A DNA stretch of 64,000 bases, from contig NZ_CAMTTE010000001.1 in NCBI RefSeq assembly GCF_947077775.1, positions 1,612,001-1,676,000 of the forward strand, in the 5' to 3' direction. The notes beneath the pieces were generated by a model. That model had not been told where the DNA came from and did no database searches. It saw only the letters and a program-made list of their open reading frames with translations. The DNA is from Salinibacter pepae (lineage in GTDB: Bacteria > Bacteroidota > Rhodothermia > Rhodothermales > Salinibacteraceae). Of this stretch, positions 1 through 64,000 are shown piece by piece (the first letter of the stretch is position 1; each line of letters opens with the position of its first letter). The position numbers and the translations under genes were made by a program.

Positions 1-514
1 ACATCATAATCTGATTCATCCGGTCCCGGATGGGGGACAGGGAGTCGCGGGTCTCCTGGAGCTGGGCCGCCCACTCATCGCGCAGGTCCTGCTTCCGGCC
101 CTGAATGCGCGCCACCTCGTCCAGCAGCTCCTCGTGCCCCTCGCCGAGCTCCTCCCGCAGCAGGGCCAGAACCTGGTTGTCGGCCTTCGCCTCCTTGGCG
201 AACTGCTCCTCGAGCGTCGACAGCTGGTCCTCGATGCTCCGGAGGTCTTTCAGGACCTCGTCGGAGTGGTCGAGGATCTCGCTCGTGGCCACCTCGGTGG
301 CCTCCGACACGCTTTTGAGGTGTTCGGTGGCGCGCTCCATGTGTCCGGAGCGCGTCCGGATGGTGGTGTTCACCTCTTCGAGAAGCACGGTGATGTCCTG
401 GACGAAGTCGAAGAGCTCGTCCAGAAAGGGGGCAAACCGACGGCTGAGCACAAAGATCGCCTGCAGCTCGTCCAGCTTGTCCAGGAATTCTTGGACTTGC
501 GGGCGCGATGACAT
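1..514 (-). CDS. CheZ-like chemotaxis protein (3' end outside window)
   Basis: The visible part is 171 residues, starting MSSRPQVQEFLDKLDELQ at an ATG at 514. It is almost wholly helical and rich in Glu, Asp and Leu, with a segment reading ATEVATSEILDHSDEVLKDL that resembles the long helical hairpin of CheZ CheY-P phosphatases. The window edge cuts it just after RDRMNQIMM, where CheZ proteins carry their catalytic QDxTxQ motif, so the decisive residues are not visible. It follows cheY by 52 bases on the same strand, the usual cheY-cheZ order. A different coiled-coil chemotaxis protein remains possible. Confidence 0.55.
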   Translation of the reverse strand, partial: MSSRPQVQEFLDKLDELQAIFVLSRRFAPFLDELFDFVQDITVLLEEVNTTIRTRSGHMERATEHLKSVSEATEVATSEILDHSDEVLKDLRSIEDQLSTLEEQFAKEAKADNQVLALLREELGEGHEELLDEVARIQGRKQDLRDEWAAQLQETRDSLSPIRDRMNQIMM

Positions 515-566
515 AACAGAAGAAAGCAGTTACGTACGGGACAAAGACAATGGGGCACGAAGACGC

Positions 567-938
567 CTACGCAGCCGCCTCGAGGCAGCTATCCACCTTC
601 TCCTCGAGCACCTCCGGCTCGAAGGGCTTCACGATGTAGTTATTCACCTCCGCCTTCATGGCGGTCTTCACGTCCTCCTTCATGCCTCGGGTGGTAATCA
701 TCAGGATCGGGAGGTCCGAGTACTCGGGGTGATTTCGGATGTTGCTAGTGAGGTCCACCCCGTTCATGTTGGGCATATTCCAGTCGGTGACGACGAAGTC
801 CGGGGCGTTTTCCTCCAGCTTTTCCAGCGCGTCCTCGCCGTCCTCGGCCTCCACAATGTCGTCGTAGCCGATCTCCTGGAGGGCATTCCGGATGATGCGG
901 AGCATCGTAGGCGAGTCGTCGACGATCAGGAACTTCAT
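567..938 (-). CDS. cheY: Chemotaxis response regulator CheY
   Basis: A single-domain receiver of 123 residues that carries the signal from the chemotaxis kinase to the flagellar switch. All signature residues are present: the acidic pair D7-D8 (FLIVDDS), phospho-acceptor D52 (VTDWNMP), T82 (MITTRG) and K104 (VKPF). The ATG at 938 (MKFLIVDD) is chosen over an upstream ATG at 968, which would add ten unrelated residues. It is the third gene of the cheW-cheR-cheY-cheZ-like group and probably shares the sigma-28 promoter upstream of cheW. Confidence 0.93.
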   Translation of the reverse strand: MKFLIVDDSPTMLRIIRNALQEIGYDDIVEAEDGEDALEKLEENAPDFVVTDWNMPNMNGVDLTSNIRNHPEYSDLPILMITTRGMKEDVKTAMKAEVNNYIVKPFEPEVLEEKVDSCLEAAA

Positions 939-1006
939 GGGCACAGCAAAGGGGGTTAGTGAAAACAAATGCGTGTGAGTGAACGGCTACCGTCGGGGCG
1001 CCCCCG

Positions 1007-1885
1007 TCATCCTCGCGAGGAGACCGACCCGTTGGTCGGGCGCCGGTAGGCGAGCGCGCCTTCGTGGCGGACGGGCTCCAGCGGGACGTCGAGCCCCCCG
1101 AGCGCCTCCGAGCCGCCGACGAACAAGTAGCCGCCCGGACGGAGCGACCGGTACAGGCCTTGGAGCACGTCCTTTTTGGAGGTCTCGTTGAAGTAGATGA
1201 GCACGTTGGCACACATGATGAGGTCGAAGTTGCGCATCCGCCGCATGTCCCGGGCGTCGGTCAGGTTGAGGGGCCGGAACTCCACCATGTCGCGGATCGC
1301 GGGGTCGACCACGAAGGCCTCGCCCGACTGATCAAAGTAGTCGCGCAGGTAGGCCGGCGGCACGTTCCGGACGGACCGTTTTCGGTAGCGGCCCGCGCGG
1401 GCCTCCTCCAGCACCGCGGTGTCGATGTCCGTCCCCACAATCTCGTAGTCCATGCGCGGGTGGCGCGGCGCAAGCGCCTCCCGGATCAGAATCGCGAGCG
1501 AGTAGGCCTCGTCGCCGGCCGAGCAGGCCGCGCTCCAGAGCCGCATGGGGCCCGACCGTTCCTGCTGGTGCAGCCGCACCAATTCGGGAAGGATGGTGTC
1601 CTCCAGGGCCTCGAACTGCGACGGGTGCCGAAAAAAAGCCGTTTCGTTGATTGTCACCGCGTTCACCAGTCGCGCAATCTCCCTGGTGTCCCCCTGCTCC
1701 AGACGATCCGCGTACGTCTCGAAGTCGGGCACGTCCTGTGCCAGGAGGCGCGGCCTGACTCGGCTTTCGAGGAGGTATCGCTTCTCGTCGGGAAAGTCGA
1801 TGCCGGCATGCTCGCGCACGAGGTCGCGGAGGCGGTCAAACGTTTGTCTGGAGAGCGACGCCTCTGCTGCGGACGGTTTTTTCAT
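1007..1885 (-). CDS. cheR: Chemotaxis protein methyltransferase CheR
   Basis: An S-adenosylmethionine-dependent methyltransferase (292 aa) that methylates glutamates of chemoreceptors during adaptation. The N-terminal helical CheR domain is followed by the catalytic domain. Visible motifs are TINETAFFR, the SAM-binding WSAACSAGDEAYSLA, the acidic GTDID, and CANVLIYF near the C-terminus. Length is standard. A strong Shine-Dalgarno sequence (GAGGAGG) lies five bases before the ATG. It lies between cheW and cheY; no receptor, cheA or cheB is visible, so those must be elsewhere. Confidence 0.95.
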   Translation of the reverse strand: MKKPSAAEASLSRQTFDRLRDLVREHAGIDFPDEKRYLLESRVRPRLLAQDVPDFETYADRLEQGDTREIARLVNAVTINETAFFRHPSQFEALEDTILPELVRLHQQERSGPMRLWSAACSAGDEAYSLAILIREALAPRHPRMDYEIVGTDIDTAVLEEARAGRYRKRSVRNVPPAYLRDYFDQSGEAFVVDPAIRDMVEFRPLNLTDARDMRRMRNFDLIMCANVLIYFNETSKKDVLQGLYRSLRPGGYLFVGGSEALGGLDVPLEPVRHEGALAYRRPTNGSVSSRG

Positions 1886-1930
1886 ATGTGCCTCCTCAGG
1901 GAGAAATTGCTAGGAGCGTTCGGGGACCCG

Positions 1931-2449
1931 TCATGCCGCGACGCCTTGTGCGGCGGCCGCGTCGGCCTCGTCTTCCTCCATGCCCTGCAGGGCCTCGGCC
2001 TCCTCCTCGGAGAAGATGCCGTCCAGGTCCAGCAGAATGAGGAGCCGCTCGTCGAGCTTCGCCACGCCCCGCAGGAAGTGCGTGTCGATGTTTGTGGCAA
2101 GGTCGGGGGCCGGCTCGATCGTGCTCTCCTCCACGCGGAGGACTTCGCGGACGGAGTCGGTCACGAACCCGACCGTCTGGTCCTGCAGCTCCACCACGAG
2201 AATGCGCGTGTCCTCGTCCTGGTCGCGCTCCGGGAAGCCGAGGCGCGTGCGCAGGTCAATGATCGGAAGGATGCGTCCGCGCAGGTTGATGACGCCCTCT
2301 ACGAAGTCGGGCGCATGGGGCACGCGGGTGATCTCGACGGGACGGATGATTTCCTGCACCGTCAGGATGTCGACCCCGAATTCCTCCTCCGCCACGATGA
2401 AGCTGACGAACTGGCGGACGTCTTCGGTTTGCGAGTCGGGTTCGCGCAT
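1931..2449 (-). CDS. cheW: Chemotaxis coupling protein CheW
   Basis: An adaptor (172 aa) that links chemoreceptors to the CheA kinase. The CheW fold is recognisable from VSFIVAEEEFGVDI, VQEIIRP, VINLRGRILPIIDL and the C-terminal ILLDLDGIFS. The start MREPDSQTEDVRQF at 2449 is preferred to an ATG at 2503, because the longer form adds 18 low-complexity residues and would begin only about 7 bases downstream of the promoter -10 element. It is the first gene after a sigma-28-type promoter at 2510-2536, so the chemotaxis genes can be transcribed apart from the flgB operon. Confidence 0.93.
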   Translation of the reverse strand: MREPDSQTEDVRQFVSFIVAEEEFGVDILTVQEIIRPVEITRVPHAPDFVEGVINLRGRILPIIDLRTRLGFPERDQDEDTRILVVELQDQTVGFVTDSVREVLRVEESTIEPAPDLATNIDTHFLRGVAKLDERLLILLDLDGIFSEEEAEALQGMEEDEADAAAAQGVAA

Positions 2450-2509
2450 GGAAACAGAACAAGTCGACGATGAAAGAGAAGGGCGGCGGTTGAGACGGTC
2501 CACTTTCCA

Positions 2510-2536
2510 TTATCGGCGGCCGAGCCGGATTCTTAA
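2510..2536 (-). promoter_or_regulatory. Sigma-28 (FliA)-type promoter of cheW
   Basis: On the minus strand: TAAG, 14 bases, GCCGATAA. The -10 element (2510-2517) lies about 60 bases upstream of the cheW ATG. It matches the known sigma-28 pattern (TAAA, about 15, GCCGATAA) and five other sites in this window with the same 14-base spacer. Confidence 0.8.
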
Positions 2537-2636
2537 CCCCTGGGGCCCCTCCCTCTAGTCCAACGCCGAGGCCTCGTCTCTTCCACAAGGCCCCGGCAAA
2601 GAGAAGCCAACAACACGTGGCGGCCGGCCAATCAGA

Positions 2637-3938
2637 TTACCGCTTGAGCTGGACGGTCTGGTTGAGGACCTCGTCCGCGGTCGTGATGATCTGGGAGGAG
2701 GCCTGGTAGCTACGCTGGGCCTTGATGAGGTCGGAGAATTCCTTCGCGAGGTCCACGTTGCTCGACTCCAGCGACCCGGACACCACGGACGTCTGCAGGT
2801 CGCGGCCCGCACGTCCGAGCTGAAGGTCCCCTGAGGCGCCGGTCGTGGTGAAGAAGTTCTCGCCCTGCTGCTCCAGGCCGTTCGGGTTGTTGACGTCGCC
2901 GATGGCCAGCTGATATTCCTCCTCCTGCACCCCGTTGGTGTAGTTGAGCTGCAGCTTGCCCTCCGGCGTGAACTGAACGCCGGACAGCTCCCCCGACGAG
3001 TTGCCGTTCTGGCCCTGGAATTTCGACGTGGTCGAGCCACTGAACTGCGTAATGTCGCGCAGGCTGATGCCCAAGCTTTTGCCCCCTTGAACCGCATCAC
3101 TCGTCCAGTCGAGACTCACCCCGTCGTTGGTCCCGTTGCCGTCTGGGTCGTACGCGTTGGTCACGCCTGAAATCGAGTCTACGGAACCGTCGTCCTTGAA
3201 CGTGATCGTTCCGTTGGCGTCGCCCGGACCGCCTGCGTTGGCGTTTTGAAGGACGCCATCAGGGTCCTCTACGCTGAATGTCCACTCGTCATCGGTCGCC
3301 GTCTTTTCGAAGTTGAGGACCACGTTGTGGGCCTTCCCCTGCTCGTCGTAGACGACGCTTGAAATCTCACTCGTGTCCCCGTCGGTCGCGTCGGCCGAGA
3401 GGTTGCCCCCAACCTCCGCCTCGGTGGTGGCTTTCGCCGCGGACTGGGCATTGGGGTCGAACCGGATGTTCTTGAGCTCGCCCGTATCGGCCGTCCCGTC
3501 CTCCCCAACCTCCCAGCCCTGCACGTTCAGGCCGTTGGCCGTGACGAGTTCGCCGTCCTGGTTGAACGAGAAGTTGCCGGCCCGCGTGAGGCGACGCTGG
3601 TCGCTCGCCGCCCCGCTTTTGGGGCTGGCGACGAAGAATCCGTCCCCGTTCAGCGCGAGGTCGGTCTTGATGCCGGTGTCGTTGAGCGAGCCCTGCGAGA
3701 AGTTCCGGTCGATCGAGGCGACCGAGACGCCCCGCCCCACCTTCGAGGGGTTGATGGACGAGCCGCCCGCCGTGCGCCCCACGCCCAGAATCTCCTGGCC
3801 GAGCTCCTCACTGAACGCGGCCCGCTGGCGCTTGAAGGCCGTCGTGCTGGAGTTTGCGATGTTGTTGCTGACCGTGTCGAGGCGCGTCTGGTGACTTCGA
3901 AGCCCAGAGACGCCGATGCTCAAAGACTGAAGACTCAT
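2637..3938 (-). CDS. flgE: Flagellar hook protein FlgE
   Basis: The 433-residue subunit of the flagellar hook. The N-terminus (MSLQSLSIGVSGLRSHQTRLDTVSNNIANSST, residues 1-32) is the conserved rod/hook D0 helix with the SNNIAN motif, followed by LALNGDGFFV. The C-terminus has SSNVDLAKEFSDLIKAQRSY and ends VLNQTVQLKR, pairing with the N-terminal helix. The central part is variable and rich in Asp, Gly, Thr and Asn. It ends the flgB operon, after the TIGR02530-type gene, and is followed by the cheW promoter. It is longer than FlgF or FlgG, as expected of FlgE. Confidence 0.95.
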   Translation of the reverse strand: MSLQSLSIGVSGLRSHQTRLDTVSNNIANSSTTAFKRQRAAFSEELGQEILGVGRTAGGSSINPSKVGRGVSVASIDRNFSQGSLNDTGIKTDLALNGDGFFVASPKSGAASDQRRLTRAGNFSFNQDGELVTANGLNVQGWEVGEDGTADTGELKNIRFDPNAQSAAKATTEAEVGGNLSADATDGDTSEISSVVYDEQGKAHNVVLNFEKTATDDEWTFSVEDPDGVLQNANAGGPGDANGTITFKDDGSVDSISGVTNAYDPDGNGTNDGVSLDWTSDAVQGGKSLGISLRDITQFSGSTTSKFQGQNGNSSGELSGVQFTPEGKLQLNYTNGVQEEEYQLAIGDVNNPNGLEQQGENFFTTTGASGDLQLGRAGRDLQTSVVSGSLESSNVDLAKEFSDLIKAQRSYQASSQIITTADEVLNQTVQLKR

Positions 3939-4125
3939 AGGTCTCAGGTGTGTTGTTGGAGAGAGATACGTCGAAACGAGCGCGGCCTCGGTCGGTCAGC
4001 CGCGCACCGGCGTCCCGTGCCTCGCTCCGCCATGGAGGCGAGGCGTGGGTCCCGCCGGGTGGTACCCGAAAAGCGATTCAGCAAGCGAGTCGGTAGGAGT
4101 GTGTCACGAGGGATGTTGGGGGGAG

Positions 4126-4524
4126 CTAGAGCCGGACGGCGCTGTCGATGTCCGTGAAGACCCGCCGCTGCATTTCGGTCTGGTCGAGGGCCGTGACGAC
4201 GGTCCGGCTCGGCACGTTGACCACGAAGGCCGCGTCCTCGCGGAGGACGGCCGCGTCCTGGGCCCCCTTGTCGTCGAGCTGGTTCATGGCGTCGGCGAGG
4301 TCTTGGCGTTGGCCGGCGTCGAGCGAGATGTTGCGCTGCGCGACCCGCTGCTTGGCGTGGCCGGAGAGCTCAATGCCGTCCGTCTGCTCCTGCGCCGCCT
4401 CCAGGTGGTCGGCAAACGACGCCTCGTCCGTGTCTTTGGACGGAGCGTCGGGCGAGGACGGCTCCGACGGCGTCTGCCGGAGCGCGTCCGGCGGGACGCG
4501 TCCGTTTCGCTGGTGGACCGTCAT
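4126..4524 (-). CDS. Flagellar operon protein, TIGR02530 type
   Basis: A small 132-residue protein between flgD and flgE. Residues 52-125 (IELSGHAKQRVAQRNISLDA ... LREDAAFVVNVPSRTVVTALD) match the pattern I know for the flagellar operon protein family TIGR02530, found between flgD and flgE in many Gram-positive and other bacteria: S-x-HAxQRxxxR, then a hydrophobic VVNVxxRTVxTA strand. The first 50 residues are a disordered Pro/Ser/Asp-rich tail. Its molecular role is not established; the position suggests hook assembly. Confidence 0.78.
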   Translation of the reverse strand: MTVHQRNGRVPPDALRQTPSEPSSPDAPSKDTDEASFADHLEAAQEQTDGIELSGHAKQRVAQRNISLDAGQRQDLADAMNQLDDKGAQDAAVLREDAAFVVNVPSRTVVTALDQTEMQRRVFTDIDSAVRL

Positions 4525-4571
4525 GGGGACACCGCATTGCCCATTAAGAGCGGCGAAGAGGGAACCGGGGG

Positions 4572-5294
4572 CTACTGGGCCGCAATGCTCTGCACACGCC
4601 CCATCGACACCTGCGCCCCCCCAATGCGGAGGGACGTCTTCCCGTCCTTTAGCGTCACGCGATCGACGGTGCCCTCCAGTCGCGCGGTCCCCTCAATGGC
4701 GTCCCCGCTCCCGCCCGTGGCGCTGACCTCCACCGAATACGTGCCGTCGGGCACCTGTGCGCCCCCGTCCGCCGCGCCGTCCCAGGTGACCTCCGTGCTC
4801 TGCGATACATTCTCGAGGGTTTTCGTCCGCACCGCGTTGCCCCCCGCGTCGCGGATCGTGACCGTGGCCTCGGCGGCCGGGCGCTCCAGGTCGACCCCGA
4901 AGGTCGCCTCCCCCTCCCCCGTCCACCGCAGGGTGTTGCCCGAGGTCTTCACCGTGCGCCCGATGAGGTCGGTCGCGATGCCGTCGTTGATGCTCTGGGC
5001 CAGGGCCCCGTCGCTCGTTCCCTGCTCCTCAATCTGGCCGCTGATGTTGGTGAGCTGCTCGACGGAGCTAAACTGGGCCAGCTGTGCGGCAAAGTCTTTC
5101 CCCTTCATCGGGTTTGAGGGGTCCTGATTCTGAAGCTGCGTGGTTAGCAGCTTTAGAAAGTCGTTCTTGCCGAGGTTCGCCGAGGTGGCCTGCGAGAGGG
5201 CACCGTTGCCGCCCGATTCCCCGCCCTGCGAACCGTCTCCGTTCGGGAGGACGGCCGGGCTCGGCGCCGCGGACGATGCGAGGGACTCAATCAT
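4572..5294 (-). CDS. flgD: Flagellar hook assembly scaffold FlgD
   Basis: The 240-residue hook-cap protein needed for FlgE polymerisation. The diagnostic N-terminal block is [20 protein letters not shown] (residues 43-62), followed by [21 protein letters not shown]. The C-terminal half has the FlgD Ig-like and tudor-like pattern ([20 protein letters not shown]). The ATG at 5294 ([10 protein letters not shown]) is preferred over one 20 codons upstream. It follows fliK in transcription order, the usual fliK-flgD-flgE arrangement. Confidence 0.93.
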
Positions 5295-5375
5295 GTCGTG
5301 GGGGGACGTTGGTGTGTGGAACGCAAACAGTGAAGCACAAATGCTGGGGCGCAAACATCGTGCGGGCCGACGGGC

Positions 5376-7322
5376 CTACCCGATCCACTCCCGCCGGCCA
5401 CGGCCGCGGAGGGAGGCGCCACTGGATTCATCCGCGTCGGTCGACTCGTCTCCGGGAGCCAGGGCGGAGGCCCCCTCGGCGGACGCCCCGTCCGAGGCCT
5501 GTTGGTCCGACTCGTTCGCGTCGCCCCCGCCAAAGGACAGGTCGACGTCGGTGCCGTACTGGGCCTGCATGGCGTCCTGGAGCTGACGCGCATTGGACGC
5601 CACCTGGGCCTGTACCCGGGTCTCGCTGAACCCGACCGACACGGCCGTCTGCTCCTGCCCCTGCCGGGCCTTGACGGTCATCGTGCCCTTGTCCTCGCCC
5701 AGCGACATCTCCAGGGCCTTCCACCCCCCCGCAAGTTCTGCCGTCCGCAGGGGGCCATTCTTTGCCGCGTTGAGCCACGCCGAGGGCATTGTGCGAGGGG
5801 GGGCCGACTTGCCGGTGGGACGCGCGTCCGCCTTGGCCTTCGACGCCGCGCCCGACCCGCCCCCGGACGCGCTTGTCCCCTTTCCGTCCGTCTGCGTGCC
5901 GCCGCTCGTCGAGGCGCCGTCCTGCGTCAGGGAGGCGCGGAGCGTACGGGCGTCGGACTCCCCCGACGTACTCGTGGACGAGGACGCGAGGGCCTGAAAC
6001 CCAGGCCCGTTCTTCGGCCCCTGCGCCTGTCCCTTTTGCCCCTGCCCGTTCTGTCCGGGGCCCTGCCTCTGCTGGCCGCCGCCCTGCTGGCCCGTTCCGC
6101 CCCGCTGTCCCGATCGGCCCCGGCCTCGCCGTCCCGCAGACCGGGTGCCGTCCCGGGCCGTCCGGGCCGTCCGCCCCTCGTCTGTCCCCTCCCGCCCACG
6201 TCCCGACTCTGCGCCTCCCCCCTTCAGGGCGGACGGGGAGATCTGCTTCCCGCGCGTCCCGTCCTTCTTGGCGCTTCCTCCCGTCTTGGAGCCGGCCTCC
6301 TGGGGACGTCCAGCGCCCCCCCGTGCCTGTCCCTCCGAACGCACTCCGCTTGGGCGGGGCGATCGGCCTGCGTTCTGCCCCGGACGGCGCTTCTCGCCGG
6401 CGAGAAGCGTGCCCTCCTGGCCCGGGCCCCGGCCTCCCTTTCGGGCCGACGCCCCCGCCCGTTCGCCCTCGGGCATCCGCCTCACGGCCCCCTTCCCCTT
6501 GGAGGACGGCCCGTCTGATCCGTGGCCGGACCGGCCTTCTCCGGACTCAACGGCGATCGTGCCCGGCGATACCCGGCCCTGTTTTGCACGGCCCGACCCG
6601 GTCCCGGACGACGAGGCGCCGTTCGCCCCCGCTCCCCCCCCCTCCCGAGGCCCCGTGCCTGGCAGTTTGTTGCGTTCCGCCCTCCGTGCCGCCCGCCCCC
6701 TTCACCACGGGGACCGTCTTCTGTCCCCTCTGCGCCGACCGTGCCGTTCCGTCCCCCGACGTGAACGCCACTCGGCCCCAGCCCCCCCGGACCTGCGTCC
6801 CGCCCTCGGTCTTTTGCCCCGACGACGGGGCATTTCCCCCTTCCCCGCCGGCCCGCACCGCCCGGACGACGAGCGACCCCACGGTCTCACCTCCTCGTGT
6901 ATTCTCTCCTCCGGCCGCGCTCTTGCCTCCAGCCGCGTGCAAAATGGGCATCAGTTTCACCGTCTCCGCCGAGGCCGACGGGCCGGCTCCGCTCGCCCTT
7001 TCGCCCTCGCCCGCAAGCAGGATTCGCTTCTGTGCCTTGCCCTCCCCGTTCCCGGCCCGAAGAAGCGCCCCGCCTAACAACGCCGCGAGCCCCCCTCCTC
7101 CCCGTCGGCCGTCTTTCCCTCAAGGCCGGCCGTCCCCTCGCCCCCCAACACGAAACGCTGGGCCGCGCGTCCCCCGCCCTCCGCGGCGGTTCCGGACGCA
7201 CGTTGCACGCCGGACAAGATCGCCGGGAAGGCCGTGGCGCCCGTGCCCGCCTTCGCCTGCTTCGTGACGGGGGACTGCTGGGCGGCCTCTTCGGTCGGTC
7301 GCGTGAGGCGAATCGCTTGCAT
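5376..7322 (-). CDS. fliK: Flagellar hook-length control protein FliK, frame broken twice
   Basis: One locus of about 648 codons spread over three frames. The N-terminus starts MQAIRLTRPTEEAAQQ at 7322 and reads to a stop at 7074. The second frame covers about 7090-6640, and the third runs to 5376. Switches fall at C runs of 6 (7090-7095) and 9 (6634-6642); a one-base change at each joins the frames into a Gly/Ala/Gln/Lys-rich sequence. The C-terminal block (WKALEMSLGEDKGTMTVKA, then VQAQVASNARQLQDAMQAQY) resembles the FliK C-terminal substrate-switch domain. A motif like LLAGEG recurs near each third (FVLGGEG, ILLAGEG, TLLAGEK). Position between motE and flgD fits fliK. The cause is either base-calling error or true slippage in poly-G. 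Confidence 0.75.
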
Positions 7323-7362
7323 GGTAGAGAGGGCCCTCTGCGGGGCCGATTGAGGAAAAAGG

Positions 7363-8052
7363 TCAGCGGCCGGGCGACGCGCCCCGGCCTTCGTCTCTGT
7401 CGGTCGCCTGCGCGGCGGTCGTGTCGGCGGGCGCATCGTCGCCCCCGACAACCTGATTCACAAACTGTGCCGTCCGCTCCGCCGAGATGGCAGTGAGCAG
7501 TTGGGTGCGCGTTCGCCCCGAGGTGCGCTGGTACAGCTCCTTGAGGACCGCCATGTTCACGTTCGCCAGCACGGTCGCGAGCTCCCGCCGGCCCATGCCG
7601 AGCAGGGCGTCCTTCAGCTCGCCCACCTTCGCCTCCCGGCTCTCCAGCGACGTGATCTGTGCCTGCAGGGTGTCGGCCTCCGCCTCGGCCGTGCGGAGCT
7701 GCTCCTTGAGGGCCCGGAGCGAATCCTGAAGCTGCCCGACGACCGTAAGGGAGTCCCGAAGCCGCGAGACCAGCGAGGACGCCACACGCGTCGAATCGCG
7801 GAGCGCGCGCCCCGTCGAGTCGCGGGACGCCCGCGTTGCGGTCGTGTCCGACGACGTCGCGGTCGTGTCCCCGGGCAGGGACGCCTGTCGGGTCGTGTCG
7901 CGCCCGGACGCGTCGAGGCTGTCGGCGGACACCCCCGCCGTCTCCGGCGCGATGGACGGCATCAGCAGGTACGCCCCCAGCAGGGCGACCGCGAAGGCCC
8001 CCAGCGCCGCGCCCGCAATGAGAAGTCCGTACTTGATCACGGTCGACTGCAT
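7363..8052 (-). CDS. MotE-like membrane protein (MgtE-N-type flagellar chaperone)
   Basis: A 229-residue protein with one N-terminal membrane helix (residues 9-31), a Thr/Ser/Asp-rich linker, a coiled coil (about residues 95-145, LQDSLRALKEQLRTAEAEAD), and a small helical domain near LKDALLGMGRRELATVLANV that resembles the MgtE N-terminal fold. This architecture is that of MotE, a chaperone of the stator protein MotC in some bacteria and commonly encoded between fliJ and fliK, as here. No stator genes are visible, so the partner is unknown. The family assignment rests on architecture and gene order. Confidence 0.7.
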   Translation of the reverse strand: MQSTVIKYGLLIAGAALGAFAVALLGAYLLMPSIAPETAGVSADSLDASGRDTTRQASLPGDTTATSSDTTATRASRDSTGRALRDSTRVASSLVSRLRDSLTVVGQLQDSLRALKEQLRTAEAEADTLQAQITSLESREAKVGELKDALLGMGRRELATVLANVNMAVLKELYQRTSGRTRTQLLTAISAERTAQFVNQVVGGDDAPADTTAAQATDRDEGRGASPGR

Positions 8053-8060
8053 GGCCGTCT

Positions 8061-8522
8061 TTAGAGTAGCGACAGCGCCGCGTCGGTGCGGTCGTGACGA
8101 AGCATGGCCTGCTCGTCGAAGAAGGCCTCACTCGCCTTCTTCTGCTCGCGGTCGTGCTGGTCCCGCTCCTGGCTTCGCAGCTCTTCGAGGGCCTCCTCGG
8201 CCCGCCGGCGTTCGCGAAGCTCGGCACGGGCCCGCTCCACCCGCTCCCGGCAGGCCTCCACGGCGTCCCGGGTCGCCTCCACGGTCTGACGCGCCGCCTG
8301 GCGAAACGCGTCGGCCTGCTGAATGCGGGCCGGGTCTTGCCGGCGCGCCGCGTCCACCCGCCGCCGACACTCCGCCAGGTGATCCCGGGCCTGCTCCAGC
8401 GCGTCCGCCTTCTGCTCGAGCGCACGCTCGGCGTCGGCGAGGGCCTGGCGGGCCTTCTCGGTCTCGTGCTGGCGCAATTCCAGCACTTTCTGCAGCGAGA
8501 AGCGGAACTTCTTTCCGGGCAT
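8061..8522 (-). CDS. fliJ: Flagellar export protein FliJ
   Basis: A 153-residue, almost entirely charged coiled-coil protein, the central stalk of the FliI export ATPase. The start MPGKKFRFSLQKVLELRQHE at 8522 is typical of FliJ (F-x-L-x-x-V-L-x-x-R/K). The rest is heptad-rich with many Ala, Arg and Glu (ALADAERALEQKADALEQAR). It lies directly after fliI and 8 bases before motE. A longer reading up to 8681 adds only low-complexity residues and is rejected. Confidence 0.88.
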   Translation of the reverse strand: MPGKKFRFSLQKVLELRQHETEKARQALADAERALEQKADALEQARDHLAECRRRVDAARRQDPARIQQADAFRQAARQTVEATRDAVEACRERVERARAELRERRRAEEALEELRSQERDQHDREQKKASEAFFDEQAMLRHDRTDAALSLL

Positions 8523-8703
8523 TGCCAGGGACGAATGGGGCGACAGAACGCAGTGTGAAGGCGGCCTCGGCGGCGTGCATCCGCCCGGGGACGGTCGGTC
8601 CGTCTCCGGCGGCATGCGGACGGGCCGTCGGCCCGCAGGCGCGAGCTCGAACGCGGGGCCCTCCGCCTGCGCACCGTACACAACTCAAAGTTCCTGCCAG
8701 CTC

Positions 8704-10030
8704 CTACTCGGGAATGTCGTCCAGGAGCTGGCGGAGCTGGGTGGACGGGGCCGGATCCGGCGGCGGGGCGTCCACGGACTGCTGCAGAAAGTCGGCCAGC
8801 GCCGGGTAGGCCTCCACGGCACGGTCGGTCTCCGGATCGCTCCCCTCCTCGTAGGCCCCCACGCTGATCAGGTCCTCCACCTCCTCGTAGGCGGAGAGCA
8901 GTTCGCGGGCCTCCTGCGCGGCGGCCTCGGCCTCCGGGCTCGCCACGCGGGGCATCACGCGGCTTACGCTCTGCAGCACGTCGACGGCGGGGTAGTGGCC
9001 CGCCTCCGCCAGCTCGCGGGACAGGACGATGTGGCCGTCCAGAATGCCGCGGGCCGCGTCACTGATGGGCTCGCTCATGTCGTCCCCCTCCACGAGCACC
9101 GTAAAGATGCCCGTGATGGTGCCCGCCTCTGCGGGCCCGGCCCGCTCCAGGAGGCGGGGCAGGAGCGCAAACACGCTGGGCGGGTAGCCGCGTCGCGTCG
9201 GCGGCTCGCCCACCGCCAGCCCAATCTCGCGCTGTGCCTGCGCCACCCGTGTGATGGAGTCCATCATGAGCAGCACGTCCTGGCCCCGATCGCGGAAGTG
9301 CTCGGCGATGGCCATCGCCGCGCTGGCCGCCTTCACGCGGCTCATCGCCGCCTCGTCCCCCGTCACGGCCACCAGCACCGAGCGGCGCAGCCCCTCCTCG
9401 CCCAGGTTGTCCACAATAAACTCTCGGACCTCGCGCCCTCGCTCCCCGATGAGGGCAATCACGTTCACGTCGGCCTCGGCCCGGCGGGCGATCATGCCCA
9501 GCAGCGTGCTTTTTCCCCCCCCGACCCCGCAAAGATCCCGGTTCGCTGGCCCTTTCCCATCTTCAGAAACGCGTCGATGGACCGGATGCCGGTGGAGAGG
9601 GGCGTATCGATGAGGGGACGATCCAGGGGCGACGGCGGGTCGCGATGGATCGGCTCCCGGGCGTCCGTCCCGAGCGGCCCCTTCCCGTCGATGGGGCGCC
9701 CCCCGCGTCGATGACGCGCCCCAGGAGGTCGGGCCCGACCGGCACGCTCATGCCCTCGTCGGCGGGCCGGATCAGGCAGCCGGCCTGCAGGCCGTGCGTC
9801 TGCTCCATCGGCATGAGGACCGTCGTGCTCTCCTTCACCCCCACCACCTCGGCGCGCACCGTGCGCGTCTCGCCGCCCTCCGCCACGTGGATGCGGCACA
9901 TCTCCCCCACCGCCGCGTCCAGCTCGCTGGCCTCCACGAGCAGCCCCACCACGGACGTGACGCGGCCGTAGCGCCGGGCCGGAACGGTCGTCTCCCGGAT
10001 GCGGTCGAGCGAGCGGGCAAGGGCGGGCAT
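8704..10030 (-). CDS. fliI: Flagellum-specific ATPase FliI, frame broken twice
   Basis: The F1-beta-like ATPase of flagellar type III export. Three frames together give an intact protein of about 443 residues. The N-terminal part ([16 protein letters not shown] to GRVIDAGG) is in one frame, [11 protein letters not shown] to the Walker A region IFAGSG in a second, and [20 protein letters not shown] to the end in a third. The breaks sit in C runs at 9699-9704 (6 C) and 9515-9522 (8 C). Adding one base to each restores [12 protein letters not shown] and a P-loop AGSGGGKST. Also visible are [10 protein letters not shown], the Walker B-type [10 protein letters not shown], and [20 protein letters not shown] 10030 is chosen; a TTG at 10048 is an alternative. 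The second break falls inside the P-loop, so it would abolish activity if real. Confidence 0.85.
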
Positions 10031-10069
10031 GGGGCGCACAAGCGACAAACGAGACAGGTCGGGTGGGCA

Positions 10070-11027
10070 CTACGCCGGGGCGGTGTCGGGGGCCGTATCG
10101 GGGGCGGCGTCCGAGTCCGTCGTGGCGCGCCGGAGCTCGCCCCGGAGCGTCTCCAGCACCTCCGCCCGCAGCCGGCGCACGACGCCGGTCGGGGACGAGA
10201 CGCTCCAGTCCCCCTCTTCGAAGTCGGGCTCCGGCTCCAGGGTGAGCCCCTCGTAGTTTTCCTGCAGGCGCGTTACGAGCCCCGACTCTCGCACCCGCTG
10301 GCAGTCGACCGGGTGCAGCCGAATCGTCACCGGGGTGGCGGCCAGCTCGGTCACGGCCTCGATGACCGCCTCCTCCGAGGCCTGCCGCATCGTCTCCGTG
10401 AACGGCGCATCGACGATGGTTTCGGCCAGGTCGAGGGTCAGTTCGATGATCGCCGACTCGGCGTCGTCGATGTACGTCTCCCAGAGCTCCTCGAACCGGG
10501 CGATGTCTTCCGACAGCTGTCGGCGCGTGTCGTCGAACTCAGCCTGCAGGGTCGCCTCCGCCTCCGCGTAGCCGTCGTCGTAGCCCGCCTCGTAGCCGTC
10601 GTCGTGGCCCTCCTCGTACCCTCGGCCCGGCCCGGGCCCTCTACCTTCTCGTCCAGATGTGCCCGCCACTCCGCGTCGGTCCGGGTCGGCTCATTTTCGT
10701 CCGGGTGGTCGTCCGCCCCGTCGGTCGGCGGGGCGTCTGTCCCTGTGTCGTCCGGTCCCGAGGGCGCCGCCGGGTCGCTCCCCGATGCGTCCTGCGTCGC
10801 GATCTCGTCCGGGCGCACCGTGACCGGCTCGGGCGACCGCCCGGCCTCCCCCGCCCGCAGGACGCGTCCCTGGGGCGCCGCGCCCCCGGCGGCGGGTCCG
10901 CGTCGTCGTGCTCCGCCTCCGCCACCTGCTCGGCGGGAATGCGGTCGGCCCCCTCCGCGAGCACGTCCTCGTCGAGCGAGACGGACGTCACGTCCGATGT
11001 GTCTGTGTTTTTAATGACACGTCCCAT
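10070..11027 (-). CDS. fliH: Flagellar assembly protein FliH, frame broken twice
   Basis: FliH binds and restrains FliI. The start MGRVIKNTDTSDVTSVSLDE at 11027 is in one frame. After a C run at 10883-10887 the sense frame continues as APQGRVLRAGEAGRSP ... RPDEIATQDA. After about 10645-10615 it continues in a third frame with the repeated GY-(E/D)-x-G units typical of FliH (GYEEGHDDGYEAGYDDGYAE). The C-terminal FliH/SctL domain is intact (ELTLDLAETIVDAPF, RLHPVDCQRV). Both breaks are repaired by adding a single base. Order fliG-fliH-fliI supports the call. Confidence 0.8.
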
Positions 11028-11070
11028 TTCGTGTGCAGGCCGGCAATGCAACAGAACAGCGAAGGGGCCG

Positions 11071-12120
11071 CTACTCGATGACCGCCTCTTCGGAGGCGCT
11101 GGTCAGCGCGATCTCATCCTTCTCTTCGAGCTCCTGCGCGATCTCCAGGATGCGGTTCTGGGCCTCCTCAACGTCGCTCACCCGGACGCGGCCGAGCAGC
11201 TCGATCTCCTCGTCGAGGGCCTCGGCCACCCGGTCGCTCACGTTGCGCATGACCTTGTTTTGCAGCTCGTCGGAGGCGCCCTTGAGGCCGAGGGCCAAGT
11301 CTTCCTGGTCCACCTCCATGAGCAGCTTCTGAAGGTCCTCCGCCCGAATTTTCGTCAGGTCGTCGAAGACGAACATGAGGTTCTTGATGTCGGAGGCCAG
11401 TTCCTCGGAGCGGTCCCGGAGGTTGTCGAGAATGTTTTTCTCGGAGGAGCGGCTCGTCGTGTTCAGGATCTCGGCGGCCTGTTCGATGCCCCCCATAACG
11501 CTCGTCTCGGCGCCGATGACGGACCCGAGCTGGTTCCGAATGACCTCCTCGATGTCGTTGATCATCTCGGGGGAGGTGTTGCCGATCGTGGCCAGGCGGT
11601 ACATGATCTCGCTCTGCAGATCCTCCTCCAGCCCCGAGATGATCTCTGCGGCCTTGCGGGGGTTGAGGTGGGCAAGAATGAGCGCGGCGGTCTGGGGGTG
11701 TTCGCGCCGCAGGAAGCCGGTCAGCTGGTCCGTCTCAACCGTCTGCAGGAGGTGGAACGCCGACACCTCCATCGCCGCCTCCACCCGCATCATGACCTCT
11801 TCGGCCCGGCGGTTGCCCAGGGCCTCGTTGAGCACCTCGCGGGCGTATTCCACACCGCCCTTCGTTACGTAGTCCTGAGCGCGCGCCACGTCCCGGTACT
11901 CCAGGAGCACCTCCTCCACCAGCTCGCTGGGGGCGTTGCGCATGCGGGCCACCTCCACGGACACCTTTTCCACCTCCTTGTCGTTGAGGTGCTTGAGGAC
12001 GTCGCTGGCCGTGTCCACGCCGAGGGCGATGAGGAGCGTGGCGGCCTTCTGGGCCCCGGTCAGGTCCTCCGGGTCGTCGGGGAGGGCGGTGCCCGGGGCC
12101 CCCTCCGGGCTTGGGCTCAT
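11071..12120 (-). CDS. fliG: Flagellar motor switch protein FliG
   Basis: A rotor protein of the C-ring that contacts the stator and the FliF ring. The N-terminal domain begins LTGAQKAATLLIALG. The middle domain carries the EHPQ motif (RREHPQTAALILAHL) that binds FliM. The C-terminal torque domain includes LMFVFDDLTKIRAEDLQKLL with its charged helix. 349 residues is slightly long because of an acidic N-terminal tail. The ATG at 12120 leaves a 135-base gap after fliF; an ATG at 12202 opens a different frame and would need an indel to join. Confidence 0.95.
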   Translation of the reverse strand: MSPSPEGAPGTALPDDPEDLTGAQKAATLLIALGVDTASDVLKHLNDKEVEKVSVEVARMRNAPSELVEEVLLEYRDVARAQDYVTKGGVEYAREVLNEALGNRRAEEVMMRVEAAMEVSAFHLLQTVETDQLTGFLRREHPQTAALILAHLNPRKAAEIISGLEEDLQSEIMYRLATIGNTSPEMINDIEEVIRNQLGSVIGAETSVMGGIEQAAEILNTTSRSSEKNILDNLRDRSEELASDIKNLMFVFDDLTKIRAEDLQKLLMEVDQEDLALGLKGASDELQNKVMRNVSDRVAEALDEEIELLGRVRVSDVEEAQNRILEIAQELEEKDEIALTSASEEAVIE

Positions 12121-12255
12121 CGCCCCGCCCCCTTCCCCCCACCCCGGACGGGTCCGTGGGGGTCATCGGCTCGTCGGCAAACGGAGATGCAGAAGATCCC
12201 ATGGTCTGTAAGCGGCAAGCAAAAAGCGTAGTGCGACGGGAGGGCGGGCGGGGCG

Positions 12256-13854
12256 CTACATGGTTTGATCCTCCACGAGCCAGGACCGGATCAGATCGGC
12301 GGTCTGCTCGGGGTTTTCTTCGACCTGGTCCTGAATCTCCTCGAACATCTCACTCCGGGCCTCCAGGCGCGCCTTGGCCTCGTCGGAGAGCTTGTTGGTG
12401 TACATGTCGTCTTTGACCAGGCTCTCTTCCTCCTCCTCGGTCTCCTGGAGGGCGGCGGGGCCGTCTCCCTCCTCGACCGCCCCGTCCGCCGTCCGCCCCT
12501 CGACCTGACGCGATTCGGCGGCCTGGAGCGGCGTGGGCTGCTCCTCCGGGGTCGCGGTGAGGGCCTGCACGAGCGAGCGGGCCACCCAGACGGCCGCCCC
12601 AATCGCCACGAGGATGAGCCCGTACCGCAGGTATAGCCGCATCGGGGCCTCCCCGCCGCCGTCTCCGGCAGCCGGCCCGGCCCGCCCGGCGTCGGTGGTG
12701 AGGCGGGTCTGCTGAATCGTGAACCGGTCCCCCCGCTCCTCATCGAACCCAACGGCGTTCTTGACGAGCGACTCGATCTTGGCAATCTCCTCCTGGCTGC
12801 GCGGCTCGTACGTGGGCTCCCCGTCCGGCCCCGTCGTCCGTTCCTGGTCGACGACCACCGAGACCGTCAGCCGGCTCACATCCCCCACGCTCTTCTCCGA
12901 CCGCTTCGTGGTGCGGCTCACCTCGAAGTTGCGGACGACCGAGTTCGAATTGCCCGCCTCGTCCCCGCCGCCCTCCTCCCGCATCCGCTCCTCGCTAACG
13001 ACGGTGGCGCTCTCGGGGTCGACGAGGTCCTTCTCCGTCACCGTGCGGTCGAAGTCGAGCTCCGTGGAGACCCGAACGACGGCATTGTCCGGCCCCACCA
13101 CCTTCCGGAGCATCGACTGCCCCTGCTTCATGAGCTGCTCCTCCACCGACCGCTGCATGTCGATCTGCGTAGAGGTCATCTGCACGTTCTCGTCCGCGGC
13201 GTTGGGGTCGGACAGCATGGTTCCGTCCTGGTCGATCACCTTCACCTGGGAGGGGCTCAGCTTCTCCACCGCGCCCGCCACCAGCTGGGTGACCCCCTGC
13301 ACCTGCGCCTGCGCCAACGACCCGCCCGCGAGGCTCAGGACGACCGAGGCGCTCGCCTCCACCTGCTGGGCCTCAAACGGATCGTCCTCCGGCTCCACGA
13401 GGTGCACGCGCGCACTCTCCACCTGCCCGATGCTCGACACCGTCCGGGCCAGCTCCCCCTCCAGCGCGCGCTTGCTGTTGAGCTTCTGCATGAAGTCCGT
13501 CATCCCGAGCGTCCCCTGGTCGAACAGCTCGTACCCGGTCTGCCCGTCGTCGATGGTGCCGTCCGAGCTGAACTGAAGGCGCAACTCGTGCATGGAGGCG
13601 CGCGGGACGTACACCGCCGCGCCCTGATTGCGGAGCTCGTAGGGCGTCCCCTCCTCCTTCAGCCGGCTGACCACCCGGTTGGCCGCCTCCGGCTCCAGGT
13701 CGCCAAAGAGAAGCGCGTAGTCGGGCTGGCTCGACCAGTAGGCCGTGCCGACGAGAAGGGCAATCGTCCCGACCGCCAACAGCCCGAGCCCCACCTGCTG
13801 CCCGGTCGAGAGGCGCCCCAGAAATTGCTGAATGCGGGCGAGAAACGTCTCCAT
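12256..13854 (-). CDS. fliF: Flagellar MS-ring protein FliF
   Basis: A 532-residue membrane protein that forms the MS ring and houses the export gate. The first transmembrane helix (residues 20-40, VGLGLLAVGTIALLVGTAYW) is followed by the ring-building motif domains (DYALLFGDLEPEAANRVVSRL; ARVHLVEPEDDPFEAQQVEASASVVL in two blocks). The second transmembrane helix is near residue 410 (LYLRYGLILVAIGAAVWVA). The C-terminal FliG-binding tail ends in ADLIRSWLVEDQTM. METFLARIQQFLGRL at 13854 is the natural start; an ATG 16 codons upstream is rejected. Confidence 0.95.
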   Translation of the reverse strand: METFLARIQQFLGRLSTGQQVGLGLLAVGTIALLVGTAYWSSQPDYALLFGDLEPEAANRVVSRLKEEGTPYELRNQGAAVYVPRASMHELRLQFSSDGTIDDGQTGYELFDQGTLGMTDFMQKLNSKRALEGELARTVSSIGQVESARVHLVEPEDDPFEAQQVEASASVVLSLAGGSLAQAQVQGVTQLVAGAVEKLSPSQVKVIDQDGTMLSDPNAADENVQMTSTQIDMQRSVEEQLMKQGQSMLRKVVGPDNAVVRVSTELDFDRTVTEKDLVDPESATVVSEERMREEGGGDEAGNSNSVVRNFEVSRTTKRSEKSVGDVSRLTVSVVVDQERTTGPDGEPTYEPRSQEEIAKIESLVKNAVGFDEERGDRFTIQQTRLTTDAGRAGPAAGDGGGEAPMRLYLRYGLILVAIGAAVWVARSLVQALTATPEEQPTPLQAAESRQVEGRTADGAVEEGDGPAALQETEEEEESLVKDDMYTNKLSDEAKARLEARSEMFEEIQDQVEENPEQTADLIRSWLVEDQTM

Positions 13855-13939
13855 TCGTGGCAAAAACAGCACTAGCACAACGCGAATCCCCAGCCCTTTC
13901 ACGTCGGGGCGGAGGCCCCGACTGCAGTGTGCGGGTCGT

Positions 13940-14260
13940 CTAGATCTGCGTCTGCATCAGCTTCTGGTAGGCCTGGAGTCCTTTGCTGCGCACCTCGTTC
14001 ATGAGCTCGAACTGAAGCCGAGCCTGGTTCATCGAGATCATCACCTCGTGCAGGTCCTTCTCCTCCCCCGCCACGAAGGCGCTTACCTTCTCGTTGGCCG
14101 TGTCCTGCGCCTCGTCAACCCCTTCGACCGCGTTCTCGAGCGTGTCGCTGAAGCTGGGGCCGTCGGTCGCCTCGTCCAGGTTGGGGAGATCGTCGCCGCC
14201 CCCCTCATCCGTCTGCTGGATGGCGGCCTGGCGGTAATTTTGGAGCTGTGCAGCCTTCAT
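13940..14260 (-). CDS. fliE: Flagellar hook-basal body protein FliE
   Basis: A 106-residue rod adaptor that joins the MS ring to the rod. The C-terminal two thirds match FliE: SFSDTLENAVEGVDEAQDTA, then DLHEVMISMNQARLQFELMN and an ending VRSKGLQAYQKLMQTQI (usual consensus: V-RNK-x-x-x-AYQE-I-x-x-M-Q-I). It lies just upstream of fliF in transcription order, with FlgB and FlgC further upstream, which is the canonical set. Confidence 0.93.
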   Translation of the reverse strand: MKAAQLQNYRQAAIQQTDEGGGDDLPNLDEATDGPSFSDTLENAVEGVDEAQDTANEKVSAFVAGEEKDLHEVMISMNQARLQFELMNEVRSKGLQAYQKLMQTQI

Positions 14261-14351
14261 GGCCGTTCGGGGGTCTGTCCGTCGAGTGCGGGGCGTCGTT
14301 CCACAAGGAGTTCCAAAAGGACCTGTGCGTGCGGCGGGGGCCGGCGGGGCG

Positions 14352-14672
14352 TCACCCGGTCACGTCGAGGTTGCCGCCGACGGCGTTCGGATTGACCGTC
14401 TGCGCGCCCCGCCCGCGCCCGTAGAGCCGCATCGACAGCTCCGGGTCCTCCGGAAAGTTCTCCTCGATGGCTTGGCGCTCCTGCGTAGTGAGGGCGTCCT
14501 CGGAGGCCTCCTGGGTCGCCGCGGCGTCCGGGGCCTGCTGCGCCTCGGAAGATTTCTCGGCGCCCGAGGCAGATTTTTCGGGCCCCGAAGCGGCGCCGGA
14601 CGACTCCTGCGACGGATTGACGCCCTGGGTGTAGGCCGCGCGGCCGGCCGCGGAGGAACCAATTGTGTTCAT
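14352..14672 (-). CDS. Small unknown protein between flgC and fliE
   Basis: I do not recognise this 106-residue protein. The first 60 residues are Ala/Ser/Glu-rich and look disordered. The last 45 look folded and conserved in character: LTTQERQAIEENFPEDPELSMRLYG, then a tail with QTVNPNAVGGNLDVTG. It lies within the flgB operon, 91 bases from fliE and 50 from flgC, in the same direction, so co-expression with rod genes is very likely. The ATG at 14672 (MNTIGSSAAGRAAY) is used; a TTG three codons upstream also exists. A rod or export accessory role is a guess from position only. Confidence 0.65.
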   Translation of the reverse strand: MNTIGSSAAGRAAYTQGVNPSQESSGAASGPEKSASGAEKSSEAQQAPDAAATQEASEDALTTQERQAIEENFPEDPELSMRLYGRGRGAQTVNPNAVGGNLDVTG

Positions 14673-14722
14673 GGGAAACAAGGCAACGCGTGCAAGACGA
14701 CGACGAGGGGGGGCGCGGCGGC

Positions 14723-15223
14723 TCAGATCTCGAAGGTGCGCTGGGCCATGCTCTTGGTGGCCTCCACCGCCGAGAGGTTGGCCTCGTAGACGCGGTTGGC
14801 GGACGTCATCCGGGCCATTTCCTGGGCGACGTTCACGTCCGGGTAGTGGACGTAGCCCTCCTCGTCGGCGTGCGGGTGGGAGGGGTCGTACTCGAGGCGC
14901 TCCCGCTCGATCTCCTCGATCTCGGTCTCAGGGCCCAGGGTTCCGGTGGCCTGCTCCGGCGGGAGCGAGGCCTCGCGCAGGTGCCGGGCATTGGTGCTGC
15001 GCAGTTCGAGCTGCGGGTCGAGCCCCCCTCGGTTCAGGCGCTCGTAGTCCGCGTTGTCGACCTCCTGCACCGCCCGCTTAATCCGGAACGGGTCCCCGTC
15101 CTCTGTGCGCGAGGTGGTGGCGTTGGCGAGGTTCTCCGTGGCGGCGCCCAGCTTGCGGCGCTGGGCCTCCAGGCCGCGGGCGGCGGTCTTCATCGCGGGG
15201 AGAAACTGGCTTCCGATCGGCAT
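14723..15223 (-). CDS. flgC: Flagellar basal-body rod protein FlgC
   Basis: A 166-residue proximal rod subunit. The N-terminal helix has LEAQRRKLGAATENLANATT, the rod-protein NLAN signature. The C-terminus has the FlgC block GYVHYPDVNVAQEMARMTSA followed by NRVYEANLSAVEATKSMAQR and the ending TFEI. Length is slightly above the typical 135-150. Second gene of the operon after flgB. Confidence 0.94.
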   Translation of the reverse strand: MPIGSQFLPAMKTAARGLEAQRRKLGAATENLANATTSRTEDGDPFRIKRAVQEVDNADYERLNRGGLDPQLELRSTNARHLREASLPPEQATGTLGPETEIEEIERERLEYDPSHPHADEEGYVHYPDVNVAQEMARMTSANRVYEANLSAVEATKSMAQRTFEI

Positions 15224-15279
15224 GGGCAGGGCGTGCTTCTAGGGGATTTTAGGGGAAAGGGGCGCGGGGATCGCGGCGG

Positions 15280-15618
15280 CTACCGCGCGCTTCCGGTGAT
15301 GCCCATTCGCATGAGGTCAAAGTGCTCGGTAAGCGCCCGCGAGGCCAACCGCGTGCGCATCTGCGTGTCCGTCAGCGACATGAGCTCCTCCTCGAGCACG
15401 GGCGCCTCGTCTTCCACCTCCGTGTCGGGCTCCACCTCCGACTGCTCCCGGAGGCTGCCCGAGTGCCGACGCACGTCCTGCAGCTCCTCTTCGAAGGAGA
15501 CCGACATCCGGTCGTATCCGGGCGTGTCGATGTTTGCGAGGTTGCTGGACGCGGCCCGCCGACGCTGGGCGTAGGCGGACATCGCGTTGCGCAGAAGGCG
15601 AACCTGTGTGGTTTCCAT
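15280..15618 (-). CDS. flgB: Flagellar basal-body rod protein FlgB
   Basis: A 112-residue proximal rod subunit and first gene of the main flagellar operon. METTQVRLLRNAMSAYAQRR is followed by AASSNLANIDTPGYDR, the SNLANxxTPGY signature of FlgB. The end (RLASRALTEHFDLMRMGITG) corresponds to the FlgB C-terminal helix. ATG 15618 is chosen over an upstream one that would add 30 residues without rod character. A sigma-28-type promoter lies about 100 bases upstream. Confidence 0.92.
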   Translation of the reverse strand: METTQVRLLRNAMSAYAQRRRAASSNLANIDTPGYDRMSVSFEEELQDVRRHSGSLREQSEVEPDTEVEDEAPVLEEELMSLTDTQMRTRLASRALTEHFDLMRMGITGSAR

Positions 15619-15716
15619 GGCCGAATCGGTCCTGCGGGGAAAGCGCGTCGGGTCTACAATCCAATCAAGCACCGTGCCATGACCGTGGCACTCTGGTGCA
15701 CCCATCAAGAAATCTG

Positions 15717-15743
15717 TTATCGGCGAATCCGCCTCCGTGTTAA
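15717..15743 (-). promoter_or_regulatory. Sigma-28-type promoter of the flgB operon
   Basis: On the minus strand: TAAC, 14 bases, GCCGATAA. The -10 element is at 15717-15724, about 100 bases before the flgB ATG. Spacing and -10 match the cheW promoter exactly. This suggests that rod and hook genes here respond to FliA, not only late genes. Confidence 0.75.
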
Positions 15744-15934
15744 AATGGAAGGCGTCCTCGGAGAAGGTGGGAAATATTTACACCAACCCGTGGCCCGGAT
15801 GGCCCCTGCCCCCCCGCCAGACACGCCGTGCGGACCGGTGGCCCGCCTTGAGAAGATGCGGGGCCGGGGTCGGCGTACGGTTTGCGGCCCCAAGAACCAC
15901 CGCGTTGCCTCCCTTCATCGCCCCCTTCCCGTCC

Positions 15935-16696
15935 ATGCCTCCCGACACGTCCCCCGAGCGCACCTCGGTCCCGACCCTGGAGGTCCCGTCCACCCCGAGC
16001 GGGGCGGAGCCTCCCGACGCCGCCGAGGGGGCGTCGTCTCCGGCGGACGGACACGACGAGGCCCTGAAGCACCTGACGTCGGTGCTCACCCGCCACCTCG
16101 CCCCCCTCGCGAACACGATTGCCCGCCACGCAGATCGGCTGGTGGATGCGCCCGACCCGAAGCGGCGACGCGAGAGTGCAATGGACGTGCTGGCGGCCTC
16201 CGCCCAGATCGACGACCTGCTGGCGGCCCTCCGTCACTACAGCCGCCCCGTCGACGCCTCCGCGCAGCGCGTGCCCGTGTCCGATGTGGTGGAGGACACG
16301 ATCGGCCTGCTCGACGACACGGCGCAGACGCGGGTCCGGATGAAGGTGGAGCCCGAGGCCGACGCCCCCATCGACGCGGACCCGGCCCTGCTCCGACAGG
16401 CCCTGCTCAACCTGTTGCAGAACGCCCTGGAGGCCACGACCGTCCCCGAAACGGTGCTTCTGCGCGCCGCCCGCACCGACGCCGCCCCCCAGGTCGCGTT
16501 CGAGGTGTGGAACGACGGAGAGATTGAGCTCGACGACCCGTCCGTGGTCTTCCAGCCGTTCTATTCCGCCCGCCCGCAGCACCTTGGGCTCGGGCTCCCC
16601 ATCGCGGCCCACATCGCCGAGCAACACGACGGCGCGCTCCGGCTCTCCACGAACAGCGTCGCGGACGGGGGGACCTGCTTCACCCTCCAGGTCTGA
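15935..16696 (+). CDS. Sensor histidine kinase, FlrB/NtrB-like, cytoplasmic
   Basis: A 253-residue kinase with no membrane segment and no sensor domain. The dimerisation helix carries the candidate phospho-His H54 in LTRHLAPLANTI, less canonical than the usual HEIRNPL. The ATPase domain has the N box LLNLLQNALEAT, an NDG-type G1 box (VWNDGEIE) and the G2 box LGLGLPIA. It is followed by a sigma-54-type activator and is divergent from flgB, resembling flrB-flrC or fleS-fleR pairs that control flagellar genes in gammaproteobacteria. The start MPPDTSPERTS is chosen because upstream codons look non-coding. Confidence 0.75.
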   Translation: MPPDTSPERTSVPTLEVPSTPSGAEPPDAAEGASSPADGHDEALKHLTSVLTRHLAPLANTIARHADRLVDAPDPKRRRESAMDVLAASAQIDDLLAALRHYSRPVDASAQRVPVSDVVEDTIGLLDDTAQTRVRMKVEPEADAPIDADPALLRQALLNLLQNALEATTVPETVLLRAARTDAAPQVAFEVWNDGEIELDDPSVVFQPFYSARPQHLGLGLPIAAHIAEQHDGALRLSTNSVADGGTCFTLQV

Positions 16697-16783
16697 GGTT
16701 CGACCGTCCGTCCACAGGGGCGCGTCCGTCTCGCGTCCCGGCCCCCCGTGCAGCACACGTTCACCCCACCGACCCCGCCAAGC

Positions 16784-18322
16784 ATGAACACAACCGCACC
16801 CACGTCCCCTGCGACCACCTCTCCGCACATTCTGGCCGTCGACGACGAGGTCATGCTCCACGACGTCTTCGAGCGCCTCTTCCCGCGCGAGGGGATCGAG
16901 GTGACGGCCTGCTCAAGCGGCACAGAGGCAATCGAGCTGTTGGAGGAGGCCGCCTTCGACCTCGTCCTGGCCACCCACCAGATGCCGGGGCCCAACGGCA
17001 TGGAGCTGCTGGACCACATCCAGGAGCACCACCCGACGGTGCGCGTGATCCTGCTCTCGGACCAGGACAACGCGCAGAACGCCGTGCGGGCGATGCAGAA
17101 GGGGGCCGCCGACTACATTCCGAAGCCGTTCTCGACCGACGAGCTCGTGGACCGCGTAAAGGGCCTCCTCGAGAAGCCGGCCCCGTCTGCGCAGCCGGGC
17201 AGCCTACCGGGCGGCGACTCCGCACCCGGCGCCGCAAACGTGACCTCGGCCGACGGGGCCCCCACCGGCCGCCCCGACGACCCGGATCTCTCGACCAGCT
17301 CCTCGCTCTTTTCCCAGGACGGGGCGCCGGAGAGCGACGCCCAGTTCGTCGGGGCGCACGAGAGCATCCAGCACCTCAAAACGATGGTGCCGCGGGTCGC
17401 GCAGAGCGAGGCCCCGGTGTTCATCCACGGGGAGAGCGGGACGGGGAAGGAGATTCTCTCTCAGCTGATTCACGACCGGAGTGCCCGCGCCGACGCGCCC
17501 TACGTCCCCATCAACTGCGCCGCCCTGCCGAGCGACCTGGTGGAGAGCCACCTGTTCGGGCACGTCGAGGGGGCGTTCACCGGCGCGGTGGACGACATGG
17601 AGGGGGCGTTCGAACGGGCCGACGGGGGGACGCTGCTCCTCGACGAGATCACGGAGATTGACTGCGGCGTCCAGGCGAAGCTCCTGCGCGTGCTGCAGGA
17701 ACAGCAGTTTCAAAAGGTGGGCGCCTCGGAGAAGAAAGAGGTGGATGTGCGCATCGTCGCCACGAGCAACCGGGACCTCAAAGAAGCGGTGGAGGAGGGC
17801 GCCTTCCGGAAAGACCTGTACCACCGCCTGGCGGTCTTTCCCCTCCACGTGCCGCCCCTGCGGGGCCGCCTCTCCGACATTCCCCTGCTGGCCGAACACT
17901 TCGTGGAAAAATACACCGCCCAGTACGACCTTCCGGACAAATCGCTGTCGGGCGGGCTGCTACAGCACTTTCAAACCCACAGTTGGCCCGGTAACGTGCG
18001 GGAGCTTGAAAACATGATCCACCGGGGCGTGGTGATGGCCGCCGACGCGGACACCATCACGAAGGAGCACGTCCTGAACGCGTCGTTCACGCGGGACGGG
18101 GCCGCCGCCGACGCGGAGGGGGACGCGGGGAGTGCGACGCTCACCCAACTGGCAGACGGAGACGGCCCGCCAACCATTGCCGAGATGGAGCGCAAGCTCA
18201 TTCTACGCACCCTCTCGCAGGAGGACGTAAGTCAGAAGCGCGCCGCCGAGAAGCTCGGGGTTAGTGCGCGGACCATCCGCAACAAACTGCAGGAGTACCG
18301 GGAGGACGGGTTCTCAATCTAG
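16784..18322 (+). CDS. Sigma-54-type activator with receiver, FlrC/NtrC-like
   Basis: A 512-residue regulator. The receiver (residues 14-130) keeps the acidic pair (VDDE) and the Lys (IPKPF), but the phospho-acceptor position reads LATHQMPG, with Thr64 in place of Asp. The AAA+ domain has Walker A GESGTGKE, the sigma-54 contact GAFTGA, Walker B GGTLLLDEI, and RWxx-type sensor segments ending SWPGNVRELENMI. The C-terminal Fis-type helix-turn-helix reads RAAEKLGVSARTIRNKL. It is paired with the kinase upstream. It ends 11 bases before the convergent flgM-like gene. An ATG at 16748 is an alternative start. Confidence 0.85.
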   Translation: MNTTAPTSPATTSPHILAVDDEVMLHDVFERLFPREGIEVTACSSGTEAIELLEEAAFDLVLATHQMPGPNGMELLDHIQEHHPTVRVILLSDQDNAQNAVRAMQKGAADYIPKPFSTDELVDRVKGLLEKPAPSAQPGSLPGGDSAPGAANVTSADGAPTGRPDDPDLSTSSSLFSQDGAPESDAQFVGAHESIQHLKTMVPRVAQSEAPVFIHGESGTGKEILSQLIHDRSARADAPYVPINCAALPSDLVESHLFGHVEGAFTGAVDDMEGAFERADGGTLLLDEITEIDCGVQAKLLRVLQEQQFQKVGASEKKEVDVRIVATSNRDLKEAVEEGAFRKDLYHRLAVFPLHVPPLRGRLSDIPLLAEHFVEKYTAQYDLPDKSLSGGLLQHFQTHSWPGNVRELENMIHRGVVMAADADTITKEHVLNASFTRDGAAADAEGDAGSATLTQLADGDGPPTIAEMERKLILRTLSQEDVSQKRAAEKLGVSARTIRNKLQEYREDGFSI

Positions 18323-18333
18323 GGTCGGCTCCG

Positions 18334-18693
18334 TTAGCCGAAGAGCTCGGTGAGGGAGGAGGCCACCTCCTCGGTCACGTCCGGCTCGGTGAACCGCCCG
18401 TTTTCGACCTGCTCCTGAAGCTCCGTCCGCCGCTCCTCCGAGAGCGACGCCTCTTCGTTCAGGGCCTGCCGGCCGCGCTCCACGAGCGCCACGTCCTCGC
18501 CGCTCAGGCGCTCCTGGGCGGCCCGCGCCGCGTCGGAAATCTCGACCTGGTCGGTGCCGGCGGCGTCGGTCGTCTCGGGCGACTGCTCCGACGACGCCTC
18601 CTCCGCGTCTGCGGCCTGCTGCGCCTCACCGATGTTCTCGTTGCGCGCCGAGTCCGGCTGCAACGGCCCGATGGATGGGTTCTGAATGCTCAT
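18334..18693 (-). CDS. FlgM-like anti-sigma-28 factor
   Basis: A 119-residue protein. The sequence DQVEISDAARAAQERLSGED (residues 49-68) matches the D-x-V-x-I-S-x-x-A pattern that begins the conserved half of FlgM. It is followed by a helical stretch ending TEEVASSLTELFG, where FlgM binds sigma-28. The first 45 residues are an acidic, Gln/Ala-rich disordered tail, as in FlgM proteins that are exported through the flagellum. A sigma-28-type promoter lies about 75 bases upstream, giving the expected feedback loop. Length exceeds the usual 90-100. Confidence 0.65.
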   Translation of the reverse strand: MSIQNPSIGPLQPDSARNENIGEAQQAADAEEASSEQSPETTDAAGTDQVEISDAARAAQERLSGEDVALVERGRQALNEEASLSEERRTELQEQVENGRFTEPDVTEEVASSLTELFG

Positions 18694-18765
18694 GGGCTCA
18701 AGCGCTATTTACGAAGGATGAATATTGGGGCCCCGTGCCACAAACGACTGCCGTCTCGCAGATGG

Positions 18766-18792
18766 TTATCGGGGGGAGTGCGGCTTTCTTAA
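18766..18792 (-). promoter_or_regulatory. Sigma-28-type promoter of the flgM-like gene
   Basis: On the minus strand: TAAG, 14 bases, CCCGATAA. The -10 element is at 18766-18773. Same architecture as the cheW and flgB sites. Confidence 0.7.
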
Positions 18793-18816
18793 GTTAAGAA
18801 AACATAAACCGGGCGG

Positions 18817-19224
18817 CTATCCGCTGAATTCAGGGGGGAGCACCCCGTCGTGCCCGGCTCGGTCCGAGGTCGAGGATGCGGTGTGGTCGTCGTACGAGTC
18901 GTTCGCGCGCCGCAGTCGCTGTAGCTGATTGAGCTCCGCCTCGATCTCGTCTTCTCGCTCCCGGAGCTGCTCCAGAAGGGCCTCGTGCTGGTCGGCCAGG
19001 GCCTTCCGCTTTCGTCGAAGCGCGCCGCCCGCTCGATTCACCTCCGAAGGTGTGGACGGGGACGCATCGGCGTCCGTTCCCGTGTCCGCCGCCAGGCGAT
19101 CAATGAGCCGCGCGCGCCGGTCGAGCAAATTCGCCACGCGCTCCCAATCGTCGGCCTCTACCGCCTCGGCGATGCGCTCCCCAAGGTGGAGCAGAGCGTC
19201 GAGATGGTCGGCGGGCGCGGCCAT
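18817..19224 (-). CDS. FliT-like flagellar export chaperone
   Basis: A 135-residue, largely helical protein immediately after fliD in the order fliS-fliD-this gene, where FliT is usually encoded. LDALLHLGERIAEAVEADDWERVANLL, in two helices, followed by DRRARLIDRL resembles the FliT N-terminal pattern (a W-D-x-x-x-x-L-x-x-R-x-x-L core). A coiled coil rich in Glu and Arg follows, then a disordered acidic end. The start MAAPADHLDALL at 19224 is preferred to an upstream ATG at 19260. FliT sequences are weakly conserved, so the call leans on position. Confidence 0.58.
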   Translation of the reverse strand: MAAPADHLDALLHLGERIAEAVEADDWERVANLLDRRARLIDRLAADTGTDADASPSTPSEVNRAGGALRRKRKALADQHEALLEQLREREDEIEAELNQLQRLRRANDSYDDHTASSTSDRAGHDGVLPPEFSG

Positions 19225-19281
19225 GTGCTCGAAAACCCTGTGGTCGGGACGCTGACACAACGGCGTCAGTTGAGCAGGCTA

Positions 19282-20751
19282 CTAACCAATGATCCGTTGC
19301 TGACTGGCAAGGGACCGAATGGTACTCTGTACCTGCGCGTACTGGTTTCGAAGCTGCTGCTCGCGGCGCTGGAGGCGCTCGTCAAGGCCATCGATCCGGT
19401 CGTCGATCCGGTCGATGCTGCTGTCGATGCTGTCCTGTCGGTCGTCCAGGAGTCCCCCGGCATCGGCGTACTGGTCCACGCGTTTCTCCATTCGCGTGGC
19501 GATCCCATCGGGGCCGGCAAAGAGGTCCTTCAGGGCACCTTGATTTTCACGCACGGCGGTACGAAGGGCATCTTCGTCGGTAAGTTTCAATGTCCCGTCC
19601 CGGTTGGCCTCTACCCCGATGTCCGCGAGGGTACTCAGCCCCTCCGGCTGGCCGTCCACCGGCCGGGTCGCGTCGGTGCGGAGCTGTCGACTCAACCGCC
19701 GGAAGGTGCTGTCATCGGCCAGCTCCCCTCGCTCCCCACTTTCGGGATTGGGGTTTGTTTTCTCGTTCAAGAAGGTAATCACCTCACTGACCCGATCGAC
19801 GAAGTTCTCTACGACGCTCTGGGCGCCCTCCTCGTCCGCCGTGACCTCGAAGGACGACTCCGTCCCGTTGGCCTCCTCCAGGTTGATCGTCACCCCGTCC
19901 ACCGCGTCGGTCACCTCGTTGCTGTTCCGGGTGAAGGTGAGGCCGTTCAGCTCGAACTCGCTCGTCAGCTTCGAGCTTGCCTCGCCGGTGCCCACCTCCG
20001 TAATCTCGCCCCCCTGCGTGTCGCTGGCGATCTGATCGGCGTTGACCTGCAGCTCCGAGAGCACGTTGTTCGACGAGTCGGAAAAGCTGAGCCGCCCCTG
20101 ATACCCGGTCTGTTGGCTTCGGAGCGAGAGGCGCGCCGTGCCGCTCGTGGGGTTGATCACCGACGCGCTCGGGCGCTCGTCGTCCGAGAGGGTGCCGTCG
20201 TCGACGGCCGACTGGAACGCGCTGTCGACCGCAGACTGGATGTTGTTTAGCACCTCTTTGTTGGTGCCACTAAGATCAGCGGCGCTCACGTTTACCTGAA
20301 CCGACGTCCGGTCGGTCCCCGAGTCGCTGGGCGTAGCGACCTCCACGTCGAAGGACTGGTCACTGTTGAAGGCATCAGAGAGGCCGGTGCCGTCGGCGTC
20401 GTACGTTTGCGAGACACGCCCGTCGGCCGAGGCGAGGCGGTTCACCGCGACCGAATAGCTGCCCGTGTTCGCGGTCTCGTCGGCCGAGACGTTGAACGCC
20501 TCCGTGCCCTTCTCCACGCTGGCGCTGCGGCCGTCGAAGGGGCTGGAAATCGAGTCAGTGAGCGTGCTGAGCTGGCTCTGGAGCGACGACAGCTTGCCGT
20601 CCAGGTCACTCACCACCGACTTCGTGTCCTGCTTTTGCTGGCGCTCGTTCTGCAGCTCCAGCTTTGGTTGCCGCTCGATTTGGAGCGTGCGCTGAATCAG
20701 CCGTTGGTACTGTGGGCTCAGGTTGGTTGCGGGCCCGACGGACGTTCCCAT
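19282..20751 (-). CDS. fliD: Flagellar cap protein FliD
   Basis: The 489-residue filament cap that folds flagellin at the tip. The N-terminus has the FliD helix (YQRLIQRTLQIERQPKLELQ in the first 40 residues) and the run LSSLQSQLSTLTDS. The middle domain contains GSYSVAVNRLASA. The C-terminal part contains TFRRLSRQLRTDATRP, LADIGVEANRDGTLKL and an ending with paired coiled-coil helices (IDSSIDRIDDRIDGLDERLQ). It is cotranscribed with fliS. Composition is strongly acidic, with many Asp and Ser. Confidence 0.93.
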   Translation of the reverse strand: MGTSVGPATNLSPQYQRLIQRTLQIERQPKLELQNERQQKQDTKSVVSDLDGKLSSLQSQLSTLTDSISSPFDGRSASVEKGTEAFNVSADETANTGSYSVAVNRLASADGRVSQTYDADGTGLSDAFNSDQSFDVEVATPSDSGTDRTSVQVNVSAADLSGTNKEVLNNIQSAVDSAFQSAVDDGTLSDDERPSASVINPTSGTARLSLRSQQTGYQGRLSFSDSSNNVLSELQVNADQIASDTQGGEITEVGTGEASSKLTSEFELNGLTFTRNSNEVTDAVDGVTINLEEANGTESSFEVTADEEGAQSVVENFVDRVSEVITFLNEKTNPNPESGERGELADDSTFRRLSRQLRTDATRPVDGQPEGLSTLADIGVEANRDGTLKLTDEDALRTAVRENQGALKDLFAGPDGIATRMEKRVDQYADAGGLLDDRQDSIDSSIDRIDDRIDGLDERLQRREQQLRNQYAQVQSTIRSLASQQRIIG

Positions 20752-20796
20752 GAGGCGATGAGAGTCAGTTCGTGGATGAGCGAGTGCGCAACGCTG

Positions 20797-21111
20797 TTAT
20801 GCAGGCTGCTGTTCGAGCACGCCCTCGCGCCACCCGTCGCGGAGCTCTTCGAGCAACCCGCGGATCATGTCGAGGTCGCCGGTGGCGCATTCGTTCAGGC
20901 AGAACTCGTAGATGCCGAGCAGGCGGTCGGCCAGCTCGCCGCCCTGCTCCATATTGAGCGCCTCGATCAGCTCCACGAGCACATCACGGAGCGTGTCCCG
21001 GTCTTCCTGGTGACACGCCTGGATGCCTGCCTCGTAGAGCTTGTCGATGAGCTTTTCGGGCGAGGCGGTCTGGACGGCCTGCTGCTGGTATTGCTGACGT
21101 GCGCTGTACAT
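20797..21111 (-). CDS. fliS: Flagellin chaperone FliS
   Basis: A 104-residue chaperone that holds flagellin unfolded before export. The FliS pattern is clear: ARQQYQQQAVQTASPEKLID (usual Y-x-x-x-x-V-x-T-A-S-P-x-x-L-I), then LYEAGIQACHQ and a four-helix pattern. The start MYSARQQYQQQ at 21111 fits the family. It leaves about 130 bases to the sigma-28-type promoter at 21241. It heads the fliS-fliD-fliT-like unit. Confidence 0.92.
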   Translation of the reverse strand: MYSARQQYQQQAVQTASPEKLIDKLYEAGIQACHQEDRDTLRDVLVELIEALNMEQGGELADRLLGIYEFCLNECATGDLDMIRGLLEELRDGWREGVLEQQPA

Positions 21112-21240
21112 GAGGATGGATGCAAATTTGAGTCCAACGCGATCAAAATGGGGGACGACGGGTCGCCTCGTTTCCTCACGGGAAACGATTTCCGGCCCGG
21201 AGCGTCCTTCCGGGGCGGTGTCCCCGTCGTTCACTCCTGG

Positions 21241-21267
21241 TTATCGGAGCCCCGGGCAATCTTTTAA
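21241..21267 (-). promoter_or_regulatory. Sigma-28-type promoter of fliS-fliD
   Basis: On the minus strand: TAAA, 14 bases, TCCGATAA. The -10 element is at 21241-21248. Confidence 0.75.
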
Positions 21268-21345
21268 GGGCGCCCCGCGCCACACTCCCGTTTTGCCGTT
21301 CTGAACGGGGCCCCGGCCCCATCCTCCCAGCCTGGCCCGTTGACG

Positions 21346-21487
21346 ACTCGTGCCGCAAGCCGCATGACCTCGCTCTGCTCAGCCCTCGCTGACGCTCCCA
21401 GCGCAGCCCACTGACTACTCGTGCCGCAAGCCGCATGACCTCGCTCTGCTCGGCCCTCGTTGACGCTCCCAGCGCAGCCCGGTGGAG
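21346..21487. repeat. 71-bp tandem direct repeat, two copies
   Basis: Two adjacent units of 71 bases start at ACTCGTGCCGCAAGCCGCAT (21346 and 21417) and differ at only a few positions. They fill much of the 405-base gap between fliS and the large kinase gene. No gene is evident in the gap apart from the fliS promoter. Confidence 0.85.
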
Positions 21488-21516
21488 GCGATCGACTCGG
21501 GCCCGAGCCTATGGGC

Positions 21517-24500
21517 CTACGCCTCCGCGTCGGCAGCATTCTCGGCCCGGGGCAGCCGCACGACGAACCGGCTCCCGTCGCCCTTCTCGGTGTCTACCTC
21601 AATGTCCCCGTCCATCTCTTCGGTTGCCTTCTGGGTAACGGCCAGCCCCACCCCGCTGCCCTCGTACGTCCGGCCGATGCCCTCCGACGCCTGGCGGAAC
21701 GGTTCGAAGAGCTCCTCCGCGGCCTCGGGCTCCATCCCAATCCCGGTGTCCTCGACCGCCAGCACGGCCGCCCCGTCCTCCCGGTACGTTCGTACACGGA
21801 CGCGCCCGCCCTCGTTGGTGTATTTGATCGCGTTGGAGAGAAGATTCTGGACCACGATCTGCACCCCTCCCTCGTCGGCCCGGGCCCGAACGGGCCCGTT
21901 CCCGGTCTCGACCTGGAGGCGAACCCCCTTGTCCGTGGCCTTCGGCTTTAGCTCCTCGGCCGTCCGGCGCGCCCGGGCCGCCAGGTCGACGGGCCGGCGG
22001 TCCAGCTCCATCTGCCCGGCCTCTAGCTTCGACAGGTTGAGCACCCCCTCCAGGGTGTCCAGGAGGCGCTTGCCCCCCTGCTCAATCAGGTGGGCCTTCT
22101 GCTCCAGCGAGCCGGCCGCCGCCGCGTCCAGGGCCCCCACCTCGGTCCCCAGGATCTCGGCAAACCCGATGATGGACGTGAGGGGCGTGCGGATTTCGTG
22201 GCTCATGTTGGCGAGGAACGCGGACTTCAGCCGCGCCGCCTTCCGGGCCTCGTCCCGGGCCTGCTCGGCGTCGGCCCGGGCCGCCTCCGCCCCCTCCTTC
22301 GCCGTCCGGAGCGCCTCCTCGCGGCGCAGGCGCTCGAGCACCAGGGCCGCGTACCCGCCCAGCACCTCCAGCAGGCGCAGGTTGAGCCGGTCGAAGTCGC
22401 CTTCGTCCGACGTGCCGGCAATGATCACGCCACGCCGGCCAATCGGCACCCCGGCCGCGGCCCGCAGGTCCCCGTAGTCGATGTCGTTCTCCAGCGCGGC
22501 GGTGTCGGGGACGACGACCGCCTCCCCGGCCTCCAGTGCACGCGCCGCAACGGTGTCGCCGTCGACCGGTTGCGGACTGGGCGTCGGCAGGTCGGCGTCG
22601 CCCTCGGCGGTGGTGTTTCGCGGGACGATCTCGCCGTCCTCGACGAACGCGGTGTGGCGGAACGGATACGTAAAAACGTCCTGGAGTACCCCGTGCACCT
22701 CCGCGGCCACCTCCTCGCGGGACCCGGCCCGGAGCAGCCGCCGGGTGGCCTCGTAGAGGGCCTCGATCTTTTCGGTGCGCCTGCGGAGCACCTGCTCCTG
22801 CCCCTTCTGCTCCGTGATGTCGTTGAGGTGAAACAGGGCCCCCTGCGCCGTGCCCTCGACGTCCTGCAGGGGCGCCCCACTCACCGACAGAATGCGGCGG
22901 GTCCCGTCCGGCCGTTCAATCGCGTGCTCGTAGCCGAAGACGGGCTCCCCGGTCCGGAGAACCCGCCGGAACGGAAGGTCCGCGTCCGGAATGGGGCGCC
23001 CGTCGACCGTCGTGATGCCCCATTCCGGGTCGTTGAAGGCGCGTTCGGTGGCCTCGGCCTCCTCAATCCCCATCACCTCTTTGGCCCGCTCGTTCACCCG
23101 GACGAAGGTGCCCGCCTCGTCCAGCAGCACAATGGCGGCCGGGCTCGTGGACAGCAGTTGGTCCAGCAGGTCCCGCTCCTGCCGGAGGCTGTTCTCCTGG
23201 TCCAGCCGGTCGAGGACGGCCGTCGCGTAGGTGCCAAGCACCTCGATCAGGCGAATGTCAAAGGCACTGATGGCGCCGGGATCGGGGGAGGCGACCGCGA
23301 AGGTGCCGTGTGCCCCCATCGGCACGACCACCACGGACCGGAGCGCCCCGTAGTCGTGCGGGTCTTCCACCTCGACGGCCTGCAGGTCGGAAATGGTGAG
23401 CGTGTCGCCGCTCCGGTACACCTCCGCCACCGCACTGTCCCCGTCGATGTCGAAGGGCGGGCGCTCGGGCATGAAGTCGCGGGTCGCCTCCGCCACGTGG
23501 GCCACCTCCAGGACGCCTTCTCGGGCAAACCGGACGGACACGCCCTGGTGGCCAAGGGCCTCCCGGATGATCTCGACGAGCACCGTGGCGATCTCGTCCG
23601 TGCTGCACGCCGTCAGCAGACGATCGGCCGTCTCGTAGAGGGCCTCCACTTTGTCCCGCCGCCCCCGGAGGGCCCGTTCGCGCTCCTTCTCGTCGGTGAC
23701 GTCCCGGGAGACGGCCATGCCGGCGATCACCGTCCCGGCCTCGTCCCGAACCGGAAGGATTTGGACGCGGTAGTCGCCGTCCTGGTAGCTCGCTTCCAGG
23801 GCGTGCTTTTCCCCGTCCAGCGCACGGCGGTAATATTCGGCCTGCCGATCGGCGATGTCTTCGGGAAACAGGTCGTGGAGCGTGCGCCCGGTGACCTCCT
23901 CGGGGGAGAGCCCGACGTCGGCCAGCCCCTGCCCCCCGGCCGTCCGGAACGTCAGGTCCTCGTCGAACAGAAAGACGGCCCCGTCCGGAAAGTTGTCGAC
24001 GAGGGTCTGGTACTGGCTCTTCGACGTCCGGAGGGCCTCCTGCCGCCGTCGACGGGCGGTAATGTCCTGAATCGTCCCCCGCACCCGCACCACCGCCCCG
24101 TCTTCGGACTGGGGCGCCCCGCGGGCGTGCACCCACCGGCGCGTTCCCTCGGGAAGGACCAGCCGGGCCTTCAGGTCGAACGGCGTGCCCTCCTCGACCG
24201 CGTTCTCGACGGCGGCCCGCACCGTTGGGCGGTCGTCCGGGTGGCAGGTGCGAAGGGCCTCGTCCAGACTGTCACTGGGACGGGCCGGCAGTGCCATCAT
24301 TTGGCGGGCGTTCTCGGTCCAGCGCACCGTGTCGGCCCCCACGTCGTACTCCCACGCCCCGACGTCGGCAATCTCCTGGGCCCGCTCGAAGAGGTCGTTC
24401 TGGCGCTCCAGCTCGCGCTCGCGCCGCTTCCGTTCGGTGATGTCCTGCAGGGCCCCGGCCACCTTCACAATCTCCCCGTCCGCCTCGACCGGCGCCCCCA

Positions 24501-25719
24501 CCGTGCGGACCCACCGGCGATTCCCCTCGGCCGTGATGATGCGATGCTCCACGTCGTAAGAGGCGCCCGCCTCCACACAGCGGTCGAAGGCATCCCGCAC
24601 CCGCGACTGCGCGTCCGGGTGCACAAACTCGAACGCGGCGTCCAGGCTCAGCTCGGTGTCCGGGTCGAGCTCGTGGATCCGATACCCCTCGTCCGACCAG
24701 GCCACCTCTCCGGTGCGGAGGTCGGCCATCCACGCCCCCGTCAGCCGCTGGGCCTGCTCCAGAAGGCGTTGCTGCCGCCGGAGCGCCTGCTCGCGCTCCT
24801 GCTTCTCGGTCACATCCCGCTGGATGGACACCCAGTACTGCAGGGCGCCCGCCGCGTCGAACATCGGCGTCGTGGTCCAGCGGGCACTGTAGCGCTCCCC
24901 ATCCTTCCGGTAGTTCACGGTTTCTCCCGTCCACGGCTCCTGGGCCGCCAGGGCCTGCTCGAGCGAGGCAATGACTTCGGGATCGGTCTCCGGGCCCCGA
25001 AGCAGCTGCGGCGTGCGGCCGATCAGTTCCGCCTCGGCGTACCCGGTCATCTCTTCGAACGCGCGGTTGACGTACGCGATGGTGCCGCCATCCGCGTCCT
25101 CTCCCGCCTCGCGGCCGGGGGCCTCAGTCACCACGACGCCGTCCGTGGTCTGCTCGACCGCCTCGGAGAGGATGCGCAGGGTGTGCTCCTGCTCCTTTCG
25201 TTCGGTGATGTCGAGCATGAAGCCGTTGAAGACGAGCGCCTCGCCTCCTGCTTCCGGCCGGCGCTCCAGCACCGAGGTGAGGAGCAGCCAGACCCGCTCC
25301 CCGTCGGGCCGGTCGAACGGCAGCTCCACCTGCTCCGGGCGCGCTCCGCTCCGGGCCGCCCGCACGCAGTGGTCGTGCCGGTCTCGGTACGCCTCCGGCA
25401 CCCGAGCCAGGAACTGCGCTTCGAAGTCGTCCGCGTCCGGGGCCAGCCCGAGCAGCGCCTCCGCCCGCGCGCCGACGAACGCGTAGCGGCCCGCCCCGCC
25501 CGGCCCGACCCGGTATTGAAACTCGATGCCCGGGAGGCTCTGGGCCACCCCGCGGAGCCGGTCCGCCTCGGGGGTCCGGCGTGCCTGCTCCCCGGCGGCC
25601 TCGGCCCCTGCGGCCCCGAACCGGCGCCAGAGCCCGGCCCCCACCAGGCACACGGCGGCGCCGGCCAGAAACGAAAGGACGTACCCGAACACCAGCATGC
25701 CGGGAGAAAGCACACTCAT
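21517..25719 (-). CDS. Multi-PAS/GAF hybrid-sensor histidine kinase
   Basis: A 1,400-residue kinase. It has one N-terminal membrane helix (residues 8-31), then PAS domains at about 55-175, 182-305, 318-430, 440-556 and 566-675, a GAF at 685-840, a PAS at 850-970 and a GAF at 978-1130. A coiled coil leads to the dimerisation domain with H1174 (ANMSHEIRTPL) and an ATPase domain (LLSNAIKYTNEGG, VEDTGIGMEPE, EGSGVGLAV). Several PAC ends read LQDITER or SIQRDVTEK. The GAF domains, with phrases such as DYGALRSVVVVPMG and ISAFDIRLIEVLGTYATAVL, resemble those of halophilic archaeal kinases. There is no receiver domain and no adjacent regulator, so the output is unknown. Confidence 0.88.
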   Translation of the reverse strand: MSVLSPGMLVFGYVLSFLAGAAVCLVGAGLWRRFGAAGAEAAGEQARRTPEADRLRGVAQSLPGIEFQYRVGPGGAGRYAFVGARAEALLGLAPDADDFEAQFLARVPEAYRDRHDHCVRAARSGARPEQVELPFDRPDGERVWLLLTSVLERRPEAGGEALVFNGFMLDITERKEQEHTLRILSEAVEQTTDGVVVTEAPGREAGEDADGGTIAYVNRAFEEMTGYAEAELIGRTPQLLRGPETDPEVIASLEQALAAQEPWTGETVNYRKDGERYSARWTTTPMFDAAGALQYWVSIQRDVTEKQEREQALRRQQRLLEQAQRLTGAWMADLRTGEVAWSDEGYRIHELDPDTELSLDAAFEFVHPDAQSRVRDAFDRCVEAGASYDVEHRIITAEGNRRWVRTVGAPVEADGEIVKVAGALQDITERKRRERELERQNDLFERAQEIADVGAWEYDVGADTVRWTENARQMMALPARPSDSLDEALRTCHPDDRPTVRAAVENAVEEGTPFDLKARLVLPEGTRRWVHARGAPQSEDGAVVRVRGTIQDITARRRRQEALRTSKSQYQTLVDNFPDGAVFLFDEDLTFRTAGGQGLADVGLSPEEVTGRTLHDLFPEDIADRQAEYYRRALDGEKHALEASYQDGDYRVQILPVRDEAGTVIAGMAVSRDVTDEKERERALRGRRDKVEALYETADRLLTACSTDEIATVLVEIIREALGHQGVSVRFAREGVLEVAHVAEATRDFMPERPPFDIDGDSAVAEVYRSGDTLTISDLQAVEVEDPHDYGALRSVVVVPMGAHGTFAVASPDPGAISAFDIRLIEVLGTYATAVLDRLDQENSLRQERDLLDQLLSTSPAAIVLLDEAGTFVRVNERAKEVMGIEEAEATERAFNDPEWGITTVDGRPIPDADLPFRRVLRTGEPVFGYEHAIERPDGTRRILSVSGAPLQDVEGTAQGALFHLNDITEQKGQEQVLRRRTEKIEALYEATRRLLRAGSREEVAAEVHGVLQDVFTYPFRHTAFVEDGEIVPRNTTAEGDADLPTPSPQPVDGDTVAARALEAGEAVVVPDTAALENDIDYGDLRAAAGVPIGRRGVIIAGTSDEGDFDRLNLRLLEVLGGYAALVLERLRREEALRTAKEGAEAARADAEQARDEARKAARLKSAFLANMSHEIRTPLTSIIGFAEILGTEVGALDAAAAGSLEQKAHLIEQGGKRLLDTLEGVLNLSKLEAGQMELDRRPVDLAARARRTAEELKPKATDKGVRLQVETGNGPVRARADEGGVQIVVQNLLSNAIKYTNEGGRVRVRTYREDGAAVLAVEDTGIGMEPEAAEELFEPFRQASEGIGRTYEGSGVGLAVTQKATEEMDGDIEVDTEKGDGSRFVVRLPRAENAADAEA

Positions 25720-26271
25720 CGGACGATGCCTCTGTGAAGTGGTGACGTGCCGGACGCGTGAAGGCGCATACCGTAGTGAATGTAAGCAAGAATTAGGCAA
25801 ACGAAAATCACACCCGCCGGTGGGGGTCGGACGCTCCGGGTGCTGTCACGAGTCTGTAACAACGGCCTGTGCCACAGTGCAGAGTACGTGCCGTGCCTCG
25901 GAAATAGACGCCTTCCAGAAAAACAGCACGGTCCTCGCCCTCCGCGTGACTGAGCGCCCCTCCGACGACGACTCAAATCCTCTCGGTTCGGAGGGATGGA
26001 CGCCGGGCCCCGGTGATGGCGTGGCGACCGGCCTGCTGACGACTCGACCGGCGCGGACGGGTAGAGGACCTGAGCGATGCCTCTCTCGGCCCCGTCGTTG
26101 CGGAATGAGATGAATTTTCTGGTCCAACCGGCCGCCCGCAACACGAGACCCACCGTCCCCAGTCCCACCTGACGCACCGTGCGTCGCAGGGCCGCTTATG
26201 TGCACCGGCACCCCGCGCAGCCCGCCCCCGACGAGCAGGCACGAGTGGGCTCCGGGGGCGCTCCAGATGGC
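25720..26271. other. Intergenic region, no convincing gene
   Basis: About 550 bases between the multi-PAS kinase and the sigma-28-controlled orphan. Open frames here are short, overlap on both strands and have no family character. The one notable item is a near-perfect 15-base palindrome, GACGCACCGTGCGTC, at 26171-26185, about 85 bases after the orphan's stop codon. It could be part of a hairpin terminator or an operator, but no T run follows. Confidence 0.6.
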
Positions 26272-26769
26272 CTACTCAATGAGGTCGCGCACCGCCGGCC
26301 CCGTAGCGTGGGCCTGGGCGCGCCGCGCCGTCTCGGCCTGGGCCTGCATCTGGAGCTTCGCGGCCCGGGCCTGCGCTCGCGCCCGATCGGCGCGGGAGAG
26401 ACGGGGGCCCGTCGCGTCCAGCACGCTGTACTCGGGGGCGTCGTTTTCCCCAGACGGGGCCTCCTGCGGATCCGGGGCCGGCGCGTCATCCCGGGCCCCG
26501 TCACCCGTCGCCAGCTCGGCGGTCGTGGCCCCGAGGTCGTCGAGAGAATCGGACGGGATCCGCATCGGACCGTCGGGCCACGCCCCCGCGCTGGCCCGGC
26601 TCACGGGCCGCCCGTCGATGCCGGTGCGTGTGGGGCTGGAGGTGCTGCCCGTCGCGTGGGGGACGTGCACACGTGCTCCGCCGTCCGGGATTGACTCCGG
26701 GCCGGGGCCGAGCGGGAGGAGAAACGTCGTCGGGGCGACGGGACGGGGCGAGGCCGAAAAGACACGCAT
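26272..26769 (-). CDS. Orphan protein under a sigma-28-type promoter
   Basis: I do not recognise this 165-residue protein (start MRVFSASPRPVAPTTF, ATG 26769). Residues 1-115 are Pro/Gly/Ala/Asp-rich and look disordered. The last 45 form an Ala/Gln/Arg-rich amphipathic helix (ARAQARAAKLQMQAQAETAR) ending PAVRDLIE. There is no signal peptide. A sigma-28-type promoter (26840-26866) identical in layout to those of known flagellar genes lies about 70 bases upstream, so I infer a late motility gene, possibly exported like FlgM or FliK. A reading on the opposite strand exists but lacks such support. Confidence 0.62.
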   Translation of the reverse strand: MRVFSASPRPVAPTTFLLPLGPGPESIPDGGARVHVPHATGSTSSPTRTGIDGRPVSRASAGAWPDGPMRIPSDSLDDLGATTAELATGDGARDDAPAPDPQEAPSGENDAPEYSVLDATGPRLSRADRARAQARAAKLQMQAQAETARRAQAHATGPAVRDLIE

Positions 26770-26839
26770 GGCGGGACCGGGGACCAGTGAAGAATGCAGA
26801 AACGAATGGGCACGCCGTGTGGATTCGGCTCGTCTTTTG

Positions 26840-26866
26840 TTATCGGAGGTGAGCGGGGGACTTTAA
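26840..26866 (-). promoter_or_regulatory. Sigma-28-type promoter of the orphan gene
   Basis: On the minus strand: TAAA, 14 bases, TCCGATAA. The -10 element is at 26840-26847, about 70 bases before the ATG at 26769. Confidence 0.75.
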
Positions 26867-27013
26867 ACGCCCCAAGAAGGCAAGAAGGGAGGCGCGCCTT
26901 TGAGGGAGGTGGGACCGGCGAGCACGGGTGCGGGCGGTTTCGTGATGGCGACCGCGGAGGCGTCCGGGATGTCACGGAAGCAAACGGGGCGGCCCGACAC
27001 AACGGCCCAAGAC

Positions 27014-27051
27014 AAAAAAGCACAGCCCCCGGCTGTAGGCCGGAGGCTGTG
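27014..27051 (-). terminator. Rho-independent terminator after the flagellin genes
   Basis: An inverted repeat at 27021-27051 pairs CACAGCC and CCGGC with GCCGG and GGCTGTG around a TGTAG loop, with one mismatch. Read on the minus strand it is followed by CTTTTTTG (27013-27020). It lies about 50 bases after the stop of the second flagellin to be transcribed. Confidence 0.88.
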
Positions 27052-27098
27052 CACGGTCGAGGGCGCGAGCGTGAAGCCGAACGGATTCTCTAAGCAGA

Positions 27099-28358
27099 TT
27101 ACTGGAGGAGCGAGAGGACGCTCTGGCCCGCTGCGTTGGCCTGCGCCAGCTGCGCGGTCCCGGACTGCTGCTGCACCTGCAGCTTCGCGACCTGCGTCTG
27201 CTCGCGAGCAAAGTCCGCGTCCTCAATCCGGCTCTGCGCCGCGTTCAGGTTCGTCTGGCTCGTCTCCAGGTTCGACTCCTTGAACGAGAGCCGGTTCTGG
27301 CTCGCGCCCAGGTCACTGAGCTGGCTGGTCAACCCGTCGATGGCACTGTCCACGTCGTCGATGATGTTGCGGGCCTCGTCGGCGCTGCCGCCCTCCAGTC
27401 GGGTACCGATGTCTTGATTGTCCCGGACTTCCACCGTGAAGCTCTTCGTTTCACCAGAGCCGATTTGACCCGTCGTAATGTTCAAATTGCTGGCATCAAG
27501 TGCAATCTTATTGCTCCCGTCACTCGACAGGGTCAGTGTGTCGTTAGTGCCAGTAAACGTGCTTGTGGCACCAGTGCCCGCAAAGGTAGCCGTGGTGCCG
27601 GTGGCACTGAGCGTGAGGGTAGACCCATTCTTTTGTGCGTTAATCTCGAAGGTGCCGCCTTCGAGGTCTCCGGCTAGGTTCGTCCCAGATGAATCTAAGG
27701 TTTTAAACCCCCCTGTCGTGAGGGCCGTGACGGCACTCGACGTGCTGGAGAAATCCCCAGCATTCACGTTCTGGCCAGCGTTGTCTCCGGTGTTGGACGT
27801 TGCATCTAAGTTACTCGCCACCCCGAGGTCCTGGGCGGTGGAGTTGGCGATATTGACGTCGAAGGTCTGGTCGCTCTCCGACCCGGTCTGGAACGTCAGC
27901 CCGACGGAGTTGCTGCTGTCCCCCGACGTCCCGCCCTTGATCAACTGGTCGCCGTTGAACGTCGTGTTCTCGGCAATGTCGTTGACCTCCCCCACCAGCT
28001 CCTGCAGCTCCCCCGCAATCGCGTCCCGCTCGTTCTGCGACAGGCTGCCGTTGGCCGCCTGCGTGGCCTTCTCCCGGGCGGACTGCAAAATGCCAAGCTG
28101 GGAGTCGAGCGCCCCCTCCGCCGTGCTGAGCGTGCTCTTCGCGTCCCCGATGTTGCGGAGCGCCTGCTGCTGAGACCCGGTCCGCGCTTCCAACTGGGCC
28201 GCAATCTCAAAGCCGGCGGCGTCGTCGGAGGCACTGTTGATGCGCAGCCCCGTCGAGAGCCGCTCTCGGCGCGTGGCCAGCTCCTCACTGGTGTCCGACA
28301 GGTTCTGGAAGGCCTGCTGGGACTGAATGTTGGTGTTGATCTGCGAAAAACTGCTCAT
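27099..28358 (-). CDS. Flagellin (downstream copy)
   Basis: A 419-residue filament subunit. The N-terminal D0/D1 region (SSFSQINTNIQSQQAFQNL; LSTGLRINSASDDAAGFEIA) and the C-terminal region (RIEDADFAREQTQVAKLQVQ; AQANAAGQSVLSLLQ) are classic. The first 175 residues and about the last 90 are identical to those of the neighbouring flagellin, while the central domain differs. No sigma-28 site lies in the 59-base gap before it, so it is probably read through from the copy upstream and ends at the terminator at 27014-27051. Confidence 0.95.
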   Translation of the reverse strand: MSSFSQINTNIQSQQAFQNLSDTSEELATRRERLSTGLRINSASDDAAGFEIAAQLEARTGSQQQALRNIGDAKSTLSTAEGALDSQLGILQSAREKATQAANGSLSQNERDAIAGELQELVGEVNDIAENTTFNGDQLIKGGTSGDSSNSVGLTFQTGSESDQTFDVNIANSTAQDLGVASNLDATSNTGDNAGQNVNAGDFSSTSSAVTALTTGGFKTLDSSGTNLAGDLEGGTFEINAQKNGSTLTLSATGTTATFAGTGATSTFTGTNDTLTLSSDGSNKIALDASNLNITTGQIGSGETKSFTVEVRDNQDIGTRLEGGSADEARNIIDDVDSAIDGLTSQLSDLGASQNRLSFKESNLETSQTNLNAAQSRIEDADFAREQTQVAKLQVQQQSGTAQLAQANAAGQSVLSLLQ

Positions 28359-28417
28359 GGGTCTCGGCTATCTGTTCTGAACGGTTCGATTATTGACCTG
28401 GGCCTTCTCCAAGCGGA

Positions 28418-29701
28418 TTACTGGAGGAGCGAGAGGACGCTCTGGCCCGCCGCGTTGGCCTGCGCCAGCTGCGCGGTCCCGGACTGCTGCTGCACCTGCA
28501 GCTTCGCGACCTGCGTCTGCTCGCGAGCAAAGTCCGCGTCCTCAATCCGGCTCTGCGCCGCGTTCAGGTTCGTCTGGCTCGTCTCCAGGTTCGACTCCTT
28601 GAACGAGAGCCGGTTCTGGCTCGCGCCCAGGTCACTGAGCTGGCTGGTCAACCCGTCGATGGCACTGTCCACGTCGTCGATGATGTCGCGGGCCTCGCCG
28701 GCACCGGCGTTCTGTAGCCGGGTGCCGATGTCCAGCTCGTCGCGGACCTCCACGGTGAAGCTTTTCGCCTCGCCGCCGTTTTCGAGACTATCCGTTGCGA
28801 TGCTGATATTGCTCCCCGTCACCGAAATAGTCGCGGACGTACCGCCAGTGGTGCTTGAAAGCGTCAGCGTCTCAGAGCTGGTGCCATTGAATATCGTTTC
28901 TCCTCCACTCGTAGTAGTCCCGGTGATTGTTGTGGAATTGCCATTGGCACTGAGCTTAATCGAATCGGTCGCAGTTTGCTCGACCGACACGTCAAACTCA
29001 CCGCCTTTGAGGTTGTTGACGAGACTTGTCTGTGCGCTGCCATTCGTAATATTGACATTTCCTTCAACTCCAGACACAGCAGTCTCAGCGAAGTCTCCTG
29101 CGTTGACGAGCTGCCCACCTCCACTATCTACTGATGTCGACGCGTCGACATCCGTCTGCCGGATCCCGAGGTCTTCGGCGGTGGAGTTGGCGATATTGAC
29201 ATCGAAGGTCTGGTCGCTCTCCGACCCGGTCTGGAACGTCAGCCCGACGGAGTTGCTGCTGTCCCCCGACGTCCCGCCCTTGATCAACTGGTCGCCGTTG
29301 AACGTCGTGTTCTCGGCAATGTCGTTGACCTCTCCCACCAGCTCCTGCAGCTCCCCGGCGATCGCGTCCCGCTCGTTCTGCGACAGGCTCCCGTTGGCCG
29401 CCTGCGTGGCCTTCTCCCGGGCGGACTGCAAAATGCCAAGCTGAGAGTCGAGCGCCCCCTCCGCCGTGCTGAGCGTGCTCTTCGCGTCCCCGATGTTGCG
29501 GAGCGCCTGCTGCTGAGACCCGGTCCGCGCTTCCAACTGGGCCGCAATCTCAAAGCCGGCGGCGTCGTCGGAGGCGCTGTTGATGCGCAGCCCCGTCGAG
29601 AGCCGCTCCCGGCGCGTGGCCAGCTCCTCACTGGTGTCCGACAGGTTCTGGAAGGCCTGCTGGGACTGAATGTTGGTGTTGATCTGCGAAAAACTGCTCA
29701 T
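28418..29701 (-). CDS. Flagellin (promoter-proximal copy)
   Basis: A 427-residue flagellin starting MSSFSQINTNIQSQQ at 29701. A longer ATG start adds 32 residues that are not flagellin-like. N- and C-terminal polymerisation domains are the same as in the downstream copy. The central segment (about residues 176-335) is distinct and rich in Thr, Ser, Gly and Asn with few charges other than acidic ones, suitable for surface exposure and modification. A sigma-28-type promoter lies about 105 bases upstream. Neighbouring plus-strand sulfotransferase genes suggest possible modification of this protein or its glycans. Confidence 0.95.
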   Translation of the reverse strand: MSSFSQINTNIQSQQAFQNLSDTSEELATRRERLSTGLRINSASDDAAGFEIAAQLEARTGSQQQALRNIGDAKSTLSTAEGALDSQLGILQSAREKATQAANGSLSQNERDAIAGELQELVGEVNDIAENTTFNGDQLIKGGTSGDSSNSVGLTFQTGSESDQTFDVNIANSTAEDLGIRQTDVDASTSVDSGGGQLVNAGDFAETAVSGVEGNVNITNGSAQTSLVNNLKGGEFDVSVEQTATDSIKLSANGNSTTITGTTTSGGETIFNGTSSETLTLSSTTGGTSATISVTGSNISIATDSLENGGEAKSFTVEVRDELDIGTRLQNAGAGEARDIIDDVDSAIDGLTSQLSDLGASQNRLSFKESNLETSQTNLNAAQSRIEDADFAREQTQVAKLQVQQQSGTAQLAQANAAGQSVLSLLQ

Positions 29702-29803
29702 GGGTCTCGGCTGGGTTGATGTAGAGGATCTCAGTGAGCGTGCGTGGCAGGTGCGTCCGGGCATCGGTCCGCCGCCCGGCGTCGTGCATCGGCTCACCCC
29801 CGG

Positions 29804-29830
29804 TTATCGGACACGGACCGGGGTTTTTAA
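29804..29830 (-). promoter_or_regulatory. Sigma-28-type promoter of the flagellins
   Basis: On the minus strand: TAAA, 14 bases, TCCGATAA. The -10 element is at 29804-29811, about 105 bases before the flagellin ATG. As flagellin is the standard FliA target, this site anchors the reading of the other five. Confidence 0.85.
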
Positions 29831-30039
29831 ATCAGCTCGGCCCGGCCCGCCGACGGCTTTGTTCTGTGCAGTATTCTCGAGGGGCGGCCGTCCGTGAGAA
29901 AAAATGGTGGGGAAGCTGGCTCAGTGTTTGCTCCGAATTGACGTTGCACACGCGGGCGCTCGTGCATCGTGCTTTCGCGTGCGGACATCTCGGCCCGCCG
30001 GTTCTCGTTCTGCTTTGTCTCACTTTCACCGGCTGTTCC

Positions 30040-30897
30040 ATGCAATTTGTCGTCAGCTACCCCAAAAGCGGCAACACGTGGGTTCGCCTCGTGGCCGCCG
30101 CGTACACGCTCTCCGACGACGTGCTGATGGAATCCCTGCGGTCTCCCAGCGCGTCGGCCGACCTTCCCGCCTCCCTTCAGTATACCGACGTGGAGCGGTA
30201 CCAGTACCAGACCATCTGCCCCTTCCCGATCGACGACATCAATTTTCCGACGGAGGTGCGGTTGCGCCCCGCCGCCATGCTCGTGCTCAACCGGGAGAAG
30301 AGCCTCACCACGAGCCAGCGCCCGGCCCTCATCAAGAGCCATCACATCAACGGGGAGGTCAACAACATCAATCTCTGGAATGGGGGATGGGCCGAGCACG
30401 TCGTCAACCCCGTCCGCGACCCTCGCGAGATCTGCTGCTCGTTCGCCGCGCACCGCGAGATGAGCTACATGGAGACGGCCGAGCTCATGAACGACTCCAC
30501 GGCCCGGATGGGCGAAGACGGGGCGCGCGTTCACAGTCTTCTTACCACCTGGAGCACCCACGTCCGCAGCTGGCTCGAGGAAGAGACGATTCCCGTCCAC
30601 ACCGTGCGCTACGAGGACCTGCAGGCCGACCCGGTCGGCGAGTTCTACGACATCCTGGACTTTCTGGAGGTGGAGGACCTGACGGAGGAGCGGGTGGAGG
30701 ACGCCGTCGAGCGGACCCGCTTCGACCGGATGCAGGAAATGGAGGCGGAGCACGGCTTCCACGAGACCACCGCGGACCAGGAGCAGTTCTTCCGCTCCGG
30801 GCAGACGGCCGGCTGGACGGACGAACTCCCGACCGACGTGGCCCGCAAGATTGAGGCGGACCACGGGCCGACGATGGAGCGACTCGACTACCTGTAG
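30040..30897 (+). CDS. PAPS-dependent sulfotransferase, copy 1
   Basis: A 285-residue cytosolic-type sulfotransferase, predicted to transfer sulfate from PAPS to a hydroxyl or amine. The 5'-phosphosulfate loop is SYPKSGNTW (residues 6-14). The 3'-phosphate motif is VNPVRDPREICCSFAAH. A catalytic-His candidate lies in LIKSHHINGEVNN, followed by VRYEDLQADPVGEFYDILDF. The ATG at 30040 gives MQFVVSYPKSGNTW, the family start, matching copy 2. No signal peptide. It lies 338 bases from the divergent flagellin start and has a paralogue immediately downstream. The acceptor is unknown; flagellin, its glycan or a lipid are candidates. Confidence 0.85.
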   Translation: MQFVVSYPKSGNTWVRLVAAAYTLSDDVLMESLRSPSASADLPASLQYTDVERYQYQTICPFPIDDINFPTEVRLRPAAMLVLNREKSLTTSQRPALIKSHHINGEVNNINLWNGGWAEHVVNPVRDPREICCSFAAHREMSYMETAELMNDSTARMGEDGARVHSLLTTWSTHVRSWLEEETIPVHTVRYEDLQADPVGEFYDILDFLEVEDLTEERVEDAVERTRFDRMQEMEAEHGFHETTADQEQFFRSGQTAGWTDELPTDVARKIEADHGPTMERLDYL

Positions 30898-30987
30898 CCG
30901 GTCGCTTCCCCACTTCGGCCCGGAGAGGAACCGAACGATTTTCCGGTCCTCCCTACGCAGCTTTTACGATCACGACCGCCCCTTCCC

Positions 30988-31850
30988 ATGCAGTTTGTCG
31001 CCAGCTACCCCAAGAGCGGAAACACCTGGATTCGCCTCGTCGCCGCCGCGTACTCGTTGCAAAACGTCACCGCCGAAGACTTCATGCGGTTCAACGAGGA
31101 CGACGAGTCCCGCATCAGCAACGTGATCCGGTTTGGGGACGGGACCAAGTACTACTACCAGGCGGTCAGCCCCTACCCCATCAAGGCCCTTGACTTTTCG
31201 GCGCAGGCCCGTCTCCGGCCGGCCGCCATGCTCAAGCTCGAACACGAGCTGTCGGAGACGACGACCCAGCGTCCCATTCTGGTGAAGAGCCACCATCTCA
31301 ACGGCGACGTGGACGGCGTCAACCTCTGGAATCCGGCGTGGACCGACCGGGTCGTGAATCCGGTCCGCGACCCGCGGGAGGTCTGCTGTTCATTCGCCGC
31401 GCACATGGGAAACAGCCTGGAGAAGACCGCCGAGCAGATGAACGAGGAGAAGTTCACCATTGGGGGCGGGGAGAACCTCTTTCACCTGCTCGGCACCTGG
31501 TCGCAGCATGTCCGGGGGTGGCTCAGCGCCGACGAGACCCCCGTCCACACCGTGCGCTACGAGGACATGAAGGCCAACCCCGTCGGGGAGTTCTACGACA
31601 TCTTGGACTTTCTGAACGCGCCCGACCTGACCGTCGAACGGGTGGAAAAGGCCGTCGAGAAAACGCGATTCGACCGGCTCAAACAGAAAGAAAACGAGCA
31701 CGAGTTTCCCGAGTCCACCAAGCACCAGGACAACTTTTTCCGCTCCGGCAAGACGGACGGCTGGAAGGAGAGCTTCCGGTCCGGCTCGTCCGCAAGATCG
31801 AAAAGGACCACGGCGACATGATGAACGCGCTGGGCTACGGGTATCTGTAG
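30988..31850 (+). CDS. PAPS-dependent sulfotransferase, copy 2, frameshifted near the end
   Basis: A paralogue of the preceding gene (MQFVASYPKSGNTWIRLVAAAY, two short blocks nearly identical). The PAPS loop, the NPVRDPREVCCSFAAH motif, KSHHLNGDVDG and VRYEDMKANPVGEFYDILDF are all intact. The frame is lost at about 31764-31775. One extra base there lets the protein continue as LPVRLVRKIEKDHGDMMNA and end LGYGYL at 31850, parallel to copy 1. As written, the unshifted frame stops at 31821. About 287 residues if repaired. The motifs lie before the break, but the C-terminal helix does not. Confidence 0.8.
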
Positions 31851-31860
31851 TGGACCCGAC

Positions 31861-32007
31861 GGGCCGGCCGGCTTTCCGGAGGCCGGCGACAAACAGGTGT
31901 TCCGCTCCGGAGAGACCGAAGAGTGGAAGGGGGAGGTGCCGGTCGGGGTCGCCCGCACGATCGAAGAGGACCATGGCACGGTGATGGAGGCCCTCGGCTA
32001 CCTGTAG
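31861..32007 (+). pseudogene. C-terminal remnant of a third sulfotransferase
   Basis: An open stretch without a start encodes about 48 residues. It includes DKQVFRSGETEEWKGEVPVG and a tail ARTIEEDHGTVMEALGYL, which aligns with the C-terminal ends of copies 1 and 2 (FFRSG ... KIExDHG ... L). The rest of the gene is absent; it begins directly after copy 2. It is probably left from unequal recombination within a tandem array. Confidence 0.75.
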
Positions 32008-32068
32008 TTCTGTCTGGGGGGCCTCAACGAGGGCGGCGCTCCCTACGGTCCCTCTTCGGCGCGGCCCC

Positions 32069-33073
32069 CTACGCCGCGAGGGGCGTGCCGGACGGCCGGT
32101 CCGGCGCCTCCGCGTCCGACGTGCCCACGAAGAAGTCGGTAAAGAGCATCACCATCTCCTTCTTCGCCCGCAGCCGGTCCATGAGGTCCGGGGGCGGGCC
32201 GTCGGCCTCGGGGGCGGGGTTCCAGTGCCGCCACACCGGCCGGGCGGCGCACGCGGCCCAGTCGATCGGCTCCGCCGTGGGCGCCACGCCGGCGAGGGGC
32301 GCCCCCATCGCCTTCGCGGCGAGGTTGGCCGCCCGGACGGCCCGCAGCGTGCGCCGCGGCGCGTCGCCCGTCTCGGAACGGGGCGGGTGGTGGTGGCGGA
32401 TCACGTCGACGAGCGTCTGGGGAAAGTTCAACTCCAGGGCGGCGTAGGCCCCGGCCTGGCCGTGGTCGCACCCGAAGACGAACCGCTCCAGGGTGCGGTC
32501 GTCCGTCTCCTGGAGGTGCTCCGCAAACCGCTTCTCCTCGTAGAGCGCGGCGGCCTTTTCAGGGTAGTTGTAGAACAGGACCAGCTTGCCGAAGTCGTGG
32601 AGCAGCCCCTCCGCGAAGCCCTCCCCCTGGGTGACGTCCGACTCCGGGGCCGGGCCGTCGTCGGCCGGCGACAGCGGGCCCAGCAGGCTGCTCGCGAGGA
32701 AGCCCGTCGCCTCGCTGTGTCGGATGAACCGGTGGAAGCAGGCCTCCACGGGCCCGTCGGCCAGCTCGTCCATCCGCAGCATGCCGAGGCTCACGACCGA
32801 GCCCGCGGCGGTGGTGGTGCCCATCATGCGGATCGCCCGCCCCACGTCCGAGATGGAGCGGCGGAGGCCGTAGTAGGCGGAGTTGATCTGTTTGAGCAGC
32901 CGCGCGGTGGCGGCCGGGTCGTGCTGCACGATCTCGGTCAGGTCCTCCGGGTCGGTAAAGCCCGGCTCGTGGAGGAGCTCCAGGACACTGGGGAGCGTGC
33001 GCGGGAACGGCGGCACACGCAGGTCGAGGTCGCGCAGGGCCGCGTCAGGCGTTTGGGACGGGTCGGTGCTCAT
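32069..33073 (-). CDS. HDOD-domain signalling protein
   Basis: A 334-residue protein whose residues 15-290 form an HDOD domain (a degenerate HD phosphohydrolase relative used in signalling): LRVPPFPRTLPSVLELL, the VQHDPAATARLLKQINSAYYG block, SDVGRAIRMMGT and LLHDFGKLVLF. No second catalytic or output domain is visible. It lies 72 bases after flgL on the same strand and is probably the last gene of that unit. HDOD proteins occur near chemotaxis and flagellar genes in other phyla, but the role here is unproven. Confidence 0.82.
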   Translation of the reverse strand: MSTDPSQTPDAALRDLDLRVPPFPRTLPSVLELLHEPGFTDPEDLTEIVQHDPAATARLLKQINSAYYGLRRSISDVGRAIRMMGTTTAAGSVVSLGMLRMDELADGPVEACFHRFIRHSEATGFLASSLLGPLSPADDGPAPESDVTQGEGFAEGLLHDFGKLVLFYNYPEKAAALYEEKRFAEHLQETDDRTLERFVFGCDHGQAGAYAALELNFPQTLVDVIRHHHPPRSETGDAPRRTLRAVRAANLAAKAMGAPLAGVAPTAEPIDWAACAARPVWRHWNPAPEADGPPPDLMDRLRAKKEMVMLFTDFFVGTSDAEAPDRPSGTPLAA

Positions 33074-33145
33074 CGGACTGGGGCGCCGGGGCGCGGGCCG
33101 CAGGAAGGGGCGGGCCGCGGGGCCGGCTCGGGTTCAGGGGTCGTG

Positions 33146-34106
33146 CTAGAGGAAGTTCACGAGGGACGTTTGCCGTGTGGAGGAGGTGGCCTGGAAGGCC
33201 GCCTGCAACTGGGTCTGCCGCTGCTGGAGCTCCGAGATGGCGGTGGCGAGGTCCGTGTCTTCGGCGTCGGAGCGCCGCTCGTTGGCCTCCAACGACGCCG
33301 CCTCCACCTGCTCCTGGGCCGTGGTGAGGCGCCGCCCAATCGCGCCCGCCTCCGAGCCCTTCGAAATCACGTGGTCGAGCGCGTCCTCCACCTCGCCGAG
33401 GGCCGTGCTGATGTCCGGGTCCGGCGGCCCGCTCGGGGGCATTGTCGGCCGGGTCCACGGCCTTGATCAGGTTGTCGAGGGCGCCGGTGATGGTCTTCGG
33501 GTCCCCGCCGGCCGTGGTGCCGTACTGGGCGAGCGCCTTGCCGTCGACGTTGACCGTCAGGTCCTGGTTTTTCCCGATCGGCCGGGTGCGGTCGCCGTCG
33601 AGGGCATCGAGGGCCCCGTTGATGGGGGCGTCGCTGTTGACATCACCGTCCTCGTTGAACGGCTGCGTGTCGGTGCGATTGCCGGCGAAGATGTACTCCC
33701 CGTCCTGCGTGCTATTCATCCGGTCCACGACCTCGTCCTTGATGGAGCGCAGCTCGTCGGCGATGGCCCTCCGGTCGTCATCGCTGCGGGTGTCGCCGGC
33801 GGCCCGGACGCCGTCCTCGCGGGCCGTGGTGAAGAGGTCGGCCAGGCCGTCGAGCTCCTGCTGGGTGCGGTCGACGAACGTGCGGGCGCTGGCGATCGAC
33901 TCCTCGCGCCGCGCCAGCTTGTTGCCGAGCGTCTTCATCCGCTCGGCCGTGGCGAACGAGGCGGGGTCGTCCGAGGGGCGGTTGATCCGCGTCCCCGAGC
34001 TGATCTGCTCGCGGAGGCGGCTGATGTCGCGCTGCAGGCGGGGCACCTCGTCGGAAATCACGCCGGAGTAGACACTTGAATTGGTGGCGATGCTAACGTT
34101 GGCCAT
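33146..34106 (-). CDS. flgL: Hook-filament junction protein FlgL, frameshifted
   Basis: A junction protein of about 320 residues. The N-terminus (MANVSIATNSSVYSGVISDE; QISSGTRINRPSDDPASFAT) is FlgL/HAP3-like, followed by EYIFAGNRTDTQPFN, a FlgL hallmark. After a run of five G (33435-33439) the frame changes. Removing one base gives NAPSGPPDPDISTALGEVED and the C-terminal helix ending SSTRQTSLVNFL, which is flagellin-like. It follows flgK across an unusual 221-base spacer. The break is more likely a base-calling error than decay because both halves are well preserved. Confidence 0.85.
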
Positions 34107-34327
34107 GGCGGCGGTTCACGTTGAGCGTTTCGGGTTGTGGGTTTTGGGTTTCGGGTTTTGGGTTGTGGGTTGGGAGGTGGAGCGTTGGGGGGTTTGGGTG
34201 GGGGGTGAGAAAGAAGGACTCTCTGCTCCGCTCCCTCCACGCTTCTCCCCTCCCACTGTCCTCTTCACGCGTCGTGCATCCCGGCCCACGCATCCCGGCC
34301 CACGCATCCCGTGTCACACATCACGTA
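34107..34327. repeat. C/A-rich leader and short repeats between flgK and flgL
   Basis: On the flgL strand the 100 bases before the ATG are almost free of T and consist of CCCAAAACCC-type units plus the motif CCCAACGCTC (34180-34189). Nearer flgK, the plus strand carries two and a half copies of a 14-base unit (CACGCATCCCGGCC, about 34275-34312). No gene is seen. The leader resembles those before purL and trxB. Confidence 0.6.
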
Positions 34328-36154
34328 TCACCTGGCAATGGAGAGCAGCGTACTGGAGACCTCCCGGGCCGTCGTGAGGACCTGGGCGGACGCCGCGAAC
34401 TGCTGCTGCTGCTCGATCAGGCTGCTCAGCTGCTGGTCCACCGACACGCCGGACACGTCTTCGATCTGGGCCTGGACGCGCTCCCCCACGGCGGCCTGCG
34501 CCTCCTCCTTGGCGGCGGCCTCCTGCACCTGCGTGCCGACGTTGGCGGCCAGGTCGGTCGCGCCCGTGGTCAGGTCCGACGCGCGGTCGGCGATGGTCTG
34601 GGCCGGGCCGGTGTCGCCGGGGAGGGAATTGTCCACCGTTACCGAAAACTCCTTGGGGCCCGAGGCGGAAGTAACGTCCCCGTCCGCGAAGGCGGTGCCC
34701 ACGTCGAGCTTCAGTGTATTGCCGCTTCCGTCGTCCTCCAGCGTGATCGTGGTGCCGTCGGAGCTGACGTCGACCCCGGTCTGGGCACTGGTCGACCCGT
34801 CGGGGCGATCGATCGTGAAGTCGAGCTCACCGGCGGTGGCGTTGTTTTTCACAGTGACCTCGAACGTGCCCCCCGCTACGTCTCCCGGGAGGTTTCCGTC
34901 GGGGGAGATCGACGAGGCCTCGACCGTACTGGCGCTGCCGTCGGGGCCGACGGTGAGTCGGGGCTCGATGGTGCCCGCGCCGCTGCTGTCGCCAAAGTCG
35001 CCCTGGCCGATGGTGACGGCCGTCTGCTTCCCCCCCGGCGTGCCGAGGGCCGGCGTCGCCACGGCCGCGATGTCCTTGGGGCCGGTGGCCGCGATCTCGA
35101 TGTTGCCCGCCGTGTTCTCCGACGAGGGTCCGGACTTGTCGACGAAGAAGTTCTCCCCCGTGTCGCCGTTCTGGTCGGCCCCCTTCCGGTGGGCCGCATT
35201 TACCTCCTTCACCACGTCGTCGGCGAGGGTATTCAGCTTGCCCTGCACGCCGGGCAGGGTGTCGTTCAGGAGGCGCGCCTGCGCCCCGATTTCCCCGCCG
35301 CCCTCCGCACCCGGTGTAAACGCCACGCCCGTCTTTCCAAACTCGACGGCCGGGGTGTCCCCGGACTGATCGACGCTCAGGGTCGTCGCCTCGGTGCCCT
35401 GCACCACCGTCATGCCGTCCACGGTGAGCGTATAGCCGTCCGACCGGTTCTCCTGGGCCTCCACCGGGAGCAGCTTCGACAGTTCCTTGACGGTCTGGTC
35501 CCGCTGGTCCTCCGCGGCGTAGTCGGGCGAGCCGCCGGCCCGGGCATTTTCGATCTGTTCGTTCAGGGAGGCGACCTTATCGAGCAGCCCGTTGGCCTCC
35601 TCCACGTTGCCGGCCAGCGCGTTCTCGGTGTTCGTCGTGAGCTCCCCCAGGCGCTGGTCGAGGCGGCCGAACGTGTCGGTCAGCTGGCGGGCCCGGCCCA
35701 GGACGGACTCGCGCGCCCCCTGGTTGTCCGGGTTGTTGGCGAGGGTGCTAAAGCCGTCGGCGAGCCCCTCCAGCGAGGCGGACAGGCTCGCGTCCGTGTC
35801 GGTGGCGAGGGCCCCCTCCAGCACGCCCAGCACGCGGCCCTCCTCCCGGGCGGCGCTCTCGCTGCTCCGGGCCTCGTTCCGGGCGGCCACGAGCATGCCG
35901 TCCCGCACCCGTTCGAACTGTTCGACCCCCACGCCGCTGGAGGTGACGTCCTGGGCCCCGTTCGAGGCGTACAGGCCCGTCGCGGCGACGCTGCGGGAGC
36001 TGAGGCTCACGCGGCGCCGGCGGTAGCCCTCCGACTCGGCATTGGCGATGTTTTGGCTGGTCGCGTCGATCTTCTCGCCGACGGCGCGCAGCGACGTGCT
36101 TCCAATGTCGAACAGCGAGTTGACACTCACGGGACGCGGTCGGGGCCTATCCAA
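34328..36154 (-). CDS. flgK: Hook-associated protein 1, FlgK
   Basis: The first junction protein between hook and filament (608 aa). The N-terminus has SLFDIGSTSLRAVGEKIDAT and SQNIANAESEGYRRRRV, the expected NIAN signature. QLGELTTNTENALAGNVEEA and NGLLDKVASLNEQI mark the FlgK helical domain. The C-terminus ends with the coiled coil SLIEQQQQFAASAQVLTTAR and SSTLLSIAR. The ATG at 36154 overlaps flgN by 8 bases; a GTG at 36130 (VSVNSLFDIG) starts closer to the family norm and may be the true start. Confidence 0.94.
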   Translation of the reverse strand: MDRPRPRPVSVNSLFDIGSTSLRAVGEKIDATSQNIANAESEGYRRRRVSLSSRSVAATGLYASNGAQDVTSSGVGVEQFERVRDGMLVAARNEARSSESAAREEGRVLGVLEGALATDTDASLSASLEGLADGFSTLANNPDNQGARESVLGRARQLTDTFGRLDQRLGELTTNTENALAGNVEEANGLLDKVASLNEQIENARAGGSPDYAAEDQRDQTVKELSKLLPVEAQENRSDGYTLTVDGMTVVQGTEATTLSVDQSGDTPAVEFGKTGVAFTPGAEGGGEIGAQARLLNDTLPGVQGKLNTLADDVVKEVNAAHRKGADQNGDTGENFFVDKSGPSSENTAGNIEIAATGPKDIAAVATPALGTPGGKQTAVTIGQGDFGDSSGAGTIEPRLTVGPDGSASTVEASSISPDGNLPGDVAGGTFEVTVKNNATAGELDFTIDRPDGSTSAQTGVDVSSDGTTITLEDDGSGNTLKLDVGTAFADGDVTSASGPKEFSVTVDNSLPGDTGPAQTIADRASDLTTGATDLAANVGTQVQEAAAKEEAQAAVGERVQAQIEDVSGVSVDQQLSSLIEQQQQFAASAQVLTTAREVSSTLLSIAR

Positions 36155-36683
36155 CAGTATTGACGAGAGAATGCTCGCCGCCCCCGGACTCGGCCGTCCC
36201 GTCGGCGGTGTAGGTGCGGCGGTCGGTGTCGACCGCGGCCTGCTGCACGGCGGCCAGCAGTTCGTGGTTGAGGCCGGCGGCGTGTTCCAGCGCGAACTGA
36301 AGCGTGTCGTTGGTCCGCTGGGCCGACTCGGCCCGCTCCAGCACGGCGGCCCGCGCCTCGGCCAGCCGCGTGCTCGCCTCCGCGGAGGGGGCCCGTTGCT
36401 CCAGCCCCTCGATCAGGGTCTCGAGGGACGGGGCGTCCGCCTCCAGCTCCAGCATCCGGACGAGGAGGCGGGCCTGCCGCCGGTACGTCCGGCGCAGGTC
36501 CTCGATCGTGTCCGTGCAGTCCTGGGCCTTCGTTGCGAGGGGGCCCAGCGCGTCGGCCTCCCCGTTCCGGAGGGCGTCCAGCTGCTGCTCGAACAGGGCC
36601 TCCAGCCTTTCGAACGCGTCGGCTTTTTCGCCAAGGGTTTCAACCAGTTTATCGACGACCGGCGTGAGGCGTTTAAACGACAT
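36147..36683 (-). CDS. flgN: FlgN-like export chaperone
   Basis: A 178-residue helical protein, inferred to be the chaperone for FlgK and FlgL from its place between flgJ and flgK and its FlgN-like build: LEALFEQQLDALRNGEADAL near the start (residues 27-46), an interior RRTYRRQARLLVRMLELEAD, and a coiled C-terminal half. The start MSFKRLTPVVDKLVETL overlaps the end of flgJ by 11 bases, indicating translational coupling. FlgN is poorly conserved in sequence. Confidence 0.72.
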   Translation of the reverse strand: MSFKRLTPVVDKLVETLGEKADAFERLEALFEQQLDALRNGEADALGPLATKAQDCTDTIEDLRRTYRRQARLLVRMLELEADAPSLETLIEGLEQRAPSAEASTRLAEARAAVLERAESAQRTNDTLQFALEHAAGLNHELLAAVQQAAVDTDRRTYTADGTAESGGGEHSLVNTVG

Positions 36684-37197
36684 GGTCAATCTGGGGGCGA
36701 TCCGTAGGCGTTGAGGGGGCGGCCGGAGCGGGGAGCGGGTCCACGAACTTCGGGATGGCGTCCTCCGGGGCCGCCGGCGCGGGGGCGTCTTTTTGCGGGG
36801 CGTTTTCTTGCGGGGCCTCCTCCGCCTCCGCGGTCGCGTCCGTGCCCCAGCTCCGCATGAGCGTCTCCGAAATCTGGAGGTTGTCTCCCTCCGCAATCTT
36901 CTTAGAGATCATGCCGGTCAGGACCCGGCGCTGCCGGTCGCGCTGGCTGCCCATCCAGTTCTTGTCGCCGTCCCCCGCGAGGGACGAGGAGTACATGCCC
37001 TCGGTCATCACGTCGACGAACTGGCGGACCAGCACCTTTTCGAACTGCTCCGCCGCCTCTTTGGGCGTCTCGGGGGGGGCGCCGCCCGTCAGGCCCGTGC
37101 CCAGCCCCCCCGAGGACGGCGGGGACGCGCGGCGCTGGACGGCCCGGGCGGCCTGTTCGGAACTGGCAAACGCAACGGAGGACATGGGGAACGGCAT
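36673..37197 (-). CDS. flgJ: Rod-binding protein FlgJ, N-terminal type only
   Basis: A 174-residue protein. The central segment EAAEQFEKVLVRQFVDVMTE (residues 47-66) followed by a GM-x-x-S and ISETLMRSWG is the rod-binding domain of FlgJ. There is no C-terminal muramidase domain; instead a Pro/Ala-rich tail follows, so another enzyme must open the peptidoglycan. It lies between flgI and flgN. The start may be ATG 37197 or the internal Met at 37185 (MSSVAFASSEQ). Confidence 0.85.
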   Translation of the reverse strand: MPFPMSSVAFASSEQAARAVQRRASPPSSGGLGTGLTGGAPPETPKEAAEQFEKVLVRQFVDVMTEGMYSSSLAGDGDKNWMGSQRDRQRRVLTGMISKKIAEGDNLQISETLMRSWGTDATAEAEEAPQENAPQKDAPAPAAPEDAIPKFVDPLPAPAAPSTPTDRPQIDHVV

Positions 37198-37226
37198 GGG
37201 GGTGGGACAGGGAGCGGGGCGGGCGG

Positions 37227-38387
37227 CTACAGAATGACGAGCTCGGCCTGGAGGGCGCCGGCGCGGTCGATGGACTGGAAGATGGAGATGATGTCGCGGG
37301 CCGTGATGCCGAGGTCGTTCAGGGCGGAGGCCAGCTCACTCACGTTCGTGTTCGGCGGGAGCACGACCGACCGCGCGCCCTCCTGCTGCACCTCGGCCTC
37401 CCCCTCCGCCACCGGCTGGGTCTCCCCCTCGCCCAGCGGGTTCGGCTGCGAGACGAACCGGTCCTCCCGCGTGGAGACCGTGATGCCCCCGGTGGTCACC
37501 ATCACCTCGCTGATCGTGACGTTGCCCCCGGCGACGATGGTGCCGGTGCGCTCGTTGACGACGACGCGGGCGGGCGCTTTCACCTCGACCTCCACCCCCT
37601 CCAGGGCCGCCATCAGCTGCGAGGTGTTGTTCAGCGCCTCCGGCATTCCCACGTTGACGAGGCCCGCGTGGGCGGCCTCGGCGGCGTCGGGGAAGACCTC
37701 GTTGATCGCGTCGGCAATCTTGCTTGCGTTCGTGAAGTCGGGCCGACGCAGGACGAGGCCCACCTCGTCCCCGGTGAGGTTGACGGGGCGGGCCTGCCGG
37801 ACGATGGCCCCGTTCGGGATGCGGCCCGTGTTTGGGCTGTTGACCGTCACCTCCGTGCCCTGGCTCGACGCCTGGGCCGCCCCGGTGGTCAGCGGGCCCT
37901 GCGCCACGGCCCGGAGCGCCTTGTCGGGCCCCTGCAGGGGGGTGCGCAGGAGCACGCCCCCGGAGAGGGAGCGGGCATCGCCCATCGAGGAGACGGTCAC
38001 GTCAATTTCGCTGCCGGTGCCGGCGAACGGGTCCAGGGTGGCCGTCACCAGCACCGCCGCCACGTTGCGCGACTGCAGCACCTCCTGGTCGACCTTCACC
38101 CCAAACTCGCGCAGCATGTTGGCGATGCTCTGGACGGTAAAGACCGCCCCGCTCTGGGCACGGGCGCGGTCGCCGGTGCGGTCGAGGCCCACCACGAGGC
38201 CGTACCCGGTCAGCGGCATGGAGGAGGCGCCCTCGATGGTCACCATGCTCTTCAGCTCCGAGGTGGCCGTGGAGGCCTCCCCGGAGTCCGCGGCGGGGCC
38301 CTGCTGGGCACGGGCGAGGCCCGCGCTCCCGCTCAGGGCGAGTGCCAGCAGTCCCAGCACAATGCGTCGTAGGCGAACGGTCCTCAT
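37227..38387 (-). CDS. flgI: Flagellar P-ring protein FlgI
   Basis: A 386-residue periplasmic ring protein. The signal peptide (residues 1-28, VLGLLALALSGSAGLARA then Q) is followed by the FlgI blocks LTGYGLVVGLDRTGDRARAQ, SIANMLREFGVKV, the VTATLDPFAGTGSEIDVTVS region, GGVLLRTPLQGPDK and the C-terminal SELASALNDLGITARDIISI. Presence of P- and L-ring genes confirms a Gram-negative-type envelope with an outer membrane. Confidence 0.95.
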   Translation of the reverse strand: MRTVRLRRIVLGLLALALSGSAGLARAQQGPAADSGEASTATSELKSMVTIEGASSMPLTGYGLVVGLDRTGDRARAQSGAVFTVQSIANMLREFGVKVDQEVLQSRNVAAVLVTATLDPFAGTGSEIDVTVSSMGDARSLSGGVLLRTPLQGPDKALRAVAQGPLTTGAAQASSQGTEVTVNSPNTGRIPNGAIVRQARPVNLTGDEVGLVLRRPDFTNASKIADAINEVFPDAAEAAHAGLVNVGMPEALNNTSQLMAALEGVEVEVKAPARVVVNERTGTIVAGGNVTISEVMVTTGGITVSTREDRFVSQPNPLGEGETQPVAEGEAEVQQEGARSVVLPPNTNVSELASALNDLGITARDIISIFQSIDRAGALQAELVIL

Positions 38388-38441
38388 AACGTGGCGGGTG
38401 GGTGGATGGGGCGTGTGGGCCGGCGTCCCGGGGCTACGTGG

Positions 38442-39089
38442 TTACTGGATTCCAAGAAAGATGCCAATCCCGGTCGCGACGACGCCGCCCACCTTCAGGA
38501 GCAGGCCCTTCGAGAAGATGCCCTGGTTGCGGAAGCCCTCCTCCCCGTACTTGATCTTGGCGTTGGCGATCTGGGTGGACAGGATGGTGTTGTTCTGGCG
38601 CACGTCGGTCGGCCGCACGACGCCGGACACCTCCATGATGTGCGTCACCCCGTCGATGGTCAGGCGGCGCTCCCCCTTGACCTCCAGGTTGCCGGCGTTG
38701 TTGATGGCCGTCACGCGGGCGGTGAAGGTCCCGTTCAGCACCTCGCTCTGGACGGACTCGTTGCTGTTCTCCGTCTCGGAACTGACCTCCGTGCCCGCGG
38801 AGAAGCTGCCGCTGATGCTTTCGGAAAAGGTCCCGGACCCGCTGCCGTTCAGGCTCGACGAGGAGTTGCCCTCGTACGAGCTTTCACGCTGGCCGGACGT
38901 CTGCTCGTCGATGACGACGGTGATCACGTCGCCCGGCTCGCGGGCCACCGGGTCGGCGTACAGCGACTGCTCCGCCGCCCGTACGCTGGTGGAGGACTCC
39001 TGCCCGTGCGCCGGGGGCGCGCCCGCCAGGCCGAGGGCAAGCGCTAGCGTGACGAGAAGCGCACTTGAGGCACAACGAAATCGAATCAT
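38442..39089 (-). CDS. flgH: Flagellar L-ring protein FlgH
   Basis: A 215-residue outer-membrane ring protein. After a signal peptide (ALLVTLALALGLAGAPPAHG) come SLYADPVAREPGDVITVVI, the FlgH core with ITARVTxxxxNGNL-type repeats (FTARVTAINNAGNLEVKGER) and VSGVVRPTDVRQNNTILSTQ. There is no lipobox Cys at the cleavage site, whereas most FlgH proteins are lipoproteins; the only Cys is near the N-terminus inside the signal. The ATG at 39089 (MIRFRCASSALLV) is chosen over a longer start. Confidence 0.92.
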   Translation of the reverse strand: MIRFRCASSALLVTLALALGLAGAPPAHGQESSTSVRAAEQSLYADPVAREPGDVITVVIDEQTSGQRESSYEGNSSSSLNGSGSGTFSESISGSFSAGTEVSSETENSNESVQSEVLNGTFTARVTAINNAGNLEVKGERRLTIDGVTHIMEVSGVVRPTDVRQNNTILSTQIANAKIKYGEEGFRNQGIFSKGLLLKVGGVVATGIGIFLGIQ

Positions 39090-39147
39090 GGGGCTAGTCG
39101 GTACGATGAGCGAGAATGCACGGGAAAACGTCGCTGCCAAGTCGCTG

Positions 39148-39876
39148 CTAGAGGGTTTTGACCCACGTCACCGCCTCCCCCGTCCGGACGCGGGCCTGGT
39201 AGGTCTTGCGCGTGTCGGGGCAGTACACCCGGACCACGTCCTCGACGAAGCCGGGCTCCCGCACCGTACAGGAGAGCCGGAAGCGGACCCGGCCGCGCCG
39301 GTAGTACATGTCGGTGTCGGTGCCGGGGTCCACCGCGTAGGGCGGGCGCACGTCCCGGGCCCGCAGGACGCGCTCCGGACGCAGATACCGGTCGGCGACG
39401 AGCGCCCCCTTCTTCCGCTGCGCCCGAAACGCCGACGCCCGCAGGGGCTCGCCGTGGAGGTCGCTCACGCGCATCCAGGTTCGCTCCACGTCCTCGGGCT
39501 TCACCGGAGCCCCCTGCTTGATGCGGCTCCGTGTCGTCAGCACCGAGTCGTACCGGGTCACTCGGAGCGTTGCCCAGCCGGCGTCTTTCCAGTCGCCCGT
39601 TGGGGCCTGCGCCCGGAGGCGGGCCCGGGTGAGGCCGCCCGTCATGAGCCCCCGGTCGGGGAGCTCCAGCCGGAGCCGGGCCGTGCTGTCGATCGCCCCC
39701 CGCACACGGCGCACCCGCACCTCCAGGTGGCCGGCGCTCTCCGGGCGACGTGCCGCAATTTTCTGCTCCGCGGCGCGCCGCACCGCCGCCTCGGCCCCTC
39801 CCTCCTGCGCCCGCAGGGCCTGCGGCCCACCGGCGGCAAGCAGTCCGAGAAAAATGGAGACGAGAACGCGCTGCAT
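39148..39876 (-). CDS. flgA: P-ring assembly chaperone FlgA
   Basis: A 242-residue periplasmic protein with a signal peptide (LVSIFLGLLAAGGPQALRAQ). The C-terminal half is an SAF-type domain, recognisable from RIKQGAPVKPEDVERTWMRV (the usual I-x-x-G-x-x-I-x-x-D-L pattern) and RVLRARDVRPPYAVDPG. An ending like VRTGEAVTWVKTL is typical. It sits between flgG and flgH; order flgF-flgG-flgA-flgH-flgI is common outside Enterobacteria. Confidence 0.85.
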   Translation of the reverse strand: MQRVLVSIFLGLLAAGGPQALRAQEGGAEAAVRRAAEQKIAARRPESAGHLEVRVRRVRGAIDSTARLRLELPDRGLMTGGLTRARLRAQAPTGDWKDAGWATLRVTRYDSVLTTRSRIKQGAPVKPEDVERTWMRVSDLHGEPLRASAFRAQRKKGALVADRYLRPERVLRARDVRPPYAVDPGTDTDMYYRRGRVRFRLSCTVREPGFVEDVVRVYCPDTRKTYQARVRTGEAVTWVKTL

Positions 39877-39902
39877 GCGGGCGAGCGGGGGCTGGCGGGG
39901 AC

Positions 39903-40691
39903 TTACCGCTTCACGTTGTTGGCGGTCTGCATCATCTCGTCGCTGGTGGTCACCATCCGCGAGTTCAACTCGTAGGTGCGCTGGGCCTGAATCAGGCTCG
40001 TCATCTCCTGCACCACCTTCACGTTGCCCTTCTCCAGGAAGCCCTGGCGGACGTTGCCGAGCCCCCCGCGTCCCGGCGTCCCGATGAAGGGCTCCCCGCT
40101 CGACTCGGTCTGCTCGTAGAGGTTGCCCCCCTGGGGCCGCAGGCCGGCGGAGTTGGGAAAGCGGGCGAGCTCCATCTGCCCCAGCTCCACCATCTCGGAC
40201 TCCCCCTGCAGCCGCGCCTTCACCGTTCCCTCCTGGTCGACACTGATCTCGACCGCGTTGGGCGGCACGTTGATGTTCGGCTGCACCTTCAGGCCGGTCT
40301 GGGTGACAATGTTGCCCTCGCTGCTGAGCGTAAACGTGCCGTCGCGGGTGTAGGCGAGGGACCCGTCCGGCTGCTGCACCTGGAAAAACCCGTCGCCGTT
40401 GATGGCGAGGTCCAGCGAGTTGCCCGTCTTGGAGAAGCTGCCCTGCGAGAAGTTGCGGACCGTCGCCACGGCGGTGGCGCCGCTTCCGATCTGGAGCTCC
40501 GCCGGCTCGGCGCCGTCGGTCTGGCCCTCCGCGCTGGCCTGTACGTTCTCGTAGAGCAGGTCCTGAAAGACCACGCGGGACCGCTTGTAGCCGGTCGTGT
40601 TGGCGTTGGAGAGGTTGTTGGCGATGTTGTCGATGCTGGTCTGCTGGGCCTGCATTCCCAGCGCAGCCGTCTGGAGAGAGCGAGGGGGCAT
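39903..40691 (-). CDS. flgG: Flagellar distal rod protein FlgG
   Basis: The 262-residue distal rod subunit. The N-terminus (MPPRSLQTAALGMQAQQTSI) is followed by DNIANNLSNANTTGYKRSR, then DLAINGDGFFQVQQPDG and the end VKVVQEMTSLIQAQRTYELN ... MMQTANNVKR, which is nearly invariant in FlgG. Length equals the family norm of 260-262. Confidence 0.96.
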   Translation of the reverse strand: MPPRSLQTAALGMQAQQTSIDNIANNLSNANTTGYKRSRVVFQDLLYENVQASAEGQTDGAEPAELQIGSGATAVATVRNFSQGSFSKTGNSLDLAINGDGFFQVQQPDGSLAYTRDGTFTLSSEGNIVTQTGLKVQPNINVPPNAVEISVDQEGTVKARLQGESEMVELGQMELARFPNSAGLRPQGGNLYEQTESSGEPFIGTPGRGGLGNVRQGFLEKGNVKVVQEMTSLIQAQRTYELNSRMVTTSDEMMQTANNVKR

Positions 40692-40730
40692 GGGCGTCGA
40701 GGATCGATGATGCGAGAGAGAATGCCGGGT

Positions 40731-41456
40731 CTACATGCCGCCGAGCGACTGGGTCGCGCGCCCCAGCACCCCGTCGGTCGTCTGGATGGTTTTCTGCTGG
40801 GCCTCAAACTGGCGCTGGATCTCAATCATGTTGGTCAGCTCGGTCACCGGGTCCACGTTGCTGGTTTCCACCTTGCCCTGCAGCACGACCGGGTTCTCGG
40901 CCGCCTGGGGCTGGGCGTCGCCCGCCGCGAAGGACGCCCCGCTTGTCCGCTCCAGCTGCTCGGGGTTCTCGAACGTCGCGACGCGAAGGGCCCCGACCCG
41001 CTGCTGCCCCGCGGTGATGCGCCCGCCCTTGGAGATGCTGATGTCGCCCCCCTGCTCCACCGGGATCTGGATCGGCCCGCCCTCCCCCATCACCGCGCGC
41101 CCCTCGGGCGTGCGGAGCGTCCCCTGATTGCCCACGACGAAGTGGCCGGCCCGGGTGTAGCGTTCGGCCCCGCCCCCGCGGGGCTGGGTGACGAAGAAGC
41201 CCTCGTCCCCCAGCGCCACGTCGAGCGGGTTGCCGGTCTCTTTGAGACTGCCGCCCGACAGGTCGTTGGCCTGCTCCAGGCGCCGGTCGCTAATCGGCGA
41301 CCCGTCCTTCGTGAGGCGCTCGTTGAGGGCCTCGGTGAAGACGCGGTCCTTCTTGTAGCCGGTGGTGCTGGCGTTGGCGAGGTTGTTCGCCACCTGCTCC
41401 TGCTGGAGTCGCATCTCGCTCATGGCGGCGGCGGCGTTCTGGAACCGGGGAAGCAT
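40731..41456 (-). CDS. flgF: Flagellar proximal rod protein FlgF
   Basis: A 241-residue rod protein and the first gene of the ring/junction operon. MLPRFQNAAAAMSEMRLQQE is followed by QVANNLANASTTGYKKDRVF, then LDVALGDEGFFVTQPRGG and the C-terminal VDPVTELTNMIEIQRQFEAQ. It is distinguished from FlgG by divergence of the N-terminal helix and by position. ATG 41456 is chosen; longer readings run into non-coding sequence. No sigma-28 site is seen upstream, so its promoter is unknown. Confidence 0.93.
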   Translation of the reverse strand: MLPRFQNAAAAMSEMRLQQEQVANNLANASTTGYKKDRVFTEALNERLTKDGSPISDRRLEQANDLSGGSLKETGNPLDVALGDEGFFVTQPRGGGAERYTRAGHFVVGNQGTLRTPEGRAVMGEGGPIQIPVEQGGDISISKGGRITAGQQRVGALRVATFENPEQLERTSGASFAAGDAQPQAAENPVVLQGKVETSNVDPVTELTNMIEIQRQFEAQQKTIQTTDGVLGRATQSLGGM

Positions 41457-41724
41457 GGCAGGGCCGGGGGACGATGAACGGAATGGTCGGTCGGGCCCCA
41501 AAGGCCTTTCAAAGAGCCTACCAGGTTCTAAGGGCGGGACGCGCCCCAGCGGCGAGACGGGGCCCGCCTCTGCTCGGGCACAATTTTCCGACCCGTCACG
41601 GCAGATCCTGCCGTCACCACGCCGCGGTGGCCTCATCCCCCTCCGGCGCCAAAACGAGGGCCGGCGTCCGGCGTACATCGACCAGCGCTCGCCGCATTCT
41701 GTCGCCCCAATCGCCCCGCCCTCC

Positions 41725-42516
41725 ATGACGATGCCTTCGCGGCGCGTTCGACTCGCGCTCCTCTGCGCCCTCGGCCTGCTCCTCGCGCCGCCGGCGCCCG
41801 GGCAGACGGCGCCCGCCGCCCCGAGTCCGGGCGACACGGTCCGCACGTCGATGCCAACCGCCCTCTGGGCGTCCGCCGACGCGGTCGAGCTGACCGCCGG
41901 CCTCCCCGCCGATACGTCCCTGGTCGTCGAGGCGGTGCGGGGCAAGCGGCTGCGCGTGCAGACGGCGTCCGGAACGGGATGGGTGTCCCGGTCGGCCCTG
42001 TCCCCTGTCCCTGGCGTCGTCCGGCGCTCGTCCGCGGGGACCGGCGTTCGTCCGTCGTGGCGCGCCCGCCTCCCCCGGGGCCAGGGGCGCGCCCTCGCCC
42101 TTCCCCGGCTGGCCCTGTTCCCCGGCCGGGACGGCCCGCCGGTCGTGTCCGTGCTCCTCGCCAACCCGTCCCGGCGCACCATCAAATCTGTGGACCTGGG
42201 CCTGGTGCGCTACGACCGGGGCCCCGACTCGACCGCCCAGAACATCCGTCGACGGACCGTGCGGGTGGTCGGCCCGCTGGCGCCCCGGGAGCTGGCCGCC
42301 TACGACGTTCGGCTCCCCAACAAGGCGCGTCACCCCTGCGTGGGCGTCCGGCGGGTGCGGGTGGAGCGGCTCGACGGCACGACGGTTGTCTCACGGCCGC
42401 GCCGCCCGGGCCGCCGCCGTTCTGCACGAAAAGGGACGGCCCGCGGGGGCCTCTCGTACGCAGGCGACGACTGCCTCGCGGAACGAACCCCGGAGGGGGC
42501 GGCGGGCTCGCCGTAG
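41725..42516 (+). CDS. Secreted protein with SH3-like segment, unknown function
   Basis: A 263-residue protein. The signal peptide (RLALLCALGLLLAPPAPGQ) is followed by a segment resembling a bacterial SH3 domain (GKRLRVQTASGTGWVSRSAL), then a basic linker and a beta-rich region (VVSVLLANPSRRTIKSVDLG; LAAYDVRLPNKARHPC) with two Cys. The last 60 residues are Arg/Gly-rich. It is divergent from flgF and 268 bases from its start. A cell-surface binding role is plausible; I cannot name a family. Confidence 0.55.
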   Translation: MTMPSRRVRLALLCALGLLLAPPAPGQTAPAAPSPGDTVRTSMPTALWASADAVELTAGLPADTSLVVEAVRGKRLRVQTASGTGWVSRSALSPVPGVVRRSSAGTGVRPSWRARLPRGQGRALALPRLALFPGRDGPPVVSVLLANPSRRTIKSVDLGLVRYDRGPDSTAQNIRRRTVRVVGPLAPRELAAYDVRLPNKARHPCVGVRRVRVERLDGTTVVSRPRRPGRRRSARKGTARGGLSYAGDDCLAERTPEGAAGSP

Positions 42517-42679
42517 AATCCCCGGTCCGCCTTGCCTCCAGGATCGCCCCGTCCCTGCGCCGTCCGTGCGTCCGGGGCAACCCTGACGCTGCTGCGTGTC
42601 CTGTATATTTTTCGTCCCGCACGGCTTATGTTGAGGCCCTGCCTTTCCTCCACGCTCGTCTCCCGTCCCTCGCCTCCCC

Positions 42680-45403
42680 ATGCGCACCTGCCTCTTCGCC
42701 CTGCTCGCCGCCCTGTTGGTCGCGCCCCTCTACGGCCAGCCCACGGGCAGCCCCTGGGGCATCGACGATGTTCTCACGCAGCGGTCGCTGACCGGCGTGA
42801 ACGTCGGCCCGGACGGCGACCGCGTGCTGTGGGTCAAGGAAACGCCCGACCCCGAGGCCGACGCGACGCAGTCGGACGTCTACCTGACCTACCGGAACGA
42901 CCCGCACGGCGGCGACGCGACGGCCACGATTCAGCTCACGCGCACCGGCGACAACCGCGCCCCGCGCTGGAGCCCGGACGGGGAGGACATCGCCTTCTTG
43001 TCGTCCCGCGAGACCGAAGGTGAAGAGAGCAGCGGAACGCAGCTCTGGCGGCTCGACCCGCGGGGCGGGGCGCCCGAAGCCATTACCTCGGTCGAGCACG
43101 GGGTGCAGGACGCGCGCTGGCTCGACGACGACCGGCTCCTCTTCACCGCCCGCGAGCCGAGCACGCGCTACGAAAATCACCTGGAGGCGACCGGGGACGA
43201 CGCCGACGTCATTGAGGACACGACGCTCTTCCGGCCGGTGCGCCTCTTCACGGTGCACGTGGAGACGGGCGACGTCACCCGCGTGACGGAGAATGACCAC
43301 CAGATCGGGGCGTTTGCGCCGTCGCCGGACGGCCGGCACATCGTCTACAGCCTCGACGACTCCCCGATCGACGCCGACGCCCGCAACCAGCCGCACCAGT
43401 TTCTCCTCGACCTGGAGACGGGCGCGACCACCGAGATCTTCGACGAGCAGTACTTCGACCCCTCCAATTTCCAGTGGACCGCCGACGGCTCCGGGTTCTA
43501 CGCCACCGACTCGTATTCCTCCGATCCCGAGCACGAGGGCGCCGGCATCACGAAGCTCTACCACTACGACCTGAGTGCGCGCGACTACCGGGAGGTCCCG
43601 CTCGACTGGGGCGACAAGGGCGTCGGCTACGGCGGGTACACCGTGGTAGACGGCGGGGTGCACGTCCAGCTGGCGGACGGCCCGACCTTCGAGCCGCGCT
43701 TCTACCGGAAAACGAGCGACGGGTGGGCGCCGGAGGCCGTCGCCGACGAGCGGCTCCACCACGCCTCCGCGTTTGCCGCGGGGCCGGACGGCGAGACGGT
43801 CGTGTTTAGCCACTCGACCGCCGACACGCCGCCGTCCTACCGCGTGGGCACCTACCGCGACGGTGCCCTCCAGCGCGACGAGACGCTCACGACGCTCAAC
43901 GAGAACCTCGACGACCTGCCCATCCCGCGGGCCGAGGTCATCGAATGGGAAGGCGCCAACGGCGAGACCGTCAACGGCATTCTGCACTACCCGCTCGACT
44001 ACGACCCGGACCGGGCCTACCCCATGATGACCGTCATTCACGGCGGGCCCAGCGGGGTGGACCTCGACGCCTGGAGCCTCGGCTGGACGGTCTACGCGCC
44101 CCTCCTCGCCCAGCGCGGCGCGTTCGTCTTCCGCCCCAACTACCACGGCTCCGGCCACCACGGGCTCGACTTCGTGGAGTCGATCAAAGGCAAATACTAT
44201 GAGCTGGAAGTGCCCGACATCGTCAGCGGCATCGACAGCCTGGCGGCCGCAGGGACGGTGGACAAAGACTCCCTCGGCGTAATGGGCTGGTCCAACGGCG
44301 CGATCCTCACCACGCAGCTCACGATCGAACACCCCGAGCTCTTTCAAGTGGCCGCGCCCGGCGCGGGCGACGTCAACTGGACCTCCGACTACGGCAACTG
44401 CGCGTTCGGCGTGCGCTTCGACCGGTCCTACTTCAAGGGCGCCCCCTGGGCGTACACCGAGCACTACATCCAGAAGAGCCCGCTCTTCGAGATGCCGACG
44501 GTGCAGACGCCCACCCTCATCCACCACGGCACCGAGGACCGGGCCGTGCCCTACGAGCAGGGCTGGGAGTACTACCGCGCCCTCCAGCAGATCGGCAACG
44601 CGCCGGTCCGCTTCCTCAGCTACCCCGGCGAGCCGCACGGGCTGCGGGAGCTCTCGCACCAGCGGCGCAAGGTGGCGGAGGACCTGAAGTGGATCGACAC
44701 GTACCTCTTCGGCGAGACCTCGATGCAGGCGCGCGTGTCGGAGCGGCTGCTGGCCGACGACGCGCCGCTCTCGCTTCTCGAAACCGCCGAGGCGCCCGCC
44801 CGCACCGACGGCCATTACGGCACGCGGGTGAATGGCACTCTCGTCCCCGAAACGGTAACGCTCGGCGACACGCTCACCGCGGGCCGCTTCGAGGTGACGC
44901 GGGCGCAGTTCCAGGCCTTCGACCCGGACTACGACGTGCCGGCCGGGACCGCCACGTACCCTGCGAACGACGTGACCCGGGAACGGGCGGAGGCCTACGT
45001 CGAGTGGCTGCGCGGGCAGACCGGCCGCGACTACCGCCTGCCCACCGCGGACGAGCTGGCGGCCCTAAAGGCGGCCCGCGCGGGACCGTCCGAGAACACG
45101 CCTGCGTACTGGGCGGGCTTCTCCCCCAACCCGGACGAGTACCGCGCCCTGCGGCACCGCCTGGTGCAGCCCCCCACCGACGCGCTCCTGATGCCCGTGG
45201 GCAGCCGCCCGGCCGGCCACGGCCCGAACGGGGGCGGGCCTCTCGTCTACGACGTAGACGGCAACGTGGCCGAGTGGGCCCGTACCGGCGGCGGCCACCA
45301 GCCCAAAAACGCCTCGGCACTCACCCTGAAGGACCCGAGGGCCGAGACCGCACCGGACGTCCCGCGCCGCGTGACGGGCCTGCGCGTCGTGCTCGACCGG
45401 TAG
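42680..45403 (+). CDS. S9-family prolyl-oligopeptidase-like peptidase fused to FGE-sulfatase-like domain
   Basis: A 907-residue secreted enzyme. The signal peptide ends near LYGQ. A beta-propeller with TolB-like repeats follows (RAPRWSPDGEDIAFLSS), then the alpha/beta-hydrolase domain with triad S538 (GVMGWSNGAI), D620 (HHGTEDRAVP) and H653 (GEPHGL). It resembles dipeptidyl aminopeptidases/acylaminoacyl peptidases. After residue 690 comes an unusual addition: LTAGRFEVTRAQFQAFDPDY, the ERAEAYVEWLRGQTGRDYRL block, LPTADEL and DVDGNVAEWAR, which match the formylglycine-generating-enzyme (SUMF1-like) fold. The catalytic Cys pair of true FGE is not evident, so this part is likely a binding domain. 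Confidence 0.85.
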   Translation: MRTCLFALLAALLVAPLYGQPTGSPWGIDDVLTQRSLTGVNVGPDGDRVLWVKETPDPEADATQSDVYLTYRNDPHGGDATATIQLTRTGDNRAPRWSPDGEDIAFLSSRETEGEESSGTQLWRLDPRGGAPEAITSVEHGVQDARWLDDDRLLFTAREPSTRYENHLEATGDDADVIEDTTLFRPVRLFTVHVETGDVTRVTENDHQIGAFAPSPDGRHIVYSLDDSPIDADARNQPHQFLLDLETGATTEIFDEQYFDPSNFQWTADGSGFYATDSYSSDPEHEGAGITKLYHYDLSARDYREVPLDWGDKGVGYGGYTVVDGGVHVQLADGPTFEPRFYRKTSDGWAPEAVADERLHHASAFAAGPDGETVVFSHSTADTPPSYRVGTYRDGALQRDETLTTLNENLDDLPIPRAEVIEWEGANGETVNGILHYPLDYDPDRAYPMMTVIHGGPSGVDLDAWSLGWTVYAPLLAQRGAFVFRPNYHGSGHHGLDFVESIKGKYYELEVPDIVSGIDSLAAAGTVDKDSLGVMGWSNGAILTTQLTIEHPELFQVAAPGAGDVNWTSDYGNCAFGVRFDRSYFKGAPWAYTEHYIQKSPLFEMPTVQTPTLIHHGTEDRAVPYEQGWEYYRALQQIGNAPVRFLSYPGEPHGLRELSHQRRKVAEDLKWIDTYLFGETSMQARVSERLLADDAPLSLLETAEAPARTDGHYGTRVNGTLVPETVTLGDTLTAGRFEVTRAQFQAFDPDYDVPAGTATYPANDVTRERAEAYVEWLRGQTGRDYRLPTADELAALKAARAGPSENTPAYWAGFSPNPDEYRALRHRLVQPPTDALLMPVGSRPAGHGPNGGGPLVYDVDGNVAEWARTGGGHQPKNASALTLKDPRAETAPDVPRRVTGLRVVLDR

Positions 45404-45529
45404 CTTCGCCCCTCTCCTGAACCGAACAGGCCGTGCCCCTCGCGTCACGGCATCTTCAACCGGTCGTCGGCCGGAGCCGGGATCCTTTCCGGCCTGTGCG
45501 GGTGTGATATATGTCTTTTATGACAAAGT

Positions 45530-45556
45530 GGCAGGCCGGGTGGTGCGCGGCCTGCC
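45530..45556 (+). promoter_or_regulatory. Hairpin in the leader of the sigma-54 activator gene
   Basis: A perfect 9-base stem (GGCAGGCCG with CGGCCTGCC) and a 9-base loop lie 43 bases before the ATG at 45600. An AT-rich stretch at 45509-45527 (GATATATG, TTTTATGACA) just upstream may hold a promoter. The function is unknown; it could affect translation. Confidence 0.45.
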
Positions 45557-45599
45557 GGCCGCCCCGCGTCGCTGTTTCGTGCTGGATCCCCCCGACTCT

Positions 45600-47021
<1,422 letters not shown>

Positions 47022-47084
47022 GGATGGGGGCCGCGGGGACCTTGGCACGCGGGGACGCGGAGTTTTTCTGCACTACGCTCTGCC

Positions 47085-47465
47085 ATGGCAAATATTCGGA
47101 GCTTTCGGGATCTCGAGGTGTACGAGGCCGCAATGAACGGGGCAATGGAGATCTTTGAAATCACGAAGGAGTTTCCCAAGGCAGAGACCTACTCGATGGT
47201 CGATCAGATGCGCCGGTCTTCCCGATCAGTTTGTGCAAACATTGCCGAGGCGTGGCGTCGGCGCCGCTCCGTCGATTACTTCCGGTCGAAGCTGGGGGAC
47301 GCCGAAAGCGAGGCCGCAGAGACCCGTGTTTGGATCGAGTTTGCGTATCGGTGTGAGTATTTGACAGCGGACGTGGTGCAGGATCTGGACCGTCAGTATG
47401 ATCAAATTGTCGGGCAACTGGTTCACATGATCGCGAACGCCAAGGATTGGAAGATCCGTGAGTAG
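47085..47465 (+). CDS. Four-helix bundle protein (S23/IVS family)
   Basis: A 126-residue protein (MANIRSFRDLEVYEAAMNGA) of the S23 or 23S-rRNA-intervening-sequence family, recognised by the FRDLEVY start, the SMVDQMRRSSRSVCANIAEA segment and an ESEAAETRVWIEFA helix. These proteins form pentameric four-helix bundles of unknown function and often sit in mobile or variable spots. Here it lies between a sigma-54 activator and lptE, usually adjacent genes, and overlaps lptE by 8 bases. GC content is lower than that of its neighbours. Confidence 0.9.
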   Translation: MANIRSFRDLEVYEAAMNGAMEIFEITKEFPKAETYSMVDQMRRSSRSVCANIAEAWRRRRSVDYFRSKLGDAESEAAETRVWIEFAYRCEYLTADVVQDLDRQYDQIVGQLVHMIANAKDWKIRE

Positions 47466-48102
47466 TCCGCGCAGCTTCACCACCTGCCAAACATCACGCA
47501 CCCTCTCCGTGTCTCCCTCCCCCCGCGTCTCCTCCTTTCCTTTTCTGCGTCCTCGCCCCCCCGCGTCTCCGCGCCTCCCCGGCACGACGGTCCGGCGCCT
47601 CCTGTGCGTCCTGTTTCTTCTCATCGGAACAAGCGTCCTCTCCGGCTGCACCGTCTACAGCTTCAGCGGGGCCAGCATTCCGTCCAACCTCGAAACCATC
47701 TCGGTGCCGATCGCCCCGAACAACACCTCCAGCCCCGTCAACCGGCTTGGCGCCGACCTGACGGACCTCCTCACCGACCGCTTCGTCGACCGCACGCGCC
47801 TCTCCCTGACGACCGACGATGCGGGCGCAGACGCCCTGCTCCGGGCCCGCATCCAGCGCTACACGAACGAGCCCACCGGCGTCAGTGGCGACGAGCGCGC
47901 CACGACGAACCAGGTCACCATCCGGGTGCAGGTGCGCTACGTCGACCAGACGAAGGACGAGGAGCTCCTAAATCAGACGTTCAGCGGCGCCGCCAACTAC
48001 AACCCCATCGAGGCGGGCCTCGATGGGGAGCGGCAGGCCGCCCAGAACGCGCTCGAAAACGTGGCCGACGACATCTTTAGCACGGCGACCTCAAACTGGT
48101 AG
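47458..48102 (+). CDS. lptE: LPS-assembly lipoprotein LptE-like
   Basis: An outer-membrane lipoprotein thought to assist LptD in inserting LPS. A lipoprotein signal peptide (LLCVLFLLIGTSVLSGC) ends with the lipobox Cys at about residue 63. The mature part has YSFSGASIPSNLETISVPIA and TDLLTDRFVDRTRLSLT, matching Bacteroidota LptE. No ATG is available in frame. GTG 47458 or GTG 47509 must serve, and the first 45 codons are Ser/Pro/Arg-rich repeats that look like translated flanking DNA. It ends TSNW at 48102. Confidence 0.78.
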   Translation: MSSPRSFTTCQTSRTLSVSPSPRVSSFPFLRPRPPASPRLPGTTVRRLLCVLFLLIGTSVLSGCTVYSFSGASIPSNLETISVPIAPNNTSSPVNRLGADLTDLLTDRFVDRTRLSLTTDDAGADALLRARIQRYTNEPTGVSGDERATTNQVTIRVQVRYVDQTKDEELLNQTFSGAANYNPIEAGLDGERQAAQNALENVADDIFSTATSNW

Positions 48103-48106
48103 GCCG

Positions 48107-49192
48107 CTATTCGTCGTCGAAGAGCCCTGGGATCTCGACCCGGCGGACCCCGTCGGCGTCCCCGACGATCATCTGGCCGGAGCCCCGCATCTGCGCCCCG
48201 CCGAACGCCCCGTCCGTTCGCAGCGCGTAGAACCGGACGCCGAAGTTCGGTTCGCCTTGGGCGTTGAGGAGCCGGGGCACCTGGGTGTTCTCCGCGATGC
48301 GACGACAGGCAAACAGACACGCCTCCTCGGGCGTGTCGCCGTCCCGCATCCGCTCCACGATGAGGTAGCTCGACAGGTTTTTGAGATTGGCCTCCCCGCG
48401 GCCGGTGGAGCCCGCCGCCCCCACGTCGTTGTCGGCGTAAAGGCCCGCCCCCACGACCGACGTGTCCGCCACCCGGCCCGGAATCTTGTAGAACAGGCCG
48501 CTGGTGGTCGTGACGGAGCCGACGTTGCCGTTGGGGGCGAGGGCCGAGCAGTGGATGGTGCCGTAGTGGCGCTGCACCTCGCGCACCTTGGCCCCCAGCG
48601 CCGGGTCCTTGAGGCTGTCGGGCGGCAGGTAGTTGTCCTCCTGCGACAGGGTTTCCTTCCACTCCACCCAGATCCGGCGGGCCCGATCGGTGAGGAGGTC
48701 CTGCGTCTCGAATCCATGCATCTTGGCAAACTCTTTCGCGCCTTTTCCCACCAGACGGACGTGGTCGGTCCGCTCCATGACCAGGCGCGCCACCTGCGAG
48801 GGGACCGGGATGTCCTCCAGCACCGCCACCGCCCCCGCCCGGTGCGTCTTGCCCTCCACCACGCCCGCCTCCAGCTGCACGGTGCCGTCGGCGTTGGGGA
48901 TGCCGCCGTACCCCACCGTGATGTCGTCGGGGTCGCGCTCGACGATGCTGACGCCCTCGATCACGGCGTCCAGCGCCTCCCCCGCGTCGGCCATCACGGC
49001 CAGGGCCCGCTCGGCGGCCGGCGCGCCGTTGTCGCTCGCGACCACCAGCGGCCCGCCGTCGGCCCCGGCGTCGAACAACGGCGGGGCTCCCGAGGCGGCC
49101 CGGGGCAGGGCGGCCGCCCCGGCGCCGGCAAGGGCCGCCTGCTTCAGAAAGGTGCGACGGGACGAGGACGGAGAGGCGGCGGCGTCGGACAT
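48107..49192 (-). CDS. N4-(beta-N-acetylglucosaminyl)-L-asparaginase-like hydrolase, Tat-exported
   Basis: A 361-residue Ntn-hydrolase. The twin-arginine signal SSRRTFLKQAALAGAGAAAL is followed by a glycosylasparaginase body: ALDAVIEGVSIVERDPDDIT, GYGGIPNADGTVQLEAGV and the processing site HYGTIHCSALA, in which Thr becomes the N-terminal nucleophile after self-cleavage. Substrate-pocket blocks are IPGRVADTSVVGAGLYADND and GAAGSTGRGEA. It would release Asn-linked N-acetylglucosamine or process isoaspartyl peptides outside the cytoplasm. ATG 49192 is chosen because it precedes the RR motif at the right distance. It converges with lptE, 4 bases apart. Confidence 0.87.
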   Translation of the reverse strand: MSDAAASPSSSRRTFLKQAALAGAGAAALPRAASGAPPLFDAGADGGPLVVASDNGAPAAERALAVMADAGEALDAVIEGVSIVERDPDDITVGYGGIPNADGTVQLEAGVVEGKTHRAGAVAVLEDIPVPSQVARLVMERTDHVRLVGKGAKEFAKMHGFETQDLLTDRARRIWVEWKETLSQEDNYLPPDSLKDPALGAKVREVQRHYGTIHCSALAPNGNVGSVTTTSGLFYKIPGRVADTSVVGAGLYADNDVGAAGSTGRGEANLKNLSSYLIVERMRDGDTPEEACLFACRRIAENTQVPRLLNAQGEPNFGVRFYALRTDGAFGGAQMRGSGQMIVGDADGVRRVEIPGLFDDE

Positions 49193-49293
49193 GCGTTCTC
49201 GGATGTGCCAATGCGGGGAGGGCGATGCGTCCGTGGAACGTAACAAGGAACGTTGAAAAGCAAAACCGTCCGCCCCGCGGCGGCCGGGGCCAC

Positions 49294-50349
49294 TCAGTAC
49301 ATCGCCGACGAGCGGGCGTCGTGGCGCCGGGCGTACGCCACCATCGCCGGGGCGTAGTCCGGGAGAAAGGGACAGGCGATCCCCGTTCCGTCGAGGGCCG
49401 CCCGCGTGTTTGACGCGTCGTAGTGAGACGGGTGGTCGAAGTAATCGATGAGCTCCGGCGCAAGGCCGAGTGCCTGCCCCACGCCCGTCTTCATCATTGC
49501 CCGGGCCAGGGCGGGGGGCACCGGCACGTACGCCACCCGCTTGTCCAGCAGGTCGGCGAGCAGCTCCATGATGGCCTGCGCCGTGAGCGGCCGCGGGTCG
49601 GTGAGGTGAAAGACCGTGCCGGCGTGCCCCCCCGTCCCCAAAAGGTGCCCCATCGCGTCGACCACGAAGTCGACCGGCACCAGGTTCACCGGCTCGGTCC
49701 CCGAGCCTATGCGGGTCATGGGCGTGTACCGCGGCAGCCTGCGCAGCGCGTTCAGCACGAAGTACACGCCGTCGAACTTGTCCGTCTCGCCCGTCTCGGA
49801 GTCGCCCACCACGATGCCCGGGCGGAAGACAAGGGTCGGGATCGCGTCCATGCGGTCCTGCACTAGGACCTCAGCGTGGTACTTCGTCTCCTCGTAGAAA
49901 TTCTTGAACCCGGCCTCGTGGACCAGTTCATCCTCGCGGATCGTGCCGGTGCGCCCGCCCGACACGTAGGCGGAGCTGACGTAGCCGAAGCGCTCCAGGT
50001 TGGGGCTCTGCGCGAGCAGGTCGAGCACGTGCCGCGTGCCCTCCACGTTGACCTGCCAGCCCACCTCCCGGGGAATGGTGAGGTCGTACACGGCGGCGAG
50101 GTGCACCGCCCGCGTGATCCGGTCGGCCACCGCGTCGTAGTGCGCCCCGAGGCCGAGATCCGGTTCGGTGATGTCGCCGGGCAGCACCGTGGCCCGGTCG
50201 GCCAGGCCCCCGTCGGCGAGCAGCGTGTGCGTGCGGTCCTCAAACTTCGGCTGGACGAGCAGCAGAAACGATCGCTCGGGGGCGGCCGCGGCGAGGCGCC
50301 GCAGAAGGCGGGTGCCGAGGAAGCCGGGGACACCGGTGAGGAAGGTCAT
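49294..50349 (-). CDS. Extended SDR oxidoreductase, fatty-acyl/thioester-reductase-like
   Basis: A 351-residue NAD(P)-dependent protein. Residues 1-12 are MTFLTGVPGFLG, a TGxxGFLG nucleotide loop. AVHLAAVYDL, VEGTRHVLDLL and VSSAYVSGGR follow, and the catalytic pair is YEETK. The C-terminal part with DFVVDAMGHLL and VFHLTDPRPLTAQ resembles the male-sterility/thioester-reductase branch of extended SDRs. Substrate unknown; a lipid or polyketide reductase is possible. ATG 50349 is the only start consistent with the fold. Confidence 0.82.
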   Translation of the reverse strand: MTFLTGVPGFLGTRLLRRLAAAAPERSFLLLVQPKFEDRTHTLLADGGLADRATVLPGDITEPDLGLGAHYDAVADRITRAVHLAAVYDLTIPREVGWQVNVEGTRHVLDLLAQSPNLERFGYVSSAYVSGGRTGTIREDELVHEAGFKNFYEETKYHAEVLVQDRMDAIPTLVFRPGIVVGDSETGETDKFDGVYFVLNALRRLPRYTPMTRIGSGTEPVNLVPVDFVVDAMGHLLGTGGHAGTVFHLTDPRPLTAQAIMELLADLLDKRVAYVPVPPALARAMMKTGVGQALGLAPELIDYFDHPSHYDASNTRAALDGTGIACPFLPDYAPAMVAYARRHDARSSAMY

Positions 50350-50616
50350 GCGGGAAAGACCGGAAGATGGACATGCCACGAATGACGTCCGGAAGGCCCG
50401 TCTCGGCGGCAGACGACGGGCCGCGGCGACGAGGCCGCACTCCGCGTCGGACCTCCCGGACTGTGAATTACGCCGACCGCCGGGCGAGGTGCCGCCGTAC
50501 ATCTCTGGATTCCCTTCCCTCTTCCTCTTTTTCCGCAGGTCCAAATGCAAAACCGATACGGTCTGCACCGTGTCCAAATGACACCAAGTAGACACGCAAA
50601 AGACCCTTCCCAACAA

Positions 50617-50797
50617 GTCATTCCGAGCGCAGCGAAGCGAAGTCGAGACACGAGCGAAGCGACTGATGAAATCAATCTCTTCGAAGATCAGCAGAAGCGA
50701 CCTTCGGGCCGGTATATGCCCAAATCAGCGTTCGCGCTGGACCCAGCAAGATTCGTCGACTCGCTTTTCCCTCCGGTCGTCGGTCGCTCGGAATGAC
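50617..50797. repeat. 181-bp element with 13-base terminal inverted repeats
   Basis: It begins GTCATTCCGAGCG (50617-50629) and ends CGCTCGGAATGAC (50785-50797), exact reverse complements. The inside contains more short inverted pieces (GCGAAGCGAAG and GCGAAGCGAC) and no credible gene. It lies in a 594-base gap between the SDR gene and a decayed toxin-antitoxin pair. It resembles the widespread palindromic, MITE-like repeats seen in many bacterial genomes. Confidence 0.75.
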
Positions 50798-50943
50798 CCT
50801 CGAATAAACGTATTTCTGCGTGTTTACATAGATGTTGATGTTTTTGAACCTGGCCGCCGAGTTGAATTCGGGTCTACGGATCCCTGTCTCCGACAACACA
50901 GCAGTCCGCCCCGCCGAAGACGGAGGACGACTGGGTACGCCGG

Positions 50944-51325
50944 GTGGCGAACTGGGACGATGCCACCGCGAACGTCAAGATCCGACAGGGTATTTCTGTT
51001 GCCCTCGTGGTGCGCCTCCAGGAGCTTCTGGGCCTCACCGGCGCGCAGGCGGCACGCCTCATCGGTCGGTCCCGGAGCACGTACTCCCGCCACCGAAATC
51101 AGGACAAGGAGCTCGGCGTGCCCGAAGCGGAGCGGGCCGTACGCTACACCCGCCTCCTGGCCCTGGCCGCCGAAACGTTGCAGTCTCGAGGATGCCGCGG
51201 CGTGGATGCAGGAACCGAACCGGGCGCTGGACGACGACACGCCGATGGACATGGCCGAGACCGATCCGGGGGCCACCATGGGGCGAGACCTCCTGCTCGG
51301 CGTGCAGCACGGATTTGTGCTGTAG
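50944..51325 (+). CDS. Xre/MbcA/ParS-type antitoxin, frameshifted
   Basis: An antitoxin of a RES-Xre pair, about 127 residues if repaired. The N-terminal part ([38 protein letters not shown]) is a helix-turn-helix of the Xre-like kind. The C-terminal part ([40 protein letters not shown]) is the DUF2384-type toxin-binding domain. The two are in different frames, switching near 51184. The start is uncertain (GTG 50944; no in-frame ATG is found). It is followed by a damaged RES toxin. Confidence 0.72.
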
Positions 51326-51385
51326 CACATCTCGGAGGAGCCCCATCCACGCTTCTCTGGTACGCCCCTTCTACTTCCAGTGGCC

Positions 51386-51818
51386 CCTCGTCGAATCGCT
51401 CGTGTGACCCACCGCAACGACGCCGAAGACGCGCATTCGGAACGCGGCGGAATCGCTCGCCCTTGCAACCCTGGAGAAGATCGTGGCCGTTAACGACGTG
51501 CAGCGGCTCCGGGGGATGGTCTGCGTCCCGGCCCATCTTGACGACGAGGCCGTTCAGGGGCCGCCTCTCGCGGATCTGGCCGACGGCTGGGACCAGCGGC
51601 CGCCCACCGCGGCGTCACAGGACGTCGGGACCGACTGGCCCGACTTGGAGCACTCGCCCGCCCTGCAGGTGCCGTCCGCCCTCTTCCCCACCGAGGCGCA
51701 CAATTACATCCTCAGCCCCGCCCATCTCGAGTTCGACGCTGCCGTGGAGGTGGACGACTCCGCTCCGCTCAGGCTCGACCCGCGCATCGAGGCGCGGGTC
51801 GCCAAGGACTCCTCGTGA
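51386..51818 (+). pseudogene. RES-domain toxin, decayed
   Basis: Remains of a RES toxin, a family whose members degrade NAD+. The beginning ([14 protein letters not shown]) is in one frame and the rest ([60 protein letters not shown]) is in another. The roughly 20-residue GGRWN segment that carries the conserved Arg, normally between them, is missing, so the toxin should be inactive. The stop is at 51816. The Glu and Ser of the AES motif are present. Partner of the antitoxin gene upstream. Confidence 0.75.
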
Positions 51819-51960
51819 GCACATCGTGCCGTCTCCACCGGGATGCAGCCGGCCCTCCCAATTCCCCACGAATCTAGGATCCATCCCCCCGGCCCCTCAT
51901 ACCCACGACCGAACCCTGAACCGGGGACTCCACACCGGGCCGAAGCCCCCCCACCAAACG

Positions 51961-51999
51961 CCCAACGCTCAACCCACTGACCCTCAACGCCCACACCCC
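51961..51999 (+). promoter_or_regulatory. C/A-rich leader of purL with CCCAACGCTC motif
   Basis: The 40 bases before the purL ATG contain almost no G or T and no Shine-Dalgarno sequence. They open with CCCAACGCTC (51961-51970), shared with the leaders of trxB (55042-55051) and flgL (34180-34189, minus strand). This may be a translation-enhancing unstructured leader. Confidence 0.45.
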
Positions 52000-54264
52000 A
52001 TGCCCGACACGCTTCCTCAGCCCCCCGAGGTCGACCGGGATCTCGCCCTCGACCACGGCCTCACCGACGACGAGTACGACGAAATCCGGGACCGGCTCGG
52101 GCGGACGCCCACCTTCACGGAGCTCGGCATCTACTCGGTGATGTGGAGCGAGCACTGCTCCTACAAAAACTCGACCGCCCTGCTCAAGACCCTTCCCACG
52201 GAGGGGGACCAGCTGCTGGCCGAGGTGGGGGAGGAGAACGCGGGCCTCGTGGACGTGGGCGACGGGAAGGCCGTCGCGTTCAAGATCGAGTCGCACAACC
52301 ACCCCTCCGCCGTCGAGCCGTACGAGGGCGCGGCCACCGGCGTGGGCGGCATCCACCGCGACATCTTCACGATGGGCGCCCGCCCCATCTGCGCGCTCGA
52401 CTCGCTGCGGTTCGGCTCGCTTGAGAAATCCCGCGTTCGCTACCTGCTCGACGGCGTGGTGCGCGGCATCGGCGACTACGGCAACTCGTTCGGCGTGCCC
52501 ACGGTGGGGGGGGAGGTCTACTTCGAGGACGCCTACGAGGGCAACCCGCTCGTCAACGCCATGAGCGTGGGGGTGGTGGACACCGACCGCACGGCGCAGG
52601 CCGCGGCCGAGACGCCGGGGCACCACGTGGTGCTCGTCGGCGCCTCCACGGGCCGCGACGGCATCCACGGGGCCACCTTCGCCTCCGCCGAGATCGACGA
52701 GGACAGCGAGGAGGACCGCCCCAGCGTGCAGGTGGGCGACCCGTTTACCGAGAAGCTCCTCCTGGAGGCCACGCTCGAAGCGATCCGCGAGGGGGTCGTC
52801 GAGGGCATCCAGGACATGGGGGCCGCGGGCATCACGAGCTCGGCCTTCGAGATGAGCGCCTCCGGGGGCACGGGGATGGACCTGCACCTCGACCGCGTGC
52901 CGACCCGCGAAACGGGCATGACGCCCTACGAGATCATGCTGTCGGAGAGCCAGGAGCGGATGCTCGTGGTCTGCGCCCCGGGCGACGAAGAGGCCCTCGC
53001 GGAGATCTACGGCAAGTGGGACCTGAACGCCCAGCGCATCGGCACGGTCACCGATACGGGCCGGGTCCGCGCCTACTGGGACGGCGAGGAGGTCGCCACG
53101 CTCGATCCGGCCCACGTGGCGGGCGATGACGTGCCCGTCTACGAGCGCGACACCGAACGCCCCGCCTACCTGGCGGAGACGCGCGCGTTCGACACGAATG
53201 ACGTGCCGGACCTCGCCCCGACGGAGGTGAAAGACACCCTCACGACACTCCTCGGCAGCCCCAATATCGCCTCGAAGCGCTGGGTCCACGAGCAGTACGA
53301 CACGATGGTCCGTACGAACACGGTCGTGGGCCCGGGGGCCAGCGACGCCGCGGTGGTGCGCCTGAAGGGCACCGGCAAGGGCCTCGCCGTGAAGACGGAC
53401 GGCAACGGCCGCTACGTCTACCTCAACCCCCGGCGCGGCGCCCAGATCGCGGTCGCCGAGGCGGCGCGCAACGTGACCTGCGCCGGCGGCACGCCGGTGG
53501 CCCTCACCAATTGCTGCAACTTCGGCAACCCGCACAACCCGGAGGCCTACTGGGCCTTCGCGAAGGCCATCGAGGGGATGGGGGACGCCGGCCGGGCCCT
53601 CGGCACGCCGGTGACGGGCGGCAACGTGTCGCTCTACAACGAGCACCCGGAGGGCGCCATCTACCCCACCCCCACCATCGGCATGCTGGGCGTGGTGGAC
53701 GACATCGACACCCAGCCCACCGCGGCGGCGCTGCAAAACGAGGGCGACGCGCTGTTCCTGCTCACCCCGAGCGACTGGTGTCACCCCGAGCGGACGGACG
53801 GCAGCGAGTACCTGTCGTCGGTCCACGACCGCACGGCCGGCGACGCCCCCCACCTCGATCTGGACGAGGAGGTCGCCGTGCAGTCCGCCACGCAGGCGCT
53901 CATTCGGGACGAGCTCGTGCAGCACGCCCACGACGTGTCCGACGGGGGACTGGCCGTGTGCCTGGCCGAGTCCGTCATTCACAGCGACGGGCTCGGGCTG
54001 GAGGCCACCCTTCCGGCGGCCGACCGCCTCGACGCGGCCCTCTTCGGGGAGGCGCAGTCGCGCGTGGTGGTCTCCGTGCGGCCGGACGACGCTCCTGCCC
54101 TCCACGCGGCCCTCACGAACCACGACGGCGTGCGGGCCCGTCGCCTCGGGGCCGTCACGACCGGCCCCCTTCGCCTCACCGTGGGCGACGAGCCCGTCCT
54201 CGACGCCTCGCCGGCTGCCCTGGCCGCCCCGTACGAAGCGGCCCTCCCTGACGCCGTGACGTGA
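52000..54264 (+). CDS. purL: Phosphoribosylformylglycinamidine synthase subunit PurL
   Basis: A 754-residue small-type PurL that converts FGAR to FGAM with ATP and ammonia supplied by PurQ (with PurS), the fourth step of purine synthesis. Motifs include [66 protein letters not shown] and [18 protein letters not shown]. The later ATP-binding repeat has [12 protein letters not shown] and [15 protein letters not shown]. The ATG at 52000 matches the family start; an open frame continues upstream but is chance joining to the antitoxin. purQ and purS are not adjacent. Confidence 0.96.
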
Positions 54265-54518
54265 CGCCCGCCGGGATTGCAGGCTCTCCCCCTGTCAGTT
54301 GGGCACAACGCCGGGGCGCTTGGGCCCCGTCCTGTAACGCAACCGGGAAATGCTCCGCCATAGCCTTGCCTGTCCGACGTGGCACCCTCTTTGTGCTAAC
54401 ACACATTGACCGCGTCGGCGTCGCCCCCGCAGCGAGAAACTGCTAGGGGGCGTCGGCGATATAGGCAAAAGTGTGTTGAGACGCTCATTCTCTTCCCCAC
54501 AGAACGACCGCTCCCATT

Positions 54519-54863
54519 ATGGCCGAGAGTGCCAATGTGATTACCCTGACCGACGACAACTTCGAGGACGAAGTCATCGGCGCCGACCAGCCGGTGCTCG
54601 TGGACTTTTGGGCGACCTGGTGCGGCCCCTGCCGCCAGATCGCCCCGATCGTTGAGGAGCTGGCCGACGAGTACGAGGGCCAGGCTAAGATCGGCAAGGT
54701 CGACGTCGACGAAAACCCGCAGACCGCCCAGGAGTACGGCGTGCGGTCCATCCCGACCCTCCTGTTCTTCAAGGACGGAGAGGCAAAGGAGCAGGTTGTC
54801 GGCGCCGCCGGCAAGCAGCCCCTGAAGGAGAACCTGGAGGCCCTCCTCGGCCAGCCGGCGTAG
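54519..54863 (+). CDS. trxA: Thioredoxin
   Basis: A 114-residue thioredoxin that reduces protein disulfides. The active site is WCGPC within VLVDFWATWCGPCRQI. Pro and Gly residues of the fold are present (VRSIPTLLFFKDGEAKEQVVG). It lies 209 bases before trxB on the same strand, the enzyme that recharges it. Its acidic composition (17% Asp and Glu) fits the halophile. The 250 bases upstream show no gene. Confidence 0.96.
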   Translation: MAESANVITLTDDNFEDEVIGADQPVLVDFWATWCGPCRQIAPIVEELADEYEGQAKIGKVDVDENPQTAQEYGVRSIPTLLFFKDGEAKEQVVGAAGKQPLKENLEALLGQPA

Positions 54864-55072
54864 CGCCACGCCAGGCGCTATGCCAGGCGCCAGGCTGAGC
54901 GCAGCGCCGCCCGTGGGGACTTCGCACGGGTCGGGCTTCGCCCTGGACGCCCCTCTACTTCGAATGGCAGGCGGCACGGGCCGAATGCATTCTTCCAGAC
55001 ATCCTCCGGGAGCATTCGGCGCGTGCCCGCTCCATTCGCCCACCCAACGCTCCCTCACTCAACGATCCCCCC

Positions 55073-56143
55073 ATGCACGAGAACGGAGCCCTCACGAACG
55101 GAAATCAGACGAATGGACACCAGCATCCAGACCTTGCGGCGTTCGAGGACGTCGACTTTTCGGAGGCCGAAATGCGAGACGTCGTCGTGATCGGGACCGG
55201 CCCGGCCGGCTGGACGGCGGCGCTCTACACGGCACGGGCCGACCTGAATCCGCTCATTTTTATGGGTCCGGAGCCCGGCGGCCAGCTTACCACGACGACC
55301 GACGTGGAGAACTACCCCGGCTTCCCCGAGGGGCTCATGGGGCCGGAGATGATGGACCGCTTCCAGGACCAGGCCGAGCGGTTCGGGACCGAATCCCGCT
55401 ACGGGACCGTCACGCACGTGGACTTCCGGGAGCGCCCGTTCCGGCTCCTGATTGACGGGGAAACCCCGGTCTACGCCCAGACCGCCATCATCTCGACCGG
55501 CGCATCGGCCCGGTACCTGGGGCTGGAGAACGAGCAGCGCCTCATCGGGAAGGGCGTAAGCGCCTGCGCAACCTGCGACGGCTCCTTCTTCCGCGGGGAG
55601 ACGGTGGCCGTGGTCGGCGGCGGCGACAGCGCCATGGAGGAGTCGACCTTCCTCACGAAGTTTGCCGAGAAGGTCTACGTGCTCCACCGGCGGGAGGAGC
55701 TGCGCGCCTCGGAGATCATGCAGCAGCGGGCCTTCGAGAACGACAAGATCGAGTTCGTCTGGAATACGGAGGTCATCGACGTACTCGGCGAGAACGCGGT
55801 CGAGGGCATCGAGGTGATCAACAACGAGACCGGCCAGACGCACGTCATGGACGACGTGACCGGCTTTTTCCTCGCCATCGGCCACACGCCCAACACCGGG
55901 CCGTTCGAGGGCTGGGTCCAGATGGACGAGACCGGCTACGTCCAGACCGAGGGCGCGTCCACCTACACCGACGTGCCGGGCGTCTTCGCCTGTGGCGATG
56001 CCCAGGACAGCACGTACCGACAGGCCGTGACGGCGGCGGGGACCGGCTGCAAGGCCGCCATCGACGCCGAGCGGTGGCTCAGCGAGCACGGCGCGGCCGA
56101 GGCCCCACGCGCCGACGCCAACCGGCAGCCCGTGGAAGCGTAA
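55073..56143 (+). CDS. trxB: Thioredoxin reductase
   Basis: A 356-residue FAD enzyme that reduces thioredoxin with NADPH. The FAD loop is VVIGTGPAGWTAALYTARA. The redox centre is ACATCDG. The NADPH loop is VAVVGGGDSAMEE, followed by HRREELRAS. The C-terminus has GVFACGDAQDSTYRQ. About 35 extra acidic/polar residues precede the usual N-terminus. The leader before the ATG is C/A-rich with CCCAACGCTC. It pairs with trxA upstream. Confidence 0.96.
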   Translation: MHENGALTNGNQTNGHQHPDLAAFEDVDFSEAEMRDVVVIGTGPAGWTAALYTARADLNPLIFMGPEPGGQLTTTTDVENYPGFPEGLMGPEMMDRFQDQAERFGTESRYGTVTHVDFRERPFRLLIDGETPVYAQTAIISTGASARYLGLENEQRLIGKGVSACATCDGSFFRGETVAVVGGGDSAMEESTFLTKFAEKVYVLHRREELRASEIMQQRAFENDKIEFVWNTEVIDVLGENAVEGIEVINNETGQTHVMDDVTGFFLAIGHTPNTGPFEGWVQMDETGYVQTEGASTYTDVPGVFACGDAQDSTYRQAVTAAGTGCKAAIDAERWLSEHGAAEAPRADANRQPVEA

Positions 56144-56165
56144 CGTCTCTCTTTGTTGCGTGCCG

Positions 56166-56762
56166 ATGTCTGCCCGCTCGCTTCTTTTTCTTCTCGGGGC
56201 CCTCGCCCTCGGTGCCAGTCTCGCGTCCGCCTGCACGCCGGGCTCCTCGCGCTCCTCCCGGCCGGACACGACGGCCGCAGCAGCTGCGCCCGGGGCCCCG
56301 GAGGACCGGTCTCCACAACGGCCGTCGGTGACGCCGTCCTCCCCCACCGACACAGCGTCCCGATCGGTGTCGCAGCGACTGGCGGACGCGAGCGTGGCGG
56401 CCCGGGCCAAGCAGGCCCTCGCCCGGCACCGAACCCTTCGGCGCTTCGACTTCTCCCCGTCGGCTGTGCGGGGGCGCCTCGCCCTGCGCGGCGACGTCGA
56501 CACCCGCGAGCAGTACCGCGAGGCCGAGCGCGTGGCTGCGGCCCTGGATGCCGTCCGCGCGGTCACGAACGAGGTGACCGTGGACGGCCGCCCGGTGACC
56601 AGCGCCGACCCGTCCTCCGCCGGCACGGCCTACCACACCGTTCGGCGCGGAGACACCCTTTCTGAAATCGCCCGCCGGCACGGGGTGTCGGTGCAACAGC
56701 TTCGCAGGCTCAACGACGGGACCGCTGCCCTGCAGCCCGGCCAGCGCCTCCGCGTGCGGTAG
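56166..56762 (+). CDS. Lipoprotein with BON and LysM domains
   Basis: A 198-residue envelope protein. The lipoprotein signal is LLFLLGALALGASLASAC, with the lipobox Cys near residue 23. A low-complexity Ser/Thr/Pro spacer leads to a BON domain (residues 70-145: LRGDVDTREQYREAERVA, ALDAVRAVTNEVTVDG), then a LysM domain (YHTVRRGDTLSEIARRHGVS, LQPGQRLRVR) that binds peptidoglycan. It resembles proteins that tether or stabilise the envelope under osmotic stress. GTG 56160 is an alternative start. Confidence 0.82.
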   Translation: MSARSLLFLLGALALGASLASACTPGSSRSSRPDTTAAAAAPGAPEDRSPQRPSVTPSSPTDTASRSVSQRLADASVAARAKQALARHRTLRRFDFSPSAVRGRLALRGDVDTREQYREAERVAAALDAVRAVTNEVTVDGRPVTSADPSSAGTAYHTVRRGDTLSEIARRHGVSVQQLRRLNDGTAALQPGQRLRVR

Positions 56763-57030
56763 CGGACCGCCCGTCAACACGGCCCCCTGGTGTCCCCCGA
56801 TCGTGAATCTGTGGTGCCGCCGCATGCGCACGCACGGCCCGAGCGCTTCGGCGCCCCCATTCAGCCGGGGTTGTCTCTACGAAGAGCGTCGACGCGGGGG
56901 CCGCCGGAACCACAGCGGAATGTGTCTGGCGCTCAGCGACGACCCCGGAGGGGTGGGCTCCGTTTTCGCTTTGCGCTCTAGTCCCTATGTTACGAGTCCA
57001 CCAACCTACCGCACCTGCGCTCCTCGTCCT

Positions 57031-58836
57031 ATGCGCCGCCTCTCGCCGTTTTCGCTTTTGCTCTGTGCCCTTCTCCTCGCCGCCCCGCCGGCGCTCGCCC
57101 AGAACGGCGACGGCGGGGGCGACCGCCTCACGGGGCCGGACTTCGCCCGCAGCCCGGTGACGGCCCAGCACGGCATGGCCGCCACCAGCCAGCCCCTCGC
57201 CTCCCAGATCGCGGTCGACATCTTGAAGCAGGGGGGCAGCGCCGTCGACGCGGCCATCGCCGCCAACGCGGCACTCGGCCTCATGGAGCCGACCGGCAAC
57301 GGGCTCGGGGGCGACCTCTTCGCCATCGTCTACGACCCGGAGACGGACTCGACGTACGGCCTAAACGCCAGCGGCCGTTCCCCACAGGGCCTCTCCTACG
57401 AGGACCTGCAAGGCGAACTGGGCGACCGCGACCAGATTCCGCTGCTCGGCCACCTGCCGGTGAGCGTGCCCGGCACCGCCAGTGGGTGGGGCAAGCTGCA
57501 CGAGCGGTTTGGGGCGCTGCCCCTCCGCGAAGACCTGGCCCCCGCCATCGAGTACGCCCGGGACGGCTTTCCGCTCTCGCAGGTGATCGCCTACTACTGG
57601 CAGGGCAACGTGGAGAGCTTCCGCGAGAACAGCGACATGCTGCCGGACAGCGAGAACTGGAAGGAAACCTACCTCATTGAGGGGGACGACGGCCAGATGC
57701 GGGCGCCGGAGGAGGGGGAGGTCTTCCGCAATCCGGACCTCGCCAGTACGCTGGAGACGATCGCCGAGAACGGCACGGAGGCCTTCTACGAGGGGGAGAT
57801 CGCCCAGACCATCGCCGACTACGCCAAGCGCACCGGCGGCTACCTGCGCATGGAGGACTTGCGTCAGCACGAGGCCAACTGGGTCGACCCGGTCTCGGTC
57901 GACTACCGCGGCGTGGAGGTCTTCGAGCTGCCGCCCAACGGCCAGGGCATCGCCGCGCTGCAGATGCTTCAGATCCTGAAGGGCTACGACGTGGCGAGCA
58001 TGGGCCACAACTCCACCGACTACCTCCACGTGCAGGCCGAGGCCAAGAAGCTGGCCTTTGAGGACCGGGCCCGTTTCTACGCCGATCCCGATTTCGCCGA
58101 CGTGCCGGTGCAGCAGCTCATCTCCGAGGAGTACGGCGCGCAACGGCGGCAACAGATCGAGATGGACGAGGTGCTGTCCGCCCCGGACGCCGGAAATCCC
58201 CGCTCGGTGACGACCGCTGGCCTAGACCCGGCCATGCGCGAGCGCCTCAACAACGGCGACACGATCTACCTGACGGTCGCGGATTCGAGCGGCATGATGG
58301 TCTCGCTCATTCAGAGCAACTACGCCGGGATGGGCAGCGGACTCGTGCCCGACGGCCTCGGCTTCATGCTCCAGGACCGCGGTGCCCTCTTCACGATGGA
58401 GCAGGGCCACCCCAACGTCTACGAGCCGGGCAAACGCCCCTTCCACACCATCATCCCGGCCTTCGCCACGAAGGACGGCGAGCCGTTCCTGAGCTTCGGC
58501 GTCATGGGGGGCGGGATGCAGCCGCAGGGCCACGTGCAGGTGCTCAGCAACATCGTCGACTTTGGCCTCAACGTGCAGGCGGCCGGTGACGCGGCGCGCT
58601 ACCGCCACTACGGCAGCAGCTCGCCGACGGGGGAGGCCATGGACGGGCGCGGGACGCTCCGCGTGGAGAGCGGCGTGTCGGAGGACGTGGTAAACGCGCT
58701 CCGCGGCCGGGGGCACAGCGTAAGCGTGGGGGCGGGCGGCTACGGGGGCTACCAGGCGATCCGCTGGGACCCGGAGGAGGAGGTCTACTGGGGCGGCACG
58801 GAGATGCGAAAGGACGGCTACGTGATTGGGTATTAG
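57031..58836 (+). CDS. ggt: Gamma-glutamyltransferase
   Basis: A 601-residue secreted Ntn-hydrolase that cleaves glutathione or transfers its glutamyl group. The signal peptide is FSLLLCALLLAAPPALA. Family blocks are GGSAVDAAIAANAALGLMEP, TGNGLGGDLFAIVYD and LPPNGQGIAALQML. The self-processing nucleophile is the Thr in NNGDTIYLTVADSSG. PNVYEPGKRPFHTIIPAF and the GVMGGGMQPQGHVQV block follow. The Met at 57031 (MRRLSPFSLLL) begins the signal peptide; the frame stays open upstream without coding character. Confidence 0.93.
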   Translation: MRRLSPFSLLLCALLLAAPPALAQNGDGGGDRLTGPDFARSPVTAQHGMAATSQPLASQIAVDILKQGGSAVDAAIAANAALGLMEPTGNGLGGDLFAIVYDPETDSTYGLNASGRSPQGLSYEDLQGELGDRDQIPLLGHLPVSVPGTASGWGKLHERFGALPLREDLAPAIEYARDGFPLSQVIAYYWQGNVESFRENSDMLPDSENWKETYLIEGDDGQMRAPEEGEVFRNPDLASTLETIAENGTEAFYEGEIAQTIADYAKRTGGYLRMEDLRQHEANWVDPVSVDYRGVEVFELPPNGQGIAALQMLQILKGYDVASMGHNSTDYLHVQAEAKKLAFEDRARFYADPDFADVPVQQLISEEYGAQRRQQIEMDEVLSAPDAGNPRSVTTAGLDPAMRERLNNGDTIYLTVADSSGMMVSLIQSNYAGMGSGLVPDGLGFMLQDRGALFTMEQGHPNVYEPGKRPFHTIIPAFATKDGEPFLSFGVMGGGMQPQGHVQVLSNIVDFGLNVQAAGDAARYRHYGSSSPTGEAMDGRGTLRVESGVSEDVVNALRGRGHSVSVGAGGYGGYQAIRWDPEEEVYWGGTEMRKDGYVIGY

Positions 58837-58918
58837 CCATGCAGGGTCTACTGAGGAGCACGGGCGTGCCCTACGTCCCGCTACCTCCTCGGCCCCTTCT
58901 TTCTCGTCGCGGGGCCGT

Positions 58919-59269
58919 TCATCGGCCAAGGGGCGGGGCCCCCTCGCCCGAGGACGGCGCCGATTCGGGAACCGCCTCCGCGGCTTCGAGTCGACGAAGA
59001 AGTTGCCAGCGCGCCCCGGTCCCGACCATCAGGAGCACTACGATCACCGTGTACGACGCGGCGGTCAGCTCCTCTACGTCCTCCTGCGGCAGGGCGGGCG
59101 GGCGCACCGTCAGTAGCCACTCCGCCAGCACGTTGCCCTCCACGACCAGCAGTGTCCCCAAGGCCAGAAGAAGCACGGCACGAAGGAGGAGGCCCCACCA
59201 GAGATAGCCGCGCAGAATGGGCGCGGCGTGCTTCGTGTCGTGGACGCGGCCGAGCAGCCGATCAAGCAT
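58919..59269 (-). CDS. Small membrane protein, unknown
   Basis: A 116-residue protein with two predicted membrane helices (about residues 23-45, GYLWWGLLLRAVLLLALGTL, and 72-90, YTVIVVLLMVGTGAR). MLDRLLGRVHDTKHAAPILR starts at 59269. The C-terminus is charged and cytoplasmic-looking. I do not recognise a family. It converges with ggt and lies next to a short tandem repeat. Confidence 0.6.
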   Translation of the reverse strand: MLDRLLGRVHDTKHAAPILRGYLWWGLLLRAVLLLALGTLLVVEGNVLAEWLLTVRPPALPQEDVEELTAASYTVIVVLLMVGTGARWQLLRRLEAAEAVPESAPSSGEGAPPLGR

Positions 59270-59295
59270 AGGTGGGTGTGGCGTTCGCCACAAAC

Positions 59296-59345
59296 GGTGG
59301 GGCTCGTGCGGTGGGGCTCGTGCGGTGGGGCTCGTGCGGTGGGGC
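59296..59345. repeat. 14-bp tandem repeat, three copies plus a partial
   Basis: GGTGGGGCTCGTGC occurs three times head to tail (59296-59337), followed by a partial fourth copy. It lies in the 116-base gap between two small minus-strand genes. Confidence 0.9.
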
Positions 59346-59385
59346 CGACGAGGTTGAGGCGCCCGACTTGGAGGTGTGCACGCGC

Positions 59386-59793
59386 CTATCCCTCCGAGAC
59401 GTCGCCCTCCATCTCACGCGGGTCCGTCGCCATTCGGGCGGCCACCCCCACGGCCCCCGCGTGAGGCCCCGTGCGCGCCGTTACGCGGAGCGTGTCTCCG
59501 TCGACCTCCACGTGCCACCGCTCGGCGTCCTCGTCGGCGGCCCCCTCGTCCTTGAGGACGATCGTGTCCCCGTCGACCCCAAGAATGGGGTGGGACGCGA
59601 CGTGCGGCTCGGGGCCCGTGCCGTGCTTTACGACCTCCCAGGAGTGGGGCGTGGCGGCGTAGTACGTGGGCACGCCCGGCGCCGCCCCGTCCCAGCGGCG
59701 CACCCGCCAGAAGCCCGCCCAGTCGGGACGCGCGTCGCCGGGAGCGGCCCGGCCTGAGGAGGAAGCGGACGTGTCGGGGTCTGCATCAGCCAT
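59386..59793 (-). CDS. Conserved-looking small protein, possibly lipocalin-like
   Basis: A 135-residue protein without a signal peptide. After a disordered start come WAGFWRVRRWDG, YYAATPHSWEVVKHGTGPEP and a beta-rich run (ILGVDGDTIVLKDEGAADED; RWHVEVDGDTLRVTA). The alternating pattern and opening GFWxVxxWDG suggest a small beta-barrel such as a lipocalin-type fold. This is a guess from pattern; there are no catalytic motifs. ATG at 59793. Confidence 0.6.
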   Translation of the reverse strand: MADADPDTSASSSGRAAPGDARPDWAGFWRVRRWDGAAPGVPTYYAATPHSWEVVKHGTGPEPHVASHPILGVDGDTIVLKDEGAADEDAERWHVEVDGDTLRVTARTGPHAGAVGVAARMATDPREMEGDVSEG

Positions 59794-59870
59794 CGCGAAT
59801 GAAGGGATAGGAAGATAGTTTGTCTTCTATACGGCCCACTGGGCCCAACAGATTCTTGCCGATCCCGTCG

Positions 59871-62171
59871 TCACTGCGTCCCCTCCGCCGCGCGCGGCCG
59901 GAGCACGAACTCGACGTCCCGCGAGACGGTCGCCCCTGTGACCTCGTCGGTCACGCGAACGGTAACCCGCACGTCCTGCGGCTCGTCCCGCTGAATCCCG
60001 GACAGGTCGAGTAGGATCGCCTCCGTCGTGCGGCGGTCGGTGCCCGCCATCGTCATCTCGGTGCTGGTGCGTTGCGTGTCGGTGCCGCGGAAGAGTTCCG
60101 TCCAGCCGCGCCTCGTTTCCCCCTCCGCCTCGTAGGCGATCGAGTACCGGGTTCGGTCGTCGGCGCCGTAGGCGAGGTGGTACAGCTCGAAGGAGAGCAG
60201 GAGGGGGGTCTCTTCGGTGAGGGTGCGGAACGGGTACGGCGTGGCCTGCTCGGTGGGAGGGGCCAGGGACTGCGCACTCGTGTCGGGCAGCGTGAGCACC
60301 TTCACGTCACTCATCTCGACCCCTGGGCCCTCGGCGCGGAGCGGCTCCAGCGAGTCGACACGGGCGGTGGCCACCCGTCGCTTCGGCCCCATCCGTTTCC
60401 CCTCGGACGGCGAGTCGGACGTCCACAGCTGGTACTGCCCCCACTGCAGGCCGAGGCGGTAGCGGCCCGTCGCCCCCTCCAGGGTGAGGGGCGAGGGCAC
60501 AATCATCCGTGTGTCCGTGCCCGTCTGTGCCTCCACCGGATACCGACCGCGCGTCCGCTGCAGCAGCCGGTGCTCGTCGTCGTACTGCGCCGCCGAGACG
60601 GCGATCAGGGACGACGCGGGGGCGCCGGCCTCGCCCAGCCGCAGCCGATCGGCCGGCACGCCCCAGTAGACCTCCGTCCGGGTCGTGCCGTCCGGATCGA
60701 GGAACCGCGCCGTCCGCACCGATACGGGCAGCCGTGCGGTCTCATCGAGCAGGGCGGTCTGCTGACGAGGCATCGCCTCCTCGCGCCGCTCCACGGCCTC
60801 TCGGTCTTCGCGCTCGGCCCGCGTCACCATGCGGGCGACGAACCGGGTCGGGTAGTCGTAGCCCATCGACGAATTCGAGAAGACCCGCCGGGTCTGCCCG
60901 ACGCCCGCTCCCACTTTCGCCGACCGCTGGCCGGCCGAGCCGGACCCACCGCCGGAGCGTTCGGCCGCCCTCGCGGCCGTCGCCTGCATCTCTTGCCAGC
61001 TCGCGTAGTTGGCGATCTTCGAGTATCGCGTGCTGAAGTTGATATGGAACAGGGCCAACTCCCGGTAGATGGCCCGCATGGCCATGAGGGCCGAGTAGGC
61101 AATGTTGAGTCCCCGCTCCGTGTCTGCGCGCTGCCGGGTCAGGTACCGCGGCATGAGCTCGTTGGCCTTCGCCTGCCGGAAGCAATCCGACGTGTTGTCC
61201 TCGGCGAACAGGTAGAAGCCGGACTCGTCGATGTGGGTGTAGAGCCAGATCTCGCTCTTTGGGAAGCTGGACGGGGGGACGTTCACCCCGAAGCGGTAGA
61301 CCTCCTTGAAGAACTCGCCGTCCTCGTAGTTGAGGGATCGCTGCTTGTAGGGGCTTCCAAGCCGGAGGTGCACGAGCCCCCGGTCGTCGAGCGCACTGAC
61401 CCGCTCGGCACATGCGAAGTTCTGACGCACCCGAACGAGGCGGGTGAGGTGCTCCTCCAGGCGCTCGTTCGCGTCGGTGGCCGGAAGGGGATCGAGCCCG
61501 CGCCACCACTCCACGAGGGCCGCCCCGGCGTCGGGTTCGAAGGTCCATTCCGCAGGGGCCGTGGAGCGATCCTGCTGAATCACGCGGGCCAGTGCGGAGT
61601 CGGCCATGAGGGGGGCCATCTGCGCCACCCGCCGGCGCGAGAGGGACCGCATGGCCTCCGACGTGTCGGTGCCGACCCGGCCGAGAAGGGACCGGTAGGC
61701 GTCCACCGCGTAGAGCCGCTCGCCCCGAAGCTGCTCGGGGGTGAGGCCACGCAGGTACGCATCGGCGAGACGGGCGTCGAACCGTCCAACGTTCCAGAGC
61801 GTCCGGAGCCCTGTGCGCCACGCCGACCGCGCCTTCCCCGGCTGGTCGGCCTGCTGATAGGCCCTGCCCAACCAGTACGCGGCGGCGCCGTGGGCCGGGG
61901 AGACAAGCGCGGAGTCAGCGTCCAGTGCCGACCGCAGGAGGGCGGCCGCGTCCGCGGGCTGCCCCCTGCGGAGCAACTCAACCCCTGCTTCGACCTGGGG
62001 CGTGCCGGAGAGGCCCTGCACCTCCGGAATGTCGAGCTGGGCCCACGCGGAGGAAGGGGCCGTGCACAGGCACAGAAGCATTCCCCCGAGCAGGCCACAC
62101 AAGAGGTGCCTCGCACCGACGGACGCGGCTCCCAAGAGTCGGCGCCAAGGGGAACGGGAGGAACTACGCAT
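59871..62171 (-). CDS. GWxTD-domain secreted protein
   Basis: A 766-residue secreted protein with a signal peptide ending SSAWAQ. An N-terminal TPR-like segment (VELLRRGQPADAAALLRSAL, AAYWLGRAYQQADQPGKA) is followed by the GWxTD domain typical of Bacteroidota (ERVSALDDRGLVHLRLGSPY, then PKSEIWLYTHID). The C-terminal half is beta-rich and ends VSRDVEFVLRP. The function of the domain is not known. The gene is divergent from the CDP-alcohol transferase gene, with 68 bases between. Confidence 0.8.
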   Translation of the reverse strand: MRSSSRSPWRRLLGAASVGARHLLCGLLGGMLLCLCTAPSSAWAQLDIPEVQGLSGTPQVEAGVELLRRGQPADAAALLRSALDADSALVSPAHGAAAYWLGRAYQQADQPGKARSAWRTGLRTLWNVGRFDARLADAYLRGLTPEQLRGERLYAVDAYRSLLGRVGTDTSEAMRSLSRRRVAQMAPLMADSALARVIQQDRSTAPAEWTFEPDAGAALVEWWRGLDPLPATDANERLEEHLTRLVRVRQNFACAERVSALDDRGLVHLRLGSPYKQRSLNYEDGEFFKEVYRFGVNVPPSSFPKSEIWLYTHIDESGFYLFAEDNTSDCFRQAKANELMPRYLTRQRADTERGLNIAYSALMAMRAIYRELALFHINFSTRYSKIANYASWQEMQATAARAAERSGGGSGSAGQRSAKVGAGVGQTRRVFSNSSMGYDYPTRFVARMVTRAEREDREAVERREEAMPRQQTALLDETARLPVSVRTARFLDPDGTTRTEVYWGVPADRLRLGEAGAPASSLIAVSAAQYDDEHRLLQRTRGRYPVEAQTGTDTRMIVPSPLTLEGATGRYRLGLQWGQYQLWTSDSPSEGKRMGPKRRVATARVDSLEPLRAEGPGVEMSDVKVLTLPDTSAQSLAPPTEQATPYPFRTLTEETPLLLSFELYHLAYGADDRTRYSIAYEAEGETRRGWTELFRGTDTQRTSTEMTMAGTDRRTTEAILLDLSGIQRDEPQDVRVTVRVTDEVTGATVSRDVEFVLRPRAAEGTQ

Positions 62172-62239
62172 GACACTGTATGTATTGCGCCGGGCCGGAT
62201 GCAGCGACCGGCATCCACAGTCTCTAAGGGTTAAGTAAG

Positions 62240-63085
62240 ATGTTCACTGAACCTTTGTCGTTCCCGCTGCTCGCGTGGCCTGCCCGTAGCCGTTACAATT
62301 GTGTAGAGGAGGAATCCGTCGGGGACGGGCGGCGTGTGTTGTTGCCCAGTGCAACATGTCCATCGGTGTTTGCCTTCGTGCCCTCCTTTGCGACACGCCT
62401 CCGGTCTACGACGCGCATCGAGCGCTGGTCGCTCGTCAACGCCGTTGCCGTGCTTCTCGCGGCCGTGGGCGCCGTGTGGCTCCGGGCCCTCGATCCAATT
62501 CTGATCGTGGGCGTGGCGATGCTTGGGGGACTTGTGGGCATCGAACGGGCCCGGTGGACCCCCCACGGCACATTCGGCGTGGCCAATGGCGTGACGGCAC
62601 TTCGGGTGGGCCTACTGGGCCTGCTCGCCCCCGCAGCGTCCGTCGGCCCGTGGCCCCTCGTCGTGCTGAGCCTCCTCTTTTTGGGCCTCGACGGCCTCGA
62701 CGGATGGCTGGCCCGTCGGTATCATCTCTCCTCGTCGTTCGGGGCGTTCTTCGACAAAGAGACCGACGCCCTCTTTCTGCTTCTGCTCTGTGGCCTCGCG
62801 GCGTTCCGGGACGTCCTCCCGCTCTGGATTGTGGGCGCCGGCCTGCTGCGCTACGGGTTCGTAGTGGTGCTCTTTCTCCTTCCGACGCCCCGGAAGACCG
62901 AATCCCGTTCGTCCCTCGCCCGGTACGTGTTCGGGGCCACGGTCGGGGCGCTTCTCGTATCGTTCCTTCTGCCTCCGGGCCTGTCACGCCCGCTCGTGGC
63001 CGTGGCCACGGCGGCCTTGCTCGTGTCGTTCGGGCGGTCGCTCTGGGGGATCGTTGCTCCGCAGTGGGTGTTGAGGGAACCCTGA
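62240..63085 (+). CDS. CDP-alcohol phosphatidyltransferase family protein
   Basis: An integral membrane enzyme with six or more helices. The signature DG-x-x-AR-x8-G-x3-D-x3-D is complete (LDGLDGWLARRYHLSSSFGA then FFDKETD). Members join an alcohol (glycerol-3-phosphate, serine, inositol or others) to CDP-diacylglycerol; the acceptor cannot be told from this sequence. The first helix begins at SLVNAVAVLLAAVGAVWL. The start is uncertain: ATG 62240 adds a 40-residue stretch of doubtful coding character, and GTG 62366 (VFAFVPSFATRL) is attractive. Confidence 0.82.
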   Translation: MFTEPLSFPLLAWPARSRYNCVEEESVGDGRRVLLPSATCPSVFAFVPSFATRLRSTTRIERWSLVNAVAVLLAAVGAVWLRALDPILIVGVAMLGGLVGIERARWTPHGTFGVANGVTALRVGLLGLLAPAASVGPWPLVVLSLLFLGLDGLDGWLARRYHLSSSFGAFFDKETDALFLLLLCGLAAFRDVLPLWIVGAGLLRYGFVVVLFLLPTPRKTESRSSLARYVFGATVGALLVSFLLPPGLSRPLVAVATAALLVSFGRSLWGIVAPQWVLREP

Positions 63086-63143
63086 TCGGAGAGGGGGGGC
63101 ACGCCGATTCGGGTTCGCCGTTCTCCTCCGGAGTGATCACGCC

Positions 63144-64000
63144 ATGTCGACTCGCTGGCACACCTCGGTCTCCGCCCCCGGTCGGGTCTGGGGCTCGTTC
63201 ATCGGGGCGTGGGGCCTGCTCACACTGCTTCCGTTCCTTCCGGCCCTCGCGACGCCGCGCCCCCGAAGTCCGTACTTTCCCCTCTGCGTGGAGGTCCTGG
63301 TGCTCGGGACGGCCGTCGTCTACGCCCACCGGACGCGGTGGGCCCGCGCGGCCCGCCTCGGGGCGGGGCTCGGGCTCGGCCTGCTGCTGCTCTACGAAGT
63401 GTACGACGCGACGGTGTACGTCGCCACACGCCGCAGCGGCATCCTCTACGAGGACCTGCAGTACGTGGACAACCTGAGCTATCTTCTGCTCGACCTCTGG
63501 TCGTGGCGCGTGGGCGTCCTCGCCGTCCTGGCGCTCGCCGGTATGGGGGCTGCCGGGCGGCCCTGCTGGCCGTGCACCTCGCGGCCTGGCCCCTCGTCGC
63601 CGTGGTGGGGCCGGCCCTGGAGCTCGGCTCCGTGAACATGACGTACCAGTCGTCCGGCGAGCGGACCCGAGTGCGCACGACGACCGCTCGCGCCGTGGCC
63701 AACGCCCGGGCCTCGCTGCGCCTCCAAACGATGCTCGACTCGATGCGGACGGCCCCGGTCGATTCCGCCTACGCGGCCTACGACACCCTCGCCCTCAACC
63801 GGCGCCCGTCCATTTACCTTCTCATGGTGGAGTCGTACGGATCGACCCTCAACGCGCACCCGTCGCTTCGCGCCCCGTACCGTGCCCTCATGCGGCGCAC
63901 CGACTCGGTCTTTGCCGCGAACGGCTGGCACCGGGCCACCGCCCGGAGCGACATTCCCGTGCGGGGCGGGCGGTCGTGGCTGTCCATCGCCTCCCTGTTG
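63144..64000 (+). CDS. Membrane-anchored sulfatase/phosphatase-superfamily protein, frameshifted, 3' end outside
   Basis: The N-terminus (MSTRWHTSVSAPGRVWGSFI) leads to about five membrane helices. The frame breaks in a run of five G (63545-63549). Adding one base continues the last helix as LLAVHLAAWPLVAVVGPALE and opens an extracellular domain with PSIYLLMVESYGSTL. The ES pair after a hydrophobic strand is the first metal-site motif of sulfatase-like transferases such as LTA synthase and phosphoethanolamine transferases. It is truncated at the window edge before the catalytic core can be judged. It lies 58 bases after the CDP-alcohol transferase, suggesting an envelope-lipid unit. Confidence 0.72.

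Follow-up and report, generated by a model that had tools for sequence, protein, structure and literature searches.

In Salinibacter pepae, a gene of 165 codons encodes a protein whose C-terminal ~45 residues almost certainly descend from the D0-C helix of flagellin. As judged from its sequence, this protein most likely engages the flagellin export chaperone FliS, either as a competitor or as an exported client. The reading favoured here, to which a probability of roughly 0.4 is assigned, is that of a lineage-specific gene derived from a flagellin tail and made together with flagellin, whose product would be a competing FliS ligand.

The gene was analysed within a window of 64,000 nucleotides, the whole stretch of DNA under consideration, taken from a source genome of 3.63 Mb (designated G000; the other genomes compared are G002, G003, G004, G007 and so on). 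Its open reading frame, which begins with ATG and lies where the original prediction had placed it, occupies positions 26272-26769 of the minus strand and is backed by the list of open reading frames, by orthologues and by purifying selection. Comparison with the orthologues of G003 (84% identity) and G004 (70%) distinguishes three conserved parts, at residues 1-24, in the middle and in the tail. Between them runs a linker in which whole codons have been inserted or deleted, as with the 13-codon insertion and the 32-codon deletion of G004. The orthologue alignment delimits an N-terminal block of the form MRVxSxSPRPxxPTTFLLPLGxGP (residues 1-24; 26698..26769, minus strand) and, together with AlphaFold2, a variable low-order linker in which whole-codon indels are tolerated (residues 25-121; 26407..26697, minus strand). 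The remainder is the diverged flagellin D0-C helix (residues 122-165 plus the stop codon; 26272..26406, minus strand), recognised by ungapped alignment to FliC, shuffles and AlphaFold2, with Pfam Flagellin_C below its cut-off. A disordered N-terminus followed by a C-terminal helix had been proposed earlier, and AlphaFold2 agrees: the model, built on a three-row alignment, places a helix at residues 126-164 and is of low confidence elsewhere (mean pLDDT 57.6), including a short helix at residues 73-87. By ten-residue blocks, pLDDT amounts to 73, 89 and 85 over residues 121-150, followed by 65 and 58 at the C-terminal end. The N-terminal part is predicted by the model to be disordered and includes the N-terminal block, which is conserved in sequence.

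BLASTP pairs residues 117-165 with the final 49 residues of the adjacent FliC in an ungapped alignment of 47% identity that runs to the C-terminus of both sequences, and the tails of the two flagellins are the best non-self matches genome-wide (E about 3e-5). The alignment scores 95 (82 and 88 for the orthologues), against a null mean of about -13 (sd 12) from 100,000 composition-preserving shuffles, whose maximum was 47 for the tail of this gene and 50 over all three orthologues; the best shifted register scores 6. Alignment, shuffles and registers together establish the common descent of the C-terminal D0 helix with that of flagellin. The gene had been described as an unrecognised orphan, a label that no longer applies, and its Ala/Gln/Arg-rich helix is, by this alignment, the flagellin tail, which was missed at the time. 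Like the D0 C-terminal region of flagellin (Pfam PF00700, Flagellin_C), this tail is a C-terminal helix encoded behind the same type of promoter. Unlike flagellin, the protein scores just 13 bits against the Flagellin_C cut-off of 23, gives no Pfam match to Flagellin_N, lacks D1, has Arg or Ala in place of hydrophobic residues and begins with a disordered, unrelated N-terminus; it does not belong to the flagellin family as defined by both Flagellin_N and Flagellin_C above their Pfam cut-offs. The orthologues in G003 and G004 show no Flagellin_C match at E<=10, and Pfam alone would therefore miss the homology. A PDB search with the whole protein returned no match at E<=10. Weak Pfam, NCBIfam and PHROGs matches to Ketoacyl-synt_C (12.3 bits), TatA (11.6) and a head closure family (12.7) were judged to be chance.

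The surroundings of the gene are flagellar. For the flagellin gene fliC1 (27099..28358, minus strand; Pfam Flagellin_N and Flagellin_C), whose tail is of the source type, the pattern scan shows no separate sigma-28 site; fliC2 (28418..29701, minus strand; recognised by Pfam) has one without mismatches. The last 150 bases of this tandem pair are 99.3% identical, which suggests a recent conversion, as far as the sequences tell. The putative partner FliS is encoded at 20797..21234 (minus strand; Pfam FliS, 58.3 bits), and the anti-sigma-28 factor FlgM at 18334-18693 (minus strand; Pfam FlgM, 16.9 bits), the latter below the Pfam cut-off but aligning at 51% identity with a G002 homologue that lies above it. 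Downstream of the 165-codon gene is a PAS-domain histidine kinase, named from sequence motifs (21517..25715, minus strand). In G007 this kinase follows directly after fliC; in G002 fliS comes immediately after fliC, and the kinase that lies between them elsewhere was not found in the G002 stretches read. The gene for the hook-filament junction protein, flgL, is split over two frames of the minus strand (33045-34106 and 33146-33442): compared with the open copy of G003 (DNA 94% identical), the length at a C-run differs by a net two bases. The strain may have lost its motility or be phase-variable at this place, or the split may come from a sequencing error. Two plus-strand open reading frames within the flagellar cluster, 29734-30897 and 30988-31821, have in common an N-terminal SYPKSGNTW motif, which we take to be sulfotransferase-like.

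The promoter of the gene, TTTAA-N15-TCCGATAA (26840-26867, minus strand), has no mismatches to the flagellin-derived sigma-28 pattern. Further sites were located by the pattern scan before fliC2 (29804-29831, no mismatches), fliS (21241-21268, one mismatch), flgM (two mismatches) and an open reading frame taken for flgB (15280-15708, one mismatch), and with fliS, flgM and the putative flgB among the genes behind such sites, the pattern is indeed a marker of flagellar genes. If up to 3 mismatches are allowed, the window contains 8 sites compared with 1.08 expected, a number reached in 0 of 100 shuffles, and at up to 2 mismatches the genome contains 25, as against 3 for the reversed pattern. The 3.63 Mb genome holds just three mismatch-free sites, those of the 165-codon gene, fliC2 and C1:2083771. 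The original prediction had judged the site to be as good as that of flagellin; both are indeed free of mismatches, which for this pair is true by construction as the pattern was derived from these two sites. Its absence of mismatches in the G003 and G004 orthologues too is independent of the source of the pattern, and this upstream, conserved sigma-28-type promoter places the gene in the sigma-28 (FliA) regulon, as had been predicted. The third mismatch-free site (C1:2083771-2083798) lies outside the flagellar cluster, 51 bases upstream of an open reading frame of at least 483 amino acids. All three leaders of the gene also contain GAGCCG, spaced as in the fliC leaders of G000, G003 and G007 (the G004 fliC leader has GAACCG). 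A common origin of promoter and tail in a single copy of a flagellin gene is no more than hinted at by this motif, because the leaders of fliS and flgM share part of the same sequence.

The gene is narrowly distributed. Flagellin genes occur in 5 of the 13 genomes of the genus (G000, G002, G003, G004 and G007), and the 165-codon gene in three of these five (G000, G003 and G004) and in none of the eight without fliC. The proposal of a lineage-specific gene that co-occurs with fliC thus agrees with its restriction to a few close relatives (3 of 13 genomes), all with flagellin; homologues without the promoter in relatives without flagellin were looked for and none was seen. G007 and G002, which both possess fliC and fliS, lack the gene at the corresponding position, so that a genome can have flagellar genes without it; although G002 is 62% complete, the syntenic stretch was read there as in G007. 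Outside the genus no relatives were found by a pattern search of genome contigs, which gave 71 pattern matches and 0 relatives and may have left out near relatives of the window, or by a profile search of the phylum. The latter, run with the three-row alignment on an evenly drawn sample of 394 genomes, matched 10 and gave full-length matches in two (G000 and G003), G004 not being among the results; the remaining rows coincide in part with flagellins, sit at the ends of contigs (G055) or have no flagellin match (G037). Flagellin_C occurs in 90 of the 394 genomes. Among the matches listed, the short frames with only the C-terminal flagellin region in G094 and G305:C11 end at contig ends (both checked), and those in G275:C92, G305:C13 and G386:C59 have coordinates that place their beginning close to the start of a contig. 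No prior description of this gene, or of a flagellin fragment that consists of D0-C alone and has a sigma-28 promoter to itself, was found in the open-licence literature at the level of titles and abstracts.

As to gain or loss, a FliD tree, read without the outgroup row G031 (branch 5.4), groups G004 with G007 (99/96), whereas site patterns in FliS, FlgM, FlgN and FlgC favour G004 with G000/G003 by 9 to 0, a count in which the FlgN rows of G003 and G004 contain a stop; for FliD the count is 5 to 15. A concatenated tree does not settle this conflict, and the gene may have been lost in G007 or never have been present there. The FliD of G004 itself stands at 86.5% to that of G007 versus 78% to those of G000/G003, contrary to the site patterns of the other flagellar proteins, and a recombination of fliD between G004 and G007 is possible on this pattern.

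FliW, which elsewhere binds flagellin and reads its levels, was not found in any of the 13 genomes of the genus, so that, of the known cytosolic partners of the tail, FliS remains. According to PMC6070490, the C-terminal D0-C segment of flagellin wraps around FliS, and because the tail corresponds to this same segment it may bind FliS likewise; a copy of the flagellin tail behind a flagellin-type promoter would probably engage flagellin's export chaperone. Two further sources report that C. jejuni flagellin without its last 10 residues no longer binds FliS (PMC5466977) and list the contacts of H. pylori FlaB to FliS (PMC7248283). When these contacts, 10 in number, are placed by counting from the C-terminus, the window flagellin has identical letters at 7 of 10, which supports the C-terminal register. 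At the same positions the 165-residue protein is identical to flagellin at 6 of 10, with one further change from L to I (7 of 10 in G004), and the three orthologues agree with one another at 9 of 10. Retention of the contacts does not significantly exceed that of the rest of the tail (Fisher P 0.33, 0.22 and 0.09), and several of the conserved hydrophobic positions in the flagellin tail have become Arg or Ala here, with a lower mean hydrophobicity. A single preserved helix face gave P values of 0.008 to 0.29 depending on window and pitch settings, was not robust and is hence not claimed.

Under the competitor reading, a short gene would have arisen from the 3' part of a flagellin gene and been kept under a flagellin-type sigma-28 promoter, with its protein made simultaneously with flagellin and FliS. 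The tail would occupy part of the FliS pool as a competing ligand, and FliS occupancy would tune the amount of flagellin escorted to the export gate. In Salmonella, FliS also binds FlgM, according to PMC8527033, and where this holds the rate of FlgM exit would be tuned too. It is possible, if rather doubtful, that such a self-made decoy provides a negative feedback on the export of flagellin and FlgM in a genus in which FliW control is undetected. As the N-terminal half of D0 is lacking, the protein is not expected to be built into the filament like a regular subunit. A competitor is favoured by the end-anchored tail homology, the lack of a Flagellin_N match, the conserved promoter, the purifying selection, the occurrence in fliC-bearing genomes alone, the failure to find FliW and the proximity of fliS, under a sigma-28-type promoter; the lack of significant retention of the FliS contacts, the loss of tail hydrophobics and the absence of the gene from two genomes with fliC and fliS speak against it. 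By analogy, the precedent that the protein most resembles as a mimic of a flagellin domain is H. pylori HP1076, also a small lineage-specific protein, which according to PMC7248283 mimics the flagellin D1 domain, competes for FliS and shows no motility phenotype on deletion, the last point counting against a competitor role here. HP1076 resembles D1 and the present protein, a putative FliS ligand, D0-C.

A somewhat unlikely alternative is that the protein is itself an exported client, the flagellin tail serving as an address tag that hands a disordered protein to FliS and the export gate. The homology of the tail, the disordered N-terminus predicted by AlphaFold2 and a conserved N-terminal block that might be an export signal are consistent with this. 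The block has no similarity to the flagellin N-terminus, though, and its FxxxPhi sequence, which resembles the motif recognised at the FlhB gate, is also present in 35% of shuffles; with the motif at chance level this candidate was dropped, and the block is at most a putative export signal. The client reading also has a precedent in C. jejuni FlaC, which PMC5466977 describes as FliS-dependent, secreted and not assembled. Both proteins are flagellin-derived, neither is a main filament subunit and FliS is the likely escort, but FlaC keeps D0 and D1 at both ends, whereas the 165-residue protein has only the last ~45 residues.

Improbable, too, is that the gene is what remains of a truncated flagellin duplicate and is translated into a protein that has no function. 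Its place directly downstream of two flagellin copies, its absence from G007 and G002 and a weakly constrained linker with large indels (omega 0.79 in the closest pair) would fit a remnant. Against this, the indels are of whole codons only, the frame is open in three species and the promoter is free of mismatches in all of them. Selection was assessed with three orthologues (G000, G003 and G004) against a null in which the same base changes were moved to random sites with the mutation spectrum preserved. The three pairs show 27, 40 and 42 amino-acid changes compared with 36.5, 55.6 and 53.8 under the null (P = 0.0008, 0.0000, i.e. 0 of 5000, and 0.0004); omega is 0.57, 0.35 and 0.46 for the whole gene and 0.30, 0.21 and 0.37 for the C-terminal helix. 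The N-terminal block alone is too short for significance in this test (P 0.15-0.26). These substitution patterns support translation and purifying selection of the gene. Moreover, about half of the tail positions differ from flagellin, yet 33 of 43 are invariant among the three orthologues, as after a burst of change followed by constraint.

It is quite improbable that the protein is a minor structural or anti-polymerisation partner, in which a D0-C-like helix pairs with the free D0-N helix, either that of flagellin or that of a protein of the hook junction. Within filaments D0-N and D0-C are packed together, and the tail is homologous to that of flagellin, but a tail with fewer hydrophobic positions and added Arg speaks against packing in a D0 core. 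The suggestion of a FlgM- or FliK-type regulator, made in the original prediction, is highly implausible: the disordered, secreted-looking N-terminus, the C-terminal helix and sigma-28 control resemble FlgM, but the protein has no Pfam match at E<=10 to FlgM (PF04316) or to the C-terminal Flg_hook domain of the hook-length control protein FliK, a separate FlgM gene lies at 18334-18693, and its helix is a flagellin tail. Convergence of two Ala/Gln-rich helices, for which the shared composition and the sub-threshold Flagellin_C score might be cited, is scarcely credible given a score far above every shuffle and shifted register and two flagellins as the best matches genome-wide.

The competitor reading and its alternatives turn an anonymous orphan into a testable case in which the chaperone-binding tail of a structural protein may serve as a regulator in its own right or as a tag for cargo. 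The gene, present in only three of the genomes covered here, also illustrates cleanly how a gene of narrow distribution can derive from part of its neighbour and stand under its neighbour's type of promoter. If FliS is the target, the protein would join HP1076, the known D1-side mimic, as a D0-side mimic of flagellin, and would provide a way of feedback in a genus in which no FliW was found.

Follow-up and report, generated by a model that had tools for sequence, protein, structure and literature searches.

The 64-kb window analysed here, which is the whole stretch of DNA under study, comes from a 3.63-Mb genome of the genus Salinibacter and raises the question of what tandem sulfotransferase genes do amid the genes for a bacterial flagellum. 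Two such genes, ST1 (30040–30897, + strand; 285 aa, intact) and ST2 (30988–31821, + strand; 277 aa as read), are followed by the relic of a third copy (31864–32007, + strand). The array is flanked on one side by two flagellin genes (27099–28358 and 28418–29701, both on the − strand, with PF00669/PF00700 matches), whose products, the substrates proposed below, contain no tyrosine and in the second case have a Ser/Thr-rich centre, and on the other side by an HDOD-domain gene (32069–33073, − strand; PF08668, 1.4e-32) and then flgL (33048–34106, − strand; a Flagellin_N match). The earlier note on this DNA had placed the array between the flagellins and flgL; the position is right, except that the HDOD gene, which is also a neighbour of flgL or flagellin elsewhere in the order, intervenes between the array and flgL. 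The note had also described an eroded third copy, and the relic is indeed a C-terminal fragment of 47 codons, which aligns with ST1 residues 239–285 (58% identity over 47 residues). This array is not a chance reading, since an identical gene order is found in four other species.

ST1 and ST2 match the Sulfotransfer_1 profile (PF00685) with scores of 91.1 bits (1e-25) and 84.4 bits (1e-23), for a curated cut-off of 22. Both carry the PAPS motifs (SYPKSGNTW, R126/S134 and FFRSG) and the catalytic KxH (K99 and H101), and the PKSGNTW loop (5'-PSB), R126 and S134 (3'-phosphate), K99 and H101 are invariant across 46 sequences. The presence of two PAPS-dependent sulfotransferases with cofactor motifs, proposed previously, is thus confirmed, and a gene for the supply of PAPS, encoding APS kinase, is present in the genome. 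The AlphaFold model of ST1 (pLDDT 91.7) has the sulfotransferase fold, and the nearest solved folds are Teg12, Teg14, StaL and SULT1 (Z 18–21, 216–232 residues aligned), the comparison of the predicted model with Teg12 giving Z 21.0 over 232 residues. ST1 and ST2 have the PAPS motifs, the catalytic KxH and solubility in common with these enzymes but differ from them in sequence (about 18–26% identity) and in being encoded next to flagellin; in addition, these nearest fold relatives of ST1 act on small molecules or glycopeptides, which counts against flagellin as the acceptor. The ST1 and ST2 sequences start directly at the first strand of the sulfotransferase domain and therefore look cytosolic, from which we infer that they are soluble cytosolic PAPS-dependent sulfotransferases. 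The genome contains seven further sulfotransferase genes, and ST1 matches only ST2 and the relic in its own genome at E 0.001.

Within the genus, the array tracks flagellin. Strong ST1/ST2 homologues are found in exactly the five flagellin-bearing Salinibacter species (G000, G002, G003, G004 and G007); the eight species that lack flagellin also lack such homologues, and their genomes are at least 93% complete except for two that are only 83% complete. Both enzymes are present in G003, G007 and G002, while G004 has a single, ST2-like one that lies 146 bp from the start of a contig, so that the absence of ST1 there may be an assembly gap. The ST1 orthologues of G007, G002 and G003 are 82–93% identical to ST1; S. 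altiplanensis AN15 has an ST1 with 93% identity, and S. altiplanensis is a cultured species in which both ST1 and ST2 are intact. The order flagellin–ST–(relic)–HDOD–flgL is fixed in the five flagellated species wherever contigs allow. In flagellated relatives outside the genus (G024, G026, G035, G048 and G056), flagellin, HDOD and flgL portions of this order are present but no sulfotransferase lies with them, which means that the array was either gained on the Salinibacter branch or lost elsewhere. As the genes are physically linked, their co-occurrence across species may count as one gain or loss event.

The two complete copies are under strong purifying selection: dN/dS between species (NG86) is 0.09–0.18 for ST1 and 0.07–0.22 for ST2, and changes are mostly at third positions. 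The relic, for which dN/dS is about 1.1 and changes are spread flatly over codon positions 1–3 (4, 5 and 4, respectively), evolves neutrally, and this neutral drift rules out that it is a functional small gene. It is also present in G003 (83% identity) and is shorter and more eroded in G007. In phylogenetic trees ST1 and ST2 form separate orthologous clades, indicating an old duplication of which two copies are maintained and a third is decaying. At the level of the species compared, the proposal that the array is under diversifying selection is therefore wrong, as the maintained copies are old orthologous lineages evolving under constraint.

Upstream of ST1, at a distance of 123 bp, lies a sigma-54-type promoter, TGGCTCAGTGTTTGCT (29917–29932, + strand). 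Scored with a simple weighted consensus it is the top sigma-54-like site of the 64 kb, where 0.575 site this good is expected by chance per window of that size in random sequence, both strands included. The pattern TGGnnCnGnGTTTGC recurs unchanged in each of the five flagellated Salinibacter species, 110–127 bp upstream of the first sulfotransferase gene, in surrounding DNA that has diverged. A sigma-28-type promoter, TAAA-N15-CCGATAA, is found upstream of flagellin by motif match (29803–29829, − strand) and has core blocks that are invariant in four species; sigma-28 control of the array itself is ruled out, there being no such site upstream of ST1. A candidate regulator is encoded inside the flagellar cluster, a sigma-54 activator of the response-regulator type (16748–18322, + strand; PF00158, PF00072), which within the genus has an orthologue (64–96% identical) only in the five flagellated species, the best match elsewhere in the genus reaching at most 53%. 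A second sigma-54 match, upstream of the sensor kinase at 25893, was dropped because it is not conserved in G003 or G004. From these sequences, co-regulation of the array with the flagellum is no more than likely, since other flagellar operons in the window have no sigma-54 site of comparable strength and rpoN is not a flagellum-only sigma factor of the genus, flagellin-less species carrying it too.

Neither glycosyltransferases nor other carbohydrate or sulfolipid genes were recognised in the scanned ORFs of the window, in agreement with what the earlier note had remarked, nor was any O-antigen, capsule or sulfolipid cluster recognised near the array. The note had further named, as an observation that would speak against a flagellar function, homologues in non-flagellated relatives lying beside lipid or exopolysaccharide genes; flagellin-less Salinibacter species have no close homologues, and the distant ones adjoin porin, lasso-like or phage virion genes. 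Taken with the fixed place next to flagellin, the phyletic pattern, the selection on both enzymes and the conserved promoter, these observations make a flagellar role of ST1 and ST2 the best reading of the locus, and one that these genomic data support well.

Relatives of the two enzymes elsewhere have other partners. We collected 79 homologous cellular loci outside the genus (28–35% identity), none of which lies close to any of the flagellar genes looked for. An HprK-like gene adjoins the sulfotransferase gene at 35 of them, often with AsnB and a transglutaminase-like B2 protein, a gene set that resembles lasso-peptide clusters and that occurs in the order of the window genome itself (G048 and G057); lasso-like clusters with a built-in sulfotransferase were seen at L066, L067, L082, L095, L099, L139 and others. 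At 29 loci, a porin gene adjoins one to several tandem sulfotransferase genes, and the remaining 15 have neither porin nor HprK-like gene. The arrangement of a porin gene with one to three tandem sulfotransferase genes directly behind it is found in marine Alphaproteobacteria (L079, L084, L086, L093, L101, L121, L136, L151 and others), and such operons, which strains of Roseovarius and Sneathiella carry, are candidate porin-modification operons. They are similar to the Salinibacter array in that tandem sulfotransferases adjoin the gene of an abundant surface protein, but their sulfotransferase genes are on the same strand as the porin gene, whereas those of Salinibacter are divergent from flagellin. 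One of these operons, L079, lies in an assembly labelled Oceanobacillus, a Gram-positive genus, and is probably a contamination or a mislabelled record; a proteobacterial MAG contig, L102, has about ten tandem sulfotransferase matches (1–7982).

A scan of viral contigs yielded 80 further relatives. On most contigs checked, the phage sulfotransferase gene starts within about 80 bp downstream of a short gene of roughly 125–170 codons, and the partners that could be named by PHROG are virion structural protein (3758), head protein (240), tail terminator (179) and, once, major tail protein (9522). A sulfotransferase gene that immediately follows the gene of a head or tail protein was seen on L165–L185, L190, L194, L218, L227 and L238, and phage hallmark genes (terminase, tail sheath, internal virion protein) are present on L227, L167 and L172. 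Annotated phage genomes of INPHARED gave no match with ST1 or with the L172 sulfotransferase, so that the phage evidence comes from metagenomic viral contigs. Sulfation of virions by these enzymes is a lead and not a result, because a late-operon position alone could explain the neighbourhood. The porin, lasso-like and virion neighbours suggest that members of this family tend to be encoded next to polypeptides that are exported or self-assemble. In the tree, the closest relatives of the Salinibacter enzymes are the phage ones (IMG/VR contigs L165–L185 and L227; support 98/94), and within this group they stand next to L170–L173 and L182 (98/87), although identity is 33–36% at best and the partner is a virion protein in phages and flagellin in Salinibacter. 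The AU test rejects placement with the lasso-linked group (p 0.005) and with the porin-linked group (p 0.004, a value that partly also tests monophyly of the porin group), while a sister relation to all phage sulfotransferases is not rejected (p 0.43). The ST1/ST2 lineage thus groups with phage sequences and appears phage-related; with regard to donor and direction of transfer, its branch is long and the bootstrap not fully settled.

Which molecule do ST1 and ST2 modify? Tyrosine sulfation of flagellin is ruled out, as all five full-length Salinibacter flagellins examined lack tyrosine. Their central surface domain has about 190 residues, of which 25–30% are Ser/Thr; the flagellins of G024, a family member without these sulfotransferases, have about 50 residues in this domain, and those of G035, G056 and G057 are longer, with some tyrosine. 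The most economical inference, which we consider reasonably probable, is that the phage-related enzymes act on flagellin, either directly on Ser/Thr or on a glycan that it carries. The array would be transcribed from the sigma-54-type promoter, divergently from the sigma-28-type promoter of flagellin, and the cytosolic enzymes would sulfate flagellin before its export, probably at Ser/Thr hydroxyls in its central surface domain or at a sugar that this domain carries. The benefit could be extra negative charge in brine, or a masked phage receptor, and the maintenance of two old, separate copies suggests two acceptor sites or orders of action. The lack of a recognised glycosyltransferase in the window, together with the lack of any match to MptE/Maf-type genes (PF01973) in the genome, favours direct sulfation of Ser/Thr, while sugars could be added by enzymes encoded elsewhere. 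This glycan route, in which flagellin is O-glycosylated by such enzymes and ST1 and ST2 sulfate the sugars, is a possibility that we entertain with considerable doubt: it has a precedent in a hypersaline organism where two sulfotransferases sulfate filament glycans (PMC11980604), and the seven other sulfotransferase genes of the genome suggest that surface sulfation is in use, but besides the two gene absences just mentioned, no glycosyltransferase is common among the gene families that surround the relatives in porin and lasso-like settings.

Slightly more doubtful, as a whole, is a broader proposal in which direct O-sulfation of flagellin Ser/Thr exemplifies a larger class of sulfotransferases, as yet undescribed, whose target is an exported or self-assembling polypeptide of the adjoining gene (phage head and tail proteins, porins, lasso peptides, flagellin), Salinibacter having taken over a phage-related enzyme whose relatives modify a neighbour-encoded virion protein. 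We know of no enzymatic Ser/Thr sulfation of bacterial proteins and of no family-wide neighbour rule for sulfotransferases, so that both would be new. Alternatively, the array could stem from the capture of two phage-type genes whose products sulfate a polysaccharide or lipid of the cell surface and which sit in the flagellar region by chance. Sulfotransferases of the O-antigen cluster are known from hypervariable regions of Salinibacter (PMC6060240; PMC3669384), the auxiliary metabolic genes described in phages include sulfotransferases (PMC8290583), and homologues outside the genus have no flagellar neighbours, all of which is compatible with such a capture. We nonetheless hold it to be improbable, because none of the eight Salinibacter species without flagellin has the array and because its location and promoter element are conserved in five species, unlike the O-antigen-cluster enzymes, which belong to the same broad family and genus but vary between strains. 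Least probable of all, and in our opinion very unlikely, is that ST1 and ST2 are tyrosylprotein sulfotransferases of the RaxST kind acting on a tyrosine-bearing flagellar part: FliD, FlgK, FlgL and the hook protein FlgE do carry 3–6 tyrosines each, and flgL and flgK are near the array, yet flagellins are its first neighbours wherever contigs allow and no tyrosylprotein sulfotransferase is among the PDB sequence matches, although the latter is weak evidence.

Sulfation of flagellin would parallel what is observed in Halobacterium salinarum, where two sulfotransferases, VNG1056C and VNG1057C, sulfate the N-glycan of archaellin and their loss barely affects motility (PMC11980604). In both cases two sulfotransferases would sulfate the filament with which an extreme halophile swims, an outcome observed in Halobacterium and proposed for Salinibacter; however, archaella and flagella are not homologous, and the Halobacterium enzymes, which act on an N-glycan, are structurally closest to sulfatases (PMC11980604) and unrelated to ST1 and ST2. 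The literature that we searched contains no report, biochemical or mass-spectrometric, of sulfate on any bacterial flagellin. The Salinibacter locus makes sulfation of a bacterial flagellum a concrete idea, with two enzymes and a single proposed substrate that is abundant and easily purified. Were the neighbour rule true, it would predict that the porins of marine Alphaproteobacteria and the virions of many phages are sulfated, and would link surface chemistry to phage receptors.

The window strain itself has several frameshifts in this region. ST2 has the intact cofactor motifs that the earlier note described, and the catalytic KxH as well, but the gene is not fully intact here: one base is missing near 31771 compared with all four relatives (G007, G002, G003 and G004), whose ST2 orthologues are intact and 284–285 aa long. 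The deletion alters the C-terminus after the GWKES / FFRSGKTDGWKES motif, and the relatives' frame would end at 31850. Compared with G003, in which flgL has an intact 319-aa frame, frameshifts also affect fliI (9518 and 9705) and flgL (33435), and fliH is split; the sites in fliI, fliH and flgL (9518, 9705, 10622, 10883 and 33435) are mostly in or near G/C runs. Isolated frameshifting indels number 13 in 39.7 kb here and 9 in 57.5 kb of a control region, intergenic DNA being included in both. The frameshifts reflect either decay of the flagellar region in this strain or sequence errors; unless they are errors, the strain may not build filaments. Finally, a 165-aa ORF (26272–26769, − strand) has a C-terminus resembling that of flagellin and, at 26865, a sigma-28-like promoter. 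It is conserved in G003 and G004 with dN/dS of 0.37–0.57, and may be either a short derivative of flagellin or an old remnant.
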